Of a stretch of 64,000 bases of DNA, positions 1 to 64,000 are shown one piece after another. The notes beneath the pieces are model-generated. The model saw only the letters and a program-made list of their open reading frames with translations. It made no database searches and was not told the origin of the DNA. Position 1 is the first letter of the stretch. The number at the start of each line of letters is the position of its first letter. Source of the stretch: Pseudorhizobium banfieldiae. Its GTDB lineage: Bacteria > Pseudomonadota > Alphaproteobacteria > Rhizobiales > Rhizobiaceae. Both the position numbers and the translations under genes were made by a program. The stretch covers positions 248,001-312,000 of the forward strand of contig NZ_FO082821.1 of assembly GCF_000967425.1 (NCBI RefSeq), given 5' to 3'.

Positions 1-476
1 GGGAAATTCCAGGGCGTGACCGCCGCGCAGACCCCGATCGGTTGTTTCAGCACAATGAAGCGGCGGTCGGCGGCGGGGGCAGGAATGACCTCGCCATAAA
101 CGCGCTTGGCCTCTTCGCCGAACCATTCCAGATAGGCGGCATTGGACACGATTTCCGCCTTGGCCTCGCTCAGCGGCTTGCCCTGTTCGGCGGTCAGGAT
201 CTGCGCCAGATCATCGGCGTTCTCGATGATCAGATCATACCATCGCCGCAGCAACACAGCGCGTTGCCGGGCAGGACGCGCGGCCCAGTCCTCGCGTGCG
301 GCCTCGGCCGCATCAATCGCGCGCTGGACCATCTCGCGGGACAGCGACGGAACCCGCCCGACAAGCGAGCCATCGGCGGGATTGGTGACGTCGATCCCCT
401 GATCGTCCGCGCAAATCCAGGTCCCGTCGAGATAGGCATTGGCGGTGAGTAGGCTCTTGTCTCGCAGTGACAGCAT
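1..476 (-). CDS. gabD: NAD(P)-dependent succinate-semialdehyde dehydrogenase-like protein, N-terminal part (runs off left edge)
   Basis: About 158 N-terminal residues of an aldehyde dehydrogenase are visible, reading leftwards from an ATG at 476 and leaving the window at position 1. The start reads MLSLRDKSLLTANAYLDG and the visible part ends at the family motif VTPWNFP. The opening resembles the GabD/SSADH subfamily, which oxidises succinate semialdehyde or a similar aldehyde acid to the acid. The catalytic Cys and Glu lie outside the window, so the substrate cannot be judged. It is the last visible gene of the minus-strand TRAP transporter cluster, after a beta-hydroxyacid dehydrogenase. 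The pair could act in sequence on an alcohol and its aldehyde. Family assignment is confident; the exact substrate is not. Confidence 0.8.
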   Translation of the reverse strand, partial: MLSLRDKSLLTANAYLDGTWICADDQGIDVTNPADGSLVGRVPSLSREMVQRAIDAAEAAREDWAARPARQRAVLLRRWYDLIIENADDLAQILTAEQGKPLSEAKAEIVSNAAYLEWFGEEAKRVYGEVIPAPAADRRFIVLKQPIGVCAAVTPWNF

Positions 477-514
477 GGTCGTTCTCTTTTCGTGTAGGGC
501 GTGCACCGGGTCCT

Positions 515-637
515 CCCGTCCTGCGGGACGGGGGCGCCATCGGCGACAGCGGGATGCGGTTGATCGGGGGGACACCGGAGGGCAAGGAGCGCCGGTGTCC
601 GGGTCTGGTGCCGGCGCCGCGGCCGTGGCGGCGCCGG
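515..637 (-). terminator. two GC-rich hairpins between dehydrogenase genes
   Basis: Two inverted repeats lie in the 171-bp gap. One has 10-bp arms at 611-620 and 628-637, just after the stop of the hydroxyacid dehydrogenase gene. The other has 7-bp arms at 515-521 and 526-532, shortly before the SSADH start. Neither has a clear T-run, so they may be processing or attenuating stems rather than true terminators. Confidence 0.4.
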
Positions 638-647
638 TCAGCGGTGC

Positions 648-1550
648 TTATTGGCCATCAAAGGACATGCGCGGCAGCGCCGCGGTCCGGCGCATGGTTT
701 CCAGCGCGGCCGACCAGTCGTTGACGCCGAAACCCTCGGCCTTCGCGATGGCATAGATCTGAGAGGCCGCGGCCCCGACCGGTAGCGGGATACTCAGCCC
801 CGCCGCATAGTTCAGGGCCAGATTCAGATCCTTGGCGGCCAGCGCCAGGCCGAATTCGGGCGAGATGTCGTGGTTCAGCACCTTGCGCTGATAGGCCCCC
901 GACACGAAGCCCCGCCCCGCCGTCGTCCCGGCCAGCACATCGACCGTGCGTGCCACATCTAGCCCGGCCCCTTCGGCAAAGGCCAGAGTTTCGGCAGTCA
1001 GGATGTTGAGCGCCGTGGACATGAAGTTGTTGACGATCTTGGTGCGCGTGCCGGTGCCGTTCTCGCCGCAATGGATTGTCTGGCGCCCGACCGCGTCAAA
1101 GACCGCGTGCGCGCGCGCCACGTCGCTGGCGTCGCCACCGGCGAGGATCAGCAGATCCCCACGTTCGGCCACCTCGGAGGTGCCACCTACCGGCGCGTCG
1201 ACCATGCGGATGTTCATCGCCGACAGGCCCCGCGCGATCTTGTCCGTCATGTCGGGGGCGATCGTGCTCATGTCGATGAACAGCGTGTCTTTCGCCAGGG
1301 CCGTGGCGACACCGCCCGCACCGAAGAGGGTCTCTTCCACGTCGGGGCCGTTGGGCAGCATCGTCACAACGAAGTCGCGGTTGGCGGCCGCCTCGGCGGC
1401 GCTTGCGGCGGCATGTCCGCCCAGAGCCACGATGCGCTCCACCGCGCTAGGGTTGATGTCATAGACCCAAACCGAATGCGATGCTTCGATCAGGTTTCGC
1501 GACATGGCGAAGCCCATGCGCCCAAGGCCAATGAAGCCGATTTGAGCCAT
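648..1550 (-). CDS. beta-hydroxyacid dehydrogenase (3-hydroxyisobutyrate dehydrogenase family)
   Basis: A 300-residue NAD(P)-dependent oxidoreductase of normal family length. It has the N-terminal Rossmann motif GFIGLGRMGFAMSRNL (about residues 5-20), the substrate-binding motif DAPVGGTSEVAERG (about 118-131) and the catalytic lysine in GTRTKIVNN (K171, N175). The family reversibly oxidises beta-hydroxy acids to semialdehydes or keto acids; members include 3-hydroxyisobutyrate dehydrogenase, tartronate semialdehyde reductase and sulfolactaldehyde reductase. The start at MAQIGFIG is chosen because the family begins there; upstream in-frame sequence is not family-like. It sits between dctM and an SSADH-like gene, so it probably acts on the imported compound or a derivative. 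The exact substrate cannot be read from sequence. Confidence 0.85.
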   Translation of the reverse strand: MAQIGFIGLGRMGFAMSRNLIEASHSVWVYDINPSAVERIVALGGHAAASAAEAAANRDFVVTMLPNGPDVEETLFGAGGVATALAKDTLFIDMSTIAPDMTDKIARGLSAMNIRMVDAPVGGTSEVAERGDLLILAGGDASDVARAHAVFDAVGRQTIHCGENGTGTRTKIVNNFMSTALNILTAETLAFAEGAGLDVARTVDVLAGTTAGRGFVSGAYQRKVLNHDISPEFGLALAAKDLNLALNYAAGLSIPLPVGAAASQIYAIAKAEGFGVNDWSAALETMRRTAALPRMSFDGQ

Positions 1551-1599
1551 TTTCTTACTCCGTTCTTGGATAGGTATGATGCTGAGGGGGAGTGTGGGT

Positions 1600-2868
1600 C
1601 TAGACGAAGGCGAGCGACAGCCAGGGGATGAAGGCGATGACGAGGCAGCACAGCAGAAGCGCCACGACATAGGGGATGGCGGCGCGTGTCACGCTGGCAA
1701 ATCCGGCGCCCGAGGTCGCACTGGCGACGAACAGGTTGAGCCCGACCGGCGGTGTGATGAAGCCCACCGCAAGCGTCGAGACCACGATCACGCCGAAATG
1801 CACCGGATCAATCCCCAGCTGCCGCGCGATCGGCGCCAGCATCGGCGCGAAGATCAGGATGTTGGGCGCAGCCTCCATCACGCTGCCCGCAACAAGCAGC
1901 AGGGCCACGATCATGATCAGCACGACAGTCGGGTCGTCCGACCACCCGAGCATCCCGGAAACCACCGCATCGGGGATCCGCAGCATGGTCAGGTTCTGCG
2001 ACAGCACCATCGCGACGGCGATGATCGGAACCACCAGCCCGCAGATCCGCGAACTGCTGACCAGCACGGCGGGCACGTCGCGCAGCTTCAGCTTGCGAGT
2101 GACGGCCACCGCGACGAATAGGCAATAGACCGCCGCGACCGCCCCGGCCTCGGTTGGGGTGAACATGCCCGAATAGATGCCGACCAGAATGATCGCGATG
2201 GCCCCCAGCGCATAGCGCGTCTCGATGGCCGAAGAGAGCACCCCCTTCACGCTGAACTGGGTCCGGTCCCCGAACTTGCGCTTGCGCGAGATGACATACG
2301 CCACCACACACATGACGCCCACCATTAGCAGCCCCGGGATGATGCCCGCGATGAACAGGTCGGTGACGCTCAGCCCGGTCGCAACGCCATAGAGGACGAA
2401 GGCCACGCTGGGCGGAATGATGATCCCGACCACGCCCCCTGCGGCCACAGTCGCGGCGGCGAAATTGCGGTCATAGGCTTGTTTGGACATCTCGGGCAGT
2501 ACGACCTTGCCCACGGTCGCCACAGTCGCGGCGTTCGAGCCGCTGATCGCCGCAAAGATGCCCGAGGCGACGATGGTCGTCAGCGCCAGCCCGCCACGCA
2601 CCCATCCCACCAGGCTTTGCGAAAACCGCATGATCTGGGCCGCGATCCCGCCGGCGGCGATCAGATCGCCGGTCACCACGAACAGCGGCAGCGCGAGCAG
2701 CGGGAACAGGTTGAGTGAATCGAACATCGTCAGGCTGACGTTGAGCAGAGGGAACTGGTCCGTGATCAGCGTCAGAAGAACGGCGCCCAGCCCGATAACG
2801 GTCAGGATCTCGACCCCGAGCAGCAGCAGCACCACGAGCGCGCCGAATACCAGTGTAGTGGATTCCAT
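1600..2868 (-). CDS. dctM: TRAP transporter large permease (DctM)
   Basis: A 422-residue, strongly hydrophobic protein with about a dozen predicted membrane segments and the usual length for DctM. It starts MESTTLVFGALVVLLLLG and carries the glycine-rich SGSNAATVATVGKVVLPEM segment typical of the substrate-translocating subunit. The start is placed at the methionine 6-12 bases after a GGGAGGA-type ribosome site; the open frame extends further but is not membrane-like. It follows dctQ by about 25 bases and completes a three-part TRAP transporter (DctP, DctQ, DctM) that takes up dicarboxylates or related acids using an ion gradient. Confidence 0.93.
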   Translation of the reverse strand: MESTTLVFGALVVLLLLGVEILTVIGLGAVLLTLITDQFPLLNVSLTMFDSLNLFPLLALPLFVVTGDLIAAGGIAAQIMRFSQSLVGWVRGGLALTTIVASGIFAAISGSNAATVATVGKVVLPEMSKQAYDRNFAAATVAAGGVVGIIIPPSVAFVLYGVATGLSVTDLFIAGIIPGLLMVGVMCVVAYVISRKRKFGDRTQFSVKGVLSSAIETRYALGAIAIILVGIYSGMFTPTEAGAVAAVYCLFVAVAVTRKLKLRDVPAVLVSSSRICGLVVPIIAVAMVLSQNLTMLRIPDAVVSGMLGWSDDPTVVLIMIVALLLVAGSVMEAAPNILIFAPMLAPIARQLGIDPVHFGVIVVSTLAVGFITPPVGLNLFVASATSGAGFASVTRAAIPYVVALLLCCLVIAFIPWLSLAFV

Positions 2869-2893
2869 CTTGAGTTCCTCCCCTCCCGAAGGC

Positions 2894-3415
2894 TCAGTTT
2901 GCAGCCGCTGCGGCGGTCGTAAGCGCCAGAGCCCGCCCGTTTCGATAGTCAGAGATCGTCGCGATGGACCGCTGGATCGTGCGCAGGACCACAAGGCTCC
3001 AGCCCACCGGGACGGACAGCAGCGCAATCCAGAACGGCAGGTCGATCCCCACCATCATCTGTTCGAAGTCGATCGCATCGGCTAAGGGCTGGCGGATGAA
3101 CACCACCACCACGCTGGCCAGCACGATCAGCAGGACATCCGACAGCAGCAACAGGACCAGCTGGATACTGCGCGGCATCATATCCCGCAGGAATGTCACC
3201 GCAAGATGTGCGCGATTTCGCGCCATGGCGGCCATCGACAGATAGCTCAGCCAGATGAAGGCGTAGATCGCCGTTTCATAGGCGAACAGCATCGATGACT
3301 TGAACACATACCGACCGACGACCTCCGCGAAGATGATCGCAATGATGTAGATGTAGAGGATCGCGCTGAAAGCGTCTTCGAGATACTGGTCCAACAGCCT
3401 GAGATAGTGCCGCAA
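2894..3415 (-). CDS. dctQ: TRAP transporter small permease (DctQ), TTG start
   Basis: A 173-residue membrane protein with four hydrophobic segments, as expected for the DctQ subunit. I place the start at a TTG (3413-3415), because GGGAGGAACAAG lies at correct spacing before it and the protein then begins with the usual cytoplasmic stretch LRHYLRLLDQYLEDAFSAI. The frame is open upstream to 3499, but that part overlaps a perfect hairpin and the dctP stop and has no family similarity. It lies between dctP and dctM in the same operon. Confidence 0.88.
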   Translation of the reverse strand: MRHYLRLLDQYLEDAFSAILYIYIIAIIFAEVVGRYVFKSSMLFAYETAIYAFIWLSYLSMAAMARNRAHLAVTFLRDMMPRSIQLVLLLLSDVLLIVLASVVVVFIRQPLADAIDFEQMMVGIDLPFWIALLSVPVGWSLVVLRTIQRSIATISDYRNGRALALTTAAAAAN

Positions 3416-3434
3416 ATCTTGTTCCTCCCGTAAA

Positions 3435-3457
3435 GGCCTGCCACGCCGTGGCAGGCC
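3435..3457 (-). terminator. perfect hairpin between dctP and dctQ
   Basis: An 11-bp perfect inverted repeat with a single-base loop (GGCCTGCCACG, then C, then CGTGGCAGGCC). It lies after the dctP stop and just before the dctQ ribosome site. TRAP and ABC operons often have such a stem after the binding-protein gene, which stabilises the dctP message and lowers expression of the permeases. There is no T-run, so a processing or attenuation role is more likely than full termination. Confidence 0.6.
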
Positions 3458-3486
3458 GCCAGTGTTTGCTTCACATGCTGCTGTTG

Positions 3487-4689
3487 TTACAGCTTCCACC
3501 AGCGCACGGGCGCGGTATCAGCATCGGACCGGGCGACCTTGACGGCGGTGTCGTAGGCCTCGCGTCCGTAGGTGTCGATCGCCTCTTGGAGAGACGGGTT
3601 GTCCGCCACCGACAACGTCTTTTCCCAGATCGCGCGCTCGCTCTCGGTCAGGAACGTCATCTCGGTGCCCGCCGCGCGGAAGCCTGCATCCGCAGGGGAA
3701 TCTGGCATGATGCCGAACGTGTCGCGCAGGATCTCCTTGTAGGTGTCGAAGACATGGGTCTGGGCCTCGAAGGCGCCTTCCATCACGGCCTCTTTCAGAT
3801 CGGGGTCGAGCGCGTCGAGCCAGGTCTTGTTCAGCCAGATCGAGTCTGTGTTATACATCCAGTCGGTGTCGATGATCTGCCCGATCACCGGCGCCATTCC
3901 GACATCATAACCCGATCCCGGCGCCAGATGCAGGCCCTCCATCACGCCATCCTTCAGCGCCGAGAAGGTCTCGGCCCAGGCAATGGGCGTGGCGCTGGCC
4001 GGCAGAATCTGGAACGCCATCTGTTCCAGTTTTGAAGCGGTCACCCGGATCTTCATGCCGGCCAGATCTTCAGGGCGGCGGACTTGGGTGGTCACGTTGT
4101 GCGACAGCATGACCTTGCGCCGCCAGGGATGTGCAAAGGCGACCACCAGCCGGCGATCCTCGGTGCCCTTGCGGAAGATGTCGTTGAATTCCTTGCTGAA
4201 CAGCAGGCGCCAGAAATTGTCGTCGCGACCGATCGCATAGGGGACATCCAGCACATTGAGCACCGGGACCAGCTGCGCGGCGTTCTGCATGCTGCAACTG
4301 CCCGCCTGCACCGCGCCCTGCTGAACCTTTTTTAGCAGCTCGGCCTGCCCGCCTAGGGCGCCGCCGTCATGAACCTCGACATAGATCTGTCCCTGGCTCT
4401 GGCGCTCGACCGCGGCCTTGAACTCGGGCGCGCCATGAACCCAGACGACATGCGGCGTGCCAACGCGGCCGGGAAACTGGTTGAGGGTGGCATCAAGCCC
4501 CATCGTCAGGATATGTTTCGCCGCGGCTTTCTTGGCGGCCTCGTCGGCGAGGACTTCGGCCAGGGCCTTCTGGCCACCGGCCAGCGTGAAGCCGAAGCCG
4601 ATGCTTGCCACCGTGCAGCCGCCCAGACCGGCGCGGAGAATTTCTCTGCGGCTCAGTTTAAGCCCTGAGTTCACTTGTTTTTGCACCAC
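3487..4689 (-). CDS. dctP: TRAP transporter substrate-binding protein (DctP), Tat-exported
   Basis: A 400-residue periplasmic binding protein of the DctP family. Residues 13-21 (SRREILRAG) form a twin-arginine signal followed by a hydrophobic stretch and an AxA-type cleavage region near residue 44. The body contains family features such as VHDGGALGGQAELLKKVQQG and the MKIRVTASKLEQMAFQILPA region. The start is a GTG with a strong GGAGG site upstream; a second GTG follows immediately, so the exact first codon is uncertain by one. It is first in the dctPQM-dehydrogenase operon and sets the specificity of uptake. The ligand is unknown; a carboxylate or sulfonate is plausible. Confidence 0.92.
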   Translation of the reverse strand: MVQKQVNSGLKLSRREILRAGLGGCTVASIGFGFTLAGGQKALAEVLADEAAKKAAAKHILTMGLDATLNQFPGRVGTPHVVWVHGAPEFKAAVERQSQGQIYVEVHDGGALGGQAELLKKVQQGAVQAGSCSMQNAAQLVPVLNVLDVPYAIGRDDNFWRLLFSKEFNDIFRKGTEDRRLVVAFAHPWRRKVMLSHNVTTQVRRPEDLAGMKIRVTASKLEQMAFQILPASATPIAWAETFSALKDGVMEGLHLAPGSGYDVGMAPVIGQIIDTDWMYNTDSIWLNKTWLDALDPDLKEAVMEGAFEAQTHVFDTYKEILRDTFGIMPDSPADAGFRAAGTEMTFLTESERAIWEKTLSVADNPSLQEAIDTYGREAYDTAVKVARSDADTAPVRWWKL

Positions 4690-4993
4690 AAACCTCCTCC
4701 CAGGTTTTGATCGAACAGGATCATTCCGCGGATAAATCCGTTTGGTATTTATCGCTCCTTCCGCGTGTGAATGACCTCCTTGGGCACGCTATCGTTAACT
4801 TGGTCAAACGCCAATATGATAATTGTGAATAAATCTGTTAGATAAAGTTACAATAACGGGTTGGGGCAGGCCCCCGAAATCCCCATCCGGACGCGACCCG
4901 CCAAGGAGGCGTCCGGATGGGGATTTCGGGGGAATGTTTCGGGCGTCAACGCAGGGACGCACGCAGCCCCGCGGGGCGGCGCGCCCGGCTCTG
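4690..4993 (-). promoter_or_regulatory. intergenic control region of the TRAP operon, with inverted repeat at 4731-4753
   Basis: About 300 bases without a gene. A perfect 7-bp inverted repeat (GATAAAT, 9-base spacer, ATTTATC) lies at 4731-4753, 42-64 bases before dctP, and could be an operator. The stretch at 4795-4860 is AT-rich and probably holds the promoter, but I could not fix the -35 and -10 boxes. The left-reading transcript of tauE is likely ended by the large hairpin at 4871-4932. Confidence 0.45.
4871..4932 (-). terminator. very long perfect hairpin downstream of tauE
   Basis: Arms of 24 bp (4871-4894 and 4909-4932) are perfectly complementary around a 14-base loop. It begins about 60 bases after the tauE stop, between two operons reading in the same direction. 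It probably ends the upstream transcript, although there is no clear T-run. The stem is much longer than a usual terminator stem. Confidence 0.6.
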
Positions 4994-5761
4994 TCACAGC
5001 AATTCGCGCAACAGCATGAGGGCGCCCGACAGGAACATCAGCCCGATCAGCAACCGTCGGAAGATGTCGTCGTTCAACCGGTGAAAGACCGCAAGCCCGA
5101 CCCGCGTCGCCACGAAGGTCATCGGCAGACAGAGCACGATGAGGATCAGGGTCTCGCGATCCAGAACGCCGCGCAGTGCCAGCACCACCAGCGTTAGGCC
5201 AAGGATGATCAGGTTGAACGGTTGCAGCACCGCCCGGGTCTCTTGCTTGGTCCAGGGGCGCATCGCGCACCACATGGTGGGTAGGGCCCCCGACAGCGAG
5301 GCCGCCCCCCCGAGAACCCCGCCGAGGAACCCCACAAGGGCATCGATCAAGGGCAGCGGGCGTGTGATCCTGGGCAGCGAACGCCGCAGCAGGAAGAACC
5401 CCCCGAACAGGAGCATGAAGCTGGCAATCCCGAACTTCAGCTGATCCGCCGAGACAAGCGACAGCAGCTGCACCCCGATCGGCACCCCGATCAGCGCGGG
5501 CAGCAGAAAGACCATCAGCCGCCGGGTCTGCGCGCGAATGGACCGGCGGATCACCCAGGCGGCCTGTGACCCGCTGGACACCGACATGACGATCGCGATC
5601 GCCACCGCCTGTTGCGCCGGCATGATCTCCAGCCAGATGCCCAAGGCAAACAGCGCCGTCCCGAAGCCCGCCAGCCCGTTGACAAAGCCCCCCACAAGGG
5701 CCCCGCCCGCCAGCAGCGCCAGAAAGGGCCCCGCGCCCGGATCCGGCAGCCAGTCCAGCAT
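4994..5761 (-). CDS. TauE/SafE-family sulfite/organosulfonate exporter-type permease
   Basis: A 255-residue integral membrane protein with about eight hydrophobic segments and the glycine-rich half-repeats of the TauE/SafE (DUF81) family, for example GFVNGLAGFGTALFALG near residue 25 and FLGGVLGGAASLSGALPT near 150. Members move anions, notably sulfite or sulfonates, out of the cell; many are uncharacterised. Its ATG shares one base with the lysR stop (TGATG), so the two are translationally coupled. Its place in a catabolic cluster suggests removal of an anionic product such as sulfite, but this is inference. Confidence 0.82.
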   Translation of the reverse strand: MLDWLPDPGAGPFLALLAGGALVGGFVNGLAGFGTALFALGIWLEIMPAQQAVAIAIVMSVSSGSQAAWVIRRSIRAQTRRLMVFLLPALIGVPIGVQLLSLVSADQLKFGIASFMLLFGGFFLLRRSLPRITRPLPLIDALVGFLGGVLGGAASLSGALPTMWCAMRPWTKQETRAVLQPFNLIILGLTLVVLALRGVLDRETLILIVLCLPMTFVATRVGLAVFHRLNDDIFRRLLIGLMFLSGALMLLRELL

Positions 5762-6669
5762 CAGATCGCCTCGCGGATCGCATCGGGAGAAAACTCGCCG
5801 ATCTCGACGGCATTGAGCAGGGCGCGGACGATCTCCTGAATGACGCGGATCTTGGCGGTGTTGCGGCGATGGACCAGGCCCAGGGCGCGGGTTGGCGGCG
5901 CGTCGGCCAGGGCCACCTGCCGCAACGGCAGCGCGCTGGCCGATTGGACGCTCGCGGCCGGGACAATCGAGACGCCAAGGTTCGCCATCACCATGCTTGA
6001 AATGGCATCCAGGCCCAGAAGCTCCATCGAGTCGTTGACGGTGATCCGGTTGGCCTGAAGCCAGCTTTCCACGATGCGCCCGACTACGGCGTCACGGGAA
6101 AAGCGGATGAACGGATTGGCGCGCAGGATCGTGATCGGGTCTTCGCCGGTCACCTGGGGCGAGGTGATCAGGACGAGGGGCTCCTCGACAATGGGATGCC
6201 ATTCAAGGCCGCTGGCCAGCACATCGGGCTTGGAAATGATCGCGGCATCCTGCGTGCCGCGCTCGACCTGCAACACCAGCGAGGCCGACAGCGCCGGCGA
6301 CAGGCCGACATGCAGATCGGCATAGCGCGCCTTCAGCAGCGCCATGCTCAGCGGGACAAGTCCGGTCAATGTGGTCGGCACGGCGCCCAGAATGAATTCG
6401 CCGCGCAACCCGTCATCGCCGAGAACCGAGGGCACGATATCATCATAGGCGCGTACCACCTCGCGCGCTTTGGCAAGAACGGCCCGCCCGATTGGCGTCA
6501 GCTCGGGGGTTCGGGTCGAGCGGTCGAACAACTGGATTTGCCAGGTTTCTTCCAGCGTCTTCATCTGCTGGCTTACGGCGGCATGGGTAACAAAAACGGT
6601 CTCTGCCGCCGCGCTGAATGTACCGCGGTCCGCAACCGCGATTAGGGTTCGAAGCATTCTGATAGACAT
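5761..6669 (-). CDS. LysR-family transcriptional regulator
   Basis: A 302-residue LysR-type regulator. It has the N-terminal winged helix (MLRTLIAVADRGTFSAAAET, then VTHAAVSQQMKTLEE as recognition region, about residues 4-40) and a C-terminal periplasmic-binding-like effector domain. I use the ATG at 6669 because AAAGAG lies six bases before it; a second ATG two codons upstream is too close to that site. It overlaps tauE by one base. A perfect inverted repeat sits just upstream and is a likely autoregulatory site. It probably controls the sdh/fum and TRAP operons in response to their substrate. Confidence 0.88.
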   Translation of the reverse strand: MSIRMLRTLIAVADRGTFSAAAETVFVTHAAVSQQMKTLEETWQIQLFDRSTRTPELTPIGRAVLAKAREVVRAYDDIVPSVLGDDGLRGEFILGAVPTTLTGLVPLSMALLKARYADLHVGLSPALSASLVLQVERGTQDAAIISKPDVLASGLEWHPIVEEPLVLITSPQVTGEDPITILRANPFIRFSRDAVVGRIVESWLQANRITVNDSMELLGLDAISSMVMANLGVSIVPAASVQSASALPLRQVALADAPPTRALGLVHRRNTAKIRVIQEIVRALLNAVEIGEFSPDAIREAI

Positions 6670-6688
6670 TTGCATCTCTTTCGAAACA

Positions 6689-6710
6689 AAATATTTCAGA
6701 TGAAATATTT
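6689..6710 (-). promoter_or_regulatory. 10-bp inverted repeat upstream of lysR
   Basis: AAATATTTCA and TGAAATATTT are exact inverted copies separated by two bases, in an AT-rich stretch 20-41 bases before the lysR start. This is the expected place and shape for an autoregulatory LysR binding site overlapping the promoter. The rest of 6711-6899 is GC-rich and shows no gene. Confidence 0.55.
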
Positions 6711-6899
6711 CATTCGCCGATATGTAAATCAATACTTTCGGTTCGGGGCGCGCTGCGGGATTGCCTCCCCCGGAGCGGCGGCGCGGGTGGACGCGCCCTT
6801 GCGCGCGCGGCGCGGGACGGGGCACGGCACCGGGTCGCACGCCGGGGACGGACCCGTCACCGCGGCCGGGGGCGTTGAAAGCCATGGTGCGGCACCGCC

Positions 6900-7214
6900 C
6901 TAGCGGGGCGAAAAGAATGGGGCGGGAATCAGGATCTTGTTCTCGATGTGATCGACGAGCGGTCGCATCTGCACGGCATAGGCCTGCCATTCGGGGGAGG
7001 CCTGCAAGGCCTTGCGACGCTCCCATCGGTCATCCATGCTGTCATAACCCCACATGTGCACGATCTGGTTCAGCGGTCCAATGTCGGTGAAGTAATAGCC
7101 GACCATGCGCCCGAGGATGCGGGTCTGCACCGCAAGTCCTTCGGCTTCGTAGAGGGCGAGGAACTTGGAGACGTTACCGTTCTTCAGCGTGTAGGTTCTC
7201 ATGTCGACAAACAT
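6900..7214 (-). CDS. NIPSNAP-family protein
   Basis: A 104-residue small protein with the NIPSNAP (dimeric ferredoxin-like fold) pattern: MRTYTLKNGNVSKFLALYEA at the start, then GYYFTDIGPLNQIVHMWGY and ERRKALQASPEWQAY. Such proteins are common in bacterial catabolic clusters, but their role is mostly unknown. The ATG at 7214 has a strong GAGGAGG site; a second ATG four codons later is possible. It lies between yeiH and lysR in the minus-strand cluster. Confidence 0.82.
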   Translation of the reverse strand: MFVDMRTYTLKNGNVSKFLALYEAEGLAVQTRILGRMVGYYFTDIGPLNQIVHMWGYDSMDDRWERRKALQASPEWQAYAVQMRPLVDHIENKILIPAPFFSPR

Positions 7215-7256
7215 CGGAGCCCTCCTCGGCTCGGCTCGGGTGTGAATTGGGTCGGT

Positions 7257-8300
7257 TCAGGGCAGGAGCAGCTGGATGCCGGCGAGCGCAAAGGCCGCCA
7301 GCGTCAGGGTCAGCGCGCAGACAAGGATGATCGAGCGCGGACCGACGTCGCCGAGCTTGCGCAACGACGTCTTCATCCCCAGAGCGGCGATGGCCGTGAC
7401 GAGACACCAACGCGACAGATCGAGCAGCGCGGCGACCAGTTCGGGGGGCAGGACGTCCGTGCTGCCGATCAGCACGAGCGCGGCAAAGCCCAGCACGAAG
7501 AACGGGATCGGCAGGCGCGGGGCGGGCCCGCCATCGGTGCGCCCCGGGCGGGCGAAGACGAGCGAGAGCACGACCACCAGCGGCACCAGTAGCGCCACCC
7601 TCAGCAGCTTGACGAAGGTCGCCGTCGAGCCCGCGAGATCCGAGACGGAATAGCCCGCCCCGACGACCTGCGCGACATCATGGATGGTCGCGCCGAAGAA
7701 CACCCCCATCCTGTAATCCGACAGGCCAAGCGCCGAGCCGACGATCGGATAGAGGATCATCGCGAGCGTCGAGAGTGCCGTCACAGCGATCACGGTAAAG
7801 ACGGTGTCGCGCTCTAGATCCTTGTTGTCCTTGGGCAGCACCGAGGCAATCGCGAGCGCCGCGGATGCCCCGCAGATCGCCACCGCGCCACCGGTCAGAA
7901 CCCCGAAGGCCACCGACTTGCCCAGCAGCCGCGCACCCAGAATGCCGAGCCCCAAGGTGAGCGCGACCCCGGAAAAGGTCAGTGCCAGAACCCCGAGGCC
8001 CGCGCCCGCGATTTGCTGCGCGGTGATCCCGAGCCCAAGCAACCCGACCCCGAAGCGCAGCACCGACTTGGCGGTGAACTCGATCCCCGGCGCGGTCCGG
8101 CTGCCTGCGTCGGACAGGAACGCCAATGCCATACCCAGCAGGAGCGCCATCAGCATGACCGGTGCGCCGTAATGCTCCGACAGAAAGCGCGCCGCCAGCC
8201 CGACCGTCATGGCGGCGATCAGCCCCGGCATCAGCGGCCGAACGCGATCGAGCCCGACTGATGCCCCGCGCTTCTGCATCATTCCGTTACCGGCGCTCAT
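7257..8300 (-). CDS. yeiH: YeiH/UPF0324-family putative sulfate/sulfonate exporter
   Basis: A 347-residue membrane protein with about ten hydrophobic segments and the family signatures AVAICGASAALAIASVLP (about residue 140) and GATIHDVAQVVGAGYSVSD (about 205). The family is annotated as putative sulfate exporters and is often linked to sulfur metabolism. Its ATG overlaps the stop of the fumarase-type beta gene by four bases (ATGA), so it belongs to the same operon. It is the second predicted sulfur-anion exporter in this cluster, alongside TauE. Transport direction and substrate are not shown by sequence alone. Confidence 0.85.
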   Translation of the reverse strand: MSAGNGMMQKRGASVGLDRVRPLMPGLIAAMTVGLAARFLSEHYGAPVMLMALLLGMALAFLSDAGSRTAPGIEFTAKSVLRFGVGLLGLGITAQQIAGAGLGVLALTFSGVALTLGLGILGARLLGKSVAFGVLTGGAVAICGASAALAIASVLPKDNKDLERDTVFTVIAVTALSTLAMILYPIVGSALGLSDYRMGVFFGATIHDVAQVVGAGYSVSDLAGSTATFVKLLRVALLVPLVVVLSLVFARPGRTDGGPAPRLPIPFFVLGFAALVLIGSTDVLPPELVAALLDLSRWCLVTAIAALGMKTSLRKLGDVGPRSIILVCALTLTLAAFALAGIQLLLP

Positions 8301-8965
8301 CCGATCAACTCTTGGCTGCGGTCGTCGGTTTCGCCGAAACGCTTCAGGACGGCGGGCTTCGTGCCTTCGTAGATATGGTCGAGGTTCTGGACGATCTTGG
8401 CGTTCTCGCGCTCGAAGAGACAGTTCCCCTCGAGGTCCGAGGCGACGAGGAAGGGCCCCATGCGGTTACAGCGGATCACCCACATCGCCTGGGCCAGGCC
8501 CAGCTCGTCGCTCCAATGCACGGCTTCGACATTCTCGACGCCGCGACCGAGCAGCGCGCCCGTGCCATAGCCCACGGTCGAGAGATAGATCGCGCCATTG
8601 GGAACGAAATAACTCTTGTAGTCCTTTGAGGTCATTCCGCCCTTGCCGATGATCAGCTTGGCGCCGGTCTTGGCCATCCATTCGGGCAACCATTTGGCAA
8701 AGCGAAAACTCGCTGTGGCGGTAACCGCGCCCATGTCGAAGCTGCCATCCGAGCGGATCGTCGCGGCGGGAGAGCAATGGAAATTCGCAGCGCTGTCCCG
8801 GGGCAGTTCCATCGGGATATTCGCCTTTTCCTCGAGCGCGCGCATATAGACGCCCTCGCGCGCGGTGTACATCAGCCCGTTGAGGTAGACGACATCGCCC
8901 AGTTGCAGATCGGCGATCTCCTCGGGGCTGGGGGTGGTGCTCAGCATCACTTCACGCAGTTTCAT
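8297..8965 (-). CDS. class I fumarate hydratase / L-tartrate dehydratase, beta subunit
   Basis: A 222-residue protein matching the C-terminal (beta) domain of Fe-S-dependent fumarases and tartrate dehydratases. Visible motifs include GDVVYLNGLMYTAREG, the GKGGMTSKDY substrate-binding stretch and NGAIYLSTVGYGTGALLG. The start MKLREVMLST overlaps the alpha-subunit stop by four bases, so the subunits are coupled. The pair forms an oxygen-sensitive [4Fe-4S] hydro-lyase adding or removing water across a C4 dicarboxylate. Fumarase and tartrate dehydratase cannot be told apart by eye. Confidence 0.87.
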   Translation of the reverse strand: MKLREVMLSTTPSPEEIADLQLGDVVYLNGLMYTAREGVYMRALEEKANIPMELPRDSAANFHCSPAATIRSDGSFDMGAVTATASFRFAKWLPEWMAKTGAKLIIGKGGMTSKDYKSYFVPNGAIYLSTVGYGTGALLGRGVENVEAVHWSDELGLAQAMWVIRCNRMGPFLVASDLEGNCLFERENAKIVQNLDHIYEGTKPAVLKRFGETDDRSQELIG

Positions 8966-9918
8966 TCCGTAGCCTCCCGCAGGGGTTCCCATTCGACCGT
9001 CTCGCGGCGCTGATAGGGGGTGAACCAGTCCGGATCGGTGCGATGGTCGACACGGCCGTCGGAATGGATGCGAGCCACAGCGCGCCGTGAGGACAGACAG
9101 AAGGCATGGACCGACATCTGCATGCCGCCGGTGTGGCAATAGCCGACCTCGATATGGGTATCGATCACCATGTTCTTGCCGACGAAGCCCATTGCGCCCA
9201 TGCCGATCGAATTGCCCAGGTCCTTGAATTCCTCCTCGAGCGCGGCGATCTTCGGATCGGGGTTGCGGCTGCCGACGGTGCGCAGACAGGCGGCGCGCTT
9301 GCCCAGCACCATGCAGGTATCCTTGCTGCCGCCGAGGCCAATGCCGATGATTGCGGGCTGACAGGCGAGCCCACGCTTGCCGAAGGCCATCAGGCTGTCG
9401 AGATAGAACCGCTTGATCCCCTGAATCCCGTCCGAGGGGAACAGCATCCGATAATCCGTCCCGAAGAGGCCGCCCTTGTGGACGGTGATCAGGTCGATCC
9501 AGTCGCCATCGGGCTCAAAGCCGTATTCGATCTCGGGGGCGCCGATGCCGACATTGTTGTTGTGATCGGTGCGCCAGAGCGGATGCACCCGGTTCGGGCG
9601 CAAGGGCACCGCCGATGTGGCCGAGGCCGTCGCGCGTCGCAGCGCGGCCTCGAGCGCGACAGGCCCCCCCTCGATCCGGGCCTCGTTGCCCATCTTGACG
9701 AACCAGCGCGGCACACCGGTATCGCCGCACATCGCGCGGCGGTCCTGTTTGGCAGCTTCGTAATTCTCGAGCATCGCCTGCAGCACGAAGCTCGACAGGT
9801 CGCCGTCCTCGGTGCTGGCCGCCTGCTTCAGCCCGATCAGATAGTCGTCGGGGATCTCGATTGCGGCCTTGGCCATCAGGGCATCGGCGGTGCTTTCGAT
9901 CAGCGATACGGGGATCAT
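8962..9918 (-). CDS. class I fumarate hydratase / L-tartrate dehydratase, alpha subunit
   Basis: A 318-residue protein of the Fe-S hydro-lyase alpha family. Cysteines expected to hold the [4Fe-4S] cluster occur in AMCGDTGVPRWF, in GGSKDTCMVLGKRA and in VGYCHTGGMQMS. The NNVGIGAPEIEY stretch and a C-terminal HAFCLSSRRAVARIH also fit. It lies 25 bases after the sdhA-like gene and overlaps the beta gene. Together with the dehydrogenase it could convert a succinate-like compound to an unsaturated acid and then hydrate it. Confidence 0.87.
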   Translation of the reverse strand: MIPVSLIESTADALMAKAAIEIPDDYLIGLKQAASTEDGDLSSFVLQAMLENYEAAKQDRRAMCGDTGVPRWFVKMGNEARIEGGPVALEAALRRATASATSAVPLRPNRVHPLWRTDHNNNVGIGAPEIEYGFEPDGDWIDLITVHKGGLFGTDYRMLFPSDGIQGIKRFYLDSLMAFGKRGLACQPAIIGIGLGGSKDTCMVLGKRAACLRTVGSRNPDPKIAALEEEFKDLGNSIGMGAMGFVGKNMVIDTHIEVGYCHTGGMQMSVHAFCLSSRRAVARIHSDGRVDHRTDPDWFTPYQRRETVEWEPLREATE

Positions 9919-9943
9919 CGGTGTCGTCCTTCGGTTCTGTGCG

Positions 9944-11710
9944 TCACTCGGATGCGACCAGTGTTTCGGGTTCGCCTTCGGGCAGGATGGTTTCGCCCGG
10001 GCGCACGATGGTGAAGCTCACCGGCTCGCGATGCAGACCGAGCGCCGCGTCCGTATCCGCGCGCGCGACGGTGAAATAGGAAGTGTCGAGATCGCCCTCC
10101 TCGGGGAAATCCTCGCGGTAATGCGCTCCGCGCGAGTTCTCGCGCAGAAGTCCCGCGCGTGCGATCACCTCGGAAATCTCGACCAGAGAGGCCATATTGA
10201 GCCAGTCATGCCAGGTCAGGTTGAAGGCGAGGTTCGCGGGATCGACCCCGGTTTCCCACAACTCGGCGCGGATCTCGGCAATGCGCCGCAACCCGCGTTC
10301 CATCCCGGCGCCCGTGCGCATGACGCCGACGTCTTCCCACATGATTTCCTGCAACTTGGCGCGCAGCGCCTGGATGTTGCCCGGGCGTTTCGAGAGCGGA
10401 TGCACCGCGCGCTCGACCTCCTGTGCAAGGATCTCCTCGTCGGGGTCGCGCAGGCTGCGCATCGTGCGGATGTCCATGCCCATCGTATCGCCCGCAACCC
10501 CGCCATAGACAGTCGAATTGGCAACGCCATTGCCGCCGAGCCGGTTCGATCCATGCGCACCGCCGGCGTCCTCGCCCGCGACGTAAAGGCCTGGCAGGGC
10601 GGTGCGGGTATCGGGATCGACCACGACGCCGCCCATGAAATAATGCGCGGTCGGCACCACCTCGACCTTACCCGCGGCGAGATCGAAGCCGGAATCGGCG
10701 CAGCGTTTAACCATGCCCGCGAACTTGGCCCGCACATTGTCGGAGCCGAGATGGCCCATCGAAATGAACATCCCGACCTGCTCCGGGTCGTTGTTCTTGC
10801 GCATCTCGGCATAGATGCCGCGGCTGACCACGTCGCGGGTCGCCCGTTCGCCGCGGGTATCGTAGTCGAACATGAACCGCTCGCCGCGGGCATTGAGCAG
10901 CTGCCCGCCCGCACCGCGCAGCCCTTCCTCGAGAACCGTGCCGGTCATTCGCGTGTGGTTGCCCGCCAGCAGGCCGGTGGGATGGAACTGCACCATCTCC
11001 ATATCGCGCAATGCGAGGCCGCGGCGGAGCGCCATCGCGAGCCCGTCCATCGTCTTGTCTCCCGAGGGGGTGTGATACTTGTACATCGTCGGCCCGCCGC
11101 CGGTGCCCATCATCACGCATTTCGCCCGCACGAAGCGGAAGCGCCCGGTGCGCATGTCGATGAACAGCACCCCCGAGAGCGCCGCGCCGTCGGGCGTCGG
11201 GATCAGGCCAATGGCGCGATGTTCCTGCAGCTTCTGGATCGGGCGGCTCAGCACCTGTTCCATCAGCCGGCTGATGATCTCGATCCCGGTCAGATCACCC
11301 TTGTGGACGGTCCGGTCCGCGGTCTGGCCGGCGAAGGCCTTCTGATGCAGGCTGCCGTCGAGATTGCGGTCGAAGAAGCAGCCGATCTCGTTCTCCAGTT
11401 CGCGGATGCGCACCACCGCCTGTTCGCACAGCCGCCAGGCCATGTCCTGATTGGGCAGCCACTTGCCGCCCTTGATCGTGTCCATGAAATGCCGCTCGAC
11501 CGTGTCGCCGCCGCCAAGCGCGACGTTATAGCCGCCCTGCACCATGCGCGTGCAGCCGCATTTCCCGATCAGCCCCTTTACCGCAAGGGTGATCCGGGTG
11601 CCTGCGGGGGCACTTTGCTGGGCGTGCAGCGCCGCGAACAGCCCCGCGCCGCCCGAGCCCAGGATCAGGATGTCCGTGTCTTCTCTCTCGATGTCGAATT
11701 TCGACGGCAT
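9944..11710 (-). CDS. sdhA: succinate dehydrogenase/fumarate reductase-type flavoprotein, atypical FAD site
   Basis: A 588-residue FAD protein of the SdhA/FrdA family. The nucleotide-binding motif ILILGSGGAGLFAALHA is at residues 14-30. Active-site stretches QFHPTG, EEGLRGAGGQLLN, HYFMGG and GSNRLGGNGVANS are present. The residue that normally carries covalent FAD (His in SHTxxxQGG) is Cys53 here (CTRMVQGG), so FAD is probably not bound through a histidine. The start MPSKFDIERE is chosen because the flavin fold begins right after it. It follows the two membrane-anchor genes by two bases. It may be an ordinary succinate dehydrogenase paralogue or act on a related dicarboxylate. Confidence 0.85.
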   Translation of the reverse strand: MPSKFDIEREDTDILILGSGGAGLFAALHAQQSAPAGTRITLAVKGLIGKCGCTRMVQGGYNVALGGGDTVERHFMDTIKGGKWLPNQDMAWRLCEQAVVRIRELENEIGCFFDRNLDGSLHQKAFAGQTADRTVHKGDLTGIEIISRLMEQVLSRPIQKLQEHRAIGLIPTPDGAALSGVLFIDMRTGRFRFVRAKCVMMGTGGGPTMYKYHTPSGDKTMDGLAMALRRGLALRDMEMVQFHPTGLLAGNHTRMTGTVLEEGLRGAGGQLLNARGERFMFDYDTRGERATRDVVSRGIYAEMRKNNDPEQVGMFISMGHLGSDNVRAKFAGMVKRCADSGFDLAAGKVEVVPTAHYFMGGVVVDPDTRTALPGLYVAGEDAGGAHGSNRLGGNGVANSTVYGGVAGDTMGMDIRTMRSLRDPDEEILAQEVERAVHPLSKRPGNIQALRAKLQEIMWEDVGVMRTGAGMERGLRRIAEIRAELWETGVDPANLAFNLTWHDWLNMASLVEISEVIARAGLLRENSRGAHYREDFPEEGDLDTSYFTVARADTDAALGLHREPVSFTIVRPGETILPEGEPETLVASE

Positions 11711-11712
11711 GG

Positions 11713-12054
11713 TCAGATCGCCCTCAGGAAAAACAGGCCTGACACCAGAAAGGCGCCGGCAACGGTGGCGGCGGCCAGGTTCTTCTGGCGTCCCGACCAC
11801 GGGAGAAATTCGAGGGCCAACAGGCGCAGCCCGCCGAAGAAATGGATCGCCAGCAGGAAGACCAGCCCGAATTCCGCCAGCTTCACCAGCGGCGCCTCGG
11901 CGAAACTCAAGAAGGTGTCGAGATCCTTCGGGCGGGTGATCGCCAGCGATAGCACATGGAAATGCGCGGGCAGGAACAGCGCGAGGCCAAGCCCCGAGAC
12001 GCGATGCGCGGCATAAGCGAGCCAGAGCGGGTGTTTGCGGTGCGGGCGGATCAT
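11713..12054 (-). CDS. sdhD: succinate dehydrogenase membrane anchor subunit (SdhD-like)
   Basis: A 113-residue protein with three hydrophobic segments. The stretch HRVSGLGLALFLPAHFHVLS contains the histidine and arginine positions expected near heme b and quinone in the succinate dehydrogenase anchor. The start MIRPHRKHPLW overlaps the previous stop by four bases; sequence further upstream belongs to the neighbouring gene. It forms, with SdhC, the membrane anchor passing electrons to quinone. Confidence 0.75.
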   Translation of the reverse strand: MIRPHRKHPLWLAYAAHRVSGLGLALFLPAHFHVLSLAITRPKDLDTFLSFAEAPLVKLAEFGLVFLLAIHFFGGLRLLALEFLPWSGRQKNLAAATVAGAFLVSGLFFLRAI

Positions 12055-12386
12055 AGCATCGTCACGGCCGAAACGGCGCGCGCCCCCATGACCAGAAGGA
12101 CGATCATCACGCCCCATGTGAACAGATCAAGCAGCACGCCGCGCAGCTTCAGCGTTTCGGTCACAATCACCCGCAGCCCGACCGCGGCGTGGATCGAAAC
12201 CGCGATCACGAAGCTGCCGTAGAAGGCGAACCACGCGAGGCTGTCACGGGTGCGCTCCAGAATCTCGGCCGTGCTCAGCCCGCCCTGGATCGCATAGATC
12301 ATCACCGCGATATGGCCCAGAACCAGCGGCGCCATTACCAACGCGCTGAGCCGCTGCGCCATGTAGAACCCCATGCCCTGCATCAT
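12051..12386 (-). CDS. sdhC: succinate dehydrogenase membrane anchor subunit (SdhC-like)
   Basis: A 111-residue protein with three hydrophobic segments (around MAPLVLGHIAVMIYAIQG, FAFYGSFVIAVSIHAAVGLR and TWGVMIVLLVMGARAVSAV). The start MMQGMGFYMAQRLSA overlaps the sdhB stop by four bases. Conserved histidines in GHIAVM and SIHAAVG are candidate heme ligands. The role is inferred from position between sdhB and sdhA as well as topology. Confidence 0.75.
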   Translation of the reverse strand: MMQGMGFYMAQRLSALVMAPLVLGHIAVMIYAIQGGLSTAEILERTRDSLAWFAFYGSFVIAVSIHAAVGLRVIVTETLKLRGVLLDLFTWGVMIVLLVMGARAVSAVTML

Positions 12387-13114
12387 TCGGCCCTCCGTTT
12401 GAAATAGGATGTGGCGGCGGCGCGCTTGAGCCCGGCGATGGCCGAAAGCGGGTCGAGCTCGTTCGGACAGAACCGGGTGCAGCTGCCCTGCGAATGGCAG
12501 TTCTGGCATCCGCCAGCCGCGGTCGCGCGACCGAGCACGCCTTGCCGGTCGTCGATCTTGACGTCGTTGTAGAGCGTCCAGGCGCGTTGCAGCGCGGCGG
12601 GCCCGAGGTACTCGGGGTTCCCGGCCACCGTGTCGCAGGCGGCATAGCAGACCGCACAGTTGATGCATTCGATGGCCTTGTTCGCTTCGACCCGACCCGG
12701 ATCCTGCGGGGAAACCGGCATGATCGGCTCGGCGCGCGAGCGGCTGGGGCGGTGGGCACCGCCAGCCTTGACCCATTTCTCAAAGAACGGATCCATGTCG
12801 ACCGCGAGATCCTTGATCACCGGCAGATTGCGCAATGGGCCGATCTGCAGCCGGTTCCCCTCGGTGACACGGCTGACATGGGTGCGGCAGGTCCAGCGCG
12901 GCTGGCCATTCACCATCATCGCGCAGGACCCGCACATACCGACCCGGCAGGCGTAGCGATAGCTGAGCGAAGGGTCGGAATTCTGCTGGATCCAGCTGAC
13001 GACATCCAGCACGGTCTGGTTGTCCTGCCGCGGCACCTCGAAGGTTTGAAACCTCCCCTGGGGCCCCTCTCCGCGCCAGACCGATACGTGAAGGGTCTTC
13101 TCTGAATTACTCAC
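12383..13114 (-). CDS. sdhB: succinate dehydrogenase/fumarate reductase iron-sulfur protein
   Basis: A 243-residue iron-sulfur protein. Cysteines C56, C61, C64 and C76 (CRVGMCGSC...C) fit the [2Fe-2S] cluster. C150, C153, C156, C160 and C206, C212, C216 fit the [4Fe-4S] and [3Fe-4S] clusters. The usual proline after the fourth cysteine of the middle cluster is Asp161, a small oddity. The start is GTG. It is the first gene of the sdh-fum-yeiH operon and carries electrons from the flavoprotein to the membrane anchor. Confidence 0.88.
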   Translation of the reverse strand: MSNSEKTLHVSVWRGEGPQGRFQTFEVPRQDNQTVLDVVSWIQQNSDPSLSYRYACRVGMCGSCAMMVNGQPRWTCRTHVSRVTEGNRLQIGPLRNLPVIKDLAVDMDPFFEKWVKAGGAHRPSRSRAEPIMPVSPQDPGRVEANKAIECINCAVCYAACDTVAGNPEYLGPAALQRAWTLYNDVKIDDRQGVLGRATAAGGCQNCHSQGSCTRFCPNELDPLSAIAGLKRAAATSYFKRRAE

Positions 13115-13481
13115 GGCTCACCTGTCTTGGACGTTTGCGTCTGGTCAGGCTAGTCGATGATATGGCTAACAAAAAGGAACTAATTCTTATTTTACATGTA
13201 AGATAGTCTTACGGGTTTGGCCGGATGCATGTCGCCCAAGCGAGGCTTGTAGCCGCGAAGCCCCACCATGCGGCGGCACATGCTGACCGCGAAGATGACA
13301 GTGCTCCCGGCACACGATGTCCCCCACCAAGCAGAAAGGTCTTGCAGTATGACATGCGATTAGATGAGAGCCTCGGCCGAGCAAAACCTTCAGTGTCTAC
13401 GATGCTCCGCGACTTTGCAGAGCGCGCTTCCGGCGCATCGCGACCCTTAGCTTGGGGTATTAGTAGAGCAGCCTACGCGTC
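13115..13481. other. intergenic region between the catabolic and conjugation islands, with palindrome at 13192-13201
   Basis: About 370 bases with no convincing gene. It must hold the sdhB promoter. A perfect TTACATGTAA palindrome lies at 13192-13201, within a wider imperfect repeat at 13186-13206, about 80 bases before the sdhB start; it could be a regulator site. The remainder up to the virB6 stop shows nothing I recognise. Confidence 0.5.
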
Positions 13482-14507
13482 CTATTCTCCCAACCGTTTC
13501 GCCCGCTCCGCCATCCTGACCACCTTTGCACTGGCAGTAGTCGCGGCCATACGAACAGCGGCCGGCGCCAGAACCACACCACGCCCGATCGTCTCTCCAG
13601 TGGTCAGAGCGCCGATCCGGGATCTGTTCTTGACGCCCGCGGTGTTGAAGAGCCCGCGCATGACCCCGGTCGATCCTGCAACAACCGCGGGCGCCGCCGC
13701 TACCATGAGGTTCCCCGAGATGCCTCGCACGATCAGGGGCGTTGCCGCGACGAAGCCCTTGGCCAGGAAGACCATCACGAAGAACGGTACGAGCGAGCCG
13801 ATGTTAGCTGCCGAGTTCGGATCACCGAGCTGCGCGAGAAGCGAATTCGCCATGCCGACAACAGTCGAGAACATGGCGGCGATGACGATCGGGTAGAAGG
13901 CGTAGCTGATCGTCGTCGAGACCCATCTGTGGAAGAAATCCTTGGTCGCGTCGAAGAGCGACAGGGCGATCATGATCGGAGCGAGGCCGAGCATCAGGGT
14001 CAGCATCATCTTGGCGAAGATGAGGACGATGCCGGTCATGAAGCCAAGGAGGCTCAAAAGAACAAGCCCGATGCCGCCCAGGATCGCGCCCGTCATCCAG
14101 TTCAGGTTGCTGCCGATGGCATTCAGGTACTGGCTGAATTTTTCGATCAGGATGTCGAATTCGCCGGCAAAGTGTGTGGCTCCGGCTCCTCCGCCGCCAA
14201 CCGAAGACACCAGTGCGCCAGCGACGTAGTCCAAGCCTCCAATGACTGCGTTTGCTACTGCATTGAAGTTTGCCCAGTTGAAGGCGAACAGACCGATAAG
14301 GGTCAGCTTGATCAGGTACCAGAAGAAGCTGGCCCCATCCATGCTGCGGAACTGGAATGCCATGTTGATGCAGACGCCGATTAGCGAAAGCGTGACCATC
14401 AGCAAGACGATCGTGCCGGTATTATTTGCCACAGCCCCAAACTGGGACTCGGCCGCGTCGACAAGGAACGCGTCTGCCGTTCCGACCATCCAGCTGACGA
14501 CGCCCAT
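13482..14507 (-). CDS. virB6: type IV secretion inner-membrane protein VirB6
   Basis: A 341-residue polytopic membrane protein with the TrbL/VirB6 layout: several hydrophobic segments, a central loop, and the conserved stretch LMLGLAPIMIALSLFDATKDFFHRWV (positions about 175-200; W and downstream aromatic residues conserved in the family). VirB6 forms part of the inner-membrane channel for DNA or protein transfer. Its ATG shares one base with the stop of the upstream exported protein. It is the last gene of the vir operon here. Confidence 0.88.
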   Translation of the reverse strand: MGVVSWMVGTADAFLVDAAESQFGAVANNTGTIVLLMVTLSLIGVCINMAFQFRSMDGASFFWYLIKLTLIGLFAFNWANFNAVANAVIGGLDYVAGALVSSVGGGGAGATHFAGEFDILIEKFSQYLNAIGSNLNWMTGAILGGIGLVLLSLLGFMTGIVLIFAKMMLTLMLGLAPIMIALSLFDATKDFFHRWVSTTISYAFYPIVIAAMFSTVVGMANSLLAQLGDPNSAANIGSLVPFFVMVFLAKGFVAATPLIVRGISGNLMVAAAPAVVAGSTGVMRGLFNTAGVKNRSRIGALTTGETIGRGVVLAPAAVRMAATTASAKVVRMAERAKRLGE

Positions 14508-14926
14508 TACCAGTTGCCTTGGGCTTCGCAGATTGCACGCACTCTCGGCTCGAGTTGCTTCCTTACTTCAATCCAGTCGCGGCGAAGCGAAGAATGCTCG
14601 GCTTGGCTAAGGCCCGCATACTTTTCATGGTATTCGCCATCGGCGCTTTCCCAAGCAGGAAAGCGGGTTTCACAACCGCAGTCGCCAGATTCTGCAATCT
14701 CCTCCCAGGCACGAATTTCGTACAACTCCATCAAAGCTGCTGCCTTGTAAGCTTCACGCGGATTGATTTCGTCCATCCAGGTCGGGCGCGCCGGACGTTC
14801 GTTGCAGATCCGGTATTGTTGTGGCGACATATCGACTGTGAGATCGTTTGAGACCTGCGGCGAAGTCTGCGCCACAAGGGGGCCCGCCAAGGCGGCAAGC
14901 ATGAGTGCGAGAATTAGTTTTCGCAT
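14507..14926 (-). CDS. small exported protein of the vir operon, function unknown
   Basis: A 139-residue protein with a clear signal peptide (MRKLILALMLAALAGPLVAQ). The mature part has several cysteines (C45 region RICNERP, then GDCGCETR and a late CEAQGNW) and many charged residues. The start at 14926 has AAAGGA eight bases before it; an earlier ATG would overlap virB11. I do not recognise the family. Its place between virB11 and virB6 suggests an accessory periplasmic part of the secretion machine. Confidence 0.7.
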   Translation of the reverse strand: MRKLILALMLAALAGPLVAQTSPQVSNDLTVDMSPQQYRICNERPARPTWMDEINPREAYKAAALMELYEIRAWEEIAESGDCGCETRFPAWESADGEYHEKYAGLSQAEHSSLRRDWIEVRKQLEPRVRAICEAQGNW

Positions 14927-14942
14927 CTGGGGGGTCCTTTTT

Positions 14943-15977
14943 TTACTCAGCGGCAACGGAGGGGCTCTTGTTGCCTCTGCCGTCGACCGTGTCGAGGTTC
15001 AAATCTGTGGTTTGCCCCGGGAGGAAGAACTCGGTGATTCCGCGCGCGCCTTCATGGCGGCCTGCCTGAATGATCACGTCGATCGAGCCCTCAATATAAT
15101 CGATCATGTCGGCATAGGTCATCGGCACATCCGTTTTCAGGGCGGCGATGGCGAGACGACGAACAGCAAGTTGTGGGGTCTCGGCATGCAGCGTGGTCAG
15201 CGATCCACCGTGGCCGGTGTTGATTGCCTCGAGAAACGTCATCGCCTCGCGACCGCGGACTTCGCCCAGGACGATCCGGTCAGGTCGCATGCGAAGCGTT
15301 GAGGCCAAGAGCACATCGGCACTGCGGGCATCCGTGTCCCGGTCCGCGATCAACGTCACGACATTGGGCTGCTCGGGGCGCAGCTCGGCCGCCTCCTCGA
15401 TGGTGATGATCCGCTCTTCGGGCGGGATCAGCGAAAGGATCTTGCGCGCTGCGACTGTCTTGCCGGTCGATGTGCCGCCCGAGACGATCATGTTGAGCTT
15501 GTTCTCGACGCAAAACTGCAGCGCGGCGCCGATGTCGCCAGAGGCCACCACGTTGCGCAGCGCGGCGTTGCGTTCCCGGCGCAGGCTTTCGAGGCTGCGC
15601 TCCTTGCCATAGAGGAAGCCAAGCTTGATCGCCTCCAGCGGCAGGGAGGAGAAGAACCTAAGAGAAATTGAGAAACCGCCCTCGACTGCCGGCGGCTGGA
15701 TCACCTGCGCGCGGATCGGGCGATCACGATATAGGATCGAGACCGAGACGATGGGCTTCTTCGTGCTGAGCGTCGTCGAGGCGGCCGAGGCGATCTGGTT
15801 GCCGAGGTCCTTGATCTCGGTCTGGCTCAGCGGGCTGCCCAAGGCACGCATGAAGTGATCGCCCTGAAACTCTCCCCAGACTTGTCCGTCTGGATTGATG
15901 CAGATCTCGATCGTGTTGTCGCGCAGGACCTCGGAGCCGAAACGGTCGAGCGACGCTTCCAGGTAACTTGCAGCCAT
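14943..15977 (-). CDS. virB11: type IV secretion ATPase VirB11
   Basis: A 344-residue hexameric secretion ATPase. The Walker A motif VSGGTSTGKT is near residue 165, followed by the Asp box ITIEEAAELRP, Walker B-type RPDRIVLGEVRG and the His box NTGHGGSLTTLHAE. It starts at MAASYLEASLDRFG, one base after the virB10 stop. It powers pilus assembly and substrate transfer at the inner face of the membrane. Confidence 0.94.
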   Translation of the reverse strand: MAASYLEASLDRFGSEVLRDNTIEICINPDGQVWGEFQGDHFMRALGSPLSQTEIKDLGNQIASAASTTLSTKKPIVSVSILYRDRPIRAQVIQPPAVEGGFSISLRFFSSLPLEAIKLGFLYGKERSLESLRRERNAALRNVVASGDIGAALQFCVENKLNMIVSGGTSTGKTVAARKILSLIPPEERIITIEEAAELRPEQPNVVTLIADRDTDARSADVLLASTLRMRPDRIVLGEVRGREAMTFLEAINTGHGGSLTTLHAETPQLAVRRLAIAALKTDVPMTYADMIDYIEGSIDVIIQAGRHEGARGITEFFLPGQTTDLNLDTVDGRGNKSPSVAAE

Positions 15978-15978
15978 G

Positions 15979-17304
15979 TCAAAAGATCTCCAGGTCGCGG
16001 TCGACCATGACCGTGATCCGGGTGCCCTGATCGACATGGATCACGGGCCGGATCGCCAGATAGTCCTGCATCACGCTTTGCGTACTATCGCGCAGGTCCG
16101 TGCCGACATCGCTCGCAACATCGGCCGCCGCCTCGCTGTCGATTTGACCCGCTGCAGCCGCAGGCAGGGCGCCGATCAAGGAGATCAGCGCGGCGGAACC
16201 GAAGCGTTGCGCGAAACGGGTGTCGACAAACCCGGTGGTGCCAGTGCGGCCGAGTTCGTCTCCACCGAAGGCGCTGATCTGCACGGTCTGATTGTCGGGC
16301 AAGATGATCCGGTCCCATGCCACCATGACGCGCGATTGGGCAAGTGCGACATCGGAGCGGTAGCGCCCGATCAACCGCGCGCCGCGCGGAATCAGGATGC
16401 GCGTTCCATCGAAAGAATGAACGTCTTCCGAGACGATGGCGCGGATCGCGCCGGGCAGTGTGCTGTCGAGAGCCGTCTCTGTCACAGCCTGAATCATGGT
16501 GCCCTGAACAACCGTGTTCGATGGGTTCGCGATCACTTCGGCACGTGTCACCTGTGCTGGCTGTGCACCCGAACGAACAAAGGCTTCATCTACATTCAGA
16601 CGCGCGGCTTCCAGCGTATTCTCCCCATCCGCACCCGCGCCCATCCCGGAGAAGGCGATCATTGGAGACGCGATACGCTCTGCGCGGGCCTCAGCTTCAG
16701 CAGCGCGCCGCCTTTCGAGTTCGGCCAGCCGCAATTCTTCTTCAGTTGGTCCCAATGAGGTCGGCTCTGGTGGTGCAAGCCGTGCAAGTTCCAGGTCCAT
16801 GCGGAGCTGATCCAATTCGCGATCCCGCTCGGTCAGCTGCCGCTCGAGGGCACGCTGCGCTTCGGCGGATGCTTCCTGTAGGGTGGCAATCTGCGCCGTC
16901 AGGTCCGCAATCGCCTGCTCCGCACCACTGTCCGCGACCTCGGTCGGCCTTGCGCGCAGGTCCTCGAGTTCCGCTCTCAATGTCGCAAGGCTTTCCATCA
17001 GCGCGAGTTCCGACTCGCTCGGACCTGTGTCCGCAGGCGGGCCTTGGCTGGGCTCCGGGGCAGAAATCGGCGCCAGATCTCCGAAGCCGGGTCCGCTGCT
17101 CTGGAACTCCTCCGGCGCGGCGGTCGCCATTGGTGCTTCTGCCGACGGCTGTAGGGCAGCCCACGCCAGTCCACCTGCTGCCGCGATGCCGACGACCCCA
17201 AGGATCGCGGCAAGCGGTGCAGGCCGCTTGTTTGCCTTCGCTTTGCCTGTTGACCCTTCGAGAGCCGCGAGGCGCGCGGCGAGGTCTTCCGTTCCTTCGG
17301 TCAT
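15979..17304 (-). CDS. virB10: type IV secretion core protein VirB10
   Basis: A 441-residue protein with a short cytoplasmic N-terminus, one membrane segment (LAAILGVVGIAAAGGLAWAAL, about residues 31-50), a long proline- and charge-rich/coiled region, and the C-terminal TrbI/VirB10 domain (ILIPRGARLIGRY, RVMVAWDRIILPDNQ). It spans the envelope and couples inner-membrane energy to the outer-membrane pore. The start overlaps the virB9 stop by four bases. Confidence 0.92.
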   Translation of the reverse strand: MTEGTEDLAARLAALEGSTGKAKANKRPAPLAAILGVVGIAAAGGLAWAALQPSAEAPMATAAPEEFQSSGPGFGDLAPISAPEPSQGPPADTGPSESELALMESLATLRAELEDLRARPTEVADSGAEQAIADLTAQIATLQEASAEAQRALERQLTERDRELDQLRMDLELARLAPPEPTSLGPTEEELRLAELERRRAAEAEARAERIASPMIAFSGMGAGADGENTLEAARLNVDEAFVRSGAQPAQVTRAEVIANPSNTVVQGTMIQAVTETALDSTLPGAIRAIVSEDVHSFDGTRILIPRGARLIGRYRSDVALAQSRVMVAWDRIILPDNQTVQISAFGGDELGRTGTTGFVDTRFAQRFGSAALISLIGALPAAAAGQIDSEAAADVASDVGTDLRDSTQSVMQDYLAIRPVIHVDQGTRITVMVDRDLEIF

Positions 17305-18002
17305 GATGTGGCCTGCCTCGCGTCCTGGACGCAAACCACCTCTTCGCCAAGGCGAAGAACCCATTGTCGGTTGACGCCAGACACGCGGATGACGCCGTCA
17401 CTCAGTGCCTGGCTGTTCACCGCGCGTTCCCTGCCGTTCGAATATCGGAAGATGGCGGGCACCGGCGCGTTCCGTGCAAACCGGAAATACGTGAAGGTAC
17501 CATCATCCCAGATGGCCGTCGGCGTGAACTCCTCTCGGGCACTTACCGCATAGTTCGCATTCGGCGCATCGGCCGCAACCGCCCTGGTGGGTTGCACGCG
17601 GTTTTCAGGATAGCGGAACTGCACGACATAATGCGGCGTCTCCCGGGCTTCGACGACATGGAAGTAGTAGGAGCGGCGGTTGGTGTAGACGGTGATGTTG
17701 GTGGCGACGCCAGATGCTGTCGGCTTGATGGCGAAGGCACGGCCACCCGGGACACCGTCGAATTGAAAACCGACCGTGTCACCGGCGATGATCGAGCGGA
17801 TGGTTTCACCCTCACCGAATTCGACTGTGGTGACGCGGGTCAGAGTCGTGACGACACGGTAAACCTGGCCTTCAGTCCAGGTCGCCACGCGCACGCGATT
17901 GTCATGAGAACCTGGGCGGGGCGTGGTTTCGGCCATGGCGGTCGTTCCCGCGAGCGCGAGAATGCTGGCGGCCAACAGCGTAGAGATTGCAGTGCGAGTC
18001 AT
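17301..18002 (-). CDS. virB9: type IV secretion outer-membrane core protein VirB9
   Basis: A 233-residue periplasmic protein with a signal peptide (about residues 1-24, ending TAMAE). The body has VirB9/TrbG features: GDTVGFQF, TNRRSYYFHV and, at the C-terminus, WDDGTFTYFRFA followed by VSGVNRQWVLRLG. With VirB7 and VirB10 it makes the outer-membrane core complex. It overlaps both neighbours by four bases. Confidence 0.92.
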   Translation of the reverse strand: MTRTAISTLLAASILALAGTTAMAETTPRPGSHDNRVRVATWTEGQVYRVVTTLTRVTTVEFGEGETIRSIIAGDTVGFQFDGVPGGRAFAIKPTASGVATNITVYTNRRSYYFHVVEARETPHYVVQFRYPENRVQPTRAVAADAPNANYAVSAREEFTPTAIWDDGTFTYFRFARNAPVPAIFRYSNGRERAVNSQALSDGVIRVSGVNRQWVLRLGEEVVCVQDARQATS

Positions 18003-18664
18003 TCAGAACGGTCCGATCGGATGGCATATTGGGTGACGGTGAAACCGAAAGGGTTTTGCCAGACCTCGTCGATCGCGCGGGTTCGTTCGGGCCGGAAATC
18101 GAACATCAACGTGGCAGTGAACGATCCATCCTGTACCCCTTGCGGGCTTGTCAGGCGCTTTCTGAGCCGGACCTGGGCGCGGTTTTCGCCAATAAGGGTG
18201 ATCGATGCGATCTCAACGGCCATCTCGGCCGCAGCCCCGTAACGCGTCGGCGGATAGCTCTCCTGCCCTGAGGTCCACATCGCGCGCATGCTGGCCTCGG
18301 CTGCCCCGGAAGACTGTGACAGGACACGGCGAACACGAAGATCGTTGTCGAGCTGGTTGTAAGTCTCGCGGTCGAGAATGTAGCGGTAGATTTGCGCTTC
18401 GATCACGGCAGGTCGTTCGGCAAGCGAAACGGTTTCAACCGTGGCATTGGGGAGCGCCATCCCGGTCGCGGGATCGTAGGGGACAACCACGGGAGGCGGT
18501 GTTTCGACCATCAGCGCGACAGCCGCAGCCGTCAAACAGCCGAATACGCCAAAACCTGCCCCGGAAAGGCCGATCACCCGCCAAAGCTGTTCCCGGCGCA
18601 GGGCACCGTAGACAAGTTCCTCTTCCACGAGTTCGCGCGCGCTCATCACCCCTGCCCCACTCAC
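17999..18664 (-). CDS. virB8: type IV secretion protein VirB8
   Basis: A 221-residue protein with one N-terminal membrane segment (about residues 30-50) and a periplasmic VirB8/NTF2-like domain with YILDRETYN and FTATLMFDF. The GTG at 18664 overlaps the virB5 stop by four bases; an ATG six codons later (18646) has its own GGGGTG site and is an alternative. VirB8 is an assembly factor of the inner-membrane complex. Confidence 0.88.
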   Translation of the reverse strand: MSGAGVMSARELVEEELVYGALRREQLWRVIGLSGAGFGVFGCLTAAAVALMVETPPPVVVPYDPATGMALPNATVETVSLAERPAVIEAQIYRYILDRETYNQLDNDLRVRRVLSQSSGAAEASMRAMWTSGQESYPPTRYGAAAEMAVEIASITLIGENRAQVRLRKRLTSPQGVQDGSFTATLMFDFRPERTRAIDEVWQNPFGFTVTQYAIRSDRSE

Positions 18665-19458
18665 GGCTCAAGATCCGGCAAGGTGAAGTCCATGTAGCGG
18701 CGCTCTTCGGCAACGGTGGCGGCGTCAACCACGCCTGCATTGCCTGCGCCGAGGGTTTGGATCGCTTCCAGCTCCCACATCCGGGTCATGGCGATGGCGA
18801 GTTCCGCCGTGACGCGGGTGTTGTGGTCCATCGAGGCTTTGACATCCTCCATGTCCGGGATCATCTCGACCAGACGTTCCACTCGTTCGAGAGACTGTTC
18901 CGCCTCTGCGTGGCTGTTCTGCGCCGCCGCCGACATCACAGCACCTGTGGTTGCCCGGGTGGCCACGCCTTCAGCTCCCGGATTGCCGCTGGTGGCGATT
19001 TCGCGGAGTGAATCCTCGTCGAACCCTGCACTTGCCAGCGCCTGTTCCATCTGCGTGCGCATGGGACCAGCATTGGGCCCGATGAGAGCGCTCCAATCGC
19101 CCGCCTGGATGCCGCGGATTAGGCCGGGGATGTCTTCGAAGTTGGCCTCAAGCAAGGAGTCGAGGTCCCCGCCCATGGCAAGCCCGAGGATGCTGCGCGG
19201 CCCGGTGAGCGAGGCATACATCTCGTTCAGCTGATCGAGTTGGCTTTGCAGCATGTCCAGTTGCTCCAACGCATTGTCCAGAAGATCCGTCTGGATCCCG
19301 AAATCCTGCAGCATCTGCTGAAGCTGGCGGATTTCCTGGGCAATGTTCTGGGTGTCCACCGTGGGCACACCCTGTGCCCCGGCAGGTCCGGTGACATTGA
19401 GGGCAAGCGCGAGAGCGATGCTACCGGCGAAAAGGGAACGGGGCAGGCGCAGGTTCAA
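18661..19458 (-). CDS. virB5: VirB5-like minor pilus protein, TTG start
   Basis: A 265-residue exported protein with a signal peptide (cleavage near AGAQG, about residue 29) and long helical, glutamine-rich segments typical of VirB5/TrbJ. A TTG start is chosen because it overlaps the upstream stop (TTGA) and has GGAGG nine bases before it. VirB5 sits at the pilus tip. The C-terminus ERRYMDFTLPDLEP resembles the end of the neighbouring lytic transglycosylase. Confidence 0.8.
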   Translation of the reverse strand: MNLRLPRSLFAGSIALALALNVTGPAGAQGVPTVDTQNIAQEIRQLQQMLQDFGIQTDLLDNALEQLDMLQSQLDQLNEMYASLTGPRSILGLAMGGDLDSLLEANFEDIPGLIRGIQAGDWSALIGPNAGPMRTQMEQALASAGFDEDSLREIATSGNPGAEGVATRATTGAVMSAAAQNSHAEAEQSLERVERLVEMIPDMEDVKASMDHNTRVTAELAIAMTRMWELEAIQTLGAGNAGVVDAATVAEERRYMDFTLPDLEP

Positions 19459-20621
19459 CGCAAATCCTCCTGACTGAAATCCATGAATTGCCGCTCGGCA
19501 GCCTGGGCCGCCGCCAAGGCGATCTGCTCGGCACTGAGTGGCTCGGTTCGGGCGGCCTTGATCCGGGTCCGGATTGCGACCAGCCGGGCCAGTTCGGCCC
19601 GGGCATAGGTGTTGAGCGCGATGGCCTCGTGGAGATCCTCGGTCTCACCAATGCGGGTGATGATGTCCTGAACCCGCAGGGCGGCGGCACGGACCGAGAC
19701 CAGCGAATAGTCGCCATAGACCCCTGCGCCATGGGCCGAGAGGCTGAAACTCGCGTTCGCAAGGAGCACGGGGTCGATGGTGCCGAGCGCGTCGATGCCG
19801 CCCACGGCGGCGAGGTAGCTGTTGTACTGCTGCGGGATCACCACGACATAGGCTTGGGTTTCCGCGAAGGGCGGCACACCGCCATAATCCTGCACATTGC
19901 CCGGACCGGCGTTATAGGCGGCGAGCGCATGGATAATGTTGCCATCGAACATGTTCAGCATCTGGGCGAGGTAACGCGCGCCACCGGTGACCTGCAGATA
20001 GGGATCGTCGTAATACGCCGGGTAGATCCCGAGATCGCCCGCGGTGCCGGGCATGATCTGGGTAAGTCCGAAGGCCCCCACGGGTGAGCGTGCCCCAATC
20101 TGGAAACGACTTTCCTGCCAGATCAGCGCCTGCAAGAGACAGCGCCATTGCACGAGCGAAAGACCTGCACGGCCGACCCCGGACAGACTATGGGTGTCGC
20201 GTGCTGCGCGGATGATCAGCTCCTCGATCCCCTCCCGGGCATCGCCGAACATCCGCGCGGCCGCTGGGTTGTTGTCCTCGGGTGCATAAAGGCTTGCGGC
20301 TGCGCTTTCGACGTCGTCAACCGCCCCCTGCCCCGCCTCGAGCCCGGCCACGGTGCCTGCGACATCGCCGGAGCCGAGGGACATGGCATCCATCAGCGAC
20401 TCAAAGGAGGCGAGTTGCTGACGCTCGATCTCGGCCAGTTCCTCCTCGCGGCTTAGCCTGTCCTGTTGCAGTGCCAGGTCCCGATCGGTCTGCTCAAGGA
20501 TGGCCTGCCGCTCTGCGAAGAGGCGCAGGTCGAAGGTCGGCACGCCCTGGGCGACCGCTGGCCCCGCCGTGGGACCCGCCAGTGCAAAGCCGATCATCGA
20601 GAGAGGAAGCCAGGTCCGCAT
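19455..20621 (-). CDS. lytic transglycosylase with extended C-terminus, in the vir operon
   Basis: A 388-residue exported protein. A signal peptide covers about residues 1-25. A helical section follows. The SLT domain has the catalytic-type ALIWQESRFQIGARSPVGA (Glu in WQES) and GLTQIMPGTAGDLG, then NMFDGNIIHALAAYNAGPGNV. Beyond it lies an extra helical tail of about 120 residues, ending ERQFMDFSQEDLR, similar to the end of the VirB5-like protein. It probably opens the cell wall for the secretion machine. It is the second such enzyme in the operon. Confidence 0.85.
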   Translation of the reverse strand: MRTWLPLSMIGFALAGPTAGPAVAQGVPTFDLRLFAERQAILEQTDRDLALQQDRLSREEELAEIERQQLASFESLMDAMSLGSGDVAGTVAGLEAGQGAVDDVESAAASLYAPEDNNPAAARMFGDAREGIEELIIRAARDTHSLSGVGRAGLSLVQWRCLLQALIWQESRFQIGARSPVGAFGLTQIMPGTAGDLGIYPAYYDDPYLQVTGGARYLAQMLNMFDGNIIHALAAYNAGPGNVQDYGGVPPFAETQAYVVVIPQQYNSYLAAVGGIDALGTIDPVLLANASFSLSAHGAGVYGDYSLVSVRAAALRVQDIITRIGETEDLHEAIALNTYARAELARLVAIRTRIKAARTEPLSAEQIALAAAQAAERQFMDFSQEDLR

Positions 20622-20625
20622 TGGC

Positions 20626-20841
20626 TCAGCCGCCCGCCCCCAAGAGGACGAAATCGCAGGCCGTGTCGCGGCGCGTGACTTCCGCCCCCATGGTCGAGAT
20701 CGTGGCGGTGGCGGTTCCTGCCTGCGCAGGAGCCTCGCGAAAATTGAAGCAGTTGGCTTGCGGGGGGGTATGCTGTGCACAGGCTGTCAGGGTCAGGCCG
20801 AGCCCGAGCAGCACGGCGCTGCGGATGATGGTACGGGTCAT
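20626..20841 (-). CDS. virB7: small lipoprotein, VirB7 candidate
   Basis: A 71-residue protein with a lipoprotein signal (LGLGLTLTAC, lipid-carrying Cys near residue 21) and two more cysteines in the short mature part. It overlaps virB4 by four bases. VirB7 proteins are small lipoproteins of the outer-membrane core complex; position and type fit, but sequence similarity is too short to be sure. Confidence 0.65.
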   Translation of the reverse strand: MTRTIIRSAVLLGLGLTLTACAQHTPPQANCFNFREAPAQAGTATATISTMGAEVTRRDTACDFVLLGAGG

Positions 20842-23243
20842 GTCACTCTCCAGAAATCGGGGCGGTCACGGTAGTCGGGGCCGACAAGGGCCTCGCCTTT
20901 CTCCATGCCGCCAAGGATGGTCACGAGGGGGCCGAGGGCGCTGAGATCGGCATCGATCACCACCGAACCTCGGTCATCGCGCACGAGCGCGAGCCGCGAG
21001 GTCGAGCCGACGCCCAAAAGCACGTCGAGTTCTTTCTCGCTGAGACCGAGTATCGCGTAATCCGCAGCCGAGGCGCGGATGTTGGGCAGAAGCACCTGGG
21101 TCGGCACCGCTTCCACGATGGTCTTGCCGGTGCGCGTGCGCTCGAGCTGGCTGGCATATTGCGTCATCATCACGACGACGGCGTTCTGCTTGCGGGCGGT
21201 CACCAGCCAGTTCGAGAGCCGCTCCGCGAAGTAGGCGTTGTCGAGGGCTTTCCATGCCTCGTCGATGACGATGATGGTGGGCTTGCGGTCCTCGATCACC
21301 CGCTCGATTCGGCGGAAGAGGTAGGAGAGGACCGCCATGCGTTCCCGCTCACTCTCGGAATCGAGGATGCCGGTGAGGTCAAAGCCCGCGACATCAGCGT
21401 CGGTGCTGCCCCCGATTTGGAACGTATCGTCTGCATTCGCCCCGAAGATCCAGCCGTAGCGACCGTCGACCGTCCATTCCTGCATCCGCTCGAAGAGATC
21501 GCCCTCGTCATCGGTTGAGACGAGGAGCGAGGCGAAGTCGGACCAGTTCCGTAGGCCCGCATGTCCTGCGCTCGCGTTCTGGCGCACGACTTCCTGCAAT
21601 CGGTTGGTCTGAACCGGGGTTAGCGGTCGATCGCGCCGCTCCAAGAGGCTCGCGAGCCAATCAGCAAGCCATGCCTGGCCCCGCACGTCGATCTCGGTCT
21701 GGAGCGGATTGAGGCCCGTGGGGCGTCCCGCCCGCACGGTCGAATAGCTGCCGCCGAGCGCGCGGACGGCCATCTCTATGCCCGCGCGATAGTCGAATAC
21801 GAAGACCCGCGCACCTGCCCGCCGTGCCATGGTCATCAGGAAGGCCGCCAGTACGGATTTGCCGGAGCCGGGACGGCCCAGGATCAGCGTGTGGCCACCT
21901 GTCGGCTCACGATCCGGCGCGCCCTGTTCGTGGAAGTTGAAGCGGAACCCGCTGCGCTCGGGCGTTGGGAAAAGCGTGATTGGCACGCCCCAGGGGACTT
22001 CCCTGCCGGTCTTGCCAAGCGGCGTGCGGTGGAAGGTAGCGAGATCGGCGAAGTTGTGGTTCGTGATGGCGGCCTTGCGGCTTCGCGCCCCGGTATTCCC
22101 TGGATGCTGCGCCATGAAATGCGCCCGCGCCCCGAAGGCTTCCGAGATCAGGTTAATGCCGGAGGTGGCGGAGATGTTGCGAATCTCTGCCGCGATATCG
22201 TCAAGGGCAGCCTGGCTGAGCGCATAGACGGCCACAGTCATGTGATGCTCGCCGAAGATCAGGCGCTTGGATTCCAGATCGTCCTGCGCGAGTTCTAGCT
22301 CCTGTGCGAGGCTGACGGCTCCGTCATTGGCGGCCTGCATCAGGCGCAGCTGCCGCTTGATCCGGCCCGCCATGATGTTGGCGTTGATCGGCACAAAAGA
22401 GTGCGTGACGACCATGTCGACGGGCAGATTCAACTCGTCGAGCATCAGGCTATCGGTCTTGGCGGGGTAGTTCTTCACCGCGAAGATCGCCCCGAGCTTG
22501 TCGCCAACGGCACCGTCCGAGAGCGCGATGGTCGTGCCGCGGAAGGTGACGCGGGTATTGGCCACGTCCTCGGCGATCACACCGAAGCGCGACCGGGGGA
22601 AGAGCGGGTGCTCCTCGCCAGTGTTGAGGGAGCCGAGGAAGCCCAGAAGCTCTCCAGTGCTGGCGGCAAGCAGGCGGGGCTTCAACTCATCGAAGGACGA
22701 CAGCAGAAATCCCACGACCTCATCGAGCTTGCGCAAGCGGCGGGTGGTGTCCGCCGCGTGTCGCGCGCGGGACGCCCCCAGACCGAAGGGCAGGCGGCTG
22801 CTCGCCTCGGGGCGCTTCAGGACCGTCAGGGTCAGCGTCTTGTCGCGCAGGCCCGACCGGCCCAGATGCGCACGCCAGCGCTGGTCGACGGCCGCCGCGA
22901 AGCCCTCGCCCGGGATGGGCGGCAGGGTTGCGTCGACCGCTTTCGAGACCTTGTGCAGGTAGAAGGAGAACTCGGTTCCGACCTGCGCGACGATGCCCGC
23001 GAGAAGCCCGCCGATCCGGTCGAGATGGGCATCCTCGCTCGTGGTGCTGTTCACCCCTTCGAGCCGGATGCATTGCATCAGCTCATTGCCACGGGTCCGG
23101 ATCGTCCGGTCGGTGACAAGGCTCACATAGGGCAGCATGGACGAGAGCCGCTTCTCGCCCTTGACCCATGCGGGCAGCGCGGTCAGCGGATCGAGCGCGT
23201 CTGTCACTTCTGGCACGTCATCGGCAATTCCATCACGGGGCAT
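20838..23243 (-). CDS. virB4: type IV secretion ATPase VirB4
   Basis: An 801-residue secretion ATPase of normal length. Walker A GRPGSGKSVLAAF is near residue 456 and Walker B IIVIDEAWKAL near 665. An N-terminal CagE/VirB4 domain precedes them. The conserved VVMMTQYASQLE region follows Walker B. It drives pilus assembly together with VirB11. Its start overlaps the virB3 stop by 11 bases. Confidence 0.94.
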   Translation of the reverse strand: MPRDGIADDVPEVTDALDPLTALPAWVKGEKRLSSMLPYVSLVTDRTIRTRGNELMQCIRLEGVNSTTSEDAHLDRIGGLLAGIVAQVGTEFSFYLHKVSKAVDATLPPIPGEGFAAAVDQRWRAHLGRSGLRDKTLTLTVLKRPEASSRLPFGLGASRARHAADTTRRLRKLDEVVGFLLSSFDELKPRLLAASTGELLGFLGSLNTGEEHPLFPRSRFGVIAEDVANTRVTFRGTTIALSDGAVGDKLGAIFAVKNYPAKTDSLMLDELNLPVDMVVTHSFVPINANIMAGRIKRQLRLMQAANDGAVSLAQELELAQDDLESKRLIFGEHHMTVAVYALSQAALDDIAAEIRNISATSGINLISEAFGARAHFMAQHPGNTGARSRKAAITNHNFADLATFHRTPLGKTGREVPWGVPITLFPTPERSGFRFNFHEQGAPDREPTGGHTLILGRPGSGKSVLAAFLMTMARRAGARVFVFDYRAGIEMAVRALGGSYSTVRAGRPTGLNPLQTEIDVRGQAWLADWLASLLERRDRPLTPVQTNRLQEVVRQNASAGHAGLRNWSDFASLLVSTDDEGDLFERMQEWTVDGRYGWIFGANADDTFQIGGSTDADVAGFDLTGILDSESERERMAVLSYLFRRIERVIEDRKPTIIVIDEAWKALDNAYFAERLSNWLVTARKQNAVVVMMTQYASQLERTRTGKTIVEAVPTQVLLPNIRASAADYAILGLSEKELDVLLGVGSTSRLALVRDDRGSVVIDADLSALGPLVTILGGMEKGEALVGPDYRDRPDFWRVT

Positions 23244-23511
23244 AGCTGTCGCCCCAGTGCAGCTTGCGGTTCGCCGTGGGCGGGGTTTCCTGCAAGGTGA
23301 TCACAAGGACATCGAGAAAGTTCGGATCCCAGTCCGCGGCCTTCCAAAGCGCTGGCCAGGCCAGCCCCGCGAAGACGGCCACCACCCAGCTCTGCACCCA
23401 GAGGAACAGAAGCGTCGAGCCGAAGAGCCAGACCATGGCGTACATGATCGGCAAGCCCATCAGCTTGGGTGGCCTGAGAAGGCCGATGAACACGCGGGAC
23501 TGGTCGGACAT
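23233..23511 (-). CDS. virB3: type IV secretion protein VirB3
   Basis: A 92-residue protein with a hydrophobic hairpin (PIMYAMVWLFGSTLLFLWVQ and VVAVFAGLAWPALW) and a short tail ending KLHWGDSYAP. Length, topology and position between virB2 and virB4 identify VirB3. The start MSDQSRVFIGLLRPPKLMG is chosen over earlier in-frame codons because it matches the family start. Confidence 0.88.
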   Translation of the reverse strand: MSDQSRVFIGLLRPPKLMGLPIMYAMVWLFGSTLLFLWVQSWVVAVFAGLAWPALWKAADWDPNFLDVLVITLQETPPTANRKLHWGDSYAP

Positions 23512-23536
23512 GGCCAAGAACTCCGAGATCTCTTGC

Positions 23537-23827
23537 TCAGGTGGTCCAGATGGCGGCGACGATGGTGGGTGCTGCGGCGATGCCCGCGATTGCAACCACG
23601 ACCCAGAGCGCCTGACGGAAGTCGAGGATGCCGAAGAGCCAGGAAAGGAACACCCCGATCAGTGCGAGCGTGCCAATCACGATCCCCAAGGGACCGGTAA
23701 TTGCATCGACAATGCCTTGAAGCAGGGTCTGCACGGGCGAGAGGTCGATGCTCTGCGCGAGCGCTGGACCCGCCAGCACGATAAGGGCCATCGCGCCGAG
23801 CGCAACGGTCGAAGGTCTCGGTGTCAT
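23537..23827 (-). CDS. virB2: major pilin VirB2
   Basis: A 96-residue protein with a signal peptide (cleavage near GPALAQ, about residue 25) and two hydrophobic helices separated by a short loop (GIVIGTLALIGVFLSWLFG, then ALWVVVAIAGIAAAPTIV). This is the TrbC/VirB2 pilin plan. It overlaps the virB1-like gene by four bases. Confidence 0.88.
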   Translation of the reverse strand: MTPRPSTVALGAMALIVLAGPALAQSIDLSPVQTLLQGIVDAITGPLGIVIGTLALIGVFLSWLFGILDFRQALWVVVAIAGIAAAPTIVAAIWTT

Positions 23828-24507
23828 GAAAGATCTCCTCTGAGCCGCTCAAATACGGCGGTCACACGGGCCACATGCCCTTGGGTTTCGCGAAAAGGGG
23901 GGATGCCGCCGTGACGTGTGACCGCCTCCGGACCAGCGTTGTAGGCCGCAAGGGCCAGAGAGCCCTCGCCGAACTGGTCGAGCATCATCAGCAGGTAGCG
24001 GGCTGATCCGTCGAGGTTCTGCGCAATGTCGTGTGGGTCCACACCGAGGTCGCGGGCCGTGTCCGGCATGAGCTGCCCAAGGCCAATGGCGCCAACAGGG
24101 CTACGCGCTGCGGGATTGTACGCGCTCTCGACTTCGATGTTGGCTCGGTAAAGGAGCGCCCAATCCGTGACGGAAATCCCTGCGCGACGCAGCGCACCAT
24201 GCCCGGCATACCGTAGAGCCGTGGTCTCGATCGCCTGGAGGATTTCTGGGGTGGCGCGGGCGGCAGATCGAGCCGGGATCGCTGTCTCGCTCGTTGCGTC
24301 AGGAACGCGAGGTTCTGCGAAGAGAAAAAGACGCCCGTTTGCCTCTTGAGAAGTGGAAATCAATCGGCCGTCGGGGCGGACCTGGAAGATGAAACCGTCG
24401 GCCAGGGCCGGGGGCGCGGAACAAACGCCTGTACCCAAAGCAACGACGAGCGCAGTTGCGCGGTCAGCTGCCTTCGACCAGAGGCGCGGCGTGGCGCTCG
24501 CGGCCAC
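23824..24507 (-). CDS. virB1: lytic transglycosylase VirB1, GTG start
   Basis: A 227-residue exported transglycosylase. I place the start at GTG (24507) because a signal peptide then follows (basic start, ATALVVALGTGVCSAPPALA). The SLT motifs are RANIEVESAYNPAARSPVGA, GLGQLMPDTARDLGV and SLALAAYNAGPEAV. The frame is open far upstream, but that part overlaps another gene. It is the first of two wall-opening enzymes in the operon. The start codon is uncertain. Confidence 0.8.
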   Translation of the reverse strand: MAASATPRLWSKAADRATALVVALGTGVCSAPPALADGFIFQVRPDGRLISTSQEANGRLFLFAEPRVPDATSETAIPARSAARATPEILQAIETTALRYAGHGALRRAGISVTDWALLYRANIEVESAYNPAARSPVGAIGLGQLMPDTARDLGVDPHDIAQNLDGSARYLLMMLDQFGEGSLALAAYNAGPEAVTRHGGIPPFRETQGHVARVTAVFERLRGDLS

Positions 24508-24790
24508 CTTCTTCAAGTGGGATGCTAGCGGTCGTACAGCCCATGTCAGCCAGGAAGCTGACAAGACCAACGATGGTTTTGAAGTCACGCAGCTTGAGGA
24601 CGCTTCGGCTGGTGACGAGCATTTTGTCGTCACGCCCATCAGTGGCGACGGCGCGGATGACCCACGAGCCGTACCAGCTGTTATGGCGCTTCTCCGCTCT
24701 CTCCTTGCAGACCACCTCAATGAGGTAGCCCTCTGCGAGCAAGCCGCGCAGTCCGTCTTCTGTAACCACATTCGGGGCTTCTTCTATCAT
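24464..24790 (-). CDS. small cytoplasmic protein at the head of the vir operon, unknown function
   Basis: A 108-residue soluble protein starting MIEEAPNVVTEDGLRG. It has a mixed alpha/beta look with basic patches (VCKERAEKRHNSWYGSWVIR) and no recognised domain. It overlaps virB1 by 44 bases and is the first gene after the vir promoter-like box. Position suggests a regulator or chaperone of the conjugation system, but nothing in the sequence proves that. Confidence 0.6.
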   Translation of the reverse strand: MIEEAPNVVTEDGLRGLLAEGYLIEVVCKERAEKRHNSWYGSWVIRAVATDGRDDKMLVTSRSVLKLRDFKTIVGLVSFLADMGCTTASIPLEEGGRERHAAPLVEGS

Positions 24791-24855
24791 GGCCTTCCCT
24801 TGGGTCCTTGTTCTGCCTGGGTGCAGTATCAGGCCCACGGGGTCGCAACACCGTG

Positions 24856-24888
24856 AGCGATACAAAACAACATTAATGATAGCAAGAC
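24856..24888 (-). promoter_or_regulatory. vir operon promoter/operator box, copy 1
   Basis: On the minus strand this 33-base box reads TTGCTA, a 17-base spacer with TCATTAATGT, then TATCGC, which fits -35 and -10 boxes. It lies 66 bases before the first vir-operon gene. The same box, with only two base changes, lies at 26262-26294 in front of an exported-protein gene on the other strand. The conserved spacer points to a bound regulator. Confidence 0.65.
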
Positions 24889-24984
24889 AATAATAACGTG
24901 TTGACGAAGTTCGCCTTGCTCCGATAACGGTGATAGCCGACAGAATGATAATCTTAAAGGCGGCAAAGGAGTTTTGCCCTGCGG

Positions 24985-25263
24985 TTGTTTATTGCGCGCA
25001 ACGCACCGTTGCTGTTCGCGCTCCTGCTTGGAAGCATGCCGGTAGCTGCGGCTGCGGATTGCGTACCTCCCGAACGACCGTTCTTGCCTCAGTCGCAAGA
25101 AGACATGCGTGCCTACGCCGATCTGCTGCGTTCTGATTTCGAGGGCTACATCGCCGACATCCAGGAGTACTTCCGCTGTCTTGATGCCGAGCGCGCCCGC
25201 GCGTTTCAGGAGGCGCGCGAGGTCAGTGAAGACTATGGAAGACTGGTCGAGCTATTGGACTGA
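24985..25263 (+). CDS. small exported protein of unknown function
   Basis: A 92-residue protein with a signal peptide (LLFALLLGSMPVAAAADC, cleavage near residue 24). The mature part is acidic and helical with two cysteines (C26 and FRCLDAE). The start is probably TTG at 24985; AAAGGAG lies 13 bases upstream, so the true first codon may be a nearby CTG (24979). It is divergent from the vir operon and may be a periplasmic accessory protein. Confidence 0.55.
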   Translation: MFIARNAPLLFALLLGSMPVAAAADCVPPERPFLPQSQEDMRAYADLLRSDFEGYIADIQEYFRCLDAERARAFQEAREVSEDYGRLVELLD

Positions 25264-25277
25264 GCAAACGCATGGGC

Positions 25278-25598
25278 TTAACCGCCGTCGAGATCCTCGT
25301 AGTAGACGAGCGCGGGCATGTTGCGGCGCTGATGCACGATGCGCAGGATGACGGCCGCGCCATCCGCCGCATCGAGCCGCTTGTAGAAGATCACGTGACG
25401 CTGGCAATTGACGGACCGCATCCCCGGGACAAAGAGACTCCTGTCCCGGCCCGCGTCGGGATCCCCAGTGATCCGCTCGAAGGCGGTGACCAACTGGCGG
25501 TAATAGACGAGCCATTGGTCCCTGCCCCATGTCTCGACGGTGTAGGTGCGTATCTCTTCGAGGTCGGACTTGGCCTGTCCGGAAAGCCGAATAGTCAT
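25278..25598 (-). CDS. parE: ParE-family toxin
   Basis: A 106-residue RelE/ParE-fold toxin. Recognisable parts are LSGQAKSDLEEIRTYTVETW at the start, the central MRSVNCQRHVIFYKRLD and AVILRIVHQRRNM near the end. ParE toxins typically block DNA gyrase. The gene lies five bases after parD, antitoxin first, as in normal type II systems. It helps plasmid maintenance by killing plasmid-free daughters. Confidence 0.88.
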   Translation of the reverse strand: MTIRLSGQAKSDLEEIRTYTVETWGRDQWLVYYRQLVTAFERITGDPDAGRDRSLFVPGMRSVNCQRHVIFYKRLDAADGAAVILRIVHQRRNMPALVYYEDLDGG

Positions 25599-25603
25599 GC
25601 GGG

Positions 25604-25846
25604 TCAGCGATCAAACGCATCCGGTTCGAAGGCTTGGGCATCGAACTCGGCGAAGTCCCCATTTTCGGCCAGGGTGGCTGCCATCTCGAGATCGGCCTTG
25701 AGGGCGTAGAACTGCCGTGCGCCATCCTTCTCCATCAGCATCCTTACGCCGGCGCGAACGACTTCGCTCAGATTGGCGTAGGCGCCGGACTCGATCTGCG
25801 CCTGCACATATTTCTGCATCGGTTCGGTCAGGTGGACGTTTGGCAT
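25604..25846 (-). CDS. parD: ParD-family antitoxin
   Basis: An 80-residue protein with an N-terminal ribbon-helix-helix (VHLTEPMQKYVQAQIESGAY, then NLSEVVRAGVRML) and an acidic, toxin-binding tail. It starts at ATG 25846 with a GGAGAG site. It neutralises ParE and probably represses its own promoter through the palindrome just upstream. Confidence 0.88.
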   Translation of the reverse strand: MPNVHLTEPMQKYVQAQIESGAYANLSEVVRAGVRMLMEKDGARQFYALKADLEMAATLAENGDFAEFDAQAFEPDAFDR

Positions 25847-26261
25847 CAGACTCTCCTATCCATGTTCAATCGTATCAGATACTGACATAGATATTCAAGC
25901 TCATGCTTGATCCCAACTTAGTCCCCAAAATAGGTTCGCTGCCCCCTCCCCGTCCTTCTGCCCCGGATTCCAGCCGGAGAACCGGGCCCGACAGTTTTCC
26001 GACCCTGCCCTTCCCGGGACCATGAGCGCTGCGACACGCCGTTTGACGGGTTCATGCGGTCTGTTCTTCCGTGACCGCTTTCGTGGCCGCATTAGAACGC
26101 TACATTTGCATTTGGTAACAAGCGTTTGTTTGGCAGTGGACTTGAAAGGACGCCGCAATTGCGGCCGCTTTCAAGACGCCACAAGAGCCCAAACCGTCAT
26201 CAGATCTTGGAAGCCGTCACGCGACACAAGCGAACAATCGCAGGCCACCATCAATCAAATC
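25847..26261. other. parD upstream region with operator-like palindrome at 25872-25882
   Basis: GTATCAGATAC, a perfect inverted repeat around a central A, lies 26 bases before the parD ATG and is a likely ParD operator. The rest up to 26261 has no convincing gene; short open frames on both strands lack ribosome sites and family signals. Confidence 0.5.
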
Positions 26262-26294
26262 GTCTTGCTATCATTAATGTGGTTTCGTATCGCT
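26262..26294 (+). promoter_or_regulatory. vir-type promoter/operator box, copy 2
   Basis: This 33-base box matches the one before the vir operon at 31 of 33 positions and has the same orientation relative to its gene. TTGCTA (26265-26270), a 17-base spacer and TATCGC (26288-26293) fit a promoter. The downstream gene starts at 26321. Confidence 0.65.
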
Positions 26295-26320
26295 GCACTA
26301 TTATAGATGGAGTCGGCATC

Positions 26321-26974
26321 ATGAAGCACGTGATCCACGGCGTGGCCACAGCCACGGCAATAAGCATATCCGGACTAATGGCCTCGTCAGCACCGGCTCA
26401 GGCCTACCAGGTGGACTGCGCGATCCTCCTCTGCCTTGCGGGCGGCTGGCCAGCCTCCGCGCCCTGCGCCCATGCCAGAGCGGTCTTCATTCGGCGGATC
26501 ACGCCATGGCCGATCGAGCCGCCCTTACAAATCTGGCGGTGTCCGATGGGGGTGTCGTTCAACGAACCAAGTCCGTTGTCGCCTATGGAACGCCTTTATG
26601 ACATCACGTTCCGCGATCCGCCCGAACCGCAGGTATCGACTCCGATACCCCTTGTTCGCGTCCAGGTGGATGAACAAGCCGACATCGACATCTCGGGCGA
26701 CGCCTTTGATTTCGTGCGCAGCATTCGCGTTTATCACATCCAGTACCGCCAGCACGAAAACCGAGATGGCGACTGCAATCGCAGCGACTCGACGCGATTG
26801 GGGTCCTACGGCGTGCAGGGCGACTACCGATGGACAAGATCCACCGTGGGCCAGGTGCCAGCCGCATCCGGCCTGAGCATCCCGAATGGATGTGGCAGCT
26901 ACTTCTACCGCTCCGTCTTCGTCGACTGGCGTGATCACACTGGGAACTACGGGTCTGAAGAAGTTCGCTACTGA
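26321..26974 (+). CDS. exported cysteine-containing protein co-regulated with the vir operon
   Basis: A 217-residue protein with a signal peptide (residues 1-28, ending APAQA). Early in the mature part is DCAILLCLAGGWPASAPCAHA, followed by an aromatic/basic stretch and a later Cys, a spacing that recalls the TrbM conjugation proteins. The C-terminal half has an all-beta look. The ATG is preceded by GGAG. The shared promoter box with the vir operon supports a role in conjugation, perhaps as a surface or periplasmic accessory protein. The TrbM link is tentative. Confidence 0.65.
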   Translation: MKHVIHGVATATAISISGLMASSAPAQAYQVDCAILLCLAGGWPASAPCAHARAVFIRRITPWPIEPPLQIWRCPMGVSFNEPSPLSPMERLYDITFRDPPEPQVSTPIPLVRVQVDEQADIDISGDAFDFVRSIRVYHIQYRQHENRDGDCNRSDSTRLGSYGVQGDYRWTRSTVGQVPAASGLSIPNGCGSYFYRSVFVDWRDHTGNYGSEEVRY

Positions 26975-27138
26975 CAAAATCTGTGCGCGGTTCCGCCGCG
27001 CGCGTCCTCACAACCCCGCACGGGAGGCTGTACACTCCCCCCCCCGAAAAGGAGACGACGCCAGACCGTGAAGCCTGACGCCGTGCAAGAAAACTCCGTG
27101 AACAAGAGTTTCCTAGCGCACGGCTAAAACACCTGCAA

Positions 27139-27183
27139 CCAGCAAAGTTGTTTTGCTGGCAAGAATGTTGTTGCCTCACAACA
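27139..27183 (+). promoter_or_regulatory. two inverted repeats before the winged-helix gene
   Basis: CCAGCAAA and TTTGCTGG (27139-27159), then TGTTGT and ACAACA (27166-27183), form two close inverted repeats 30-75 bases upstream of the start at 27214. They may be operator sites or hairpins in the leader. The region 26975-27138 shows nothing else. Confidence 0.35.
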
Positions 27184-27213
27184 TGGCGTCGGATCTCCAA
27201 GGAGACCCCGACC

Positions 27214-28056
27214 ATGGAACCTACGACCGGCCTGATACTGCGACGGATCACTCAGACAAGTCTCTCTGTTGCAGCGCACAAGCTTGCCACCCTGATCCTC
27301 GATGCCATCGCCTGGAAGGATGGCTACAACGGTTTGTCGCGCGGAACGGCAGCCTTCACCCTCTCGGCCCTGGCGGAAAAGATGGGTGTCTCACGACAAT
27401 ATCTTTCGGTTCTTCTGAGCGAACTTGAGACGTCGGAGTTGCGGCTCGAGCGGGCGAAGCCAAATGGCAAATTCGCGCCCTGGGTCTTTCGGTTCTCAGC
27501 CTTCGACGAGGAGAGTGAAACTCATGATCTCGTGTCAGGTGAAGGCGACACATCACTATCTAGAGATAATAATAACAAAACTATCTTCTCAGGACTGATC
27601 GACATCACAGCGAGTTCGAACGTTTTTCAGACCAATTGGGCGGAGCTCATCAAAGCAGCGAAGGCCACGCTGCCCTGCTGGAACATCGACACCCAAGTTA
27701 TCTGGGATCGCTTCCTCGCCTTCAACCGGTCCCGAGGCAACGGTAAGGTGCCGGCCGGCTTCCTGCTTGGCTTCATGCGCCGATGGCGGAATTCGTCGGG
27801 AACTCCACCTCGTCCCGCGGCCAAGCGACCAGCGAGACCAATAACGGACCCCAAAGAGCGCGAATTGCTGAGACAGATGCAAGCCGCGCCAACTGCGAAC
27901 CGCCACTTCCACGCGTCCGACCTATGTCGTTTGATCGGACACGCTGCCTACGAAGCGCGTGTGCTCGATGTAATCCGCAAGTTTGGGTGCCAGAGGTTTT
28001 CAGCGACGTTGGCGGTGCACGGACGAGCGGTGTTGGCGGGAGAAATTTCCAGATGA
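27214..28056 (+). CDS. winged-helix DNA-binding protein, unknown role
   Basis: A 280-residue protein starting at an ATG with a good AAGGAG site. Residues about 46-75 (FTLSALAEKMGVSRQYLSVLLSELE) form a helix-turn-helix of the kind found in replication initiators and plasmid regulators. The middle has a low-complexity NNN stretch and the C-terminal half is basic and unassigned. A role in plasmid replication or control is possible, but I cannot assign a family. Confidence 0.6.
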   Translation: MEPTTGLILRRITQTSLSVAAHKLATLILDAIAWKDGYNGLSRGTAAFTLSALAEKMGVSRQYLSVLLSELETSELRLERAKPNGKFAPWVFRFSAFDEESETHDLVSGEGDTSLSRDNNNKTIFSGLIDITASSNVFQTNWAELIKAAKATLPCWNIDTQVIWDRFLAFNRSRGNGKVPAGFLLGFMRRWRNSSGTPPRPAAKRPARPITDPKERELLRQMQAAPTANRHFHASDLCRLIGHAAYEARVLDVIRKFGCQRFSATLAVHGRAVLAGEISR

Positions 28057-28216
28057 CCCGCAGGCGGCAGTGCGCGATTGTATCAAGGAAACCTCAATGC
28101 GCTTGCGAACCCGCATGTAGGCAAATTCGGGCCCGGGCTAAAAAATGTAGGGGACTGCGTGAACAGCTTGCGGGCCGTTCCCGGGGGGCTTTCTGAGTTG
28201 GTTCTTAAACGCTGGT

Positions 28217-29008
28217 TCAGGTATCCAACTGTTCCGTCATTTCCAACTCGAGCCGCGCAGTTTCCTGACTCAGTCGCCATCGTCTAACGACATAAAACAC
28301 GAGCGCCTTGCGCGTTTCGATTAGTAAATGCGTCTTGTCGTCAAAGCCGTACTCCAGCCGGACGGCTCGCGCTTGTGCATCGGATAGATCTGAACGCGGG
28401 CGTATCCACAAGCGCACCAAGCTGTTCCAGTCCGTGTCAAAAGGCAGGGGAGCAGGCCTCTTCCGCGTTTTCATCTCGGTTTGTTTCGTTATTCGTATTG
28501 GGAGATAATCGCGGTACGCCTCGTGATTATAGCTCCAGGCGCGGAGATAAATTGCCTCTCCGTCAAAATGAAACTGAACTGGGCTGATCCACTGCGGGTC
28601 GGAGAGGCCGCTTCTCATCGAGGTGTAGGTAATCTGGATGTCTCGTTCGCCCTTCATGGCGCGGTAGAGCTGTGCGACGACGGTCGAATCCATCACGCGA
28701 GTGGGAAGCGGGATGCTCGCGCCAAGCGATGTCGCCTTGCCATCAAGCAATTCGAAAACTTGTTCCGGGCCAACCTCAGTCAATGTGCAGTGGTCGCCGG
28801 TCGAAAAATAGGCCTTCTCTGCGGCATCGTAGACTGGCGGCGTATTCGTCAGAGAAAGATAGGTTCGAAAGTCAACGGCAGCCTGTGCCATCGAGATATT
28901 GAAGCGTTCTATCAAGTCGCGGCGGTTCGCCTGACCTCTCCAGGTCAGACATTGGTCGAGGAACAAAATTCGCTCACGTTGCGCGTGCTTGAGGGCTTTC
29001 AGGCTCAT
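28217..29008 (-). CDS. WYL-domain regulator resembling BrxR/CapW
   Basis: A 263-residue protein. The N-terminus (RILFLDQCLTWRGQANRRDL, then IERFNISMAQAAVDFRTYL) looks like the winged helix of BrxR/CapW regulators. The central part carries a WYL-type domain (ISPVQFHFDGEAIYLRAWSY, EAYRDYLPIRI) and the end a WCX-like extension. Such proteins repress defence operons until nucleic-acid ligands bind. I start at MSLKALKHAQRER, which matches the family start. It is divergent from sbcD across a palindrome and probably controls it. Confidence 0.78.
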   Translation of the reverse strand: MSLKALKHAQRERILFLDQCLTWRGQANRRDLIERFNISMAQAAVDFRTYLSLTNTPPVYDAAEKAYFSTGDHCTLTEVGPEQVFELLDGKATSLGASIPLPTRVMDSTVVAQLYRAMKGERDIQITYTSMRSGLSDPQWISPVQFHFDGEAIYLRAWSYNHEAYRDYLPIRITKQTEMKTRKRPAPLPFDTDWNSLVRLWIRPRSDLSDAQARAVRLEYGFDDKTHLLIETRKALVFYVVRRWRLSQETARLELEMTEQLDT

Positions 29009-29052
29009 ACGCCGAGCAATACTTGACTCCGCTCTCAAAGTCCATACATTTA

Positions 29053-29064
29053 CTATACGTATAG
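29053..29064. promoter_or_regulatory. perfect palindrome between WYL regulator and sbcD
   Basis: CTATACGTATAG is a perfect 12-bp palindrome inside the 72-bp gap between divergent genes, with further partial symmetry outside it. It is the obvious candidate binding site for the neighbouring WYL regulator and would cover both promoters. Confidence 0.6.
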
Positions 29065-29080
29065 AAAATGGATTGCTCGG

Positions 29081-30217
29081 ATGCGAATACTTCATACGGC
29101 AGATCTGCACCTGGGGCGGCAGTTCATGGGGTTGAGCCTCGAGGAGGATCATGAGGTCATCCTCGGTCAGATTCTTGAAACGCTTGTGGTCGAACGGGCC
29201 GATGTTCTTGTTATCGCCGGGGACGTTTTTGACCGTGCCTCGCCGCCCAATTCGTCGATCCGGCAGTTCAATCGCTTCCTCAAGCGCGTGGCAGAGGAGA
29301 CCGAAGCCGCTGTGGTGATGATCTCTGGGAACCACGATTCTGGCGACCGGATCGAGGCAATGTCTGTCTTTTCCACCGCGTCTCGTGTGCTGGTGCGCGG
29401 GATTTCCGATGCGGTGGAAGCGCCGCTGGTGCTACGTGACGCGCATGGCGAGGTCGCTTTTTCCGCACTGCCCTTTTCCTATGAATATGCCGCACGCGAG
29501 GTGTTCAGAGATGAAAGCATTAGTGCGCCGGCGGAGGTAGTGGCCGCCCAGATCGCTGCTGCGAGGGGGCAGGTGCCTGATGGGGCGCGTTGGGTCGTCG
29601 TGGCCCATGCTTTCGTCGCGGGGGGTGCGGTCGGCGAGACCGAGCGCGCCCTGACGCGAGTCGGGGGTATTGAAACTGTTCCCTCCGATGTCTTCGACGG
29701 AGCGGATTATGTGGCACTGGGGCATTTGCACAAGCCGCAGGAAGTGGGCGCGAGCCATATTCGTTACTCCGGCGCACCGCTCGCTTTCGGTTTCGACGAG
29801 GCAGGAAACGAAAAATCCATGACTGTCGTCGATCTGCACGCCGAAGGGGCCGAGATCCGCACCGTACCGTTCCGACCGATCCGGCAGGTTCGCTCGCTTA
29901 CCGGGGCATTCTCGGATCTTCTGGAAGGAACGCCGTCTGACGATTTCATCCAGGCTATCCTGACAGATGAGAACCCTCTTATCGATCCGATGAAGCGGTT
30001 ACGCGCGACCTATCCCAATGCTTGCCATCTGGCCTACGCCCGGCAGGCGCGCGCGACGGAAGCCGAGGCGCTTGGTGCCGGGCGGGCCGCGGTCACGCCG
30101 ATCGAGATGGTCGGCGACTTCATGAAGGTTGTGAGCGGCCGGGAACTGAAATCCCACGAAGTCGCGATCGTAGCGGACAAGCTCCACGCAGCAGCCTCCG
30201 GGGAGGAGCAGTCATGA
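29081..30217 (+). CDS. sbcD: exonuclease subunit SbcD (Mre11-type)
   Basis: A 378-residue metallophosphoesterase with all main Mre11/SbcD motifs: ADLHLGR near residue 6, IAGDVFDR near 44, SGNHDSGDR near 82 and later ALGHLHKPQ. It forms a nuclease with SbcC that cuts hairpins and protein-blocked DNA ends. The stop overlaps the sbcC start (ATGA). A plasmid copy with its own WYL regulator is unusual and suggests a role against foreign DNA or in plasmid DNA repair. Confidence 0.92.
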   Translation: MRILHTADLHLGRQFMGLSLEEDHEVILGQILETLVVERADVLVIAGDVFDRASPPNSSIRQFNRFLKRVAEETEAAVVMISGNHDSGDRIEAMSVFSTASRVLVRGISDAVEAPLVLRDAHGEVAFSALPFSYEYAAREVFRDESISAPAEVVAAQIAAARGQVPDGARWVVVAHAFVAGGAVGETERALTRVGGIETVPSDVFDGADYVALGHLHKPQEVGASHIRYSGAPLAFGFDEAGNEKSMTVVDLHAEGAEIRTVPFRPIRQVRSLTGAFSDLLEGTPSDDFIQAILTDENPLIDPMKRLRATYPNACHLAYARQARATEAEALGAGRAAVTPIEMVGDFMKVVSGRELKSHEVAIVADKLHAAASGEEQS

Positions 30218-33200
30218 GACCCATTCGCCTATCGCTTCAGGCCTTTGGGCCGTTCGCAACAACTGAAATAGTGGATTTCCGCTCTGCGCTGGAAACAGGG
30301 CTGTTCGGAATCTACGGCCAGACAGGAGCTGGGAAGTCGAGGTTGTTTTCGGCGATGTCTTTCGCGCTTTTCGGGGCACCAACCAAGACCGATCAGGAAC
30401 CACGTTCGCTCCGTTCGGATCACTCGGCGCCGGATCTGCCCACCGAAGTCGAATTTGTTTTTGAGCTGGGTGCCAAGACCTACTTGATCCGTCGTCGTCC
30501 GGCGCAGGAGCGTCCGAAGGCGCGCGGTGAAGGGACCACTGAGGACGCGGCGGAAGCCTCGCTGTTCGATGTCACCGGGATTCCGGTGGACACACTTGGT
30601 CCGAGCCAGTCTGGCCGTGTCATTGCTGAAAAGAAGGTCTCGCTAGTCGGGCAACATATCGAGCAGCTGTTGGGATATGGGGCAGATCAGTTTCGACAGA
30701 TCGTGCTCTTGCCACAAGGCAAGTTCGAGACGTTCCTGGCTGCAAAAACGGATGCGCGTGTCGAGATATTGCGGGATCTCTTCGACGTGAAGATCTATCG
30801 CGATCTCGCCGCACGGCTGAAGGAAGAAGCCTCAGAGGCAGAACGAGCGTTGCGCGACCAGCGCGCTCTCTACGTGGCTCGACTCGAGGAACGTGGCTTC
30901 GAGAGCGCCGAGGCGCTGGAACTCGGAATTGCCGCAGCCGAAGCCAAAGTCGAAGAAAAGCAGGGCATTCAGCAGGGGGCGGAGACGAAAGCCGAAACTG
31001 CGCGCATAGCTCTGACCGAAGGAGAGCAGATCGAAAGGGCCTTTGTTGCCGTTGATACGGCGCGGAAGGCACTTGACAATCTAGAAGCGAAAACGGGCGA
31101 GCTCGAAGAACTGGCCAAGCGGATTGAGGCCGTCGGGAATGCCTTGCAGGCCCGTGATCTTGAGGCGGCTTGGCGCGATGCGGAGCAGGAAAGCCGGAAT
31201 GGGGTAGAGGCTGTCACGATGGCCGAGGCGGAACTCAACATCGCCAATGGGGCAAAGAAGCAAACGGCGCAAAAACTGGTCGAGGCACAGTTGGGCGAGG
31301 AGCGGCGGCAGCAAGTTCAGGCTGACCTGACAAGATTGGAGGCGATCGAGAACCAGGTCGGGCAGGCAGCCGATCTTCGAAGCGCGTTCGACGACGCTGC
31401 GAAGGACGAAGCTTCGGCGAAGAAGGCTCTGGCCGAGGCCGCAGATACCCGCGAAAACCTCAAGTCTCAGCGCGATGCGACCGATCTAGCGCTAGAGCAG
31501 GCGCGAAAGACCGAGGCGTCGCGAGGCAAGCTGACTGGAGAACTGGCCGATGTTAGTCGGGAGCGGATCAAGGCAGTGGCGCATGCTAAGGCGCAAAAGG
31601 CTGTCGCGGAGGCCGAACGAAAAGTCGAAGCGGCATCTGACGAACTGGCGACAAAAGCCGAAGCGGCGAAAGTCGCCGACGCGGCCCTGGTTGATGCGGA
31701 GGCACGGCTTTCTCGCACGCAAGCGATTATTCTGGCGGAGAAGTTGATCGAAGGGACGCCGTGCCCTGTCTGTGGTTCTCAAGATCATCCTACGCCGGCC
31801 CATGGTACACCCGAACAATCTGGTTTGACCGAAGCGTTTCGGATCGCGCAGGTTCAGGCGAGAAATACAGCCGAAGCCAAGGTTCGGGCCGAAAGTGAAC
31901 TCGGCAATTTCCGAACGCGGCTCGACGAAATGAAGCGGGCGCTGGAGGAACAGGAACGCCCTGAGCGCACATTGGCGGAACTCGAGGCTGAAATCGCACG
32001 GCTTGAAGGCGACGTCGCCACGCTTGGAAAAGCGGTCGATCTAGACGCGATGGCGGAGCAGTTGGCCAAACTCAAGCGGAAGGTGACCGAGGCAGAAACT
32101 GCCGAGGCTACGGCGCGAACCGCTGCGGGAAAGGCCGAGACCGCTCTTGCCGGCGCGCGCGCCAAGCTGGACACAGTGATCGAGGCCCTGCCGGAAGGTC
32201 TGCGCACGCCCGAGGCGGTTGTCGCTCGGCGGGAGGCTTTGCAGAGAGAGCAGAGGCAACTCTCCGAGGCGGTGGCAGTGGCGACGCAACAGGACCGAGC
32301 CGCCAGCGAAGCGCTCACCCGTGCGCAAGAGCAGCTTGAAGCAGCGAAGCGGGCACGCGACGCGCAGCAGCAGCGCGTGCTAAAGGCGCAAGGTGATTTT
32401 GGCGCTCGGCTTGCCGAGGTCGGGCTGGACAAAGCTGGATATGATGCTTGCAAGGCGCATTTCCCGACGCTCGACGCCGACCGCAAGAAGGTGACCGATC
32501 ACCGCGATGGCTTGATCGCTGCTCGCACGACATTGCAGAACGCCACAGCCGCTTGCGCAGATCGTGAACGCCCGGACCTTGCCCCGCTTCAGTTGGCACT
32601 CGACAACGCTACCCAAGAGTTGAACGCCGCCAACGATGCGCTTTCAACGGCAAGAACGGATGTATCGTCCCTAACCAAGTTCACGGAATCGCTGGCTGAG
32701 GCCTTGGCCAAAACCGAGAGGCTTGAGTCCGAAACCGGGCCGCTCCGGGGGCTGGCCGATCTGGCCAACGGCAAGAACGATTTCAAGATGACACTCGAGA
32801 CCTTCGCGATCGGTGCAATGTTCGACCAGGTTCTCGAGGCGGCGAATATGCGGCTCGAACCTATGACACGTGGTCGCTACCGGCTGACGCGTGGGCTAGA
32901 GGCATCTGGCGGTCGCGGCAAACGTGGGCTCGAAATCGAGGTCTTCGACATCAACACCGGCAAGGCGCGTCCGACAGTCACGCTGTCCGGGGGCGAGACC
33001 TTCATCGCGGCACTGGCACTGGCACTTGGCCTCGCCGATGTAGTCGAAAGCCTGTCGGGTAAAATCCGGATGGACACGATCTTTATCGACGAGGGTTTTG
33101 GCAGCCTCGATACCGAGAATGGGGCGGGCACGCTGGATCAAGTGATCCAGGTTCTTGCTGCGCTGACAGAGGGCAGCCGAGCTGTGGGTCTGATCTCGCA

Positions 33201-33294
33201 TGTCGGGCTGGTGCAGGAGGCTATTCCACAAGGCTTCTACGTGCGATCGACCCCAAGCGGCAGCCGGGTCGAGGAAAGGAGGGGGCTGGGATGA
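30214..33294 (+). CDS. sbcC: exonuclease subunit SbcC (Rad50-type ATPase)
   Basis: A 1026-residue SMC-like ATPase. Walker A GQTGAGKS is at 35-42. The zinc hook CPVCGSQDHP starts at residue 517, in the middle of two long coiled-coil arms. The ABC signature LSGGE is at about 924 and Walker B FIDEGFGSLD near 957. The ATG overlaps the sbcD stop by three bases. The frame is open upstream, but that part is the sbcD gene. It holds DNA ends for SbcD cleavage. Confidence 0.93.
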   Translation: MRPIRLSLQAFGPFATTEIVDFRSALETGLFGIYGQTGAGKSRLFSAMSFALFGAPTKTDQEPRSLRSDHSAPDLPTEVEFVFELGAKTYLIRRRPAQERPKARGEGTTEDAAEASLFDVTGIPVDTLGPSQSGRVIAEKKVSLVGQHIEQLLGYGADQFRQIVLLPQGKFETFLAAKTDARVEILRDLFDVKIYRDLAARLKEEASEAERALRDQRALYVARLEERGFESAEALELGIAAAEAKVEEKQGIQQGAETKAETARIALTEGEQIERAFVAVDTARKALDNLEAKTGELEELAKRIEAVGNALQARDLEAAWRDAEQESRNGVEAVTMAEAELNIANGAKKQTAQKLVEAQLGEERRQQVQADLTRLEAIENQVGQAADLRSAFDDAAKDEASAKKALAEAADTRENLKSQRDATDLALEQARKTEASRGKLTGELADVSRERIKAVAHAKAQKAVAEAERKVEAASDELATKAEAAKVADAALVDAEARLSRTQAIILAEKLIEGTPCPVCGSQDHPTPAHGTPEQSGLTEAFRIAQVQARNTAEAKVRAESELGNFRTRLDEMKRALEEQERPERTLAELEAEIARLEGDVATLGKAVDLDAMAEQLAKLKRKVTEAETAEATARTAAGKAETALAGARAKLDTVIEALPEGLRTPEAVVARREALQREQRQLSEAVAVATQQDRAASEALTRAQEQLEAAKRARDAQQQRVLKAQGDFGARLAEVGLDKAGYDACKAHFPTLDADRKKVTDHRDGLIAARTTLQNATAACADRERPDLAPLQLALDNATQELNAANDALSTARTDVSSLTKFTESLAEALAKTERLESETGPLRGLADLANGKNDFKMTLETFAIGAMFDQVLEAANMRLEPMTRGRYRLTRGLEASGGRGKRGLEIEVFDINTGKARPTVTLSGGETFIAALALALGLADVVESLSGKIRMDTIFIDEGFGSLDTENGAGTLDQVIQVLAALTEGSRAVGLISHVGLVQEAIPQGFYVRSTPSGSRVEERRGLG

Positions 33295-33596
33295 CGAACC
33301 GTTGGTATTACCGCAAGGCGCACACCCGCCACCTGTCGACGGGGCGCACGGTATCCGTCCGCGGCGGTTGGGCAGTTCGGGGAGATCGTGAAAGCAAGAA
33401 GAGCGCATCCTTCCGGCGGACTTGTCCAATATGCGGGGCGCTGATTGTAAGTGTAGGGATGCCCAGAGGTGGATGGGTCCATTTCGAGGGCGGAAAAGGT
33501 CTGACACGCATTAAACACCCATGTTTGCATCTCGGCGACGGCATGGGCAGGCGGCGGGACGAAGACACGCCGGATCTTTTCGAAATGCTGCCATAG
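33291..33596 (+). CDS. small zinc-ribbon-like protein coupled to sbcC
   Basis: A 101-residue protein whose ATG overlaps the sbcC stop by four bases, so it is translated with SbcC. It has CPICG in the middle and a later HPCLH, giving a possible four-ligand zinc site, plus a basic N-terminus. I do not know the family. The coupling suggests a third subunit or modulator of the SbcCD nuclease. Confidence 0.6.
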   Translation: MTNRWYYRKAHTRHLSTGRTVSVRGGWAVRGDRESKKSASFRRTCPICGALIVSVGMPRGGWVHFEGGKGLTRIKHPCLHLGDGMGRRRDEDTPDLFEMLP

Positions 33597-33755
33597 CTCG
33601 TTGCGGGATCACACAAAGCGATTCTGACCGAAACATTCAGATCGATATTCAAACCAGGATACTTTGGCGGCATCGATGAGCGTAGGCATCGACGCCAAGC
33701 GCCCCACCCTCAATGAACTGATAAGGCCCTTGTCGCTGGATCTGGTCACAACGGT

Positions 33756-34823
33756 CTAGTCCTTGATCCGCCACATCCTGAAGCGTCCTTGTTGCGTCAC
33801 TTCTCGGATCAGGCCTCTCTCTTCCATCCAGGCGAGGTTCCTTTGAACAGCCGCGCGACTTGCGCCTGTTATGACCTCGACCATCGGGGCCGACACCAAA
33901 GGCCACTCTGTCAATGCCGAGCGAAGAGCGGCCGGAGTTCGCCCCGAAAGCTGAGACATGGCTCTTTCCGCCCGAGCACTCCATGTCTGGGTATCATCTA
34001 GATGACGCATCGCCGTTAGAATTGCGCTGTTCATTCCATCCAACCAGCGGTCCAAGCGTTCGGGTGGCAAGCCCGAAACACGCAGCCCCCCTGCCCCGCC
34101 CATGGCGAGCGGTGCGAAGATGGCGCCGCTTCCGTCGCTGGCCGCGATCCTGGACGCGGTGACGGCGGCTTCTATCTGCTGGCCGTGCTGTCCGAGACCC
34201 GCCAAGTTCCAAAGATGAAAGCCCATGCAAGCCCGCGTGATTGGATGCAAGTCGCCGGCGGCTGCCATGACATCCAGCCATCCGCCCGCGCGATCCTCGA
34301 AACGCTCAGCGCTGTCTTCAATGTTTTCGGGATCGCGGCGATCTAGGAAGGCGGCCAAATCAGCTTTTGGTCCGGGGCCGCCTGTCAGGCGCCGAACAGC
34401 CCATCCAACTCTTGCTAGGGCATTTGTGTCATCTTGTGCGCCCGAGAGCCGCATCGATACCCAAAGCGCCAGACGATCAGAACTCACTCGATCCCCTGCG
34501 AACCAGCTGAGGTTCGCTGCCTCGATCAAAGCGAGGCGGTGCCGCCAGCCTTCGGGGCCACGCAGCAGCCGGTCATCCAGAGCTCCCAGGCGTCCAGCCA
34601 CTCTTGCCAGTTGCGCAGCGTGAACCCCCTCTGCCTTTGCCCAGTCGTCGACGACAGCGGTGTCGGGCGGTTCCGCCCGCGGCCCTGGAGGCAAATCATC
34701 CGATTCTTCCTCGAGTGGCCCAGGCAGAAACCAGAGATCCTCTTCGTGAGCCTCTTCATCCTCCTCGATTGTGATGAGGGGGTCGTCGAAATCATCAGTC
34801 AAAGCGGATACTTGGAGCTTCAT
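33756..34823 (-). CDS. DUF1612-type plasmid protein with C-terminal helix-turn-helix
   Basis: A 355-residue protein. The first 60 residues are very acidic. The centre (VAGRLGALDDRLL, GPEGWRHRLALIEAANLSWF) fits the DUF1612/RHE_PE00001 family found on rhizobial and related plasmids. The end (VEVITGASRAAVQRNLAWME, then RGLIREVT and MWRIKD) is a helix-turn-helix. An exact inverted repeat lies against its start codon, suggesting self-repression. Function is unknown. Confidence 0.7.
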   Translation of the reverse strand: MKLQVSALTDDFDDPLITIEEDEEAHEEDLWFLPGPLEEESDDLPPGPRAEPPDTAVVDDWAKAEGVHAAQLARVAGRLGALDDRLLRGPEGWRHRLALIEAANLSWFAGDRVSSDRLALWVSMRLSGAQDDTNALARVGWAVRRLTGGPGPKADLAAFLDRRDPENIEDSAERFEDRAGGWLDVMAAAGDLHPITRACMGFHLWNLAGLGQHGQQIEAAVTASRIAASDGSGAIFAPLAMGGAGGLRVSGLPPERLDRWLDGMNSAILTAMRHLDDTQTWSARAERAMSQLSGRTPAALRSALTEWPLVSAPMVEVITGASRAAVQRNLAWMEERGLIREVTQQGRFRMWRIKD

Positions 34824-34824
34824 A

Positions 34825-34850
34825 TGTGCAAAATACTAATCTTTTGCACA
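34825..34850 (-). promoter_or_regulatory. 9-bp inverted repeat at the start of the DUF1612 gene
   Basis: TGTGCAAAA and TTTTGCACA are perfect inverted copies separated by eight bases and begin one base from the start codon of the minus-strand gene. Such a site could act as an operator or fold in the leader to hide the ribosome site. Confidence 0.55.
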
Positions 34851-34984
34851 TTACCCAAGTGATTTTGTGGAGGGAGCAGACGCTCTTTATATAGTATGCG
34901 CGCGCGACTGCCGGTGGAACCTCTCAGATCGCGCTCAGCGCTAAGAAACCAAGGGATTTTGGACGAACACGACGAGAGAGCACT

Positions 34985-35048
34985 TGCTTGCATTCGTTTT
35001 CAAACGGTCGTTTATTAGTATTACATGAAATTGCAAACGGCCCTTTTC
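34985..35048 (+). promoter_or_regulatory. possible res/crossover region before the serine recombinase
   Basis: The short AT-rich gap repeats CAAACGG (in TTTTCAAACGGTCGTTTA and TTGCAAACGGCCCTTTT) just before the recombinase. Resolvases usually act at such sites next to their gene. The repeat is short, so this is tentative. Confidence 0.35.
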
Positions 35049-35049
35049 C

Positions 35050-35931
35050 ATGCCCCTGATAGGCTATGCGCGCGTATCCACAGAGGATCAGACCCCCCTG
35101 CCCCAATCGGAAGCCCTTCAATCTGCGGGTTGCGTAGAGATCTTTGAAGAGCACGCCTCAGGCGGCAATCGTGCGCGGCCGGTGCTTGCGCGCGTGTTGG
35201 AGCGCATCAGCAAGGGCGACACGCTGGTTGTCGTTCGGATCGATCGGCTTGCGCGGTCCCTGTCGCACTTGCTCGAGGTGATAGAGCGGCTGGAGGCCAA
35301 GGGTGCCTTCTTCCGCTCGCTGCAGGACCCGATCGACACGTCCTCGCCGCAGGGCAAGTTCACTCTGCAGGTTCTGGGCGCCGCGGCCGAGTTTGAACGC
35401 GCTCTGATCCGCGAGCGTACCAAGGCGGGTCTTGCCTCTGCACGCGCCAAAGGGCGCGTTGGTGGCAATCCTGGGCTTCGCACCAAGGACCCCGCCGCGC
35501 TTCGAAAGGTAAGGCTTGCCCGGCAGGATGGCTACATGGAGCGCCTCAATGAGACCGCGCAGGATTGGGTCCCCCATGTGCGCCGCCTGCGCCCCGATAT
35601 GGCTTGGGAAGACGTGCTGCGGATCATCAATGCCCCCCTGCCCCACGACCGCCACTGGACCCAAAGCCGTTTACTCCGCGCGGTGAAAGCATATGTGCGG
35701 GACGGGTTCCTGCCCGCTGAAGTGCTTGGACGCGCTGGACGTCGCGAAACAGAAGATCGCCTGCCTGCGATTGTCGCAGCAATCAAAGGTGCTGACCCCG
35801 AGATCACCTTGCAGGCAATCTGTGACCGACTGGAATCCATGCGTGAGCGCACCCCTCGCGGTCGCACCAGCTGGCAGCCTTCCTCAGTCAGAATGTTGCT
35901 GGAGCGGGCTGAAAAGCTGGGGCTCCTTTGA
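35050..35931 (+). CDS. serine recombinase (resolvase/invertase family)
   Basis: A 293-residue protein. The catalytic domain has GYARVSTEDQ (Ser near residue 10), IDRLARSLSHLLEV and the conserved EFERALIRERTKAGLASARA stretch. The C-terminal part is longer than in Tn3 resolvases and has a second helical, HTH-like region. It probably resolves plasmid dimers or a transposon cointegrate; it sits just upstream of repA. Confidence 0.87.
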   Translation: MPLIGYARVSTEDQTPLPQSEALQSAGCVEIFEEHASGGNRARPVLARVLERISKGDTLVVVRIDRLARSLSHLLEVIERLEAKGAFFRSLQDPIDTSSPQGKFTLQVLGAAAEFERALIRERTKAGLASARAKGRVGGNPGLRTKDPAALRKVRLARQDGYMERLNETAQDWVPHVRRLRPDMAWEDVLRIINAPLPHDRHWTQSRLLRAVKAYVRDGFLPAEVLGRAGRRETEDRLPAIVAAIKGADPEITLQAICDRLESMRERTPRGRTSWQPSSVRMLLERAEKLGLL

Positions 35932-36024
35932 AGACGGCGCTTGTGTTGGCCTAACCGATTGCCACTAAATCTAGAAAGTGCTTGCACGAATCTGGTTGGT
36001 CGGGCAATAGTCTCGAAAAATAAC

Positions 36025-36047
36025 GCGCGTTCACATAAAAAACGCGC
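36025..36047 (+). promoter_or_regulatory. inverted repeat upstream of repA (module 1)
   Basis: GCGCGTT and AACGCGC flank a nine-base AT-rich spacer, 19-41 bases before the repA ATG. RepA/RepB proteins repress their own operon through such sites. The surrounding 35932-36065 shows no gene. Confidence 0.45.
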
Positions 36048-36065
36048 CCACGGATCGGGACAGAC

Positions 36066-37259
36066 ATGAGCGAAACAGAGCAGGATCTAGACATCGCCAT
36101 CGGGCACTACGCGGAACTTCTCGCGTCGAACCTGCATGCTCAGCGCGCTGCCCACTTCCCGCCGGATGCAAAGAAGGTGATGCGCACTTTGACCAGCGGC
36201 GAAGCTGCTGAACTCCTTGGCGTCGATCATACCTATCTTCGGAAGCTTCATCGAGAAGGAAAGATCGTTGACGTCGAGACGACGGCTGGAAGTCATCGCC
36301 GCTATACGCTCGACGATATCTGGGAAATCCGTCAAACTCTTGAAAGAAATGCAAAAAAGTCTGGAGCTTACGTTCCTGGGCGCCGTGACGGCGACGAGCT
36401 TCAAGTCGTTTCAGTGGTGAACTTCAAGGGCGGCAGCGGCAAAACGACGACGTCTGCTCACCTCGCTCAACGCTTGGCGCTTAAGGGGTACAGGGTTCTT
36501 GCGATCGATCTCGACCCTCAAGCATCCCTTTCAGCCCTTCATGGAATCCAGCCGGAACTCGACCTTATGGAGGGCGGAACCCTCTATGATGCCGTTCGCT
36601 ACGACGATCCGGTTCCGATCGGCGAAGTGATCCGCAAGACCTACATCCGCGGCCTTGATCTTATCCCGGGCAACCTTGAACTCATGGAGTTCGAGCACGA
36701 GACGCCTGCTGCTATCCAGCGAGGAGGAGCGAAGGCGTTTTTTGCGAGAGTTCATGATGCTCTCGATAGTGTTGAAGCAAACTACGACGTTGTTGTGATC
36801 GACTGCCCACCGCAGCTTGGTTTCTTGACGATGTCAGCCCTTTCAGCGTCCTCGGGTGTCCTCGTGACGGTTCACCCGCAGATGCTTGACCTCATGTCGA
36901 TGTCCCAATTCCTGCGAATGACTGCGGATCTCCTGGGAGTGATCAGGGATGCAGGCGCAAATCTGCGCTTTGATTGGCTGCGCTTTTTGCCAACGCGATA
37001 CAAAGTCGGCGATGCGCCACAAACCGAAGTCATCGCCTTCATTCGCGGGCTGTTTGGTAGGTCGGTTCTGACCAATCACATGGTTGAATCGACCGCAATT
37101 TCTGACGCCGGCTTGACCAAGCAAACACTCTACGAAGCTGACAAGAAGGACTTCACGCGTCAGACGTTTGATCGTGCGATCGAATCCATGAACGCAGTGA
37201 ACGATGAGATCGCTGAAATCATCCAGAACACATGGGGGCGGAATGGCAAGAAAGCCTAA
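36066..37259 (+). CDS. repA: plasmid partition ATPase RepA (module 1)
   Basis: A 397-residue ParA-type protein. An N-terminal helix-turn-helix (TSGEAAELLGVDHTYLRKL) is followed by the deviant Walker A KGGSGKTTTSAHLAQ near residue 120 and the ParA motifs AIDLDPQASLSALHG and VVIDCPPQLGFLTMSAL. It segregates the plasmid and represses the operon. It overlaps repB by 17 bases. Confidence 0.93.
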   Translation: MSETEQDLDIAIGHYAELLASNLHAQRAAHFPPDAKKVMRTLTSGEAAELLGVDHTYLRKLHREGKIVDVETTAGSHRRYTLDDIWEIRQTLERNAKKSGAYVPGRRDGDELQVVSVVNFKGGSGKTTTSAHLAQRLALKGYRVLAIDLDPQASLSALHGIQPELDLMEGGTLYDAVRYDDPVPIGEVIRKTYIRGLDLIPGNLELMEFEHETPAAIQRGGAKAFFARVHDALDSVEANYDVVVIDCPPQLGFLTMSALSASSGVLVTVHPQMLDLMSMSQFLRMTADLLGVIRDAGANLRFDWLRFLPTRYKVGDAPQTEVIAFIRGLFGRSVLTNHMVESTAISDAGLTKQTLYEADKKDFTRQTFDRAIESMNAVNDEIAEIIQNTWGRNGKKA

Positions 37260-38172
37260 ACTTGGCCTGCCACTGCAGACCCTTCGCAACGCTCCTGACG
37301 CTCTTGAAGGGCGCCGACTGCGTGGAGGTGTGTTTGAGATCGATCCGGCGCAGATTGTTACCGAAGGACGGTTGGATGACAGGCTTCAAATTGAAGTTGA
37401 GGGCCTGAAAAACTCTATATCCAAGAACGGTCAGCGTGTGCCTGTCTTGGTCCGCCCACTGGAAGGTGATCGCTACAACCTGATTTATGGCCGTAGACGC
37501 CTAGAAGCATGTCGCGAACTCGGTATCAAAGTTAGAGCCATCGTCACTGAGGTTGAGGGTGATCAAGCGCTTCGTGATCAGCTTCTCGAGAATCAAGAGC
37601 GTCGTGATCTGAGCTTTATTGAGCGTGCGCTTGTTGCGACGGCGCTTCTCGACGGTGATCATTTGGAAGGGGCTGAGCGTACAAATCGAGGTGTCGCCGA
37701 AGTCCTTAACCTCCACGAAGCTGGGGTATCACAACTCTTGAGTGTCGTTCGGACGGTCGGCGAGGAACTCATCCAGGCAATCGGTGCAGCTCCCGGGATT
37801 GGTCGCCCGAGATGGGAAGAGCTCAAAAAGGCTTTGGGTGCTTACGACGGTGATCGAGACCAACTGCAAGCCGTAGCTCATGCAGCCAAGTCCGAAAGTT
37901 CCGGCTCGGTCGATGAGGTTTCTGAGCGTGCGTTTCTCGCAGTGCTGGCAGCTGCGAAGAGCGCAGAGAAGAAAGCAAGCCCGTCTAGAAATGGCGTGCC
38001 TGCTTTGGCGATCCCCGGCGTCGGAGCGGCAACGGTCAAGACGGGTCGCCGAGGCAAGCAGCTTAAACTCGATCTGACTACCGATGAACCTGATTTTATC
38101 AGCTGGTTGGAGGGCAATGCCCCAAAGCTGATTACCGAGCTTCATGAGCGCTGGAAGCGTTCAGGAGACTGA
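37243..38172 (+). CDS. repB: plasmid partition protein RepB (module 1)
   Basis: A 309-residue ParB-family protein starting MARKPKLGLPLQTLR after a GGGGGCGGA site. It has the ParB core (NGQRVPVLVRPL, YNLIYGRRRLEACRELG, ENQERRDLSFIERA) and a helix-turn-helix (VAEVLNLHEAGVSQLLSVV). It binds centromere-like sites and RepA. I did not find a clear 16-bp parS palindrome nearby. Confidence 0.92.
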   Translation: MARKPKLGLPLQTLRNAPDALEGRRLRGGVFEIDPAQIVTEGRLDDRLQIEVEGLKNSISKNGQRVPVLVRPLEGDRYNLIYGRRRLEACRELGIKVRAIVTEVEGDQALRDQLLENQERRDLSFIERALVATALLDGDHLEGAERTNRGVAEVLNLHEAGVSQLLSVVRTVGEELIQAIGAAPGIGRPRWEELKKALGAYDGDRDQLQAVAHAAKSESSGSVDEVSERAFLAVLAAAKSAEKKASPSRNGVPALAIPGVGAATVKTGRRGKQLKLDLTTDEPDFISWLEGNAPKLITELHERWKRSGD

Positions 38173-38208
38173 GGAAGAGCAACCAACAAGAAGGAGGCAC
38201 GATACAGG

Positions 38209-38301
38209 CAAAAAAGAAAAAGGCCCCGAGAAGCTAGCTTCACGAGACCTTTGTAAGGTTTCGCACCGGGATCAGCCCGCTACAAAATCTCAGTTTTCGC
38301 A
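38209..38301 (-). ncRNA. antisense incompatibility RNA between repB and repC (module 1)
   Basis: On the minus strand, TTGCGG (38331-38336), a 17-base spacer and TACATT (38308-38313) make a good promoter, placing the start near 38301. About 50-80 bases on, a hairpin (38221-38250) is followed by a T-rich run. Two C-A mismatches on the plus strand become G-U pairs in the minus-strand RNA, which supports transcription on that strand. This matches the counter-transcribed RNA that limits RepC in repABC plasmids. Confidence 0.75.
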
Positions 38302-38374
38302 CTTCTGAATGTAGCGTTCTGGTCCCTACCCCGCAAGCGCAAAGCGATTCGCGGGCCGTAGAAATTTTGCCTTC

Positions 38375-39598
38375 GTGAACGTTTTCATGGAGTACACACC
38401 GATTTCGCCGTTTATGCGGCCGATCTCGCACGCCCATCTGCGCGTCATCGAGCGACCCGAGGCATCTGTTCCGGGCAGACCCGTCAACAAGTGGGAACTC
38501 CTGCGCGAGCTCTCCAAGGCGCAAGCGGCCTTTGGCGTGTCGGAACGTGACTTGACTGTTTTGCAGGGGCTCCTCAGCTTCTTTCCAGACGATGCACTTG
38601 GCGGGAACGCCGAGATGGTAGTCTTCCCCTCGAACAAGGCGATCTGTGAGCGCCTGAATGGCATGCCGTGCTCAACGATGCGTCGTCACCTCGCGCGTCT
38701 TGTCGAGGCTAGTTTGCTCCAGCGGCGCGATAGCCCCAATGGGAAGCGCTACGTCCGCAAGCACGGCGAAGAGCGCGTCGCCTTTGGCTTCGATCTTTCC
38801 CCGCTCTACTGCCAGTCCGAGGAGATCGCCCGGGCTGCAGAGGCTGTACGTGAGGCTGAGGAGCGCGTCAGGCGTCTGAGAGAGGTCGTAAGCCTCATGC
38901 GGCGTGATCTCGCGGCCCTCGCGGAGTTCGGAGAGGAGATGCAGCCAGGCCTACGCATCTGGAATCAGCTTCGCGACAAGGCTGTCCTTACAGCTCGCGC
39001 GCTTCGCCGCAAGCTTTCAACTGAGGACCTCGCGGCCTATCGAGCCGATCTTGAAGCACTCCTCGACCAGGCGCGCAACATCATTGATGGACCTGAAACA
39101 GAAGAAATGAACACCAATGATGCCCAGTCTGAGCGTCACCTTCATAATTCAAATAAAGAGTCTATAGATCTTGAACCTGCTTTAGAAAAAAGCGGGGCGG
39201 CGGCCGGCGTGCCAGACTTGAACACGGATGAGCCTGTTGCTGAGGTTGATGAACAGGACACAAGACTCCTGCCAAAGATCCCGCTGCACCTAGTGATCGC
39301 GGCATGTCCCTCGCTCAAGACCTTCTACCAAGGCGAAATCCGGCATTGGCATCAGCTTTTCGACGCGGCTTCCCATGTGCGGCCAGCCATGGGGATCAGT
39401 GCGTCTGCATGGGAAGAAGCGCAGCGATTCATGGGTCCGGAGCAAGCATCGATCGCTGTTGCTGCCATGCTTGAACGCTTTGAGGACATCAGATCGCCTG
39501 GTGGATACTTGCGAGCTCTGACTGCCAAAGCTGCGGAGGGTGAGTTTTCCTGTGGGCCGATGGTCATGGCGTTGATTGGGCGACGATCTGCAGCTTAA
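38375..39598 (+). CDS. repC: plasmid replication initiator RepC (module 1)
   Basis: A 407-residue RepC protein. The N-terminal domain has LSKAQAAFGVSERDLTVLQG, LLSFFPDD and the DNA-binding stretch CERLNGMPCSTMRRHLARLV. The C-terminus has the family end SPGGYLRALTAKAAEGEF. The start may be GTG 38375 or ATG 38387. It starts replication, with the origin expected inside the gene. An ISL3 element begins 13 bases after its stop. Confidence 0.92.
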   Translation: MNVFMEYTPISPFMRPISHAHLRVIERPEASVPGRPVNKWELLRELSKAQAAFGVSERDLTVLQGLLSFFPDDALGGNAEMVVFPSNKAICERLNGMPCSTMRRHLARLVEASLLQRRDSPNGKRYVRKHGEERVAFGFDLSPLYCQSEEIARAAEAVREAEERVRRLREVVSLMRRDLAALAEFGEEMQPGLRIWNQLRDKAVLTARALRRKLSTEDLAAYRADLEALLDQARNIIDGPETEEMNTNDAQSERHLHNSNKESIDLEPALEKSGAAAGVPDLNTDEPVAEVDEQDTRLLPKIPLHLVIAACPSLKTFYQGEIRHWHQLFDAASHVRPAMGISASAWEEAQRFMGPEQASIAVAAMLERFEDIRSPGGYLRALTAKAAEGEFSCGPMVMALIGRRSAA

Positions 39599-39611
39599 CA
39601 GCTGTTAAAGT

Positions 39612-41306
39612 GGTTCTTCCTCACTTTGTGTGGTTCATTCGCCGTTAGCGAGGTTTTGGCTATGGGCGGGCATGCGAACGAAATCGAAATGGTCGCCCGG
39701 CCCAGGGGTCAAAGTACTGGGTGTCGCGCTCACCGTTGATGACGGTTGGGTTGTTTCCGCAGCTGGATCCAAGATCGGAATTTGCCCCGATTGTGGATGT
39801 CGAAGCCGAAGTCGGCATGGCTGGTCCTGCCGCAGCCTCCAGGATCTGCCAGTCCAGGGCAAGCCCGTCACAGTGAAGCTCCTGCTGAGCCGCTGGCGAT
39901 GTGCACATGGGGAATGCGCACGACGAACGTTCACCGACCGTCTTCCGACGGTAGCTGATCCATACGCGCGTCGGACGAGAAGGGTCGGAGAGATTGTCGG
40001 GCTGCTCGGGCATAGCACTGGCGGCCGTCCTGGCGAGCGGTTGATGCAGCGGCTCGGCATACCGGTCAGCGACGACACCATCCTGCGGCAACTGAAACGG
40101 GATGCTGCAGTTGCCCAACGCAATTCCAAGATACGTGTAGTCGGTATCGATGATTGGAGTTGGCGGCGCGCGACGAGCTATGGGACCATCATGGTCGACC
40201 TCGAGCGCCGCTCGGTCATTGACATACTGGATGACCGTAGCGTCGAGAATGCGGCCAAGTGGCTTCGGAGTCATCCTTCCATCGAGATTGTCAGCCGCGA
40301 CCGCTGCGGCCTGTATGCGCAGGCCACCCGTGAAGGCGCACCGCAGGCCCGGCAGGTTGCCGATCGGTTTCATCTGGTCCAGAACCTTCGTTCGGCCATC
40401 GAAGAACAGATGAACCTTTCTGGGCGTGCCACCGGCAGGGCCATTCTTTCGGAGGACGCAATTGTTGACGCTGCGACACATCGCCGGCGCGCCCGTCTCG
40501 CGCATAGGCAATCTCGCCAGGAGATATTCGACATGCTCCATGCCTTGCGCCAGCAAGGGCTGTCCTACAGCGAGATCGCCAGACGGACCGGCTATGAGCG
40601 TCGCAGCATAACGAAGTGGCTCAAGTTCGAAGCTCCACCAGACAGGCGACGAGCAGCACTGAACCCCACATCACCATGGTATTTCGAAGCCTTCCTTGCC
40701 CAATGCTGGAGGGATGGGAACCGGCGTGGACGGCATCTGTTTCATGACGTCAAGCAGCGCGGCTACACCGGCAGCTTCTCCAATCTGGAGCGGTTGCTCG
40801 GAGCTTGGCGGCGGGCCGAAAGGCGACAGGCCGATGATGTACCGCCCGCCGCGTTGAAGTCGGAACCGGTTCGAGATCCCGAAACCGGTCATGCAATCTC
40901 TCCGGTGGTTGCCGCGGCGCTATGTATCAAGCCGCGAGGCCTGCTGACGGACCGGCAGGCAAGGAAGGTCGATGCCCTGAAGCAGGGATCTGAGGCGTTT
41001 GCCGAGATGCGACGCCTGGCGATGCGCTTCAACGGCATCCTTCGCGGCAAGAGATCGGCACCACTGGATGCATGGATCGACGATGCGATCGACTCCGACC
41101 TCATTCCTATCATGCGGTTCGCTCGCGTCCTCCGCAGAGACATTCATGCCGTCAACAACGCGATCGAGCTTCCCTGGAGCAACGGGCAGGCCGAAGGCCA
41201 GATCAACCGCCTCAAGACCCTCAAGCGAGCAATGTACGGTCGGGCAGGCCCTGAATTGCTGAAGGCACGAATGCTGCCGCGGCTCCACACAAAGTGAGGA
41301 AGAACC
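39612..41306 (+). mobile_element. ISL3-family insertion sequence
   Basis: A 1695-bp element with perfect 22-bp inverted ends (39612-39633 and 41285-41306, outer end GGTTCTTCCTCACTTTG). It carries one transposase gene, whose stop lies inside the right end. The expected 8-bp target duplication is not present: the flanks GTTAAAGT and CACAAGGT differ, so the element may have recombined after insertion. Confidence 0.88.
39672..41297 (+). CDS. ISL3-family transposase
   Basis: A 541-residue DDE transposase. An N-terminal zinc finger (CPDCGCRSRSRHG, then CAHGECARRTF) precedes the core with VVGIDDWSWRR, VSRDRCGLYAQA and, near the end, SNGQAEGQINRLKTLKRAMY. The start may also be a GTG at 39630 inside the left end. 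The gene looks intact, so the element could still be active. Confidence 0.88.
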   Translation: MRTKSKWSPGPGVKVLGVALTVDDGWVVSAAGSKIGICPDCGCRSRSRHGWSCRSLQDLPVQGKPVTVKLLLSRWRCAHGECARRTFTDRLPTVADPYARRTRRVGEIVGLLGHSTGGRPGERLMQRLGIPVSDDTILRQLKRDAAVAQRNSKIRVVGIDDWSWRRATSYGTIMVDLERRSVIDILDDRSVENAAKWLRSHPSIEIVSRDRCGLYAQATREGAPQARQVADRFHLVQNLRSAIEEQMNLSGRATGRAILSEDAIVDAATHRRRARLAHRQSRQEIFDMLHALRQQGLSYSEIARRTGYERRSITKWLKFEAPPDRRRAALNPTSPWYFEAFLAQCWRDGNRRGRHLFHDVKQRGYTGSFSNLERLLGAWRRAERRQADDVPPAALKSEPVRDPETGHAISPVVAAALCIKPRGLLTDRQARKVDALKQGSEAFAEMRRLAMRFNGILRGKRSAPLDAWIDDAIDSDLIPIMRFARVLRRDIHAVNNAIELPWSNGQAEGQINRLKTLKRAMYGRAGPELLKARMLPRLHTK

Positions 41307-41865
41307 CACAAGGTCTCCAAAAAGGCACTCGTAAGATGGTGTGAGGAAAAGCATGGCGCGTCAACCAGCCGACCGAAATAACTCTGCCGCCACTGCGGCA
41401 GCCTTCTGCCGTGTGATTTGCAACGGCACGACCCAGATCAATGAGGAATCATTAGAAAACCGTCTCGGATTCAGAGATGACTGAGCCATCGACCTGATGA
41501 GCGGGCATTAACCATGTTTTACTTTTGCGGGTTGAAGTGTTTGGCGGTACCGCCTTATGTTGTACCCATGCACGACCAGTGCATCCAAAGCGGCCTCCGC
41601 CGGTGCTCGTAACACCAACGAAGGCCTGACCCACTCACCTTCTTGCGAAAGGCAAAGGGCTACCATGACCCATATCCAGATTCTCCTCTCGGGAAAAGCT
41701 CCCGTATTCCATCCTGTCCTTGATGCGACAGACGTAGTGCCTGCGTTCGGCACCTTCTCTCGCACCATCATCTGAATTCAACGAGTCAGATCTTTCATGG
41801 CCATCGGCATGTTGCCGATTGGCTTTGCGTCATTTCGCGCCATCGAGAGAACAGGATCATTCTCC
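41307..41865 (+). other. gene-free region upstream of the nuclease/AAA+/protease module, with promoter candidate
   Basis: About 560 bases without a convincing gene. The main feature is the promoter-like stretch at 41532-41560, described separately. An ACTTTTGCGGG-type region precedes it. No other feature is supported. Confidence 0.5.
41532..41560 (+). promoter_or_regulatory. promoter with palindromic operator in the spacer
   Basis: TTGAAG (41532-41537) and TTATGT (41555-41560) are 17 bases apart and resemble -35 and -10 boxes. The spacer contains the perfect 12-bp palindrome GGCGGTACCGCC (41543-41554). A repressor or a MerR-type activator bound there would control the module starting about 300 bases downstream. 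Confidence 0.45.
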
Positions 41866-42753
41866 ATGAGTAAAATACACAACGGCCGATCGGCCGAACG
41901 CTCCTCCGTGCCCGGAACCAGGCTTCCGGCAAACCTTGAAGCTCTCGTCACCCTCGCATGTGACCGGGCTATTGACCCGACGCTAGTGCGATCTGCGGCA
42001 AGTGGCGATCTCGATGCCATAGAAGTAGTCGGCAGGACGCTCGCAAGCGAGGAGGGTCGTCTGCTTGAATCAGTCGTCACCACACTGGCACGTACCAACA
42101 CTCGCCAGGACGTGCTTACTGGCATGAAGCTGCCGGTGCTGAGGATTGCTGCGGAACTCGCCGAGCGCAACACACTCGATGCCTACAGGCGTTTGTCTGT
42201 CGATCCAGAAAGCCAAAGCAGCACCTCCTATCATCCGGACCTCGTGCTCGTCGACCGGGCGAGACGGAGTGCGATCATCGTTGACGTCAAACGATCGCTT
42301 GGCGGCTACAGCGGTGGTGGCAGCCTCGGCAAACTTCAGAAGCGAATGGAAGCGGCCGCTTGCGTGCTACCGGAAATTCTGTGGTGTCACCACCAGCGGC
42401 TTGCTGTCGAGTCAGTGGGAATAGCCATCATCGACGGAGCAAGAACATCTGCAGATATCGACGAAGGCCTCTGGTCGCTCTCACGTCTCGACGATCTTTT
42501 AGGGGTTAGCGGGGCTGGGAGCGCCGCCCAATCGGCTATCGAGGCCTTTCGCTCCATCTTCCGGGACCGCTGGCTGGCTGCAGCGCCTTCGACCGGAGAG
42601 AAAGCGCAGATCGCGGCAGGCCCAGAAAAGCCTCACCCTCCGCGTTCACTTGAAGAACAGCAGCCAAGGAGACGGGGTCGGCCCGCAAAGCCTCGGCCGT
42701 CAGCAGCGGTCAAGATAGGCTTCTTCCGCCCGGACGCAGAGCGCGTCCACTAG
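41866..42753 (+). CDS. PD-(D/E)XK nuclease-like protein (module A)
   Basis: A 295-residue soluble protein. The core has YHPDLVLVDRARRS and IIVDVKRSLGGY: P124-D125, 14 residues, then D140-V141-K142, the PD-(D/E)XK layout of restriction-type nucleases. The C-terminal tail is basic and proline-rich. The start at 41866 is chosen because the paralogue at 57933 begins at the same aligned point. The paralogue keeps the same spacing (PD, 14 residues, EVK). It is the first gene of a four-gene module with an AAA+ ATPase and a zinc protease. Cutting activity is inferred only. Confidence 0.7.
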   Translation: MSKIHNGRSAERSSVPGTRLPANLEALVTLACDRAIDPTLVRSAASGDLDAIEVVGRTLASEEGRLLESVVTTLARTNTRQDVLTGMKLPVLRIAAELAERNTLDAYRRLSVDPESQSSTSYHPDLVLVDRARRSAIIVDVKRSLGGYSGGGSLGKLQKRMEAAACVLPEILWCHHQRLAVESVGIAIIDGARTSADIDEGLWSLSRLDDLLGVSGAGSAAQSAIEAFRSIFRDRWLAAAPSTGEKAQIAAGPEKPHPPRSLEEQQPRRRGRPAKPRPSAAVKIGFFRPDAERVH

Positions 42754-42819
42754 TCCCTCTCAATCCCCCTTCTCGCCAATGGCGTCCGGACACTCTCCGG
42801 CGCATGGAGACCTATTGCC

Positions 42820-43323
42820 ATGTCATCCGATACATCACGACCGAATCCCATAGCCACGTCCGTTAGCCCCCCAGTGCAGCGAACAACGCATCCGCCCCGC
42901 AACAAGCCTGCGCCATCGTGGAGCACTCTCGTACGATCCCACCATCTGCCGGAGGATGAGAGTGCTGTCCTTGCCGCGTTGATCATCCGCCGTTGCAGAC
43001 GACTTGGCCGCACCGAAAGATCACTTCCTCTCCTGGTCCAGAGGACGCTGAGCGATTTATGCGCAGAAGGCGATCCGACGGCATGGCTGATCTGGCACTG
43101 GCTACAGGGCACTCCGGCATCCGGTACAGCCTACATTCCATTCGAAGAGCGTCGAGAGCGGCGCTGCCCTTCCGGCGGCAGACCCGTCCGCTGGGGGGAC
43201 CGGATCTGGCGGCATGGCCGTCCCTGGCGTCCCGGTAACCCGATCCTGCTGCGGCGCGACGAGCAACGTCGTCTCAAACTCTTGTCCCTGCTGCTGGAGG
43301 AGATCCAACATGCCTACCAGTGA
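42820..43323 (+). CDS. small helical protein of the nuclease/AAA+/protease module (A)
   Basis: A 167-residue protein with no known domain. The middle (IIRRCRRLGRTERSLPLLV, then LCAEGDPTAWLIWHWLQG) aligns with a protein in module B that has LCDQGDPTARVVRDWLEG, so it is a real conserved partner. The C-terminus is rich in Arg and Trp. It overlaps the ATPase start by 14 bases. It may be an adaptor linking nuclease and ATPase. Confidence 0.65.
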   Translation: MSSDTSRPNPIATSVSPPVQRTTHPPRNKPAPSWSTLVRSHHLPEDESAVLAALIIRRCRRLGRTERSLPLLVQRTLSDLCAEGDPTAWLIWHWLQGTPASGTAYIPFEERRERRCPSGGRPVRWGDRIWRHGRPWRPGNPILLRRDEQRRLKLLSLLLEEIQHAYQ

Positions 43324-45226
43324 TCGTCTCAAGACCCACCTGCTCCGCCGCCTCCGTCGACACTCGCTTCGTATGCTCTTCCGGCGCGCCTGCTCCGCAG
43401 ACCTGCTGATGCCGGAGGATATCACGGTAGGAACGGTCAGCGTCCGAAGGTATCGGGTGGGGCCGCTCGCCGAAATTGCCACTGGCCCCACAGGCAGCGA
43501 CAACGTGCGCCGTCGCCTTGCACGCGTCCATACCTCCTCGGTCCAGATGCCCGTCGATCCCCACGCGGAGGTGGTCAAGGCGCTTATCGAGGAAGGCTTC
43601 GATGTAGGGACCGCAAATGAGTTTGCCGCCGAGGGGACGGCACCACCAAAGACAGACGGGAAACAGAAAGGGCCGAAGTTGCGAGCCCCGTCAGCGCCTC
43701 TCCTCGCTCGGCCGCTGCTCGACAATCTGAAGCAAGCGGCCTTGCCCCTGCCGGTCATGGACGTTGCGATCGTGATCCTGCTCGCCGAAGCACTGCGTGC
43801 GCCCGGATGCTCTGGAGCCATGCTGTTCACGGCCCTCAAGTCGTCCGCGCCACTGATCTGCCTGCGCCTTCCAACGCGCGAGGCAGAGGCGGTGGTCAAC
43901 CAGCTGTTGCAGCAAGGGGCTATCCTGCCTCACCCAATCCATCTGGTTGACGGACTCCATCATTCGTTCAATGATCGCTGGTCGCACGACGATCAGTCGG
44001 CTTCGGCCAGAACTGTTCTGTCCTACCCGCTCACCCAGCTATTGGCCGTCAGCGCTGAGCGGCTGCGCCGAACTCTGGCAAAGGCAACACGCGCAGGTGC
44101 ACCCATCCTGGTGCTGACAGAAACCGAATCTCTTTGGCCACGTCGTGTCGTGAGCAGCGCCGATATCATCCTTGATGCGCCGCGGCTGGACAACCATATG
44201 CTCGCCGAAATCATCGAGACCTGCCTTGGTATTCCGATCGAGAGCACACTTCATGGGCTGGCCACGCGGACGATCAAAACCGGGAACCTCGGGCTTGATG
44301 ACCTCGCGCTGTCCATCAGACCGGATCGCCACCTCGATACGGTCCTTGACCGGCTCGAACAGCTGTCGCGCGATAACATCACGATCGACGGCGATGATGA
44401 GACGGAAGAAGAGGGCAACGCCGGGACCAGGACGGAGGCAAAGGATGAGCCTGAGGGCAAGACTGAGACGACCTCTCGATCGACTTCTTCGGGCCGATCA
44501 AGGGGCAAAGACGGAAAGTACCAGGTTGAGCTGATCCTCCCGCAGAGAATACGAAAGAAGCGGAGCTCCCAACAACCTTTAATCCTGGAGACGTTGGCGG
44601 GCTACGGCGAGGCGCGGCAGTGGGCGCTGGAGCTGAAAGCTGACCTGAAGCTGTGGATGCGGAAGAAGATCCACTGGAGTGACATGAGCACGAAACTGCT
44701 CCTATCGGGACCGCCGGGAACCGGGAAGACTACCTTCGCCCGGGCTCTCTGCAATTCACTCGAGATCCCACTGATTGCTACGTCCGTGGCGGAATGGCTT
44801 GAGCCCGGGTACCTGGGCGACGTGCTTCGAAGGATGAGCTCCGTCTTCGAGGCTGCGCAGGCTCGGCAGCCCGTGATCATGCTGATCGATGAGATCGACG
44901 GAATTGGCCGACGCGATGCTGGAGGAGGCCGCTCCTATGATGATTATTGGATTTCCGTGATCAACCGATTGCTTGAGCTTCTGGACGGGGCGCTGAAGAG
45001 CGAGGGTATTATCATCATCGGAGCAACCAATCGGCCCGATGCCATCGATCCTGCCCTACGACGCTCGGGAAGACTTGAGACACACATCCCGATACAGCCG
45101 CCAGACCTCGATGCCCTGGAAGGCATCCTGGCGCACCACCTGGGACCGGACCTCAGACGCGTAATTGGGAGCCTCGTACATGCTCCGGCTTATCAGGCAA
45201 GCCCGCAGGAGGCGGCCCATGAATAG
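43310..45226 (+). CDS. AAA+ ATPase related to the FtsH ATPase domain (module A)
   Basis: A 638-residue protein. The first 450 residues look like a decayed AAA+ domain and linker, ending in LGLDDLALSIRPDRHLD and an acidic, Ser-rich stretch. The active AAA+ domain has Walker A GPPGTGKTTFARAL (from 467), Walker B MLIDEID (524-530), GATNRPDAIDPALRRSGR with arginine fingers, and then stops before the helical lid. The lid and a zinc protease are encoded by the next gene, which overlaps by eight bases. Its function would be to unfold or remodel a target. Confidence 0.85.
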   Translation: MPTSDRLKTHLLRRLRRHSLRMLFRRACSADLLMPEDITVGTVSVRRYRVGPLAEIATGPTGSDNVRRRLARVHTSSVQMPVDPHAEVVKALIEEGFDVGTANEFAAEGTAPPKTDGKQKGPKLRAPSAPLLARPLLDNLKQAALPLPVMDVAIVILLAEALRAPGCSGAMLFTALKSSAPLICLRLPTREAEAVVNQLLQQGAILPHPIHLVDGLHHSFNDRWSHDDQSASARTVLSYPLTQLLAVSAERLRRTLAKATRAGAPILVLTETESLWPRRVVSSADIILDAPRLDNHMLAEIIETCLGIPIESTLHGLATRTIKTGNLGLDDLALSIRPDRHLDTVLDRLEQLSRDNITIDGDDETEEEGNAGTRTEAKDEPEGKTETTSRSTSSGRSRGKDGKYQVELILPQRIRKKRSSQQPLILETLAGYGEARQWALELKADLKLWMRKKIHWSDMSTKLLLSGPPGTGKTTFARALCNSLEIPLIATSVAEWLEPGYLGDVLRRMSSVFEAAQARQPVIMLIDEIDGIGRRDAGGGRSYDDYWISVINRLLELLDGALKSEGIIIIGATNRPDAIDPALRRSGRLETHIPIQPPDLDALEGILAHHLGPDLRRVIGSLVHAPAYQASPQEAAHE

Positions 45227-46007
45227 TACGCAAACGAACACTCGGAACAGAACATCCTCAGTGATCACCCCCTCGCCGCTTCGCCGCTTGGCGTTGGCGG
45301 CGCAGGGGATGACGGGTGCCGATATCGAACGGATCATTCGAGAAGCACGACGGAAGGCGCGTCGGGCGCGACGCCCCCTCGCCTACAGCGACGTCCAGTC
45401 TGCAATCGCCGGTTCAGCGGAGCGCCCCTCGCCCGAGCTGAAATGGCGGATCTCGGTCCACGAGGCAGGACACGCTCTGATGTGGTCGCTCACGGGTGTC
45501 GGCACGGTGGTGTCCATGACAACCGGCCAAGCTCGTGGTGGCGACACACGCGTTGAGATCTCCACCGAAGCCACCCAGACCGAAGCCGGGATGATGTCGC
45601 TGATCGCCTGCATCCTGGGTGGGCGTGCGGCGGAGATGACTGTCCTGGGCGAGACCATGATCGGTAGCGGCGGATCCGAGCGCAGCGACCTCGCATTGGC
45701 AACGGCCCATGCGACGCACCTGGAGACTATGCTTGGATGCTCATCATCCAAGCCACTGCTCTACATGCCACCAGAGCGCATCTCGCATGACCTCAGATTC
45801 GATCCGAATCTAGCGACACGCGTTCATCAGCGGCTGGAGACGGCAATGGGCATAGCTCTCGATGCGATGCGCGAGCACAACCACGCGCTGTTGGAGCTTG
45901 CGCGAGCTTTGGATGCAGAGACTTACCTTGAGGGTAATCGCGTCTCAGAATTGCTGACCCGAGCCACGCGTCCGGCCGAACCGTCAGTACTCGGTAGCCC
46001 GAACTAG
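45219..46007 (+). CDS. split FtsH-type M41 metallopeptidase with AAA+ lid (module A)
   Basis: A 262-residue protein. Residues about 20-60 (LRRLALAAQGMTGADIERII, then REARRKARRARRPLAYSDVQ) match the AAA+ lid of FtsH. HEAGH (81-85) gives two zinc ligands and the catalytic Glu; D157 in GGSERSDLALAT is the expected third ligand. There is no membrane segment. Together with the preceding ATPase it makes an FtsH-like enzyme cut in two inside the AAA+ domain. A strong AGGAGG site precedes the ATG. Confidence 0.85.
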   Translation: MNSTQTNTRNRTSSVITPSPLRRLALAAQGMTGADIERIIREARRKARRARRPLAYSDVQSAIAGSAERPSPELKWRISVHEAGHALMWSLTGVGTVVSMTTGQARGGDTRVEISTEATQTEAGMMSLIACILGGRAAEMTVLGETMIGSGGSERSDLALATAHATHLETMLGCSSSKPLLYMPPERISHDLRFDPNLATRVHQRLETAMGIALDAMREHNHALLELARALDAETYLEGNRVSELLTRATRPAEPSVLGSPN

Positions 46008-46054
46008 CTGCAACTTTCCCCCGTGAGCTTCCAGTTCGCGGAGGAAAGCTCCCC

Positions 46055-46291
46055 TTATTCTGGCTCCAGCCTATGCTTGCGTATGATTTCACGAGCCCAG
46101 ATAATGTAGTTTTGAATACTCACATCACCGTTATACTCGCGATAAGCCATGTTCATTGCTTCATACTCGTCCAGCTCAAATTCCTCTGCAAGCTCGACGG
46201 CATAATCCTCTATCGTGGCATCATGCGCGACAGCAGTCAGAAAATTCACGACATCCTCATGTAACCCTTTGTCTACTTCGACTACATTCAT
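46055..46291 (-). CDS. small acidic protein of unknown function
   Basis: A 78-residue, strongly acidic helical protein starting MNVVEVDKGLHEDVV after an AAGGA site. It lies convergent to module A. The composition recalls small inhibitors or DNA mimics, but no family is recognised. Confidence 0.55.
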   Translation of the reverse strand: MNVVEVDKGLHEDVVNFLTAVAHDATIEDYAVELAEEFELDEYEAMNMAYREYNGDVSIQNYIIWAREIIRKHRLEPE

Positions 46292-46342
46292 TGCAGGTCC
46301 TTCATTAATTGCGATCTCTTGCGATCTGTTTCGAGAATTCAA

Positions 46343-46880
46343 TTCTGCGGGTATATTTTCGTCGGCGTCAACAGCCGATAATAAGGAATAGCTTAGTCCG
46401 AGAATTTTCTGTTAACGAACCCACGAGCGGCGTTTAATCCCGGCGATGATGCCAAAGATTCAGAAGAAATGTTGACACTGCGGACAAATCTACTTGCAAC
46501 GGTATCGCGATGGCGACGAGGGAGACTGCCCAGGGGGCGCTCGATCAGACAACTTTCACCGGTGGTCTCAGGCCGCGTCGTCATTTGCGCGGCCATTGGG
46601 GTAAAGTGGTTCAATGGCAGGGTGCGCGGTTTCAACGTGTAGGCGAAGCAACGCGAACTAATATAAGTTGCGCTTCGACGATTCAGAAGTCGACATTGTC
46701 GATTCACGCGAGGAGCATGCCGTTGCACGGTGGTACGACGTTTACCGGTGGCCACATGTGTTAGCCGAAACCGATTTGCTCTGCGCCAACGGGTGTCGGC
46801 GTCCTGCGGCAACAGGAAACGTCTCCGTCACGTTCACGTCAGCTCATGGCACGGTCGCGACGCTCCGGCTTGGACACTAT
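46343..46880 (+). other. gene-poor region left of the IS256 element, with repeat copy A
   Basis: No convincing gene over about 540 bases. It contains TCTGTTAACGAA and TTAATCCCGG (46408-46443), also found near repA of module 2, a VKWFNG-coding fragment (46601) and repeat copy A at 46668-46705. The last eight bases (GACACTAT, 46873-46880) are the IS256 target duplication. Confidence 0.4.
46668..46705 (+). repeat. dispersed repeat, copy A
   Basis: TTGCGC, then GATTCAGAAGTCGACATTG and TCGATTC: the same layout as copies B and D. Translated in one frame it gives DDSEVDIVDS, close to DSEFDxFDS in the other copies. GCCGTTGC follows about 14 bases later. Confidence 0.5.
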
Positions 46881-48299
46881 GGTAGCGTCCGCGCACGTGG
46901 TGTAATTTCGGAGGCGCGTTGAGGTGGAAACGGCGGTGGAGAATGAGCTGCCGAATTCGTTGAGCGCAAGGTGGGCACCGGGCCTGTCGGAGAAGGTGGA
47001 GTTGCAAGACTTCAACCAGCCGAAAGGAACCCCGATGACCGACGACAGATTAGCTCTTTCCGAACTTGCCGCGAAGAGCGGCGACAGCGATTTCCTGCGG
47101 ACGATTGCCGAAAGCGTGCTGCAACTGATCATGGAGGCCGATGTTGACGGCCTGATCGGCGCTGGCCGCTATGAACGTGGCGACGGCCGCCAGACCTGGC
47201 GCAACGGCTACCGCGACCGCTCGCTCGACACCCGGCTCGGCACATTGAACCTGAAGATACCGAAGATGCGGCAGGGAGCCTACTTTCCCGGCTTCCTGGA
47301 GCCGAGGAAGATGGTGGAGAAGGCGCTTGTCGCCGTCATCCAGGAGGCGTGGATCAACGGCGTCTCGACGCGCAAGGTCGATGAACTGGTGCAGGCCATG
47401 GGCATGACCGGTATCTCCAAATCTTCCGTTTCCAAGCTGTGCAAGGATATCGACGAGCGGGTGAACGCCTTCCTCAAGCGCCCCCTTTCCGGTGACTGGC
47501 CATACCTCTGGCTCGACGCCACCTATCTGAAGGTGCGTGAGGGCGGTCGCATCGTGTCGGTGGCGGCGATAATCGCGGTGGCCGTGAATACGGACGGGAA
47601 AAGGGAGATCGTCGGCCTGCATATCGGCCCTTCCGAAGCCGAGCCGTTCTGGACGAGCTTCCTGCGCGACCTCGTGCGCCGGGGTCTCACCGGCGTCAAA
47701 CTGGTCATCTCCGATGCTCATGAAGGTCTGAAGGCCGCCATCACCCGTATCCTCAGCGCGACATGGCAGAGGTGCAGGGTTCATGCGATGCGCAACGCAC
47801 TCGCCTACGTCCCCAAGGGACAGCATACCATGGTCGCCGCCGCGATCCGGCAGGCCTTCATCCAGCCCGACTATGACAATGCCATGCAGACCTGGCGGCA
47901 TGTCGCCGACCAGCTCCGCGCCAGATGGCCCAAGCTCGGCACCTTCATGGACAACGCCGAAGCCGACGTGCTGGCCTACATGGCCTTCCCGGCGCAGCAC
48001 CGCACCAAGCTCCACAGCACCAACCCTCTGGAGCGGCTGAACAAGGAAGTGAAACGCCGTGCCGATGTCGTTGGCATCTTCCCGAACGAGGATGGCATCA
48101 TACGCCTGATCGGCGCGGTCCTCCTCGAAGCCAATGACGAATGGCAGCTTCTCAGCCGATATATGCAGGTCGAGGCGATGGCCGAGCTGAATCCACCGAC
48201 AATCGAGGAGGAAACCACACTTCAGATTACACCCAGAGCCGCCTGATCATGACGGCCCGGAACCACACCCGAAATTACACCAGCTTGACGGACGCGGCC
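46881..48299 (+). mobile_element. IS256-family insertion sequence with exact 8-bp target duplication
   Basis: A 1419-bp element. The ends share GCGTCCG and TGGTGTAATTTCGG around a six-base variable stretch (46885-46911 and 48269-48295). GACACTAT at 46873-46880 and 48300-48307 is a perfect 8-bp target duplication, so both ends are fixed and the insertion looks recent. Confidence 0.92.
47035..48246 (+). CDS. IS256-family (mutator) transposase
   Basis: A 403-residue transposase with the DDE pattern WLDATYLKV, VISDAHEGL and NPLERLNKEVKRR. The RNGYRDRSLDTRLGTLNLKIPK region near the N-terminus is typical. The reading frame is intact, so the element may be active. Confidence 0.92.
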   Translation: MTDDRLALSELAAKSGDSDFLRTIAESVLQLIMEADVDGLIGAGRYERGDGRQTWRNGYRDRSLDTRLGTLNLKIPKMRQGAYFPGFLEPRKMVEKALVAVIQEAWINGVSTRKVDELVQAMGMTGISKSSVSKLCKDIDERVNAFLKRPLSGDWPYLWLDATYLKVREGGRIVSVAAIIAVAVNTDGKREIVGLHIGPSEAEPFWTSFLRDLVRRGLTGVKLVISDAHEGLKAAITRILSATWQRCRVHAMRNALAYVPKGQHTMVAAAIRQAFIQPDYDNAMQTWRHVADQLRARWPKLGTFMDNAEADVLAYMAFPAQHRTKLHSTNPLERLNKEVKRRADVVGIFPNEDGIIRLIGAVLLEANDEWQLLSRYMQVEAMAELNPPTIEEETTLQITPRAA

Positions 48300-48381
48300 G
48301 ACACTATCCCTCGTCGGCAATTCCCGCCGCTGTTGCAGACGCGGCAGAAGCCGAAGAACGAGCCCCTGTTGCCGCCGACAG

Positions 48382-48421
48382 AATCTCCGGTGACCCTTTT
48401 ATTAGACCCACACCGGAGATT
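48382..48421 (+). promoter_or_regulatory. hairpin covering the ribosome site of the next gene
   Basis: AATCTCCGGTG and CACCGGAGATT are exact 11-bp inverted copies around an 18-base loop. The right arm contains the CGGAGA ribosome site of the gene starting at 48425, so the RNA fold would hide it. It could act as a thermosensor or riboregulator. Confidence 0.5.
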
Positions 48422-48424
48422 GAA

Positions 48425-48991
48425 ATGTGGATTGATTTAGACAAGACAGAAATTGCGACCATACTAGCAGCAACAAGCGAACCATCCATTGTGGCGAAGC
48501 TCATCCCCTCGACCGAGCATCCCGACGCGGGTGCGTTCATTGAAGCCGCAGATCGTTTTAGTAATTACCTCCATGTGGACGATGACGCCGTTTTCGAGCG
48601 GACCCGCAATGGGGCCTATGTCATGGGCTGGCTTTGGGTTCCCAATCAGCTAGCTGGTTTCGATGAGCTAAATGATTTCGATGATTATGACATTTCGCGT
48701 GAGTGCCGTGAACTGCTGGAGGCCGCCCATCACTTTGATGTAGAGACGCTGGATGTCCACTCGGAGACTGAGTTGGGCGAAGGCAGCCTTGACGGCTTTC
48801 GTTGGACGCTCCTCTTGGAAGAAAATAATCTTCTCTTGTCCATCCGGGCGCAGGATCAGTCATTGTCATGGTCCTACACGGAAAGCCGCAGTACCGATGG
48901 CGATAGCGCATCCTCAGTTGACGTGACCGACGAACGCTGCCTGCGGTTTATGCTTGAGGCAATAGGGCAGTTCAGGAGCAGGTCCGACTGA
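48425..48991 (+). CDS. acidic protein of unknown function
   Basis: A 188-residue soluble acidic protein starting MWIDLDKTEIATILAATSEP, with no recognised domain. Its ribosome site is inside a perfect hairpin. The left flank is the IS256 element. The low-GC codon choice compared with neighbours suggests transfer. It could be an immunity-type or defence-related gene; no evidence beyond context. Confidence 0.55.
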   Translation: MWIDLDKTEIATILAATSEPSIVAKLIPSTEHPDAGAFIEAADRFSNYLHVDDDAVFERTRNGAYVMGWLWVPNQLAGFDELNDFDDYDISRECRELLEAAHHFDVETLDVHSETELGEGSLDGFRWTLLLEENNLLLSIRAQDQSLSWSYTESRSTDGDSASSVDVTDERCLRFMLEAIGQFRSRSD

Positions 48992-49298
48992 AGATCGCGC
49001 GCCGTAAATGCTGACGCAGAACTCGCATCAGACGAGACAGCGCTTGTTGAGCCGCGTCGGGGCAGCCATTGGGATACCGACGCGCCGCCGACAACGGAGC
49101 CTTGGCCCAGCGTTAGCCAGCGCGATGACCTCAAGCCGTGGAGATTGGCAAACGTCCGCCCCTTCAATTTCGCCTGAACGACCTTAGCGAGAGACCGAGT
49201 AGTCGTGCCCTACACGTTGGGCAGAATCCGTCATCCGATCTCCTTACCGGATGATGAAAGCCATTTGCTGCTGATCAGCGCATCCAGAAGAGACTGTC
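48992..49298. other. gene-free stretch
   Basis: About 300 bases between the acidic protein and an IS5 element. I see no gene, repeat or clear regulatory site. Confidence 0.5.
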
Positions 49299-50151
49299 CT
49301 AGGGTCGAAACCCATTGATCATGTTGATTTGCTGCGGCAAACCAGATTCAGGATTCCCAATCAATGGATTGGAGGCTTGAATGGGTCGCTTGTTTTGGCT
49401 GTCGGACGAGCAATGGGCGGTCATTGAGCCCCTGTTGCCGAGGAACAAGGGTGGGGCTCGCCGGGTCGATGATCGTCGAGTGATCTCCGGCATCATCCAC
49501 GTTCTCAAGGTCGGCTGCCGGTGGTGCGATTGCCCGGGCGACTATGGCCCTTCGACCACGGTCTACAACCGCTTCAATCGTTGGTCTCGCAAACGGTTCT
49601 GGACTGAATTGGTCGAGGCGCTCGCGACGTCTGGCGCGGTCACCAAAAGCACCTCCATCGACAGCACCTACGTCAAGGCGCACCGCTCGGCCCATGGCGG
49701 CAAAGGGGGGCGAAAAATCAGGCTATCGGACCTTCGCGCGGCGGGCAAACCACCAAAATCCACGTCCTCACCGACGTGATCGGTCGCCCTTTCGCATTCA
49801 TGCTGACCGGTGGCAATGCGGCAGACAGCCCGGTCGCGCCACACCTGCTGGCTGGTCTGAAGGGTGCGCGATATCTCCTTGCGGACAAGGGATATGACGC
49901 CAACAGTCTGCGAAAGCGACTGCGCCAGTCCGCAATCGTCCCCGTGATACCTGGCCGTTCAAATCGCACAAGGCCGATCCGATACGACGCCGAACGCTAT
50001 AAGAGCCGCCACCTCATCGAGAACGCCTTCTGCCGACTGAAAGACTTCCGACGCGTCGCAACGCGTTACGACAAGCTTGCCAGAAACTTCCTCTCCGCAG
50101 TCGCCTTGGCCACCCTCGTCGCGTTCTGGCTATGATTGAGTCTAAACCCTA
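49299..50151 (+). mobile_element. IS5-family (IS427-type) insertion sequence
   Basis: About 850 bp with imperfect ends sharing TAGGGT (near 49300 and 50150) and two overlapping reading frames for one transposase. The exact ends are uncertain by a few bases and I could not read a target duplication. Confidence 0.75.
49381..50135 (+). CDS. IS5-family transposase made by -1 frameshift
   Basis: Two frames, 49381-49779 and 49776-50135, together encode a DDE transposase. Frame 1 has the N-terminus LSDEQWAVIEPLLPRNKGG and catalytic IDSTYVKAHRSAHGG; frame 2 continues with TDVIGRPFAFMLTGGNAAD, LADKGYDANSLR and ENAFCRLKDFRR. In the second frame the protein joins near 49705-49720, where CGAAAAATC allows Lys-tRNA to slip back one base. 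This is the usual IS427 arrangement. Confidence 0.82.
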
Positions 50152-50471
50152 AGGTAATCTTTGCCTGCCGCAGTTGAGGCTTCCGGCATGCCCCTGGCTA
50201 CTTTGCCTGTGGCGCTTTCGGGCGCGCAGATGTTGACACCCTAGACGATTGACCGACGAGAGACGGCGTTATCCGCTTTTGCAGTCTCGTCAAGGCGGCG
50301 GTGGTCTATGGCTCTAACGCCACGACAGCCAGCGGCACCAGCGTGCGCGGCCTGTCGCTGGCCTCCCAGGAGGAAAATGGAAAGGCACGTAGGGTCGATC
50401 GCCGGTGAAGCATGTTCAATGGCCCGCACCTCGACCCAAAGCGCCCGCACTTTACTGCAAGTCGAAACAAA

Positions 50472-50509
50472 TTGCGCATCTTCGATTCCGAGTTCGATAG
50501 TTTCGATTC
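50472..50509 (+). repeat. dispersed repeat, copy B
   Basis: TTGCGC, TTCGATTCCGAGTTCGATAG and TTTCGATTC. Compared with copy D, most changes fall where third codon positions would be if read as DSEFDxFDS. GCCGTTTCC follows at 50541. Confidence 0.55.
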
Positions 50510-50680
50510 AAACTGTCCCGCGCTCGATTCTCATCAAACCGCCGTTTCCATAGCATCTTTGATGCTTCTGTGCGTTGGAAGGCCGAGATTGGACTTCGCC
50601 AAACGCTTCGACAACGGCTGCCGCGCGACAGGACTTCTTTTAACGGGGCGGGACAGGGTGTCCCGGCCTGCTACGGGGTA

Positions 50681-50738
50681 ATTCAGACACGTTCGATTCT
50701 GGACCTCACTTATCCGATTCCATGACGAACGCCGTTTG
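50681..50738 (+). repeat. dispersed repeat, copy C (partial)
   Basis: ATTCAGA, then GTTCGATTCTGGA and, 25 bases on, AACGCCGTTTGC. It shares the ends of copy D but lacks the middle. Confidence 0.45.
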
Positions 50739-50934
50739 CGACACAGCGCACGAATGGCGCTTGCATTGGAGCTGGGGCTAACCGCTCAGCCGGAATAAAT
50801 CATCTCCCGGTCGCCAGACCTGGCTGAGTAGCAGCGCCCCCCCCAGATTCATTTTCTTCCTCACAAGATAATGCTTGACGGCGCAAAAATATCACCCGAG
50901 CCTTTTATCAGTATCAACCGGAAACTTCCCACAC

Positions 50935-51675
50935 ATGCTCGAAAACTACTTGACGCGGCCAGCGCTGGCCCGCGCACTCTCGACTATTGCCGACACGCAA
51001 CCCAGCCTCTCGGACGTGCTTGCGCCTGGAGGCAGCGCTTGGCTGAGCCACCTGGTGTTCAGGGGCACGAACCTTTCGATCAGCGTCTCGCCTGATGCCG
51101 TCACTCTTTACAGCGATATCGCAGACGCTGAGCATCTCGGATACGCCAAGTCCGCATGCGACGAAGCCTTTCAGCGCTTGCTGCTGCTGCACCAGGCCAT
51201 CACAAACAAGCTTGGCGTCGATAGCATCCGCCTCGACGGCCGCTACGTGCAACGCCAGCCAGACCTGCCCGGGTTCATTGACATCCACCGGATAGTGGCG
51301 TTGCGAGAAGGGCAACTGCGTCACGAGCTTGTCTATGACGAGCAGATTTTCGTTTGCGACAGCAGCCAGCAGCCGCGCTTTCTGGCCCTGCTGACGAGCG
51401 AGCGACTACCGATCATGTCGGCCCTCATGATGGAGGCGACACAGATACTCATCAGCGCAGCTCACGAACCCGGCATCTTCTCAGGCCTGATATGGGTGCC
51501 GCTGCGAACCGACATGTATCGGCCCAGCTTCTTTACGACCGCTCCGCCATTGGACCGCGGCTCAGAGGAACTCGGGGCGTTTCAGCGCCGCCTGGCAAAG
51601 CTGCCGGAGCGGTCGATGTTTTCATGGCGAGGCTCCACCGGCCTTGCATGGCTGGGAGGTCGAGATGACAACTGA
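50935..51675 (+). CDS. protein of unknown function, first of an overlapping trio
   Basis: A 246-residue soluble protein starting MLENYLTRPALARALSTIAD; a TTG 20 codons upstream (50875) is a possible earlier start. It has a helical N-terminal half and an alpha/beta C-terminal half (ISAAHEPGIFSGLIWVPLRT, then MFSWRGSTGLAWLGG). No family is recognised. It overlaps the next small gene by 11 bases. Confidence 0.55.
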   Translation: MLENYLTRPALARALSTIADTQPSLSDVLAPGGSAWLSHLVFRGTNLSISVSPDAVTLYSDIADAEHLGYAKSACDEAFQRLLLLHQAITNKLGVDSIRLDGRYVQRQPDLPGFIDIHRIVALREGQLRHELVYDEQIFVCDSSQQPRFLALLTSERLPIMSALMMEATQILISAAHEPGIFSGLIWVPLRTDMYRPSFFTTAPPLDRGSEELGAFQRRLAKLPERSMFSWRGSTGLAWLGGRDDN

Positions 51676-51850
51676 GAGAGAACCTGCAAGCGCGTTCCAG
51701 AGTGCTGCCCGTCGCGTTCCAAGCAGTCAGGTACGGTCCTGGAAAACGTCGGGCTCCCGCCCTTCCCTCTTCGATCTGATCCAATCTCTCGATTCAGAAT
51801 TCGACAAATTCGATTCTGGGAGAAACGCCGTTTGCAGGAGGTGGTCATGA
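51665..51850 (+). CDS. small overlapping protein containing repeat copy D
   Basis: A 61-residue frame starting at an ATG with a strong GGGAGG site inside the end of the preceding gene, and ending with a 4-base overlap (ATGA) with the next. Near its end is SLDSEFDKFDS, encoded by the dispersed repeat. The double coupling suggests real translation, but the short length keeps confidence low. Confidence 0.4.
   Translation: MTTEREPASAFQSAARRVPSSQVRSWKTSGSRPSLFDLIQSLDSEFDKFDSGRNAVCRRWS
51789..51835 (+). repeat. dispersed repeat, copy D
   Basis: GATTCAGAATTCGACAAATT, CGATTCTGGGAGAAACGCCG and TTTGC. It lies within the 61-residue frame and just upstream of the gene starting at 51847. Confidence 0.55.
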
Positions 51851-52209
51851 GCACGCGTGGCGGCGGGCGAGACAGGCAACGCGGACGTCAGCGAGCCTAT
51901 CGGGAGCGTCTCAAGAGGGAGCGCCGCCCCGGTCGTGACGACGTCGCCCGCATCGCGCTCCACTGGCTGATCGTGAAGACAGCAAACCTGGCAGTAAGGA
52001 CGAGCAACCCTGCACGCATGCATGTCGTGGAGGATGCTTTACTCGATGGACTGGTGGCGCAAGGTTTCAACGCGAGGGCTTCTGAGGAGGTGCTGGATGA
52101 GCTAATTGACAAATACGTCGATGGCGGCTGGAACTTCCGGCGCAAGCTCCATCTCCAGGAGGAGCCTCCTGCCTCGGCACGCATCCTGCTGGACCGGGAT
52201 GCCGACTGA
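51847..52209 (+). CDS. small basic-N-terminus protein of unknown function
   Basis: A 120-residue protein with a CAGGAGG site. The first 35 residues are very Arg-rich (GRDRQRGRQRAYRERLKRER), suggesting nucleic-acid binding; the rest is helical (VVEDALLDGLVAQGFN, EEVLDELIDKYVDGG). No family is recognised. It ends the overlapping trio. Confidence 0.6.
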   Translation: MSTRGGGRDRQRGRQRAYRERLKRERRPGRDDVARIALHWLIVKTANLAVRTSNPARMHVVEDALLDGLVAQGFNARASEEVLDELIDKYVDGGWNFRRKLHLQEEPPASARILLDRDAD

Positions 52210-52420
52210 ACGGCGTTTGCTCATCAACACGGCCACTCCCCCCATTACTCCATCTAACGCCGTTTACCAGTGAATCAGAACGGGCCGCCCTCCTCAGGGC
52301 GGTTCCGCACACACCGGCTTGTAACCGGCCCATTTGGTTTTAGGTAGTGAACTGCCCCCGTTCGACCGGACATTCGGCATAAGCAGAAAGGCTCAAGCAC
52401 AGGCTTGGGTATAGGCTTAT
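52210..52420. other. short gene-free stretch with AACGCCGTTT-type repeats
   Basis: AACGGCGTTTGC (from 52209) and AACGCCGTTTACCAG (about 52256) face each other and echo the ends of repeat copies C and D. No gene seen. Confidence 0.35.
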
Positions 52421-52720
52421 GCCTAACGAGTACCGACACATTGAAGTGCTGACGGGTGATGTCCGCCGCAGGCGGTGGATAACCGAGCAGAAGCTGACAA
52501 TCATTTAGCAGACTTTCGAACCAGGCGAGACGGTATCGTCTACCGCTCGCCGCCATGGCGTTGCGCCCAATCTGCTTTACCGGTGGCGCAGGCTCTTAAA
52601 CGAGGGAGGTGCTGCAGCCGTGGGTTCTGACGAGCCGGTGGTCGGCAATTCGGAAAGTGAAGAAGCTTGAGGATCGCGTTCGCGAGCTGGAGCGCATGCT
52701 CGGCCGCAAGACGATGGAGG
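52421..52720 (+). pseudogene. IS3-family OrfA remnant
   Basis: Reading frame fragments give RRRRWITEQKLTII, then a TAG stop, then FEPGETVSSTARRHGVAP and, after a frameshift, KLEDRVRELERMLGRKTME. This is a typical IS3-type OrfA helix-turn-helix and leucine zipper. It is cut off at 52720 by the IS6 element. Confidence 0.7.
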
Positions 52721-52724
52721 GGTG

Positions 52725-53522
52725 TTGTCACATAAACCTGCTGTCAGTAAGTGGGGTAGAGATGGTGGGATGAAGAATCCAGCCACCAGCTACAAGCGCC
52801 ACCGTTTTCCGCAGCAGATTATTGCCCATGCAGTCTGGTTGTACTTTCGGTTCCCGCTGAGCCTGCGCCTGGTCGAGGAATTGCTGCTGGAGCGTGGCAT
52901 CGTCGTTTCGTATGAAACGATCCGCCGATGGGGGCGGAAATTCGGACCGGCCTACGCATAGCAAATCCGTCGCCGGTGGCCATCACACCGCGCCGTCTGG
53001 CATCTGGACGAGGTGGTGGTTTCCATCGCTGACCGTAACACTGGCTTTGGCGTGCAGTTGACCAAGACGGTTATGTTCTCGATGAGATTGTTCAAGGCCG
53101 GCGCGATACGAAAGCCGCGAGGCGACTGCTGATCAGGCTACTAAAGAAAGCAGGCATGCCGCCCAAGCGGATCGTCACCGACAAGCTCCGTTCGTATGGC
53201 GCGGCCAAGCGTGACGTTATGCCAGCTGTCGAGCACCGGTCCCACAAGGGGCTCAACAATCGAGCGGAAAATTCTCATCTGCCGCTCCGAAAACGAGAAC
53301 GCACGATGCAGGGTTTCCGATCAACTGGTAGCTTGCAGCGGTTCATATCGATCTTCTCAGCGCTCCGAAATCTCTTCGTCGCCCCACGTCACAAACGATC
53401 CGCCCTGACCACACACATTCACCGCATCCGCGCAATAGCGCATTGGAAAGCCGTGACGGGCGCGATTGTCTGATCTCAGAGAGCCGCAGGCGTATTTCGA
53501 TTACCCCTCGATAACGTGACAA
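52725..53522 (+). mobile_element. decayed IS6-family element
   Basis: About 800 bp with short inverted ends (TTGTCACATAAA at 52725 and TTGTCACGTTAT as reverse complement of 53511-53522). It holds a broken transposase. It abuts the IS3 OrfA remnant on the left and the AAA+ gene remnant on the right, so it marks a deletion or rearrangement. Confidence 0.7.
52770..53473 (+). pseudogene. IS6-family transposase, disrupted
   Basis: Fragments in more than one frame: MKNPATSYKRHRFPQQIIAH to GRKFGPAYA then a TAG stop at 52959, HLDEVVVSIADRN with a frameshift soon after, and from 53156 MPPKRIVTDKLRSYGAAKRD to the end. The order and spacing match a 230-240 residue IS6 transposase. It is inactive. Confidence 0.8.
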
Positions 53523-53630
53523 TTCCGGCCCGACCGTAGCAGCGCCGGGTCGATGTTGTCCGGGAGGTTAGAGGTGGCTCGGTTTGTCTGAACAGTTTCG
53601 GGCGTTTTGCTAAGTGGATTTCCGCCTCGA

Positions 53631-54461
53631 TTATGCCGCCACCATCATTGGTGCCAGCGCGTTGAAGTAGGCCTGATCCGGCGTCTGCCGGTCAAGGGAT
53701 GAATGTGGGCGTCTGGCGTTGTAAAAGGTCAGATATCGGCCAATGCCGACGCGGGCCTCGGACACAGTCTTGTAGGCATGGAGGTAGACTTCCTCATATT
53801 TGATCGAACGCCAGAGCCGCTCGACGAAGACATTGTCCCGCCACGCGCCCTTGCCATCCATCGAGATGGCGATCTCCGCCTTCTTCAGCACGGCAGTGAA
53901 GTCGATGGAGGTGAACTGCGATCCCTGATCCGTATTGAAGATATCGGGCTTGCCATAACGAGCAAGTGCCTCTTCGACGGCTTCGATGCAGAAGGCTGCT
54001 TCCATTGTGATCGACAGCCGCCATGACAGGACCTTCCGGCTGAACCAGTCGACGACGGCGCAGAGATAGACGAAGCCCCGCGCCATCGGAACATATGTCA
54101 GGTCCATCGCCCAGACCTGGTTGGGTCTCGTGACCGCCAGCTTGCGCAGAAGATAGGGGTAGATTTTGTGCCCAGGCGCTGGTTTCGAGGTGTTTGGGCG
54201 GCGATAGATCGCCTCAATGCCCATCTTCTTCATCAGCGTGGCGACGTGCAGCCGCCCAGCTTCCAGCCCTTCTCCTCTTAAGAGCCCTTGCAACATCCGA
54301 CTTCCCGCGAACGGGTAGTCGAGATGCAGTTCATCGATCCGCCGCATCAGGGCAAGGTCGCCATCAGGCGCCGGACGTGGAGAATAGTAGACGCTGCCAC
54401 GGCTGAAGCCGAGAAGCTTCGCCTGGCGCACCACGGATAGCTTGTGCTCGCGGACGATCAT
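53631..54461 (-). CDS. IS3-family transposase OrfB
   Basis: A 276-residue integrase-type transposase: HTH_21-like start (LSVVRQAKLLGFSRGSVYYS), then the DDE core WAMDLTYVPMARGF, FNTDQGSQFTS and, with the Glu, DNVFVERLWRSIKYEEVY. It overlaps OrfA by four bases (ATGA). Intact. Confidence 0.92.
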   Translation of the reverse strand: MIVREHKLSVVRQAKLLGFSRGSVYYSPRPAPDGDLALMRRIDELHLDYPFAGSRMLQGLLRGEGLEAGRLHVATLMKKMGIEAIYRRPNTSKPAPGHKIYPYLLRKLAVTRPNQVWAMDLTYVPMARGFVYLCAVVDWFSRKVLSWRLSITMEAAFCIEAVEEALARYGKPDIFNTDQGSQFTSIDFTAVLKKAEIAISMDGKGAWRDNVFVERLWRSIKYEEVYLHAYKTVSEARVGIGRYLTFYNARRPHSSLDRQTPDQAYFNALAPMMVAA

Positions 54462-54769
54462 TTCTTTCCGCCCAGCAATCCCGCCTTGCCGAGCGCACCG
54501 GATAAAAAATCATTCTCCAGTGTCAGTTCGCCGATCTTGGCGTGCAGCGTTTTGACGTCGACGGTCGGACCCGCTGGTTCCGTCCTCGTTCCATCGCCGA
54601 AAACGCCTGTCGCCCCCTCAAGAAGCTGGTCTTTCCACTGTTTGATCTGGTTGGCGTGCACGTCGAACTGCTGGGACAATTCCACCAGCGTCTGCTCACC
54701 TCGAATGGCGGCGAGCGCCACCTTTGCCTTGAAAGCCGGGCTGTGGTTCCGGCGGGGTCGTCTCGTCAT
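54458..54769 (-). CDS. IS3-family transposase OrfA
   Basis: A 103-residue protein starting MTRRPRRNHSPAFKAKVALA with a helix-turn-helix (VELSQQFDVHANQIKQWK) and a leucine-zipper-like end (LHAKIGELTLENDFLSGALG). It is the first frame of the IS3 element; the fused OrfAB protein would arise by frameshift. Confidence 0.88.
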   Translation of the reverse strand: MTRRPRRNHSPAFKAKVALAAIRGEQTLVELSQQFDVHANQIKQWKDQLLEGATGVFGDGTRTEPAGPTVDVKTLHAKIGELTLENDFLSGALGKAGLLGGKK

Positions 54770-56571
54770 GGTCTCTCCTGTTCCCGGCATCTAAGCCGAA
54801 GTCAGGCAGAAATTCCACTTATCCTAGCTGTGCAGATTTCCCGAGCCACCTCTGTTAGTGGCTCCGACGACGATGACACCTTCCGTCTTCGCCGCACCGT
54901 CGAGGAGTTCGAGAAGCCGGTTGATCAGCGAGGTCCAGTAGTCATCATAGTGCTTCCCGGTGTTTCTGCCGCGGCTGCCGATATTGTCGAGCTCGTCGAT
55001 GAAGAGGATGCAGGGTGCCCTCCTCGTCGCCGCCGCGAAGGTCGCGGTGATGCACTTCAGTACATCGCCGAGATAGCCCGGCTCGAGCCATGTCGCGACC
55101 GAGGTGGCGACCAGCGGCACCTGGAGCGAATTGCAGAGTGCTCGCGCAAAGGTCGTCTTGCCCGTGCCAGGCGGTCCGGAGAGTAGAAGTCTTGTGCTCA
55201 TCTCCGACCAGTCGAGCTGACCCTCCCGCCAGAGGTTCAGGTCTTCCTTTAGATCGACAGCCCACTGCCGCGCTTCGCCGTACCCGGTGAGCTTGTCGAC
55301 GCGTAGCGGCCGCCGGGGTGGCCGGGGCTTGAGGCGCTTTCCTGTCCCCTGCCCTTCCGCTTCCATGACCTCCAGCGGTTCCGGCTCGATCACCTCACCC
55401 GCCAGGGCACCTGCCTTCCCTTTACCCGACGCGCCTGATCTGCCTGTGGAGGATAGTCCTTCGGTCCAGCTTTCCTCGCCGTCCTCTTCCTTGACGCTGC
55501 CGCGGTTTCTCTCCGCAAGCTCGCCAAGCAGGCGGACCACCTCCGCAACATGTCTCCCCGGTCGAACTGCCAGCGCCAGATCATCCAGCCCAAGTCCCAT
55601 TGGGTCGAACTTCATGCCCTCCATGACCTTCAAAGACCGCTTTGGCGCAATGCCAAGGCAGACCAGCAGGAGTTCGGCGATCAGTTCCCGGTCGATCGGC
55701 GGGCCTACCAGAGCCAGATCAGGTGTCCGCGCCACCAGCGGAAGTGCCGTGCCCGGTGCCTCGTCGGCAATCACCAGTGGCCGGTCTGCCGCAAGCAGGA
55801 CATCCGCGATGTAGCGCCGCAGGGACAGCTCGTTCGCCTTGCGCGCCTCCTGCCCCGACAGCGTCGCGATCTTCCTGTGCGGGCGCGATCGCCACTTCTC
55901 GTTATAGCGACCGGAAATCCCTGGACCCTTCATCACGTCGGATAGGACGCATCGCGACGGGATGATCAGGCTCTCTTCCAACTGCATGCCGAAGCGCCGC
56001 TCGAACTGACCGATCGGAACGCTGATGGAGAGGCAGGGTGACGAGCCGCGCAGAACCTTCAGAAGCGCCTGAACGTCATCGACGCTGTTCCCAACAGCTC
56101 GAGCCACAAGCAGTGCCACGGCCACCTGAACCGGATTAGGCCTCGGCAGATGTTCGCGAAGCAGCGCCAGCAGCCGGATCGTTGCCAGCCGGCGTTCTCG
56201 ATCTGCCAGTCCATCCTCCACCGACGCTCCTGCGGTAGAAGGCTCGGCATCACAGATGTCCTGCAGCGCCCGGACGACAGGGTGTTCGGTCTGATGGCTG
56301 AAGTCATACATCTCCGTCTCGTCCGGAGGCGCGATCGGTCTTGCCCGCTGGAGTGCCCTGGCGACCGCTGCTCGATCCTTGGCCGGATCGCCGGTGAGGA
56401 GAGCCATGGCAGCGTCGGTGATGCTCCAGGCGGTTCCGCTGTCCTCGCTGTCATCGACGAACCGTGACGTGAGGAGCTCCACCACGGCGGCGCTCTCGTA
56501 GAGGTCCAGCGCGGCCCGGCGACGGATACGCCTGAGGAGATAGCGGCTGATGCGGTCGGTGACGGTTTCCA

Positions 56572-56952
56572 TTACATCCCCTCCCCGTCCCTGGTCGCCG
56601 AACCGACGATATGGAGACGGCCGTTCCCCTCCAGCCAGTCACGGACCACCCGTGCAGTGGGATCACCCTGGTCGCAGAGTTCGAGCAGCCACTTGCGCAT
56701 CTGCGGCGGCAGCGACGTGAGCGAACGGCCTTTGCGCCGGGCAAAGCGGATGGCGGTGCCGATGACCGTCTCGGCGAACTCCTGCTGCGCCTCGGAGGAC
56801 GCCCCACCCGACGGTGTTGCGATGGCCAGAGCGATTGCTTGCGCAGCCGGCGCAGGTGCTGAGGAAGGACCGGCTTGCTTCCTACGAAACGAATTCGGTT
56901 CGGAGCCGGTGGCTCCACGGCGGGGAAATGCGATGATGTTCGATGTCGTCAC
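56572..56952 (-). CDS. small helical partner protein (module B)
   Basis: A 126-residue protein starting at GTG with an AAGGGAG site. The C-terminal half (IRFARRKGRSLTSLPPQMRK, then LCDQGDPTARVVRDWLEG) aligns with the 167-residue protein of module A. Its stop overlaps the ATPase start (TAATG). It is intact, although its ATPase partner is broken. Confidence 0.65.
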   Translation of the reverse strand: MTTSNIIAFPRRGATGSEPNSFRRKQAGPSSAPAPAAQAIALAIATPSGGASSEAQQEFAETVIGTAIRFARRKGRSLTSLPPQMRKWLLELCDQGDPTARVVRDWLEGNGRLHIVGSATRDGEGM

Positions 56953-57039
56953 GGCAGACGTCTCCCTTGCGACCGGCCCAAGGGGGCGGCGCGATCATGT
57001 CTCAGTCGTTGTGGGTTCAGGTGTGGGCGAGCTTGCACG

Positions 57040-57933
57040 CTAACCGGTCCTGGCAATGGGGATGCGGGCAAACCCGAAGCGGACGATCCCGTCGGGAGGT
57101 GGATCGGTGTCTGATCCAGCCGTGGCAGGCGTATCATTTGCCTGGGTCGGCGAGGCAGCGGCTGCGGACACTCCCCTGCCCTCAATGCCACCACTCACGC
57201 TCTGGAGCGCCTGCTTCCAGTTCTGCTCGATCCGGTCGCGGAACGCCTGTTGGAGAGACTTCATCATCTCGCCTGCACCCGTAACTTCCAGCAGGTGATC
57301 GAGATGCGAAAGCGGCCAGACGCCACCCTCGATGTCGGTCCGCTGGTTCTCCGCATTGAGGATGACGACGCGGACGTCCTCCGCAACTAGCCGGCGGTGC
57401 TCCTTGTAGAGGAGGTCTGGCACGATCAGCGACGCCGCCAGCATGCGGGTCTTCAGATCAGTGATGCGCGAGGTCTCGTAGGAATTGAGGCTCCGCTTGA
57501 CTTCCACGACATGCGCTACATGCGTTTTGCGGTTGAGGACGATGAGGTCGGGCGCATAGCTCTTGCGTCCGCTGCAGTCGGCGTCGAGCGTCAGCGACCG
57601 GTATTGAGCGGGTCGGTTCATCTCCACCAGCTCGACGGCAGCCTTGCTCACCGGCAGCCGGATATTCTGCGTCAGCACCACGAGGTCGGGATTGAACCCG
57701 GTGAGCATGGCGATGCCGCGCTCGAGCAGCCGCCCCTCATGCGATGGAACGGATCGTACGATGGTCCCGACAGTATCGAGGCTGGTGTTCAGCCCAGTCG
57801 CGATCGCGTCGACAGAGAAGACGGCATGCGCGAGCTCCTCAACGAGCGCATCGAAGCGAGGCCTCACCTCATCAGTGTCGATGCGGTGGGTATAGGTGGG
57901 CGTGTCTGCCTGCGGCAGCTTGGTGATGGTCAT
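57040..57933 (-). CDS. PD-(D/E)XK nuclease-like protein (module B)
   Basis: A 297-residue paralogue of the module A protein. PD in YAPDLIVLNRKTH and EVK in VVEVKRSLNSYET are separated by the same 14 residues. Other shared parts are SHEGRLLERGIAMLTG, HRRLVAEDVRVVILNAE and GGVWPLSHLDHLLEVTGAGE. The ATG has an AGGAG site. It is first in module B, as in A. Nuclease activity is inferred from the motif only. Confidence 0.7.
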   Translation of the reverse strand: MTITKLPQADTPTYTHRIDTDEVRPRFDALVEELAHAVFSVDAIATGLNTSLDTVGTIVRSVPSHEGRLLERGIAMLTGFNPDLVVLTQNIRLPVSKAAVELVEMNRPAQYRSLTLDADCSGRKSYAPDLIVLNRKTHVAHVVEVKRSLNSYETSRITDLKTRMLAASLIVPDLLYKEHRRLVAEDVRVVILNAENQRTDIEGGVWPLSHLDHLLEVTGAGEMMKSLQQAFRDRIEQNWKQALQSVSGGIEGRGVSAAAASPTQANDTPATAGSDTDPPPDGIVRFGFARIPIARTG

Positions 57934-57992
57934 CTATGTCTCCTGGATATGATCGAAACCGACAGCCACACAGGACGAGCGCCGTCATCGAT

Positions 57993-58009
57993 GCGGAAAT
58001 TATTTCCGC
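57993..58009 (-). promoter_or_regulatory. palindrome upstream of module B
   Basis: GCGGAAAT and ATTTCCGC flank one T, forming a perfect inverted repeat 60-76 bases before the module B start. It is a probable operator and differs from the GGCGGTACCGCC site before module A. Confidence 0.5.
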
Positions 58010-58647
58010 CTACGGCTCACGAGAACGGGGCTGCTCGAAGGTCGCGCTTGCTCGCTACCGGTGGATCGGTTGATCCGAGTGGTTACGGATGCCGCAGCTC
58101 GCGTGGGAGCAGCGGGCCGTCAGCGATCGGCGAGACGCCTGCACAGGAACTCCGGTTTCAACAGGAGATGGAAGTGACATGGCTTCCCCAATGTGCGGGG
58201 AGAGGTTAAGCGTCGACATAGCCCAAGGCCTTTCATGAGAAGGTTGCGGGTCAGGCCCTCGTTGGTGTTCCTAGCACCGGCGGGGGCCGCTAAGTGTCTG
58301 CTGTGACTTCAGTTTCAGTTGACAAATGATACCTAGTCCGGAACAGAGCCTGCAGCAAGTCGACAGAACACACCCGGAACGGAAGAGCCCGCGTATGGTT
58401 AACGGGGGACGCGCGTTCATTATCCTGAGTATATTGCAAGGCTAATCTGGCGTGGGATGACGACCACGCAGCTTGTGCCTATCTAGCGTGGAGCGGCCCT
58501 CTCTGGGTGGACGCGGAGAAGGTGATCCGCTCCAAGTTTGACAGCCGTGCACTTTGGCGCAAATGATTGATCGAGCAGTCTATTTTTAATTCAACGGGCT
58601 AGGCGCCCTTACTCGAACCATGTCAGCCTATAGGGTGTTCTATAGCG
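58010..58647. other. gene-free stretch between module B and repABC module 2
   Basis: About 640 bases without a gene I can support. A GGTTAACGGGG sequence occurs near 58397. Nothing else is recognisable. Confidence 0.4.
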
Positions 58648-59015
58648 CTATGGCGTTAGAGCCCAAACGACCTCAGCTGCATAGGTGCTGGAGAATGGGT
58701 TTTTGGTACCAAGGGAAGTTGAAAGCTTAGGTGCAGGCGGAGAAAGGAAAGGGTGCGGGGGCTGCCATTGGCATGTCGCATTGGGCCGGACCATCAAGGT
58801 AAATGCGCTCACGGTGTCGCCGGTAAACCGCGCAGTGGTTTCGGCGTGGTCGGAGACGTATCGGAAATGAGGGTGAAGCTCTGCCTCCGCTGCCGCGGGT
58901 ACGAGGCAAACCATTTTCGCTCAATTCTGCGAAGCCAAAACACGATTTGGTTGAGGAAACTCCGAGCCACGTTAGAATAAGAAACGCAATAAGCACCGCT
59001 AGCGCGTCGAGACAT
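58648..59015 (-). pseudogene. possible decayed exported-protein gene
   Basis: A strong AGGAGG site precedes ATG 59015. Frames then change: MSRRAS, next VLIAFLILTWLGVSSTKSCF (signal-peptide-like), then VCLVPAAAEAELHPHFRYVS onward to a stop at 58648. Two shifts would be needed to join them. It is either a broken gene or chance. Confidence 0.3.
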
Positions 59016-59239
59016 GTTCTCTGCCTCCTGGGAAATATGGCGCGTAGCCTAAGCCGTGCGTAGCCACTTCTCTTCTGCTATGTTCGCAGAATTGATTGCT
59101 ACTGCGACTACCGGCCTGTGCGCTTGCCAGGCTTTACCCTCTGTTAACGAAAAACTTCTTGCTGAGAATCACAGAATCGGGCCTTAATCCCGGTTATGAA
59201 TGGATTTGCTCCAAAAAAGCGTTATTCCGGATGCTGAGA

Positions 59240-60445
59240 ATGAACCTGATGCCCGAGCACGGATTCGAGATGGACTTCGACGAAGAAATCCTTCGGCAAG
59301 GTGAACTGATTTCGGACAAGCTCAATTTGCTCCGCCTTGAACAGTATCCGCCGAATGCGGAGAAAGGTCTACGTCTGTTCACGTCAGCTGAAGTCGCGGA
59401 CTTTCTAGGTGTTACGCAGAACCATATAAAGAAGCTTCATCTCGAGGGGAAGGGGCCATCCCCCGAAGTCTCTTCCTCTGGGCGGCGGTCTTATACCGCC
59501 CAGCAGATGATGGAGTTGCGGCATTATCTCGACAAACATGGCCGCTCTGATTTCAAGCGTTATGTGCCTCACCGGCGGCATGGTGAAGCGTTGCAGGTTG
59601 TCTCTGTGGTCAATTTCAAAGGGGGCTCTGGTAAGACAACCACAGCGGCGCATCTTGCGCAGTATCTAGCGCTCACCGGTCATCGGGTTCTGGCGATCGA
59701 TCTCGACCCCCAAGCCTCCCTTACGTCGCTACATGGCATTCAACCCGAGCTTGACAAGAACCCGTCGCTCTATGAGGCCCTACGCTATGATGATCGGAGG
59801 ATCTCAATCAAGGAGGTCATACGATCAACCAATTTTCCCAACCTTGATATAGTTCCGGCGAATCTTGAACTTCAAGAGTACGAATATGAGACGCCCTTGG
59901 CGGCCTCGAACAGGAGCTCGCCAGAAGGCAGGTTGTTCTTCACACGGATATCGTCGGCACTCAATGAGGTCGATGACCGCTATGATGTCGTTGTCATCGA
60001 TTGTCCGCCTCAGCTTGGCTATCTCACGCTAACATCGCTGACCGCCTCGACTTCGGTGTTGATCACCATTCACCCGCAGATGCTAGATGTTATGTCAATG
60101 AGCCAGTTTTTGCTCATGCTGGGCGGCATCTTACAGTCAATTAAGGGTGCGGGAGCTGCGGTCAAGTTGAAATGGTTTCGGTACTTGGTAACCCGATACG
60201 AGCCGACAGATGTCCCTCAGCAGCAGATGGTCGGTTTCCTTCAGGCGATGTTTAGCAAGAATATGCTGAAGAACCAGATGTTGAAGTCTACTGCGATAGC
60301 AGATGCTGGGATAACCAAGCAGACAGTTTATGAAATCGAGAAGTCACAATTCACCCGTTCGACTTACGAGCGAGCTTTGGAGAGCCTTAACGCCGTGAAT
60401 GGCGAAGTCATGTCACTGATTCATAAAGCGTGGGGCCGCAAATGA
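59240..60445 (+). CDS. repA: plasmid partition ATPase RepA (module 2)
   Basis: A 401-residue ParA-type protein of the repABC kind: N-terminal HTH (TSAEVADFLGVTQNHIKKLH), Walker A FKGGSGKTTTAAHLAQYLAL, then AIDLDPQASLTSLHG and VVIDCPPQLGYLTLTSL. The start may be any of several methionines between 59231 and 59270. It is clearly diverged from module 1 RepA, as expected for a different incompatibility group. Confidence 0.92.
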   Translation: MNLMPEHGFEMDFDEEILRQGELISDKLNLLRLEQYPPNAEKGLRLFTSAEVADFLGVTQNHIKKLHLEGKGPSPEVSSSGRRSYTAQQMMELRHYLDKHGRSDFKRYVPHRRHGEALQVVSVVNFKGGSGKTTTAAHLAQYLALTGHRVLAIDLDPQASLTSLHGIQPELDKNPSLYEALRYDDRRISIKEVIRSTNFPNLDIVPANLELQEYEYETPLAASNRSSPEGRLFFTRISSALNEVDDRYDVVVIDCPPQLGYLTLTSLTASTSVLITIHPQMLDVMSMSQFLLMLGGILQSIKGAGAAVKLKWFRYLVTRYEPTDVPQQQMVGFLQAMFSKNMLKNQMLKSTAIADAGITKQTVYEIEKSQFTRSTYERALESLNAVNGEVMSLIHKAWGRK

Positions 60446-60458
60446 GCTTTTGCACGGC

Positions 60459-60472
60459 TGTCAAAAATGACA
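60459..60472 (+). promoter_or_regulatory. short inverted repeat between repA and repB (module 2)
   Basis: TGTCA, AAAA, TGACA. It lies in the 72-base gap before repB. It could be a RepB binding site, but the arms are only 5 bp. Confidence 0.3.
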
Positions 60473-60517
60473 TTTTCTCCATTTACTTCAAAGACCTAAT
60501 GTTTGCAGGAGGTGGTG

Positions 60518-61513
60518 ATGGCTAGAAAAAATCTACTGGCAAGCGTGACCGCTACTCTCGGCGGAGAGGTTGCGCCGTCGGAAGCACGTTCTGACTATAC
60601 GAAGCGCGGGGCATCGCGATCCATGCTCCAGTCATTGGATGAGATGGCTGAAGCGAGCCTGCGCCTGATTGAGGGTGAGACCGTCGTTTCTATCGATCCC
60701 GGTCTTCTTGAGGGATCGTTCCTCGCAGATCGAATTGGTGAGGAAGCTGAAGAGTTCCACGCTCTCAAAGTTGCGATTGAGACAAGCGGTCAATCCACGC
60801 CCATCTTAGTTCGGCCACATCCTAATGACGCCGGCCGCTATCAGATCATCTATGGTCATCGCCGAGCCAAGGCTGCCCGCGAGCTAGGTATTCAGGTTCG
60901 CGCGGTCGTGAAACAGATGGCCGATATCGAGCATATTATTGCTCAGGGTCAGGAGAACACCGCTCGAGCAGACTTAACCTTCATTGAGAAAGCTCTCTTT
61001 GCGAAGAAACTGCTTTCACGAGGTATGAAAAAAGACGTGGCGAAGGCGGCACTGACCGTCGACGACACAGTTCTTTCTAGGATGCTTTCGGTCGTCGAGA
61101 TTGTACCCGAGCCGGTTATGGAAGCTGTTGGAGCAGGGAAAGGTATCGGCCGGGACCGGTGGGAGGAGCTGAAGAAGTTGGTCGCGCTTCCTGCTGGAGC
61201 CGCCCGAGCTATTGAGTTCGTGGCCACTGACGAGTTCAAATGTGCGCAGGGGGGAGGAGAGGCCTTTAATCTGTTGCTCGCTCACCTGAAGTCGTCTGGA
61301 CGGAAGCCGAGGAAACTAAAGGCGGCGCGAGCGGTCCAAGCTTGGTCTCATCCTTCCAATTCGATCATCGTGACTCCTAAATCCAAACCGAACGGCTTCG
61401 TACTAGATCTGTCAGAGAAGGACGCGAACCCTTTTGGCGAGTGGATCACGCAGAACCTGGACGGCCTCTACGAGGCTTTCAGGGAGTCTAGGAAAAGTTC
61501 AACAGGAGACTAA
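60518..61513 (+). CDS. repB: plasmid partition protein RepB (module 2)
   Basis: A 331-residue ParB-family protein starting MARKNLLASVTATLGGE after a CAGGAGG site. ParB core parts: GQSTPILVRPHPND, YQIIYGHRRAKAARELGIQV and QENTARADLTFIEKA. A helix-turn-helix follows. It differs strongly from module 1 RepB. Confidence 0.92.
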   Translation: MARKNLLASVTATLGGEVAPSEARSDYTKRGASRSMLQSLDEMAEASLRLIEGETVVSIDPGLLEGSFLADRIGEEAEEFHALKVAIETSGQSTPILVRPHPNDAGRYQIIYGHRRAKAARELGIQVRAVVKQMADIEHIIAQGQENTARADLTFIEKALFAKKLLSRGMKKDVAKAALTVDDTVLSRMLSVVEIVPEPVMEAVGAGKGIGRDRWEELKKLVALPAGAARAIEFVATDEFKCAQGGGEAFNLLLAHLKSSGRKPRKLKAARAVQAWSHPSNSIIVTPKSKPNGFVLDLSEKDANPFGEWITQNLDGLYEAFRESRKSSTGD

Positions 61514-61518
61514 AACCG

Positions 61519-61574
61519 CAAAAGAAAAAGGCCCCCAACGGCGTTACCCGTGGAAGCCCTTCTCGATCTGTAGC
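61519..61574 (-). ncRNA. antisense incompatibility RNA between repB and repC (module 2)
   Basis: On the minus strand, TTGACT (61604-61609), 17 bases and GATTCT (61581-61586) form a promoter starting near 61574. A hairpin at about 61528-61560 and a T-rich run (to 61519) follow. The layout matches the RNA found in module 1. It should repress RepC and determine incompatibility. Confidence 0.72.
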
Positions 61575-61667
61575 AAGTTGAGAATCGCACTTCCTCGAAT
61601 CACAGTCAAGAGTCTTGGCGCCGTTTTGGTGAGCGGATTTCTTTTGCCCAACTAAAGGTGAAAGACA

Positions 61668-62882
61668 ATGCAGGTTGGAAGTGTGACGACGCCCTTTGGG
61701 CGGCGGCCGATGACGCTTGCCATGCTGGCAGCGCAGGTGGCGACAAAGGACGTCAGGGACGACGCTTGCGTCGACAAGTGGAAGCTTTACAGGGCGCTGT
61801 GTGAGGCACGAGGCAAGCTGGGGATCACCGATCGGGCCCTGACGGTCTTGAACGCGCTCCTTTCGTTTTATCCTAAGCAGGAGCTGAGTCAGGAGCAGGG
61901 ACTGATCGTCTTCCCTTCGAACGCCCAGCTCTCGCTGCGAGCGAACGGCATGCCGGAGGCGACGCTTCGGCGGCACCTTGCTGTGCTGGTAAGCGCGGGG
62001 CTTCTGATCCGCAAGGACAGCGCCAATGGCAAGCGGTATGCAAGACGTGACGGAGAAGGCAGACTTGATGAGGCTTTCGGGTTTTCGCTGGCACCGCTTG
62101 TGGCGCGTGCAGAGGAGATAGAATTCAAGGCTGCCGAGGTCATTGCGGAGCGCCTGCAACTACAGCGGCTTCGTGAGCAGTTGACGATCTGCCGCCGCGA
62201 CGTGGTCAAGCTGATCGAGACGGCTTTGGATGAGGGTGCGCCTGGCAATTGGGATGCAATCCACCAGGATTACAGAGCCGTCATGGCCTCGCTGCCGAGG
62301 AATTCGGGTGTGCAACAGGTGACAGAAACATTGGGCCGCATGGAGGAACTACGGAGTAACATCGTCATCCGATTGGAAAAGCTGGCAAATGTTCGAAAAA
62401 CGAGCGGCAATGCCTATCAAAGTGAGCGGCACATACAGAATTCAAAACCCGACTCTATTTCTGAACTTGAACCAAGCTCTCGAAATGAGCTGGGGGCAAA
62501 ACCTGAGGAAGAGCCGCGGCGTGAACCCGAGCCGTTGAAGCCTTTTCCCTTGGGTATGGTGTTGCGTGCTTGCCCCGACATCTCCGCCTATGGACCTGGC
62601 GGCGCGATCTCCAGCTGGCGCGACATGATGAGCGCGGCGGTGGTGGTGCGATCAATGCTGGGTGTTAGTCCTTCAGCCTATCAGGAAGCCTGCGAGGTGA
62701 TGGGTCCCGAGAATGCGGCGACTGCGATGGCCTGCATCCTGGAGAAGGGGGGGCAGATCAACTCGGCCGGCGGCTATCTGCGCGACCTGACCCGTAAGGC
62801 GAGCCGCGGCGAGTTTTCGCTCGGACCGATGCTGATGGCATTGCTGCGGACTGCAGGCCTCGAAGTCAGACGCGTCTCATGA
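61668..62882 (+). CDS. repC: plasmid replication initiator RepC (module 2)
   Basis: A 404-residue RepC starting MQVGSVTTPFGRRPMTLAML, the classical RepC opening. The DNA-binding region has SLRANGMPEATLRRHLAVLV and the end SAGGYLRDLTRKASRGEF. The linker between domains is variable, as usual. It is intact and complete. Confidence 0.94.
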   Translation: MQVGSVTTPFGRRPMTLAMLAAQVATKDVRDDACVDKWKLYRALCEARGKLGITDRALTVLNALLSFYPKQELSQEQGLIVFPSNAQLSLRANGMPEATLRRHLAVLVSAGLLIRKDSANGKRYARRDGEGRLDEAFGFSLAPLVARAEEIEFKAAEVIAERLQLQRLREQLTICRRDVVKLIETALDEGAPGNWDAIHQDYRAVMASLPRNSGVQQVTETLGRMEELRSNIVIRLEKLANVRKTSGNAYQSERHIQNSKPDSISELEPSSRNELGAKPEEEPRREPEPLKPFPLGMVLRACPDISAYGPGGAISSWRDMMSAAVVVRSMLGVSPSAYQEACEVMGPENAATAMACILEKGGQINSAGGYLRDLTRKASRGEFSLGPMLMALLRTAGLEVRRVS

Positions 62883-63026
62883 TCGCAATCTACTCGTCCC
62901 TGGCCCGTAGCTCACCCCGGATGTTTTTCGCGTGGGCACCCGTACAACCTGCTAATTTAGCTGCTGCGATGACCAGGCGAATCCTGTATTCATCCGGACG
63001 TGAGGCTGGTGAGGTGGGAGTTCAGC

Positions 63027-63245
63027 ATGACGCCTGAACGGCGCAGGGAGATCTTTGATCGCGTTGTCGATCGTTGGGCTCAGCGGGGTTTTCAGTTCGA
63101 GACCAGCCCGATATTCCGCGCCAGCGTTGAAGACTGGATCGAAGGCCGGATTTCAATCCAGGAACTGAAACAGCGGTACTCGGAGTTCCTTCGCACTCAA
63201 TCCCACCGGGGCTCTGGTCTTCCGCTAACGGGAACGGAGTTGTAG
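63027..63245 (+). CDS. small protein resembling VbhA-type Fic antitoxins
   Basis: A 72-residue helical protein with a GGGAG site. SPIFRASVEDWIEGRISIQE resembles the conserved region of VbhA antitoxins. No Fic toxin gene follows in the visible sequence, so it may be an orphan or unrelated. Confidence 0.45.
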   Translation: MTPERRREIFDRVVDRWAQRGFQFETSPIFRASVEDWIEGRISIQELKQRYSEFLRTQSHRGSGLPLTGTEL

Positions 63246-63268
63246 GCGGCAACGTCCAAGCGGAATGA

Positions 63269-63478
63269 TTACTCCTCCTCGAGCAAGCCATCGAAAACCT
63301 CGAGCAGGGCATCGACAATCGCCTGACCGAGCGCATTACCAGTCTCGGCAATCTGTTCGTCATTCATGTCGCGTGCCGCCAGCGCCAGGTTGCTCCCTTG
63401 TTCAGCAACGATGGCACGGGAACGTTCGATCGCCCACTGAGCGAATTCTGCGCGATTGCTGATCGTTGTGGTTTCCAT
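63269..63478 (-). CDS. small acidic helical protein of unknown function
   Basis: A 69-residue protein starting METTTISNRAEFAQWAIERS. It is helical and ends very acidic (FDGLLEEE). No family recognised. It is convergent with the VbhA-like gene. Confidence 0.5.
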   Translation of the reverse strand: METTTISNRAEFAQWAIERSRAIVAEQGSNLALAARDMNDEQIAETGNALGQAIVDALLEVFDGLLEEE

Positions 63479-63669
63479 GCGGATCCAATCTTAGATGATC
63501 GTCAACGATTGCCGGTTAACGTCTCTTCGCGCGAGAAGTTGTGCGTTCGCGCTTCGTTAGCCTAGTCCATACCCTCTGAACTGCAGGGGGCGCAAGCCGA
63601 CGTATTCCGCATTCTCAAGGGTCTCAAGGCCAGAACCGTGGCATTGAGACCATCTTTGTCCCGCGGCTG

Positions 63670-64000
63670 TTAATCGAGAAGACGCGCGGCGCGTCCAGTC
63701 CGTCTGTGCGCATTGTTGTAGTAGCTCGACGCCTGCTGCACGGAACGATGGCGTGACTGCTCCATCGCCTCGGGGAGCGGGATACCGCGGTTGGCCGCCT
63801 CGGTCAGAAATCCGGAGCGCAATCCGTGGGCAGAAAACTCTGCTGGCTCCAGGCCTGCCAAAGCGGCGCGATGCTTGACGATGTCGTTGATTGCCTTCGG
63901 ATCGAGCGCTCGCTGTGAGACGTTTCCCCAGCGATCGATCGCCCGAAACATACTGCCGCTTTCGATCCGGGCGGCATCAAGCCAGGCGTTCAGTGCCTCC
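63670..64000 (-). CDS. tyrosine recombinase/integrase, C-terminal part (runs off right edge)
   Basis: The C-terminal 110 residues of an integrase; the frame stays open to the window edge. Catalytic parts: HGLRSGFLTEAANRG (His and Arg), SRHRSVQQASSYY (second His/Arg and nucleophile Tyr). The family cuts and joins DNA through a tyrosine; plasmid copies often resolve dimers or move cassettes. The N-terminus lies outside the window. Confidence 0.85.
   Translation of the reverse strand, partial: EALNAWLDAARIESGSMFRAIDRWGNVSQRALDPKAINDIVKHRAALAGLEPAEFSAHGLRSGFLTEAANRGIPLPEAMEQSRHRSVQQASSYYNNAHRRTGRAARLLD

Follow-up and report, generated by a model that had tools for sequence, protein, structure and literature searches.

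The membrane-bound proteases FtsH, AFG3L2 and Yme1 contain an AAA core, a lid and an M41 zinc peptidase domain, and McrB of the McrBC system is a GTPase without a protease. An AAA+ ATPase together with a subtilisin-like serine protease is borne by a plasmid in the case of IetAS (pTiC58) and by an integrative island in the case of SgiAT (SGI1). The latter pair helps to maintain SGI1, according to PMC5006074.

Here we describe an uncharacterised module in the mobile DNA of Rhizobiaceae, soil bacteria of the rhizobium group. It is often found close to anti-virus genes and might have a role in conflict between mobile elements. Its ATPase (A) and peptidase (P) align end to end with FtsH, AFG3L2 and Yme1 through the AAA core, lid and M41 domain, and have the HExxH motif, the aspartate that serves as third zinc ligand and the aromatic pore loop in common with FtsH. 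The FtsH architecture of AAA+ core, lid and M41 is found in A and P jointly and in neither chain alone. Unlike FtsH, however, A and P are two chains cut in the lid, with no N-terminal hydrophobic anchor and with a different N-domain. With IetAS and SgiAT the module shares an AAA+ ATPase and a protease borne on a plasmid or integrative island, and the best match of A to PADLOC 2.0.0, where it matches through the AAA core only, is IetA (E 5.5e-20). Against the IetA-type NCBIfam model A scores 67.1 bits, in the AAA core only, where the cut-off is 510, which leaves it outside the IetA family; the module's protease is a zinc M41 enzyme whereas theirs is a subtilisin-like serine protease, and the module adds a predicted nuclease (N) and the proteins S, U and D. 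It differs from McrBC in that its AAA+ protein is of the FtsH branch and that the profile of N finds no match among the sequences of solved structures. The order AAA-lid-M41 is also seen in plasmid-borne proteins of Methylorubrum (pCMU01, L011), Bosea (pB32-2, L018) and Paracoccus (p305818, L019), but these are single chains, unlike the module, and no N was detected near them. Other partners are a gene annotated as a 3'-5' exonuclease near L011 and a GIY-YIG family gene near L019.

Gene layout of the module

According to the ORF calls four genes, N, S, A and P, lie in a row at 41866-46007 on the forward strand of the window, by which we mean the whole stretch of 64,000 nucleotides that was analysed. 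D lies further downstream.

41866..42753, plus strand: N, predicted PD-(D/E)XK nuclease, 295 aa (E63, E68, D125, D140-x-K142)
42820..43323, plus strand: S, small partner, 167 aa, with a conservation peak around GDPTAxxxxxWL
43310..45226, plus strand: A, AAA+ ATPase, 638 aa (N-domain, FtsH-type AAA core, lid helix 1)
45219..46007, plus strand: P, rest of the AAA lid and M41 zinc peptidase (HEAGH, D157), 262 aa
45219..45226, plus strand: overlap of the A and P genes, 8 nt, the cut site in the AAA+ lid
51832..52209, plus strand: D, small associated protein (RRPxRDDxAR...FRRKxHL)

The reading frame of N is already open from 41797. A starts at an ATG preceded by GGAGGAG and overlaps S by 14 nt, while the ATG of P is preceded by AGGAGG. 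Between P and D there are IS256- and IS5-type transposase genes, so named in the annotation of NT-25, and three unknown ORFs. NT-25 carries the same module, with 99.6% identity for P and 100% for N and A. The arrangement N-S-A-P is far beyond chance, and the set that the first-pass annotation had picked out (nuclease-like protein, small partner, ATPase and M41 peptidase) recurs in the same order in many named species.

An FtsH-like enzyme in two chains

A and P can be regarded as consecutive parts of one FtsH because they cover successive positions of the NCBIfam FtsH_fam model, 151-345 in A and 356-527 in P. The NCBIfam FtsH scores are 117.2 bits for A, 56.7 for P and 163.7 for a fused relative, all of which are under the 600-bit cut-off. 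Pfam recognises AAA in A (E 3.1e-35), whose core has a YLG pore loop, and Peptidase_M41 (E 9.1e-10) and AAA_lid_3 (E 4.8e-5; 23.3 bits for a cut-off of 27.2) in P. The cut falls between lid helices 1 and 2, with helix 1 (ALEGILAHHLG) in A and helix 2 onward (LRRLALAAQGMTGADIERI...) in P. The proposal that FtsH is cut within its AAA+ domain therefore stands, but the placement of all the lid helices in the second gene does not, since helix 1 stays in A. In the predicted structure of fused A-P relatives the cut point is the loop between the lid helices, which is modelled partly with low confidence. AAA, lid and M41 of these relatives align to FtsH as one chain, and one of them has a fold match to PDB FtsH with an E-value of 2.4e-23 and a sequence match over residues 365-698.

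The zinc site read at the outset as HEAGH with D157 as third ligand holds up well, as H81, E82, G84, H85 and D157 are invariant in 10 out of 10 aligned proteins and only residue 83 varies. Loose patterns, applied with decayed copies included, find HExGH in 88, the arginine-finger motif in 89 and Walker A in 80 of 90 split rows.

These 90 rows come from a related clade of 96. When scored with the ATG nearest to the stop of A, the overlap of the in-frame P start with that stop is 4 nt in 54 of the 73 split pairs and 8 nt in another 11 (65 together), and both of the possible relative frames are used, in 57 and 16 pairs. Judging from these sequences, the split is old. A and P form a single protein in four Aurantimonas/Aureimonas loci, fused at the same place, and are split in two other Aurantimonadaceae loci (L031, L034). 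On the A+P tree, a quick one with several long branches, one split followed by re-fusions (3 changes, with a fused outgroup) would be the most economical reading, which is not a proof.

By hydropathy neither A nor P begins with a hydrophobic segment, and the pair is most likely soluble. The most hydrophobic stretch of A is at aa 144-162 (19 aa, mean Kyte-Doolittle 2.08), and some 19-aa window of at least 1.8 occurs in 17 of 108 rows. The early suggestion that membrane anchors are missing agrees with the N-termini of A and P and is likely to be right, with the hydrophobic stretch in A as a reservation.

The predicted nuclease and the associated proteins

Four residues of N (E63, E68, D125 and K142) are invariant in 79 aligned rows and D140 is nearly so. 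The structural model puts E63 and E68 on helix 49-75, D125 ahead of strand 126-130 and D140-x-K142 at the end of strand 135-142, which is the PD-(D/E)XK catalytic arrangement of D and (D/E)xK on adjacent strands with E in the preceding helix. The PDB structures that match it best are nucleases, and we take almost all of them to be of the PD-(D/E)XK type. Motifs and fold point to N as a predicted PD-(D/E)XK nuclease, and the model agrees with the nuclease core that had been assigned to it beforehand. No Pfam domain matches N itself or the best 120 of its 194 homologues at E<=0.001.

The usual unit is larger than the four genes and usually includes U and D as well. U accompanies the module in 72 and D in 74 of 80 loci, and U (47 genomes) and N (49 genomes) co-occur in 37 genomes where about 9 would be expected by chance. 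S has Pfam matches only under the curated cut-off, and N, S, one U protein and one D protein have no above-cut-off model in PADLOC, NCBIfam or Pfam; among the component models of PADLOC 2.0.0 (2023) there are 0 families for N, S and P. The profile of U gives one chance-level sequence match to solved structures, and our impression is that U may be DNA-binding or regulatory.

Distribution and the second copy in the window

A and P come after N in every one of the 77 named loci that have enough contig, and S was detected in 74 of these. The 80 named loci were gathered through N, which makes N-to-P the ascertained direction, and the gene picks behind these counts are ORF-based. For split M41 genes clear of contig ends, N lies no more than 6 kb upstream on the same strand in 40 of the 48 listed. 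The matches listed (E<1e-60, open frame <500 aa) comprise 51 split M41 genes, 40 with N, 3 at a contig end and 8 without N, and in two of the last a second AAA protein stands in its place. Long-frame M41 genes among the matches listed have N in 8 out of 8 cases. These counts bear out the expectation that the homologues travel together. The distribution of N is patchy, with matches in 49 of the family's 247 genomes and in 34 of the 106 genera sampled. Some genomes have several copies of the module, which is rare outside Rhizobiaceae. It was at first taken for a plasmid module, but it turns out to be widespread on chromosomal contigs and islands too.

The window has two repABC operons and a second copy of the module, and copy 4 in the same genome is N alone.

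36066..39598, plus strand: repABC operon, upstream of copy 1
59096..62882, plus strand: second repABC operon, divergent from copy 2
57040..57933, minus strand: second-copy N, with VEVK in place of VDVK
56572..56952, minus strand: second-copy S
54824..56572, minus strand: second-copy A, broken off past the sensor-1 region
53631..54790, minus strand: IS3-type transposase ORFs within second-copy A (called IS3 where this neighbourhood is annotated in NT-25)
53510..53578, minus strand: remnant of second-copy A past the insertion (tblastn, 24 residues, E 8.9e-4)

The second copy is disrupted by the insertion sequence. As far as 54855 it is 89.5% identical in nucleotides to an NT-25 plasmid module, and no P was found past the A remnant in the window. 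Two modules next to two repABC operons suggested a repABC-linked plasmid system, but this is not general, as the only modules with RepA/B/C close by are those of the window, of NT-25 plasmids 2 and 3 and of Rhizobium TCK, and the stretch fetched contains RepA/B/C in 0 out of 80 named genome loci.

Mobile elements and neighbouring genes

The carriers of the module are tRNA-targeting integrative elements, with tRNA-Gln(CTG), tRNA-Gln(TTG), tRNA-Ser(CGA) and tRNA-Met among the tRNAs concerned, and some repABC plasmids. The whole-genome att search, which covered tRNA-Gln(CTG) and tRNA-Ser(CGA), found repeats 28-57 kb apart in six out of six tRNA-Gln(CTG) elements and no second copy nearby in four out of four cases of tRNA-Ser(CGA). 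L096 and L098 share identical A+P rows and equal spacing, so the independent tRNA-Gln(CTG) cases number about five. No att repeats lie inside the 16-kb loci in the 26 searched, so the elements must be longer than this.

One of three recombinase families is near the module in 47 of 80 named loci, and the partners include two tyrosine integrase types, one serine recombinase and integrase-less plasmid loci. The recombinase type changes at least 17 times on the A+P tree among 50 labelled rows, which indicates that the module has moved between element types. When the labels are shuffled the mean is 22.2 changes and only 3 of 500 shuffles go as low as 17; the type thus clusters on the tree beyond chance, so module and recombinase partly travel together. 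The same comparison (fewer changes than in 497 of 500 shuffles) speaks against almost free switching. Nor is the module, as a general rule, a dedicated part of one integrase, given these type changes and the fact that, with Integrase-1 matches in 41 of 247 genomes, four Integrase-1 loci have no N-S-A-P in the stretch read (L153, L154, L155 and the short L157). D adjoins Integrase 1 even at L153.

Restriction-type neighbours (HNH, Mrr, HsdM or HsdR relatives) occur in 34 of the 80 named loci, and these four families are absent within the fetched stretch in the other 46. The five complete tRNA-Gln elements together carry restriction, BREX-type and other defence-like cargo. In five of the six elements 70 cargo genes match 169 PADLOC families (E<=1e-10) and 120 control genes from the same genomes match 13, a comparison that counts families, not genes, and in which related helicases match several models. 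The best 25 of the 169 include BrxC, PglX, PglZ, BrxHI, type I R-M and ZorD- and DrmD-like matches. Titles and abstract starts in the openly licensed literature gave no published description of such a module among the matches listed, and the terms tRNA-Gln, FtsH and protease are absent from PMC11476347.

Discussion

We favor the reading, at a probability of roughly 0.44, that the module is a system for conflict between mobile elements, or for phage defence, which attacks incoming nucleoprotein. As such it could be a functional analogue of IetAS and SgiAT. A, with its core and an N-domain that is perhaps an AAA+ domain without P-loop, would form a ring; P would dock on it by completing the lid, which would place the zinc protease under the pore, and S, perhaps also the N-domain of A, would pass substrates on. 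The target would be nucleoprotein that a phage or rival element brings in. Its bound protein might be stripped off or degraded by the protease, which might alternatively restrain N until it is needed; N would cleave the DNA, and U may bind DNA or act as a regulator. Since a portion of the ATPase lid is in P, the motor and protease may be active only once assembled, which would be a built-in control point.

The first-pass annotation suggested defence or interference, and the surroundings fit, but the evidence on function is by association and element maintenance is a live rival. Several observations weaken the defence reading. In five out of five tRNA-Gln elements read, the module sits by the integrase, away from the variable cargo, and integrase-proximal sites are often home to element-maintenance genes. 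The 46 named loci without restriction-type families, the clustering of recombinase type and the 8 of 48 listed split M41 genes without nearby N also count against it.

A bolder version would make the module a new class of mobile immune system, with a two-chain AAA+ protease as the gate to DNA cleavage. Each ATP site in the ring of A would receive lid helices from P, the motor, proteolysis and access to N would be switched on only upon assembly at foreign nucleoprotein marked via U and S, and the system would move between tRNA-integrated defence islands and Rhizobiaceae repABC plasmids. We consider this doubtful as a whole.

An AAA+ domain naturally cut in its lid, with the remaining helices supplied by the protease subunit, offers a ready-made case in which to study how ATP hydrolysis is coupled through the lid to the attached protease. 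Pfam has no above-cut-off match for N or S, or for the single U and D proteins scanned, yet N is present in about a third of the sampled genera and U and D are at most N loci. A defence or inter-element system would bring together an unfoldase, a protease and a DNA-cutting enzyme in a single operon; a maintenance system would help to account for the persistence of these islands with their defence-like cargo.

The maintenance reading, which we rate as rather unlikely, is one of addiction, stability or incompatibility as in IetAS and SgiAT. A toxic component would be restrained or removed by the ATPase-protease, and loss of the element would kill the cell. The niches are similar, beside rhizobial repABC (window copies 1 and 2, two NT-25 plasmids and Rhizobium TCK) and in integrative islands, and the integrase-proximal position and the partial inheritance of recombinase type with the module agree with it, as does the precedent of SgiAT on SGI1 (PMC5006074). 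However, the repABC adjacency is confined to those few plasmids, Integrase-1 loci without the module exist, and a set of six genes is large for a toxin-antitoxin pair. Broken copies also persist (N, S and part of A without P in copy 2, a lone N in copy 4), which is hardly compatible with a freely toxic N.

The module might instead serve the element's life cycle, either by controlling or dismantling the recombinase-DNA complex or by processing DNA in excision or transfer. ClpX dismantles the MuA-DNA complex in this manner. A nuclease and an unfoldase suit nucleoprotein remodelling, and the proximity to integrases, the place of D beside Integrase 1 at L153 and the clustering of recombinase types beyond chance all point this way. 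We nevertheless find it improbable, since the partners range over two tyrosine integrase types, a serine recombinase and integrase-less plasmids with repeated switches, and N, S, A and P are absent from the fetched stretch of four Integrase-1 loci.

Less probable again is a host enzyme for protein quality control or DNA-protein crosslink repair that mobile elements have acquired. Protease and nuclease would suit crosslink repair, and the genome has further AAA-M41 homologues that are fused and lack a hydrophobic N-terminus (L003, L004), but the patchy presence in the family, the multiple copies in some genomes and the recombinases and restriction-type genes often found nearby speak against it.

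Finally, A and P are consecutive FtsH parts in different frames, as would be expected if a frameshift or an error in sequencing had divided a single gene, but the split in 90 of 96 rows, the use of both frames (57 and 16 of 73) and the identity of 99.6-100% with NT-25 rule this artefact out for practical purposes.

Composition and conservation of the module

The module is a real, conserved and uncharacterised system, made up of a predicted PD-(D/E)XK nuclease (N), a small partner (S), an AAA+ ATPase (A) and an M41 peptidase (P). The window holds the following genes of it, together with one of two further families, U and D, that usually accompany it:

41866-46007, + strand: N, S, A and P (295, 167, 638 and 262 aa)
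51832-52209: D
54824-57933, - strand: N, S and A of a second copy, divergent from the second repABC
53578-53510: 24-residue remnant of the second-copy A, beyond IS3-type ORFs

In the first copy the ATG of A is at 43310, where a ribosome-binding site is present, and S and A share 14 nt; the start of P is at 45219, with 8 nt common to A and P. Pfam places an AAA domain in A (3.1e-35), Peptidase_M41 in P (9.1e-10) and, under that model's cut-off, AAA_lid_3 in P (4.8e-5), with no Pfam match for N and only matches under the cut-off for S. In the NCBIfam FtsH model A accounts for positions 151-345 and P for 356-527. No PADLOC model matched N, S or P, and A matched IetA and others via its AAA core.

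Walker A (GPPGTGKT), Walker B (DE), sensor (ATN) and RSGR are invariant among eight aligned A proteins, and the pore loop is YLG save for one FLG and one YLH. Equally invariant are H81, E82, G84, H85 and D157 in ten P proteins and E63, E68, D125 and K142 in 79 N proteins, where D140 is nearly so. Across 90 split rows, loose patterns found HExGH in 88, the arginine-finger motif in 89, Walker A in 80, Walker B in 82 and sensor 1 in 73.

Scanning genome contigs yielded 111 confirmed relatives of N, and 80 loci were retained: 70 are N-S-A-P with A and P split, four are N-S with A-P fused, one has N and fused A-P without S, two are N-A-P with S not detected and three are truncated by the contig end. 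Plasmid records were matched by P in 15 cases and by N in 10, all of these ten also being P records, and the viral collection yielded one N relative. The reverse count took as split the M41 genes with E<1e-60 and an open frame of <500 aa; among the matches listed, 40 of 51 have N on their own strand no more than 6 kb upstream, three lie at contig ends and eight are without N, and the long-frame (fused) genes have N in 8 of 8. Of the eight, one shows a divergent N (E 6e-4), another is a fragment, and in two a second AAA protein immediately precedes A (L119 9097-10635 and L120 3526-5079; 512 and 517 aa), a possible alternative partner.

U (about 400 aa) is present at 72 of the 80 loci and D at 74. 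Among 247 genomes of the family, N occurs in 49 (34 of 106 genera, grouped as by the tool), U in 47 and both in 37, and an order-wide draw of 297 gave three with N: the genome of the window itself, a congener and a weakly matching one (E 1.7e-11). Devosia MAG titles go with two of the 80 named loci, L032 and L075. A third small protein, dn1, recurs more rarely (20 loci). Two other families recur in these elements: X316 (L098 12163-13113; 21 loci), which in most cases lies between P and D, and Y499 (L059 14969-16468; 17 loci), whose usual place is between D and the integrase. Neither has a Pfam match, and X316 has a weak NCBIfam match only.

The split within FtsH

A-P is a new variant of FtsH-type proteolysis, in a module for which searches of openly licensed papers, by title and abstract, found no description. 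Four Aurantimonas/Aureimonas loci encode it as a single protein of 764-901 aa, the cleanest being L094:4488-6983 (832 aa), to which the window's A aligns at residues 16-524 and P at 542-723. The AlphaFold2 model of this fusion (mean pLDDT 79.7, pTM 0.45) has a helix at 503-524, a loop including a low-confidence segment at 530-533, and helices at 538-548 and 554-570. From the alignment ends and this loop, the split lies between lid helices 1 and 2; the first-pass annotation was right that FtsH is cut inside its AAA+ domain, but the site is slightly later than it had proposed. Structural matches of the model are FtsH, AFG3L2 and Yme1 (best E 2.4e-23). Alignments to some tandem AAA proteins (p97, CDC48, NVL, Rix7) run from residues 29-36 to 500-530 at an rmsd of 17-20 A, a hint that the N-domain of A may be an AAA+ domain without a P-loop.

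Of 73 split pairs, 54 have an in-frame ATG whose overlap with the A stop is 4 nt and 11 have one with an 8-nt overlap, and two relative frames are in use (57 and 16 pairs), which favours translational coupling and argues against programmed frameshifting. At L017 4827-7482 (Rhizobium sp. TH2) A itself is split, with N-domain and AAA core in separate overlapping genes, so the enzyme there would consist of three chains.

Mobile setting

Recurrent neighbours include two tyrosine integrases, a serine recombinase, HNH, Mrr, type I R-M, HipA and two uncharacterised families. In the stretches fetched for the 80 named loci, one of the three recombinase families is present in 47, and HNH, Mrr, HsdM or HsdR in 34. 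Of 60 loci scanned with ARAGORN, 26 have a tRNA at the end that holds the recombinase: Gln(CTG) in 7, Gln(TTG) in 5, Ser(CGA) in 5 and Met(CAT) in 9, the last sitting at contig ends. In all six tRNA-Gln(CTG) genomes (two of them near-copies) the 3' end of the tRNA recurs as a 20-nt repeat 27.9-56.5 kb off, with TGA directly before it; a reversed control pattern had no match in this search, and the same approach found no partner repeat for tRNA-Ser in four genomes.

Full readings of five of the six elements gave the order integrase, (D), (X316), P, A, S, N, U, HNH, variable cargo and far repeat; in two of the five the gene picker overlooked some of these genes, whose presence comes from the neighbour-family locus readings. 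The 70 cargo genes of these five matched 169 PADLOC families at 1e-10, the first 25 including BrxC, PglX, PglZ, BrxHI, type I R-M and ZorD-/DrmD-like families, against 13 families for 120 control genes, taken from the same genomes in nine 20-kb stretches chosen arbitrarily. Defence-like cargo is not rich in every element, and the longest (56.5 kb) holds many metabolic-looking genes. As a group, the five (L141-L152) are Rhizobiaceae tRNA-Gln integrative elements of 28-57 kb whose far end, TGA-GAATCCAGGTTCCCCAGCCA, is conserved and whose cargo is interchangeable and in large part defence-like.

History and possible function

The fused or split state needs three changes on a quick tree of 108 A+P rows (shuffles: mean 17; 0/500 as low); with fused outgroups, these are most economically read as one A/P split followed by two putative re-fusions. 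Recombinase type, labelled for 50 rows (Integrase 1, 21; serine recombinase, 20; Integrase 2, 9), needs 17 changes against a shuffle mean of 22.2 (3/500 as low), so the module has moved between element types many times, yet less often than at random. This switching argues against a role bound to one integrase and leaves room for partly joint inheritance.

The composition and conservation of the module, its split point, its predicted folds and its mobile, partly defence-rich setting can be stated as found. As to function, we tentatively favour defence or inter-element conflict, at a probability of roughly 0.44: A and P would form a soluble machine of the FtsH type, N would be an active nuclease, and the target may be foreign or rival nucleoprotein.

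The nearest functional precedent is IetAS (pTiC58) and SgiAT (SGI1), pairs of an AAA-ATPase and a serine protease. ietAS is located next to repABC. The module differs in protease class, and with the IetA-type model A reaches 67.1 bits where 510 are required, so the module is not a member of this group. SgiAT has been shown to help maintain its island SGI1 (PMC5006074). Maintenance of the element, which the partial inheritance of recombinase type with the module would favour, is a less likely but serious alternative role for our module. A part in the element's life cycle, against which the switching counts and for which the joint inheritance does, seems improbable.

Further copies and other AAA-M41 proteins

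The genome has four N genes, two in the window and two on the chromosome. There are two repABC operons on the plasmid contig, and a module accompanies each. In the second module (53510-57933) N, S and A share 89.5% DNA identity with a module on a plasmid of strain NT-25; its A is broken by the IS3-type ORFs, P was not found beyond the A remnant, and its N has VEVK in place of VDVK. The chromosomal L022 (G000:C1:376000-392000) is an N-A-P-dn1-D set, S not being detected, near a broken Integrase 1 (G000:C1:392087-394030). Upstream, genes for a 1089-aa protein, DUF4007 and an aminotransferase-V protein form a setting that may resemble sulfur-modification defence islands. At L124 (G000:C1:3065000-3080000) a lone N, with no S, A or P, stands beside an Integrase 2 remnant and transposase-like ORFs.

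The chromosome also encodes long AAA-M41 proteins of 672 and 673 aa with no hydrophobic N-terminus (L003, L004), probably soluble FtsH relatives, and others with one (L005, L006). On Methylorubrum pCMU01 (L011 6684-9817) a fused AAA-M41 gene overlaps one annotated as a 3'-5' exonuclease, possibly another protease-nuclease pairing, in a region with TIR-domain proteins and metallophosphoesterases. On Paracoccus p305818 (L019 5191-8990) a GIY-YIG nuclease family gene is directly followed by a fused AAA-M41 gene (891 aa).
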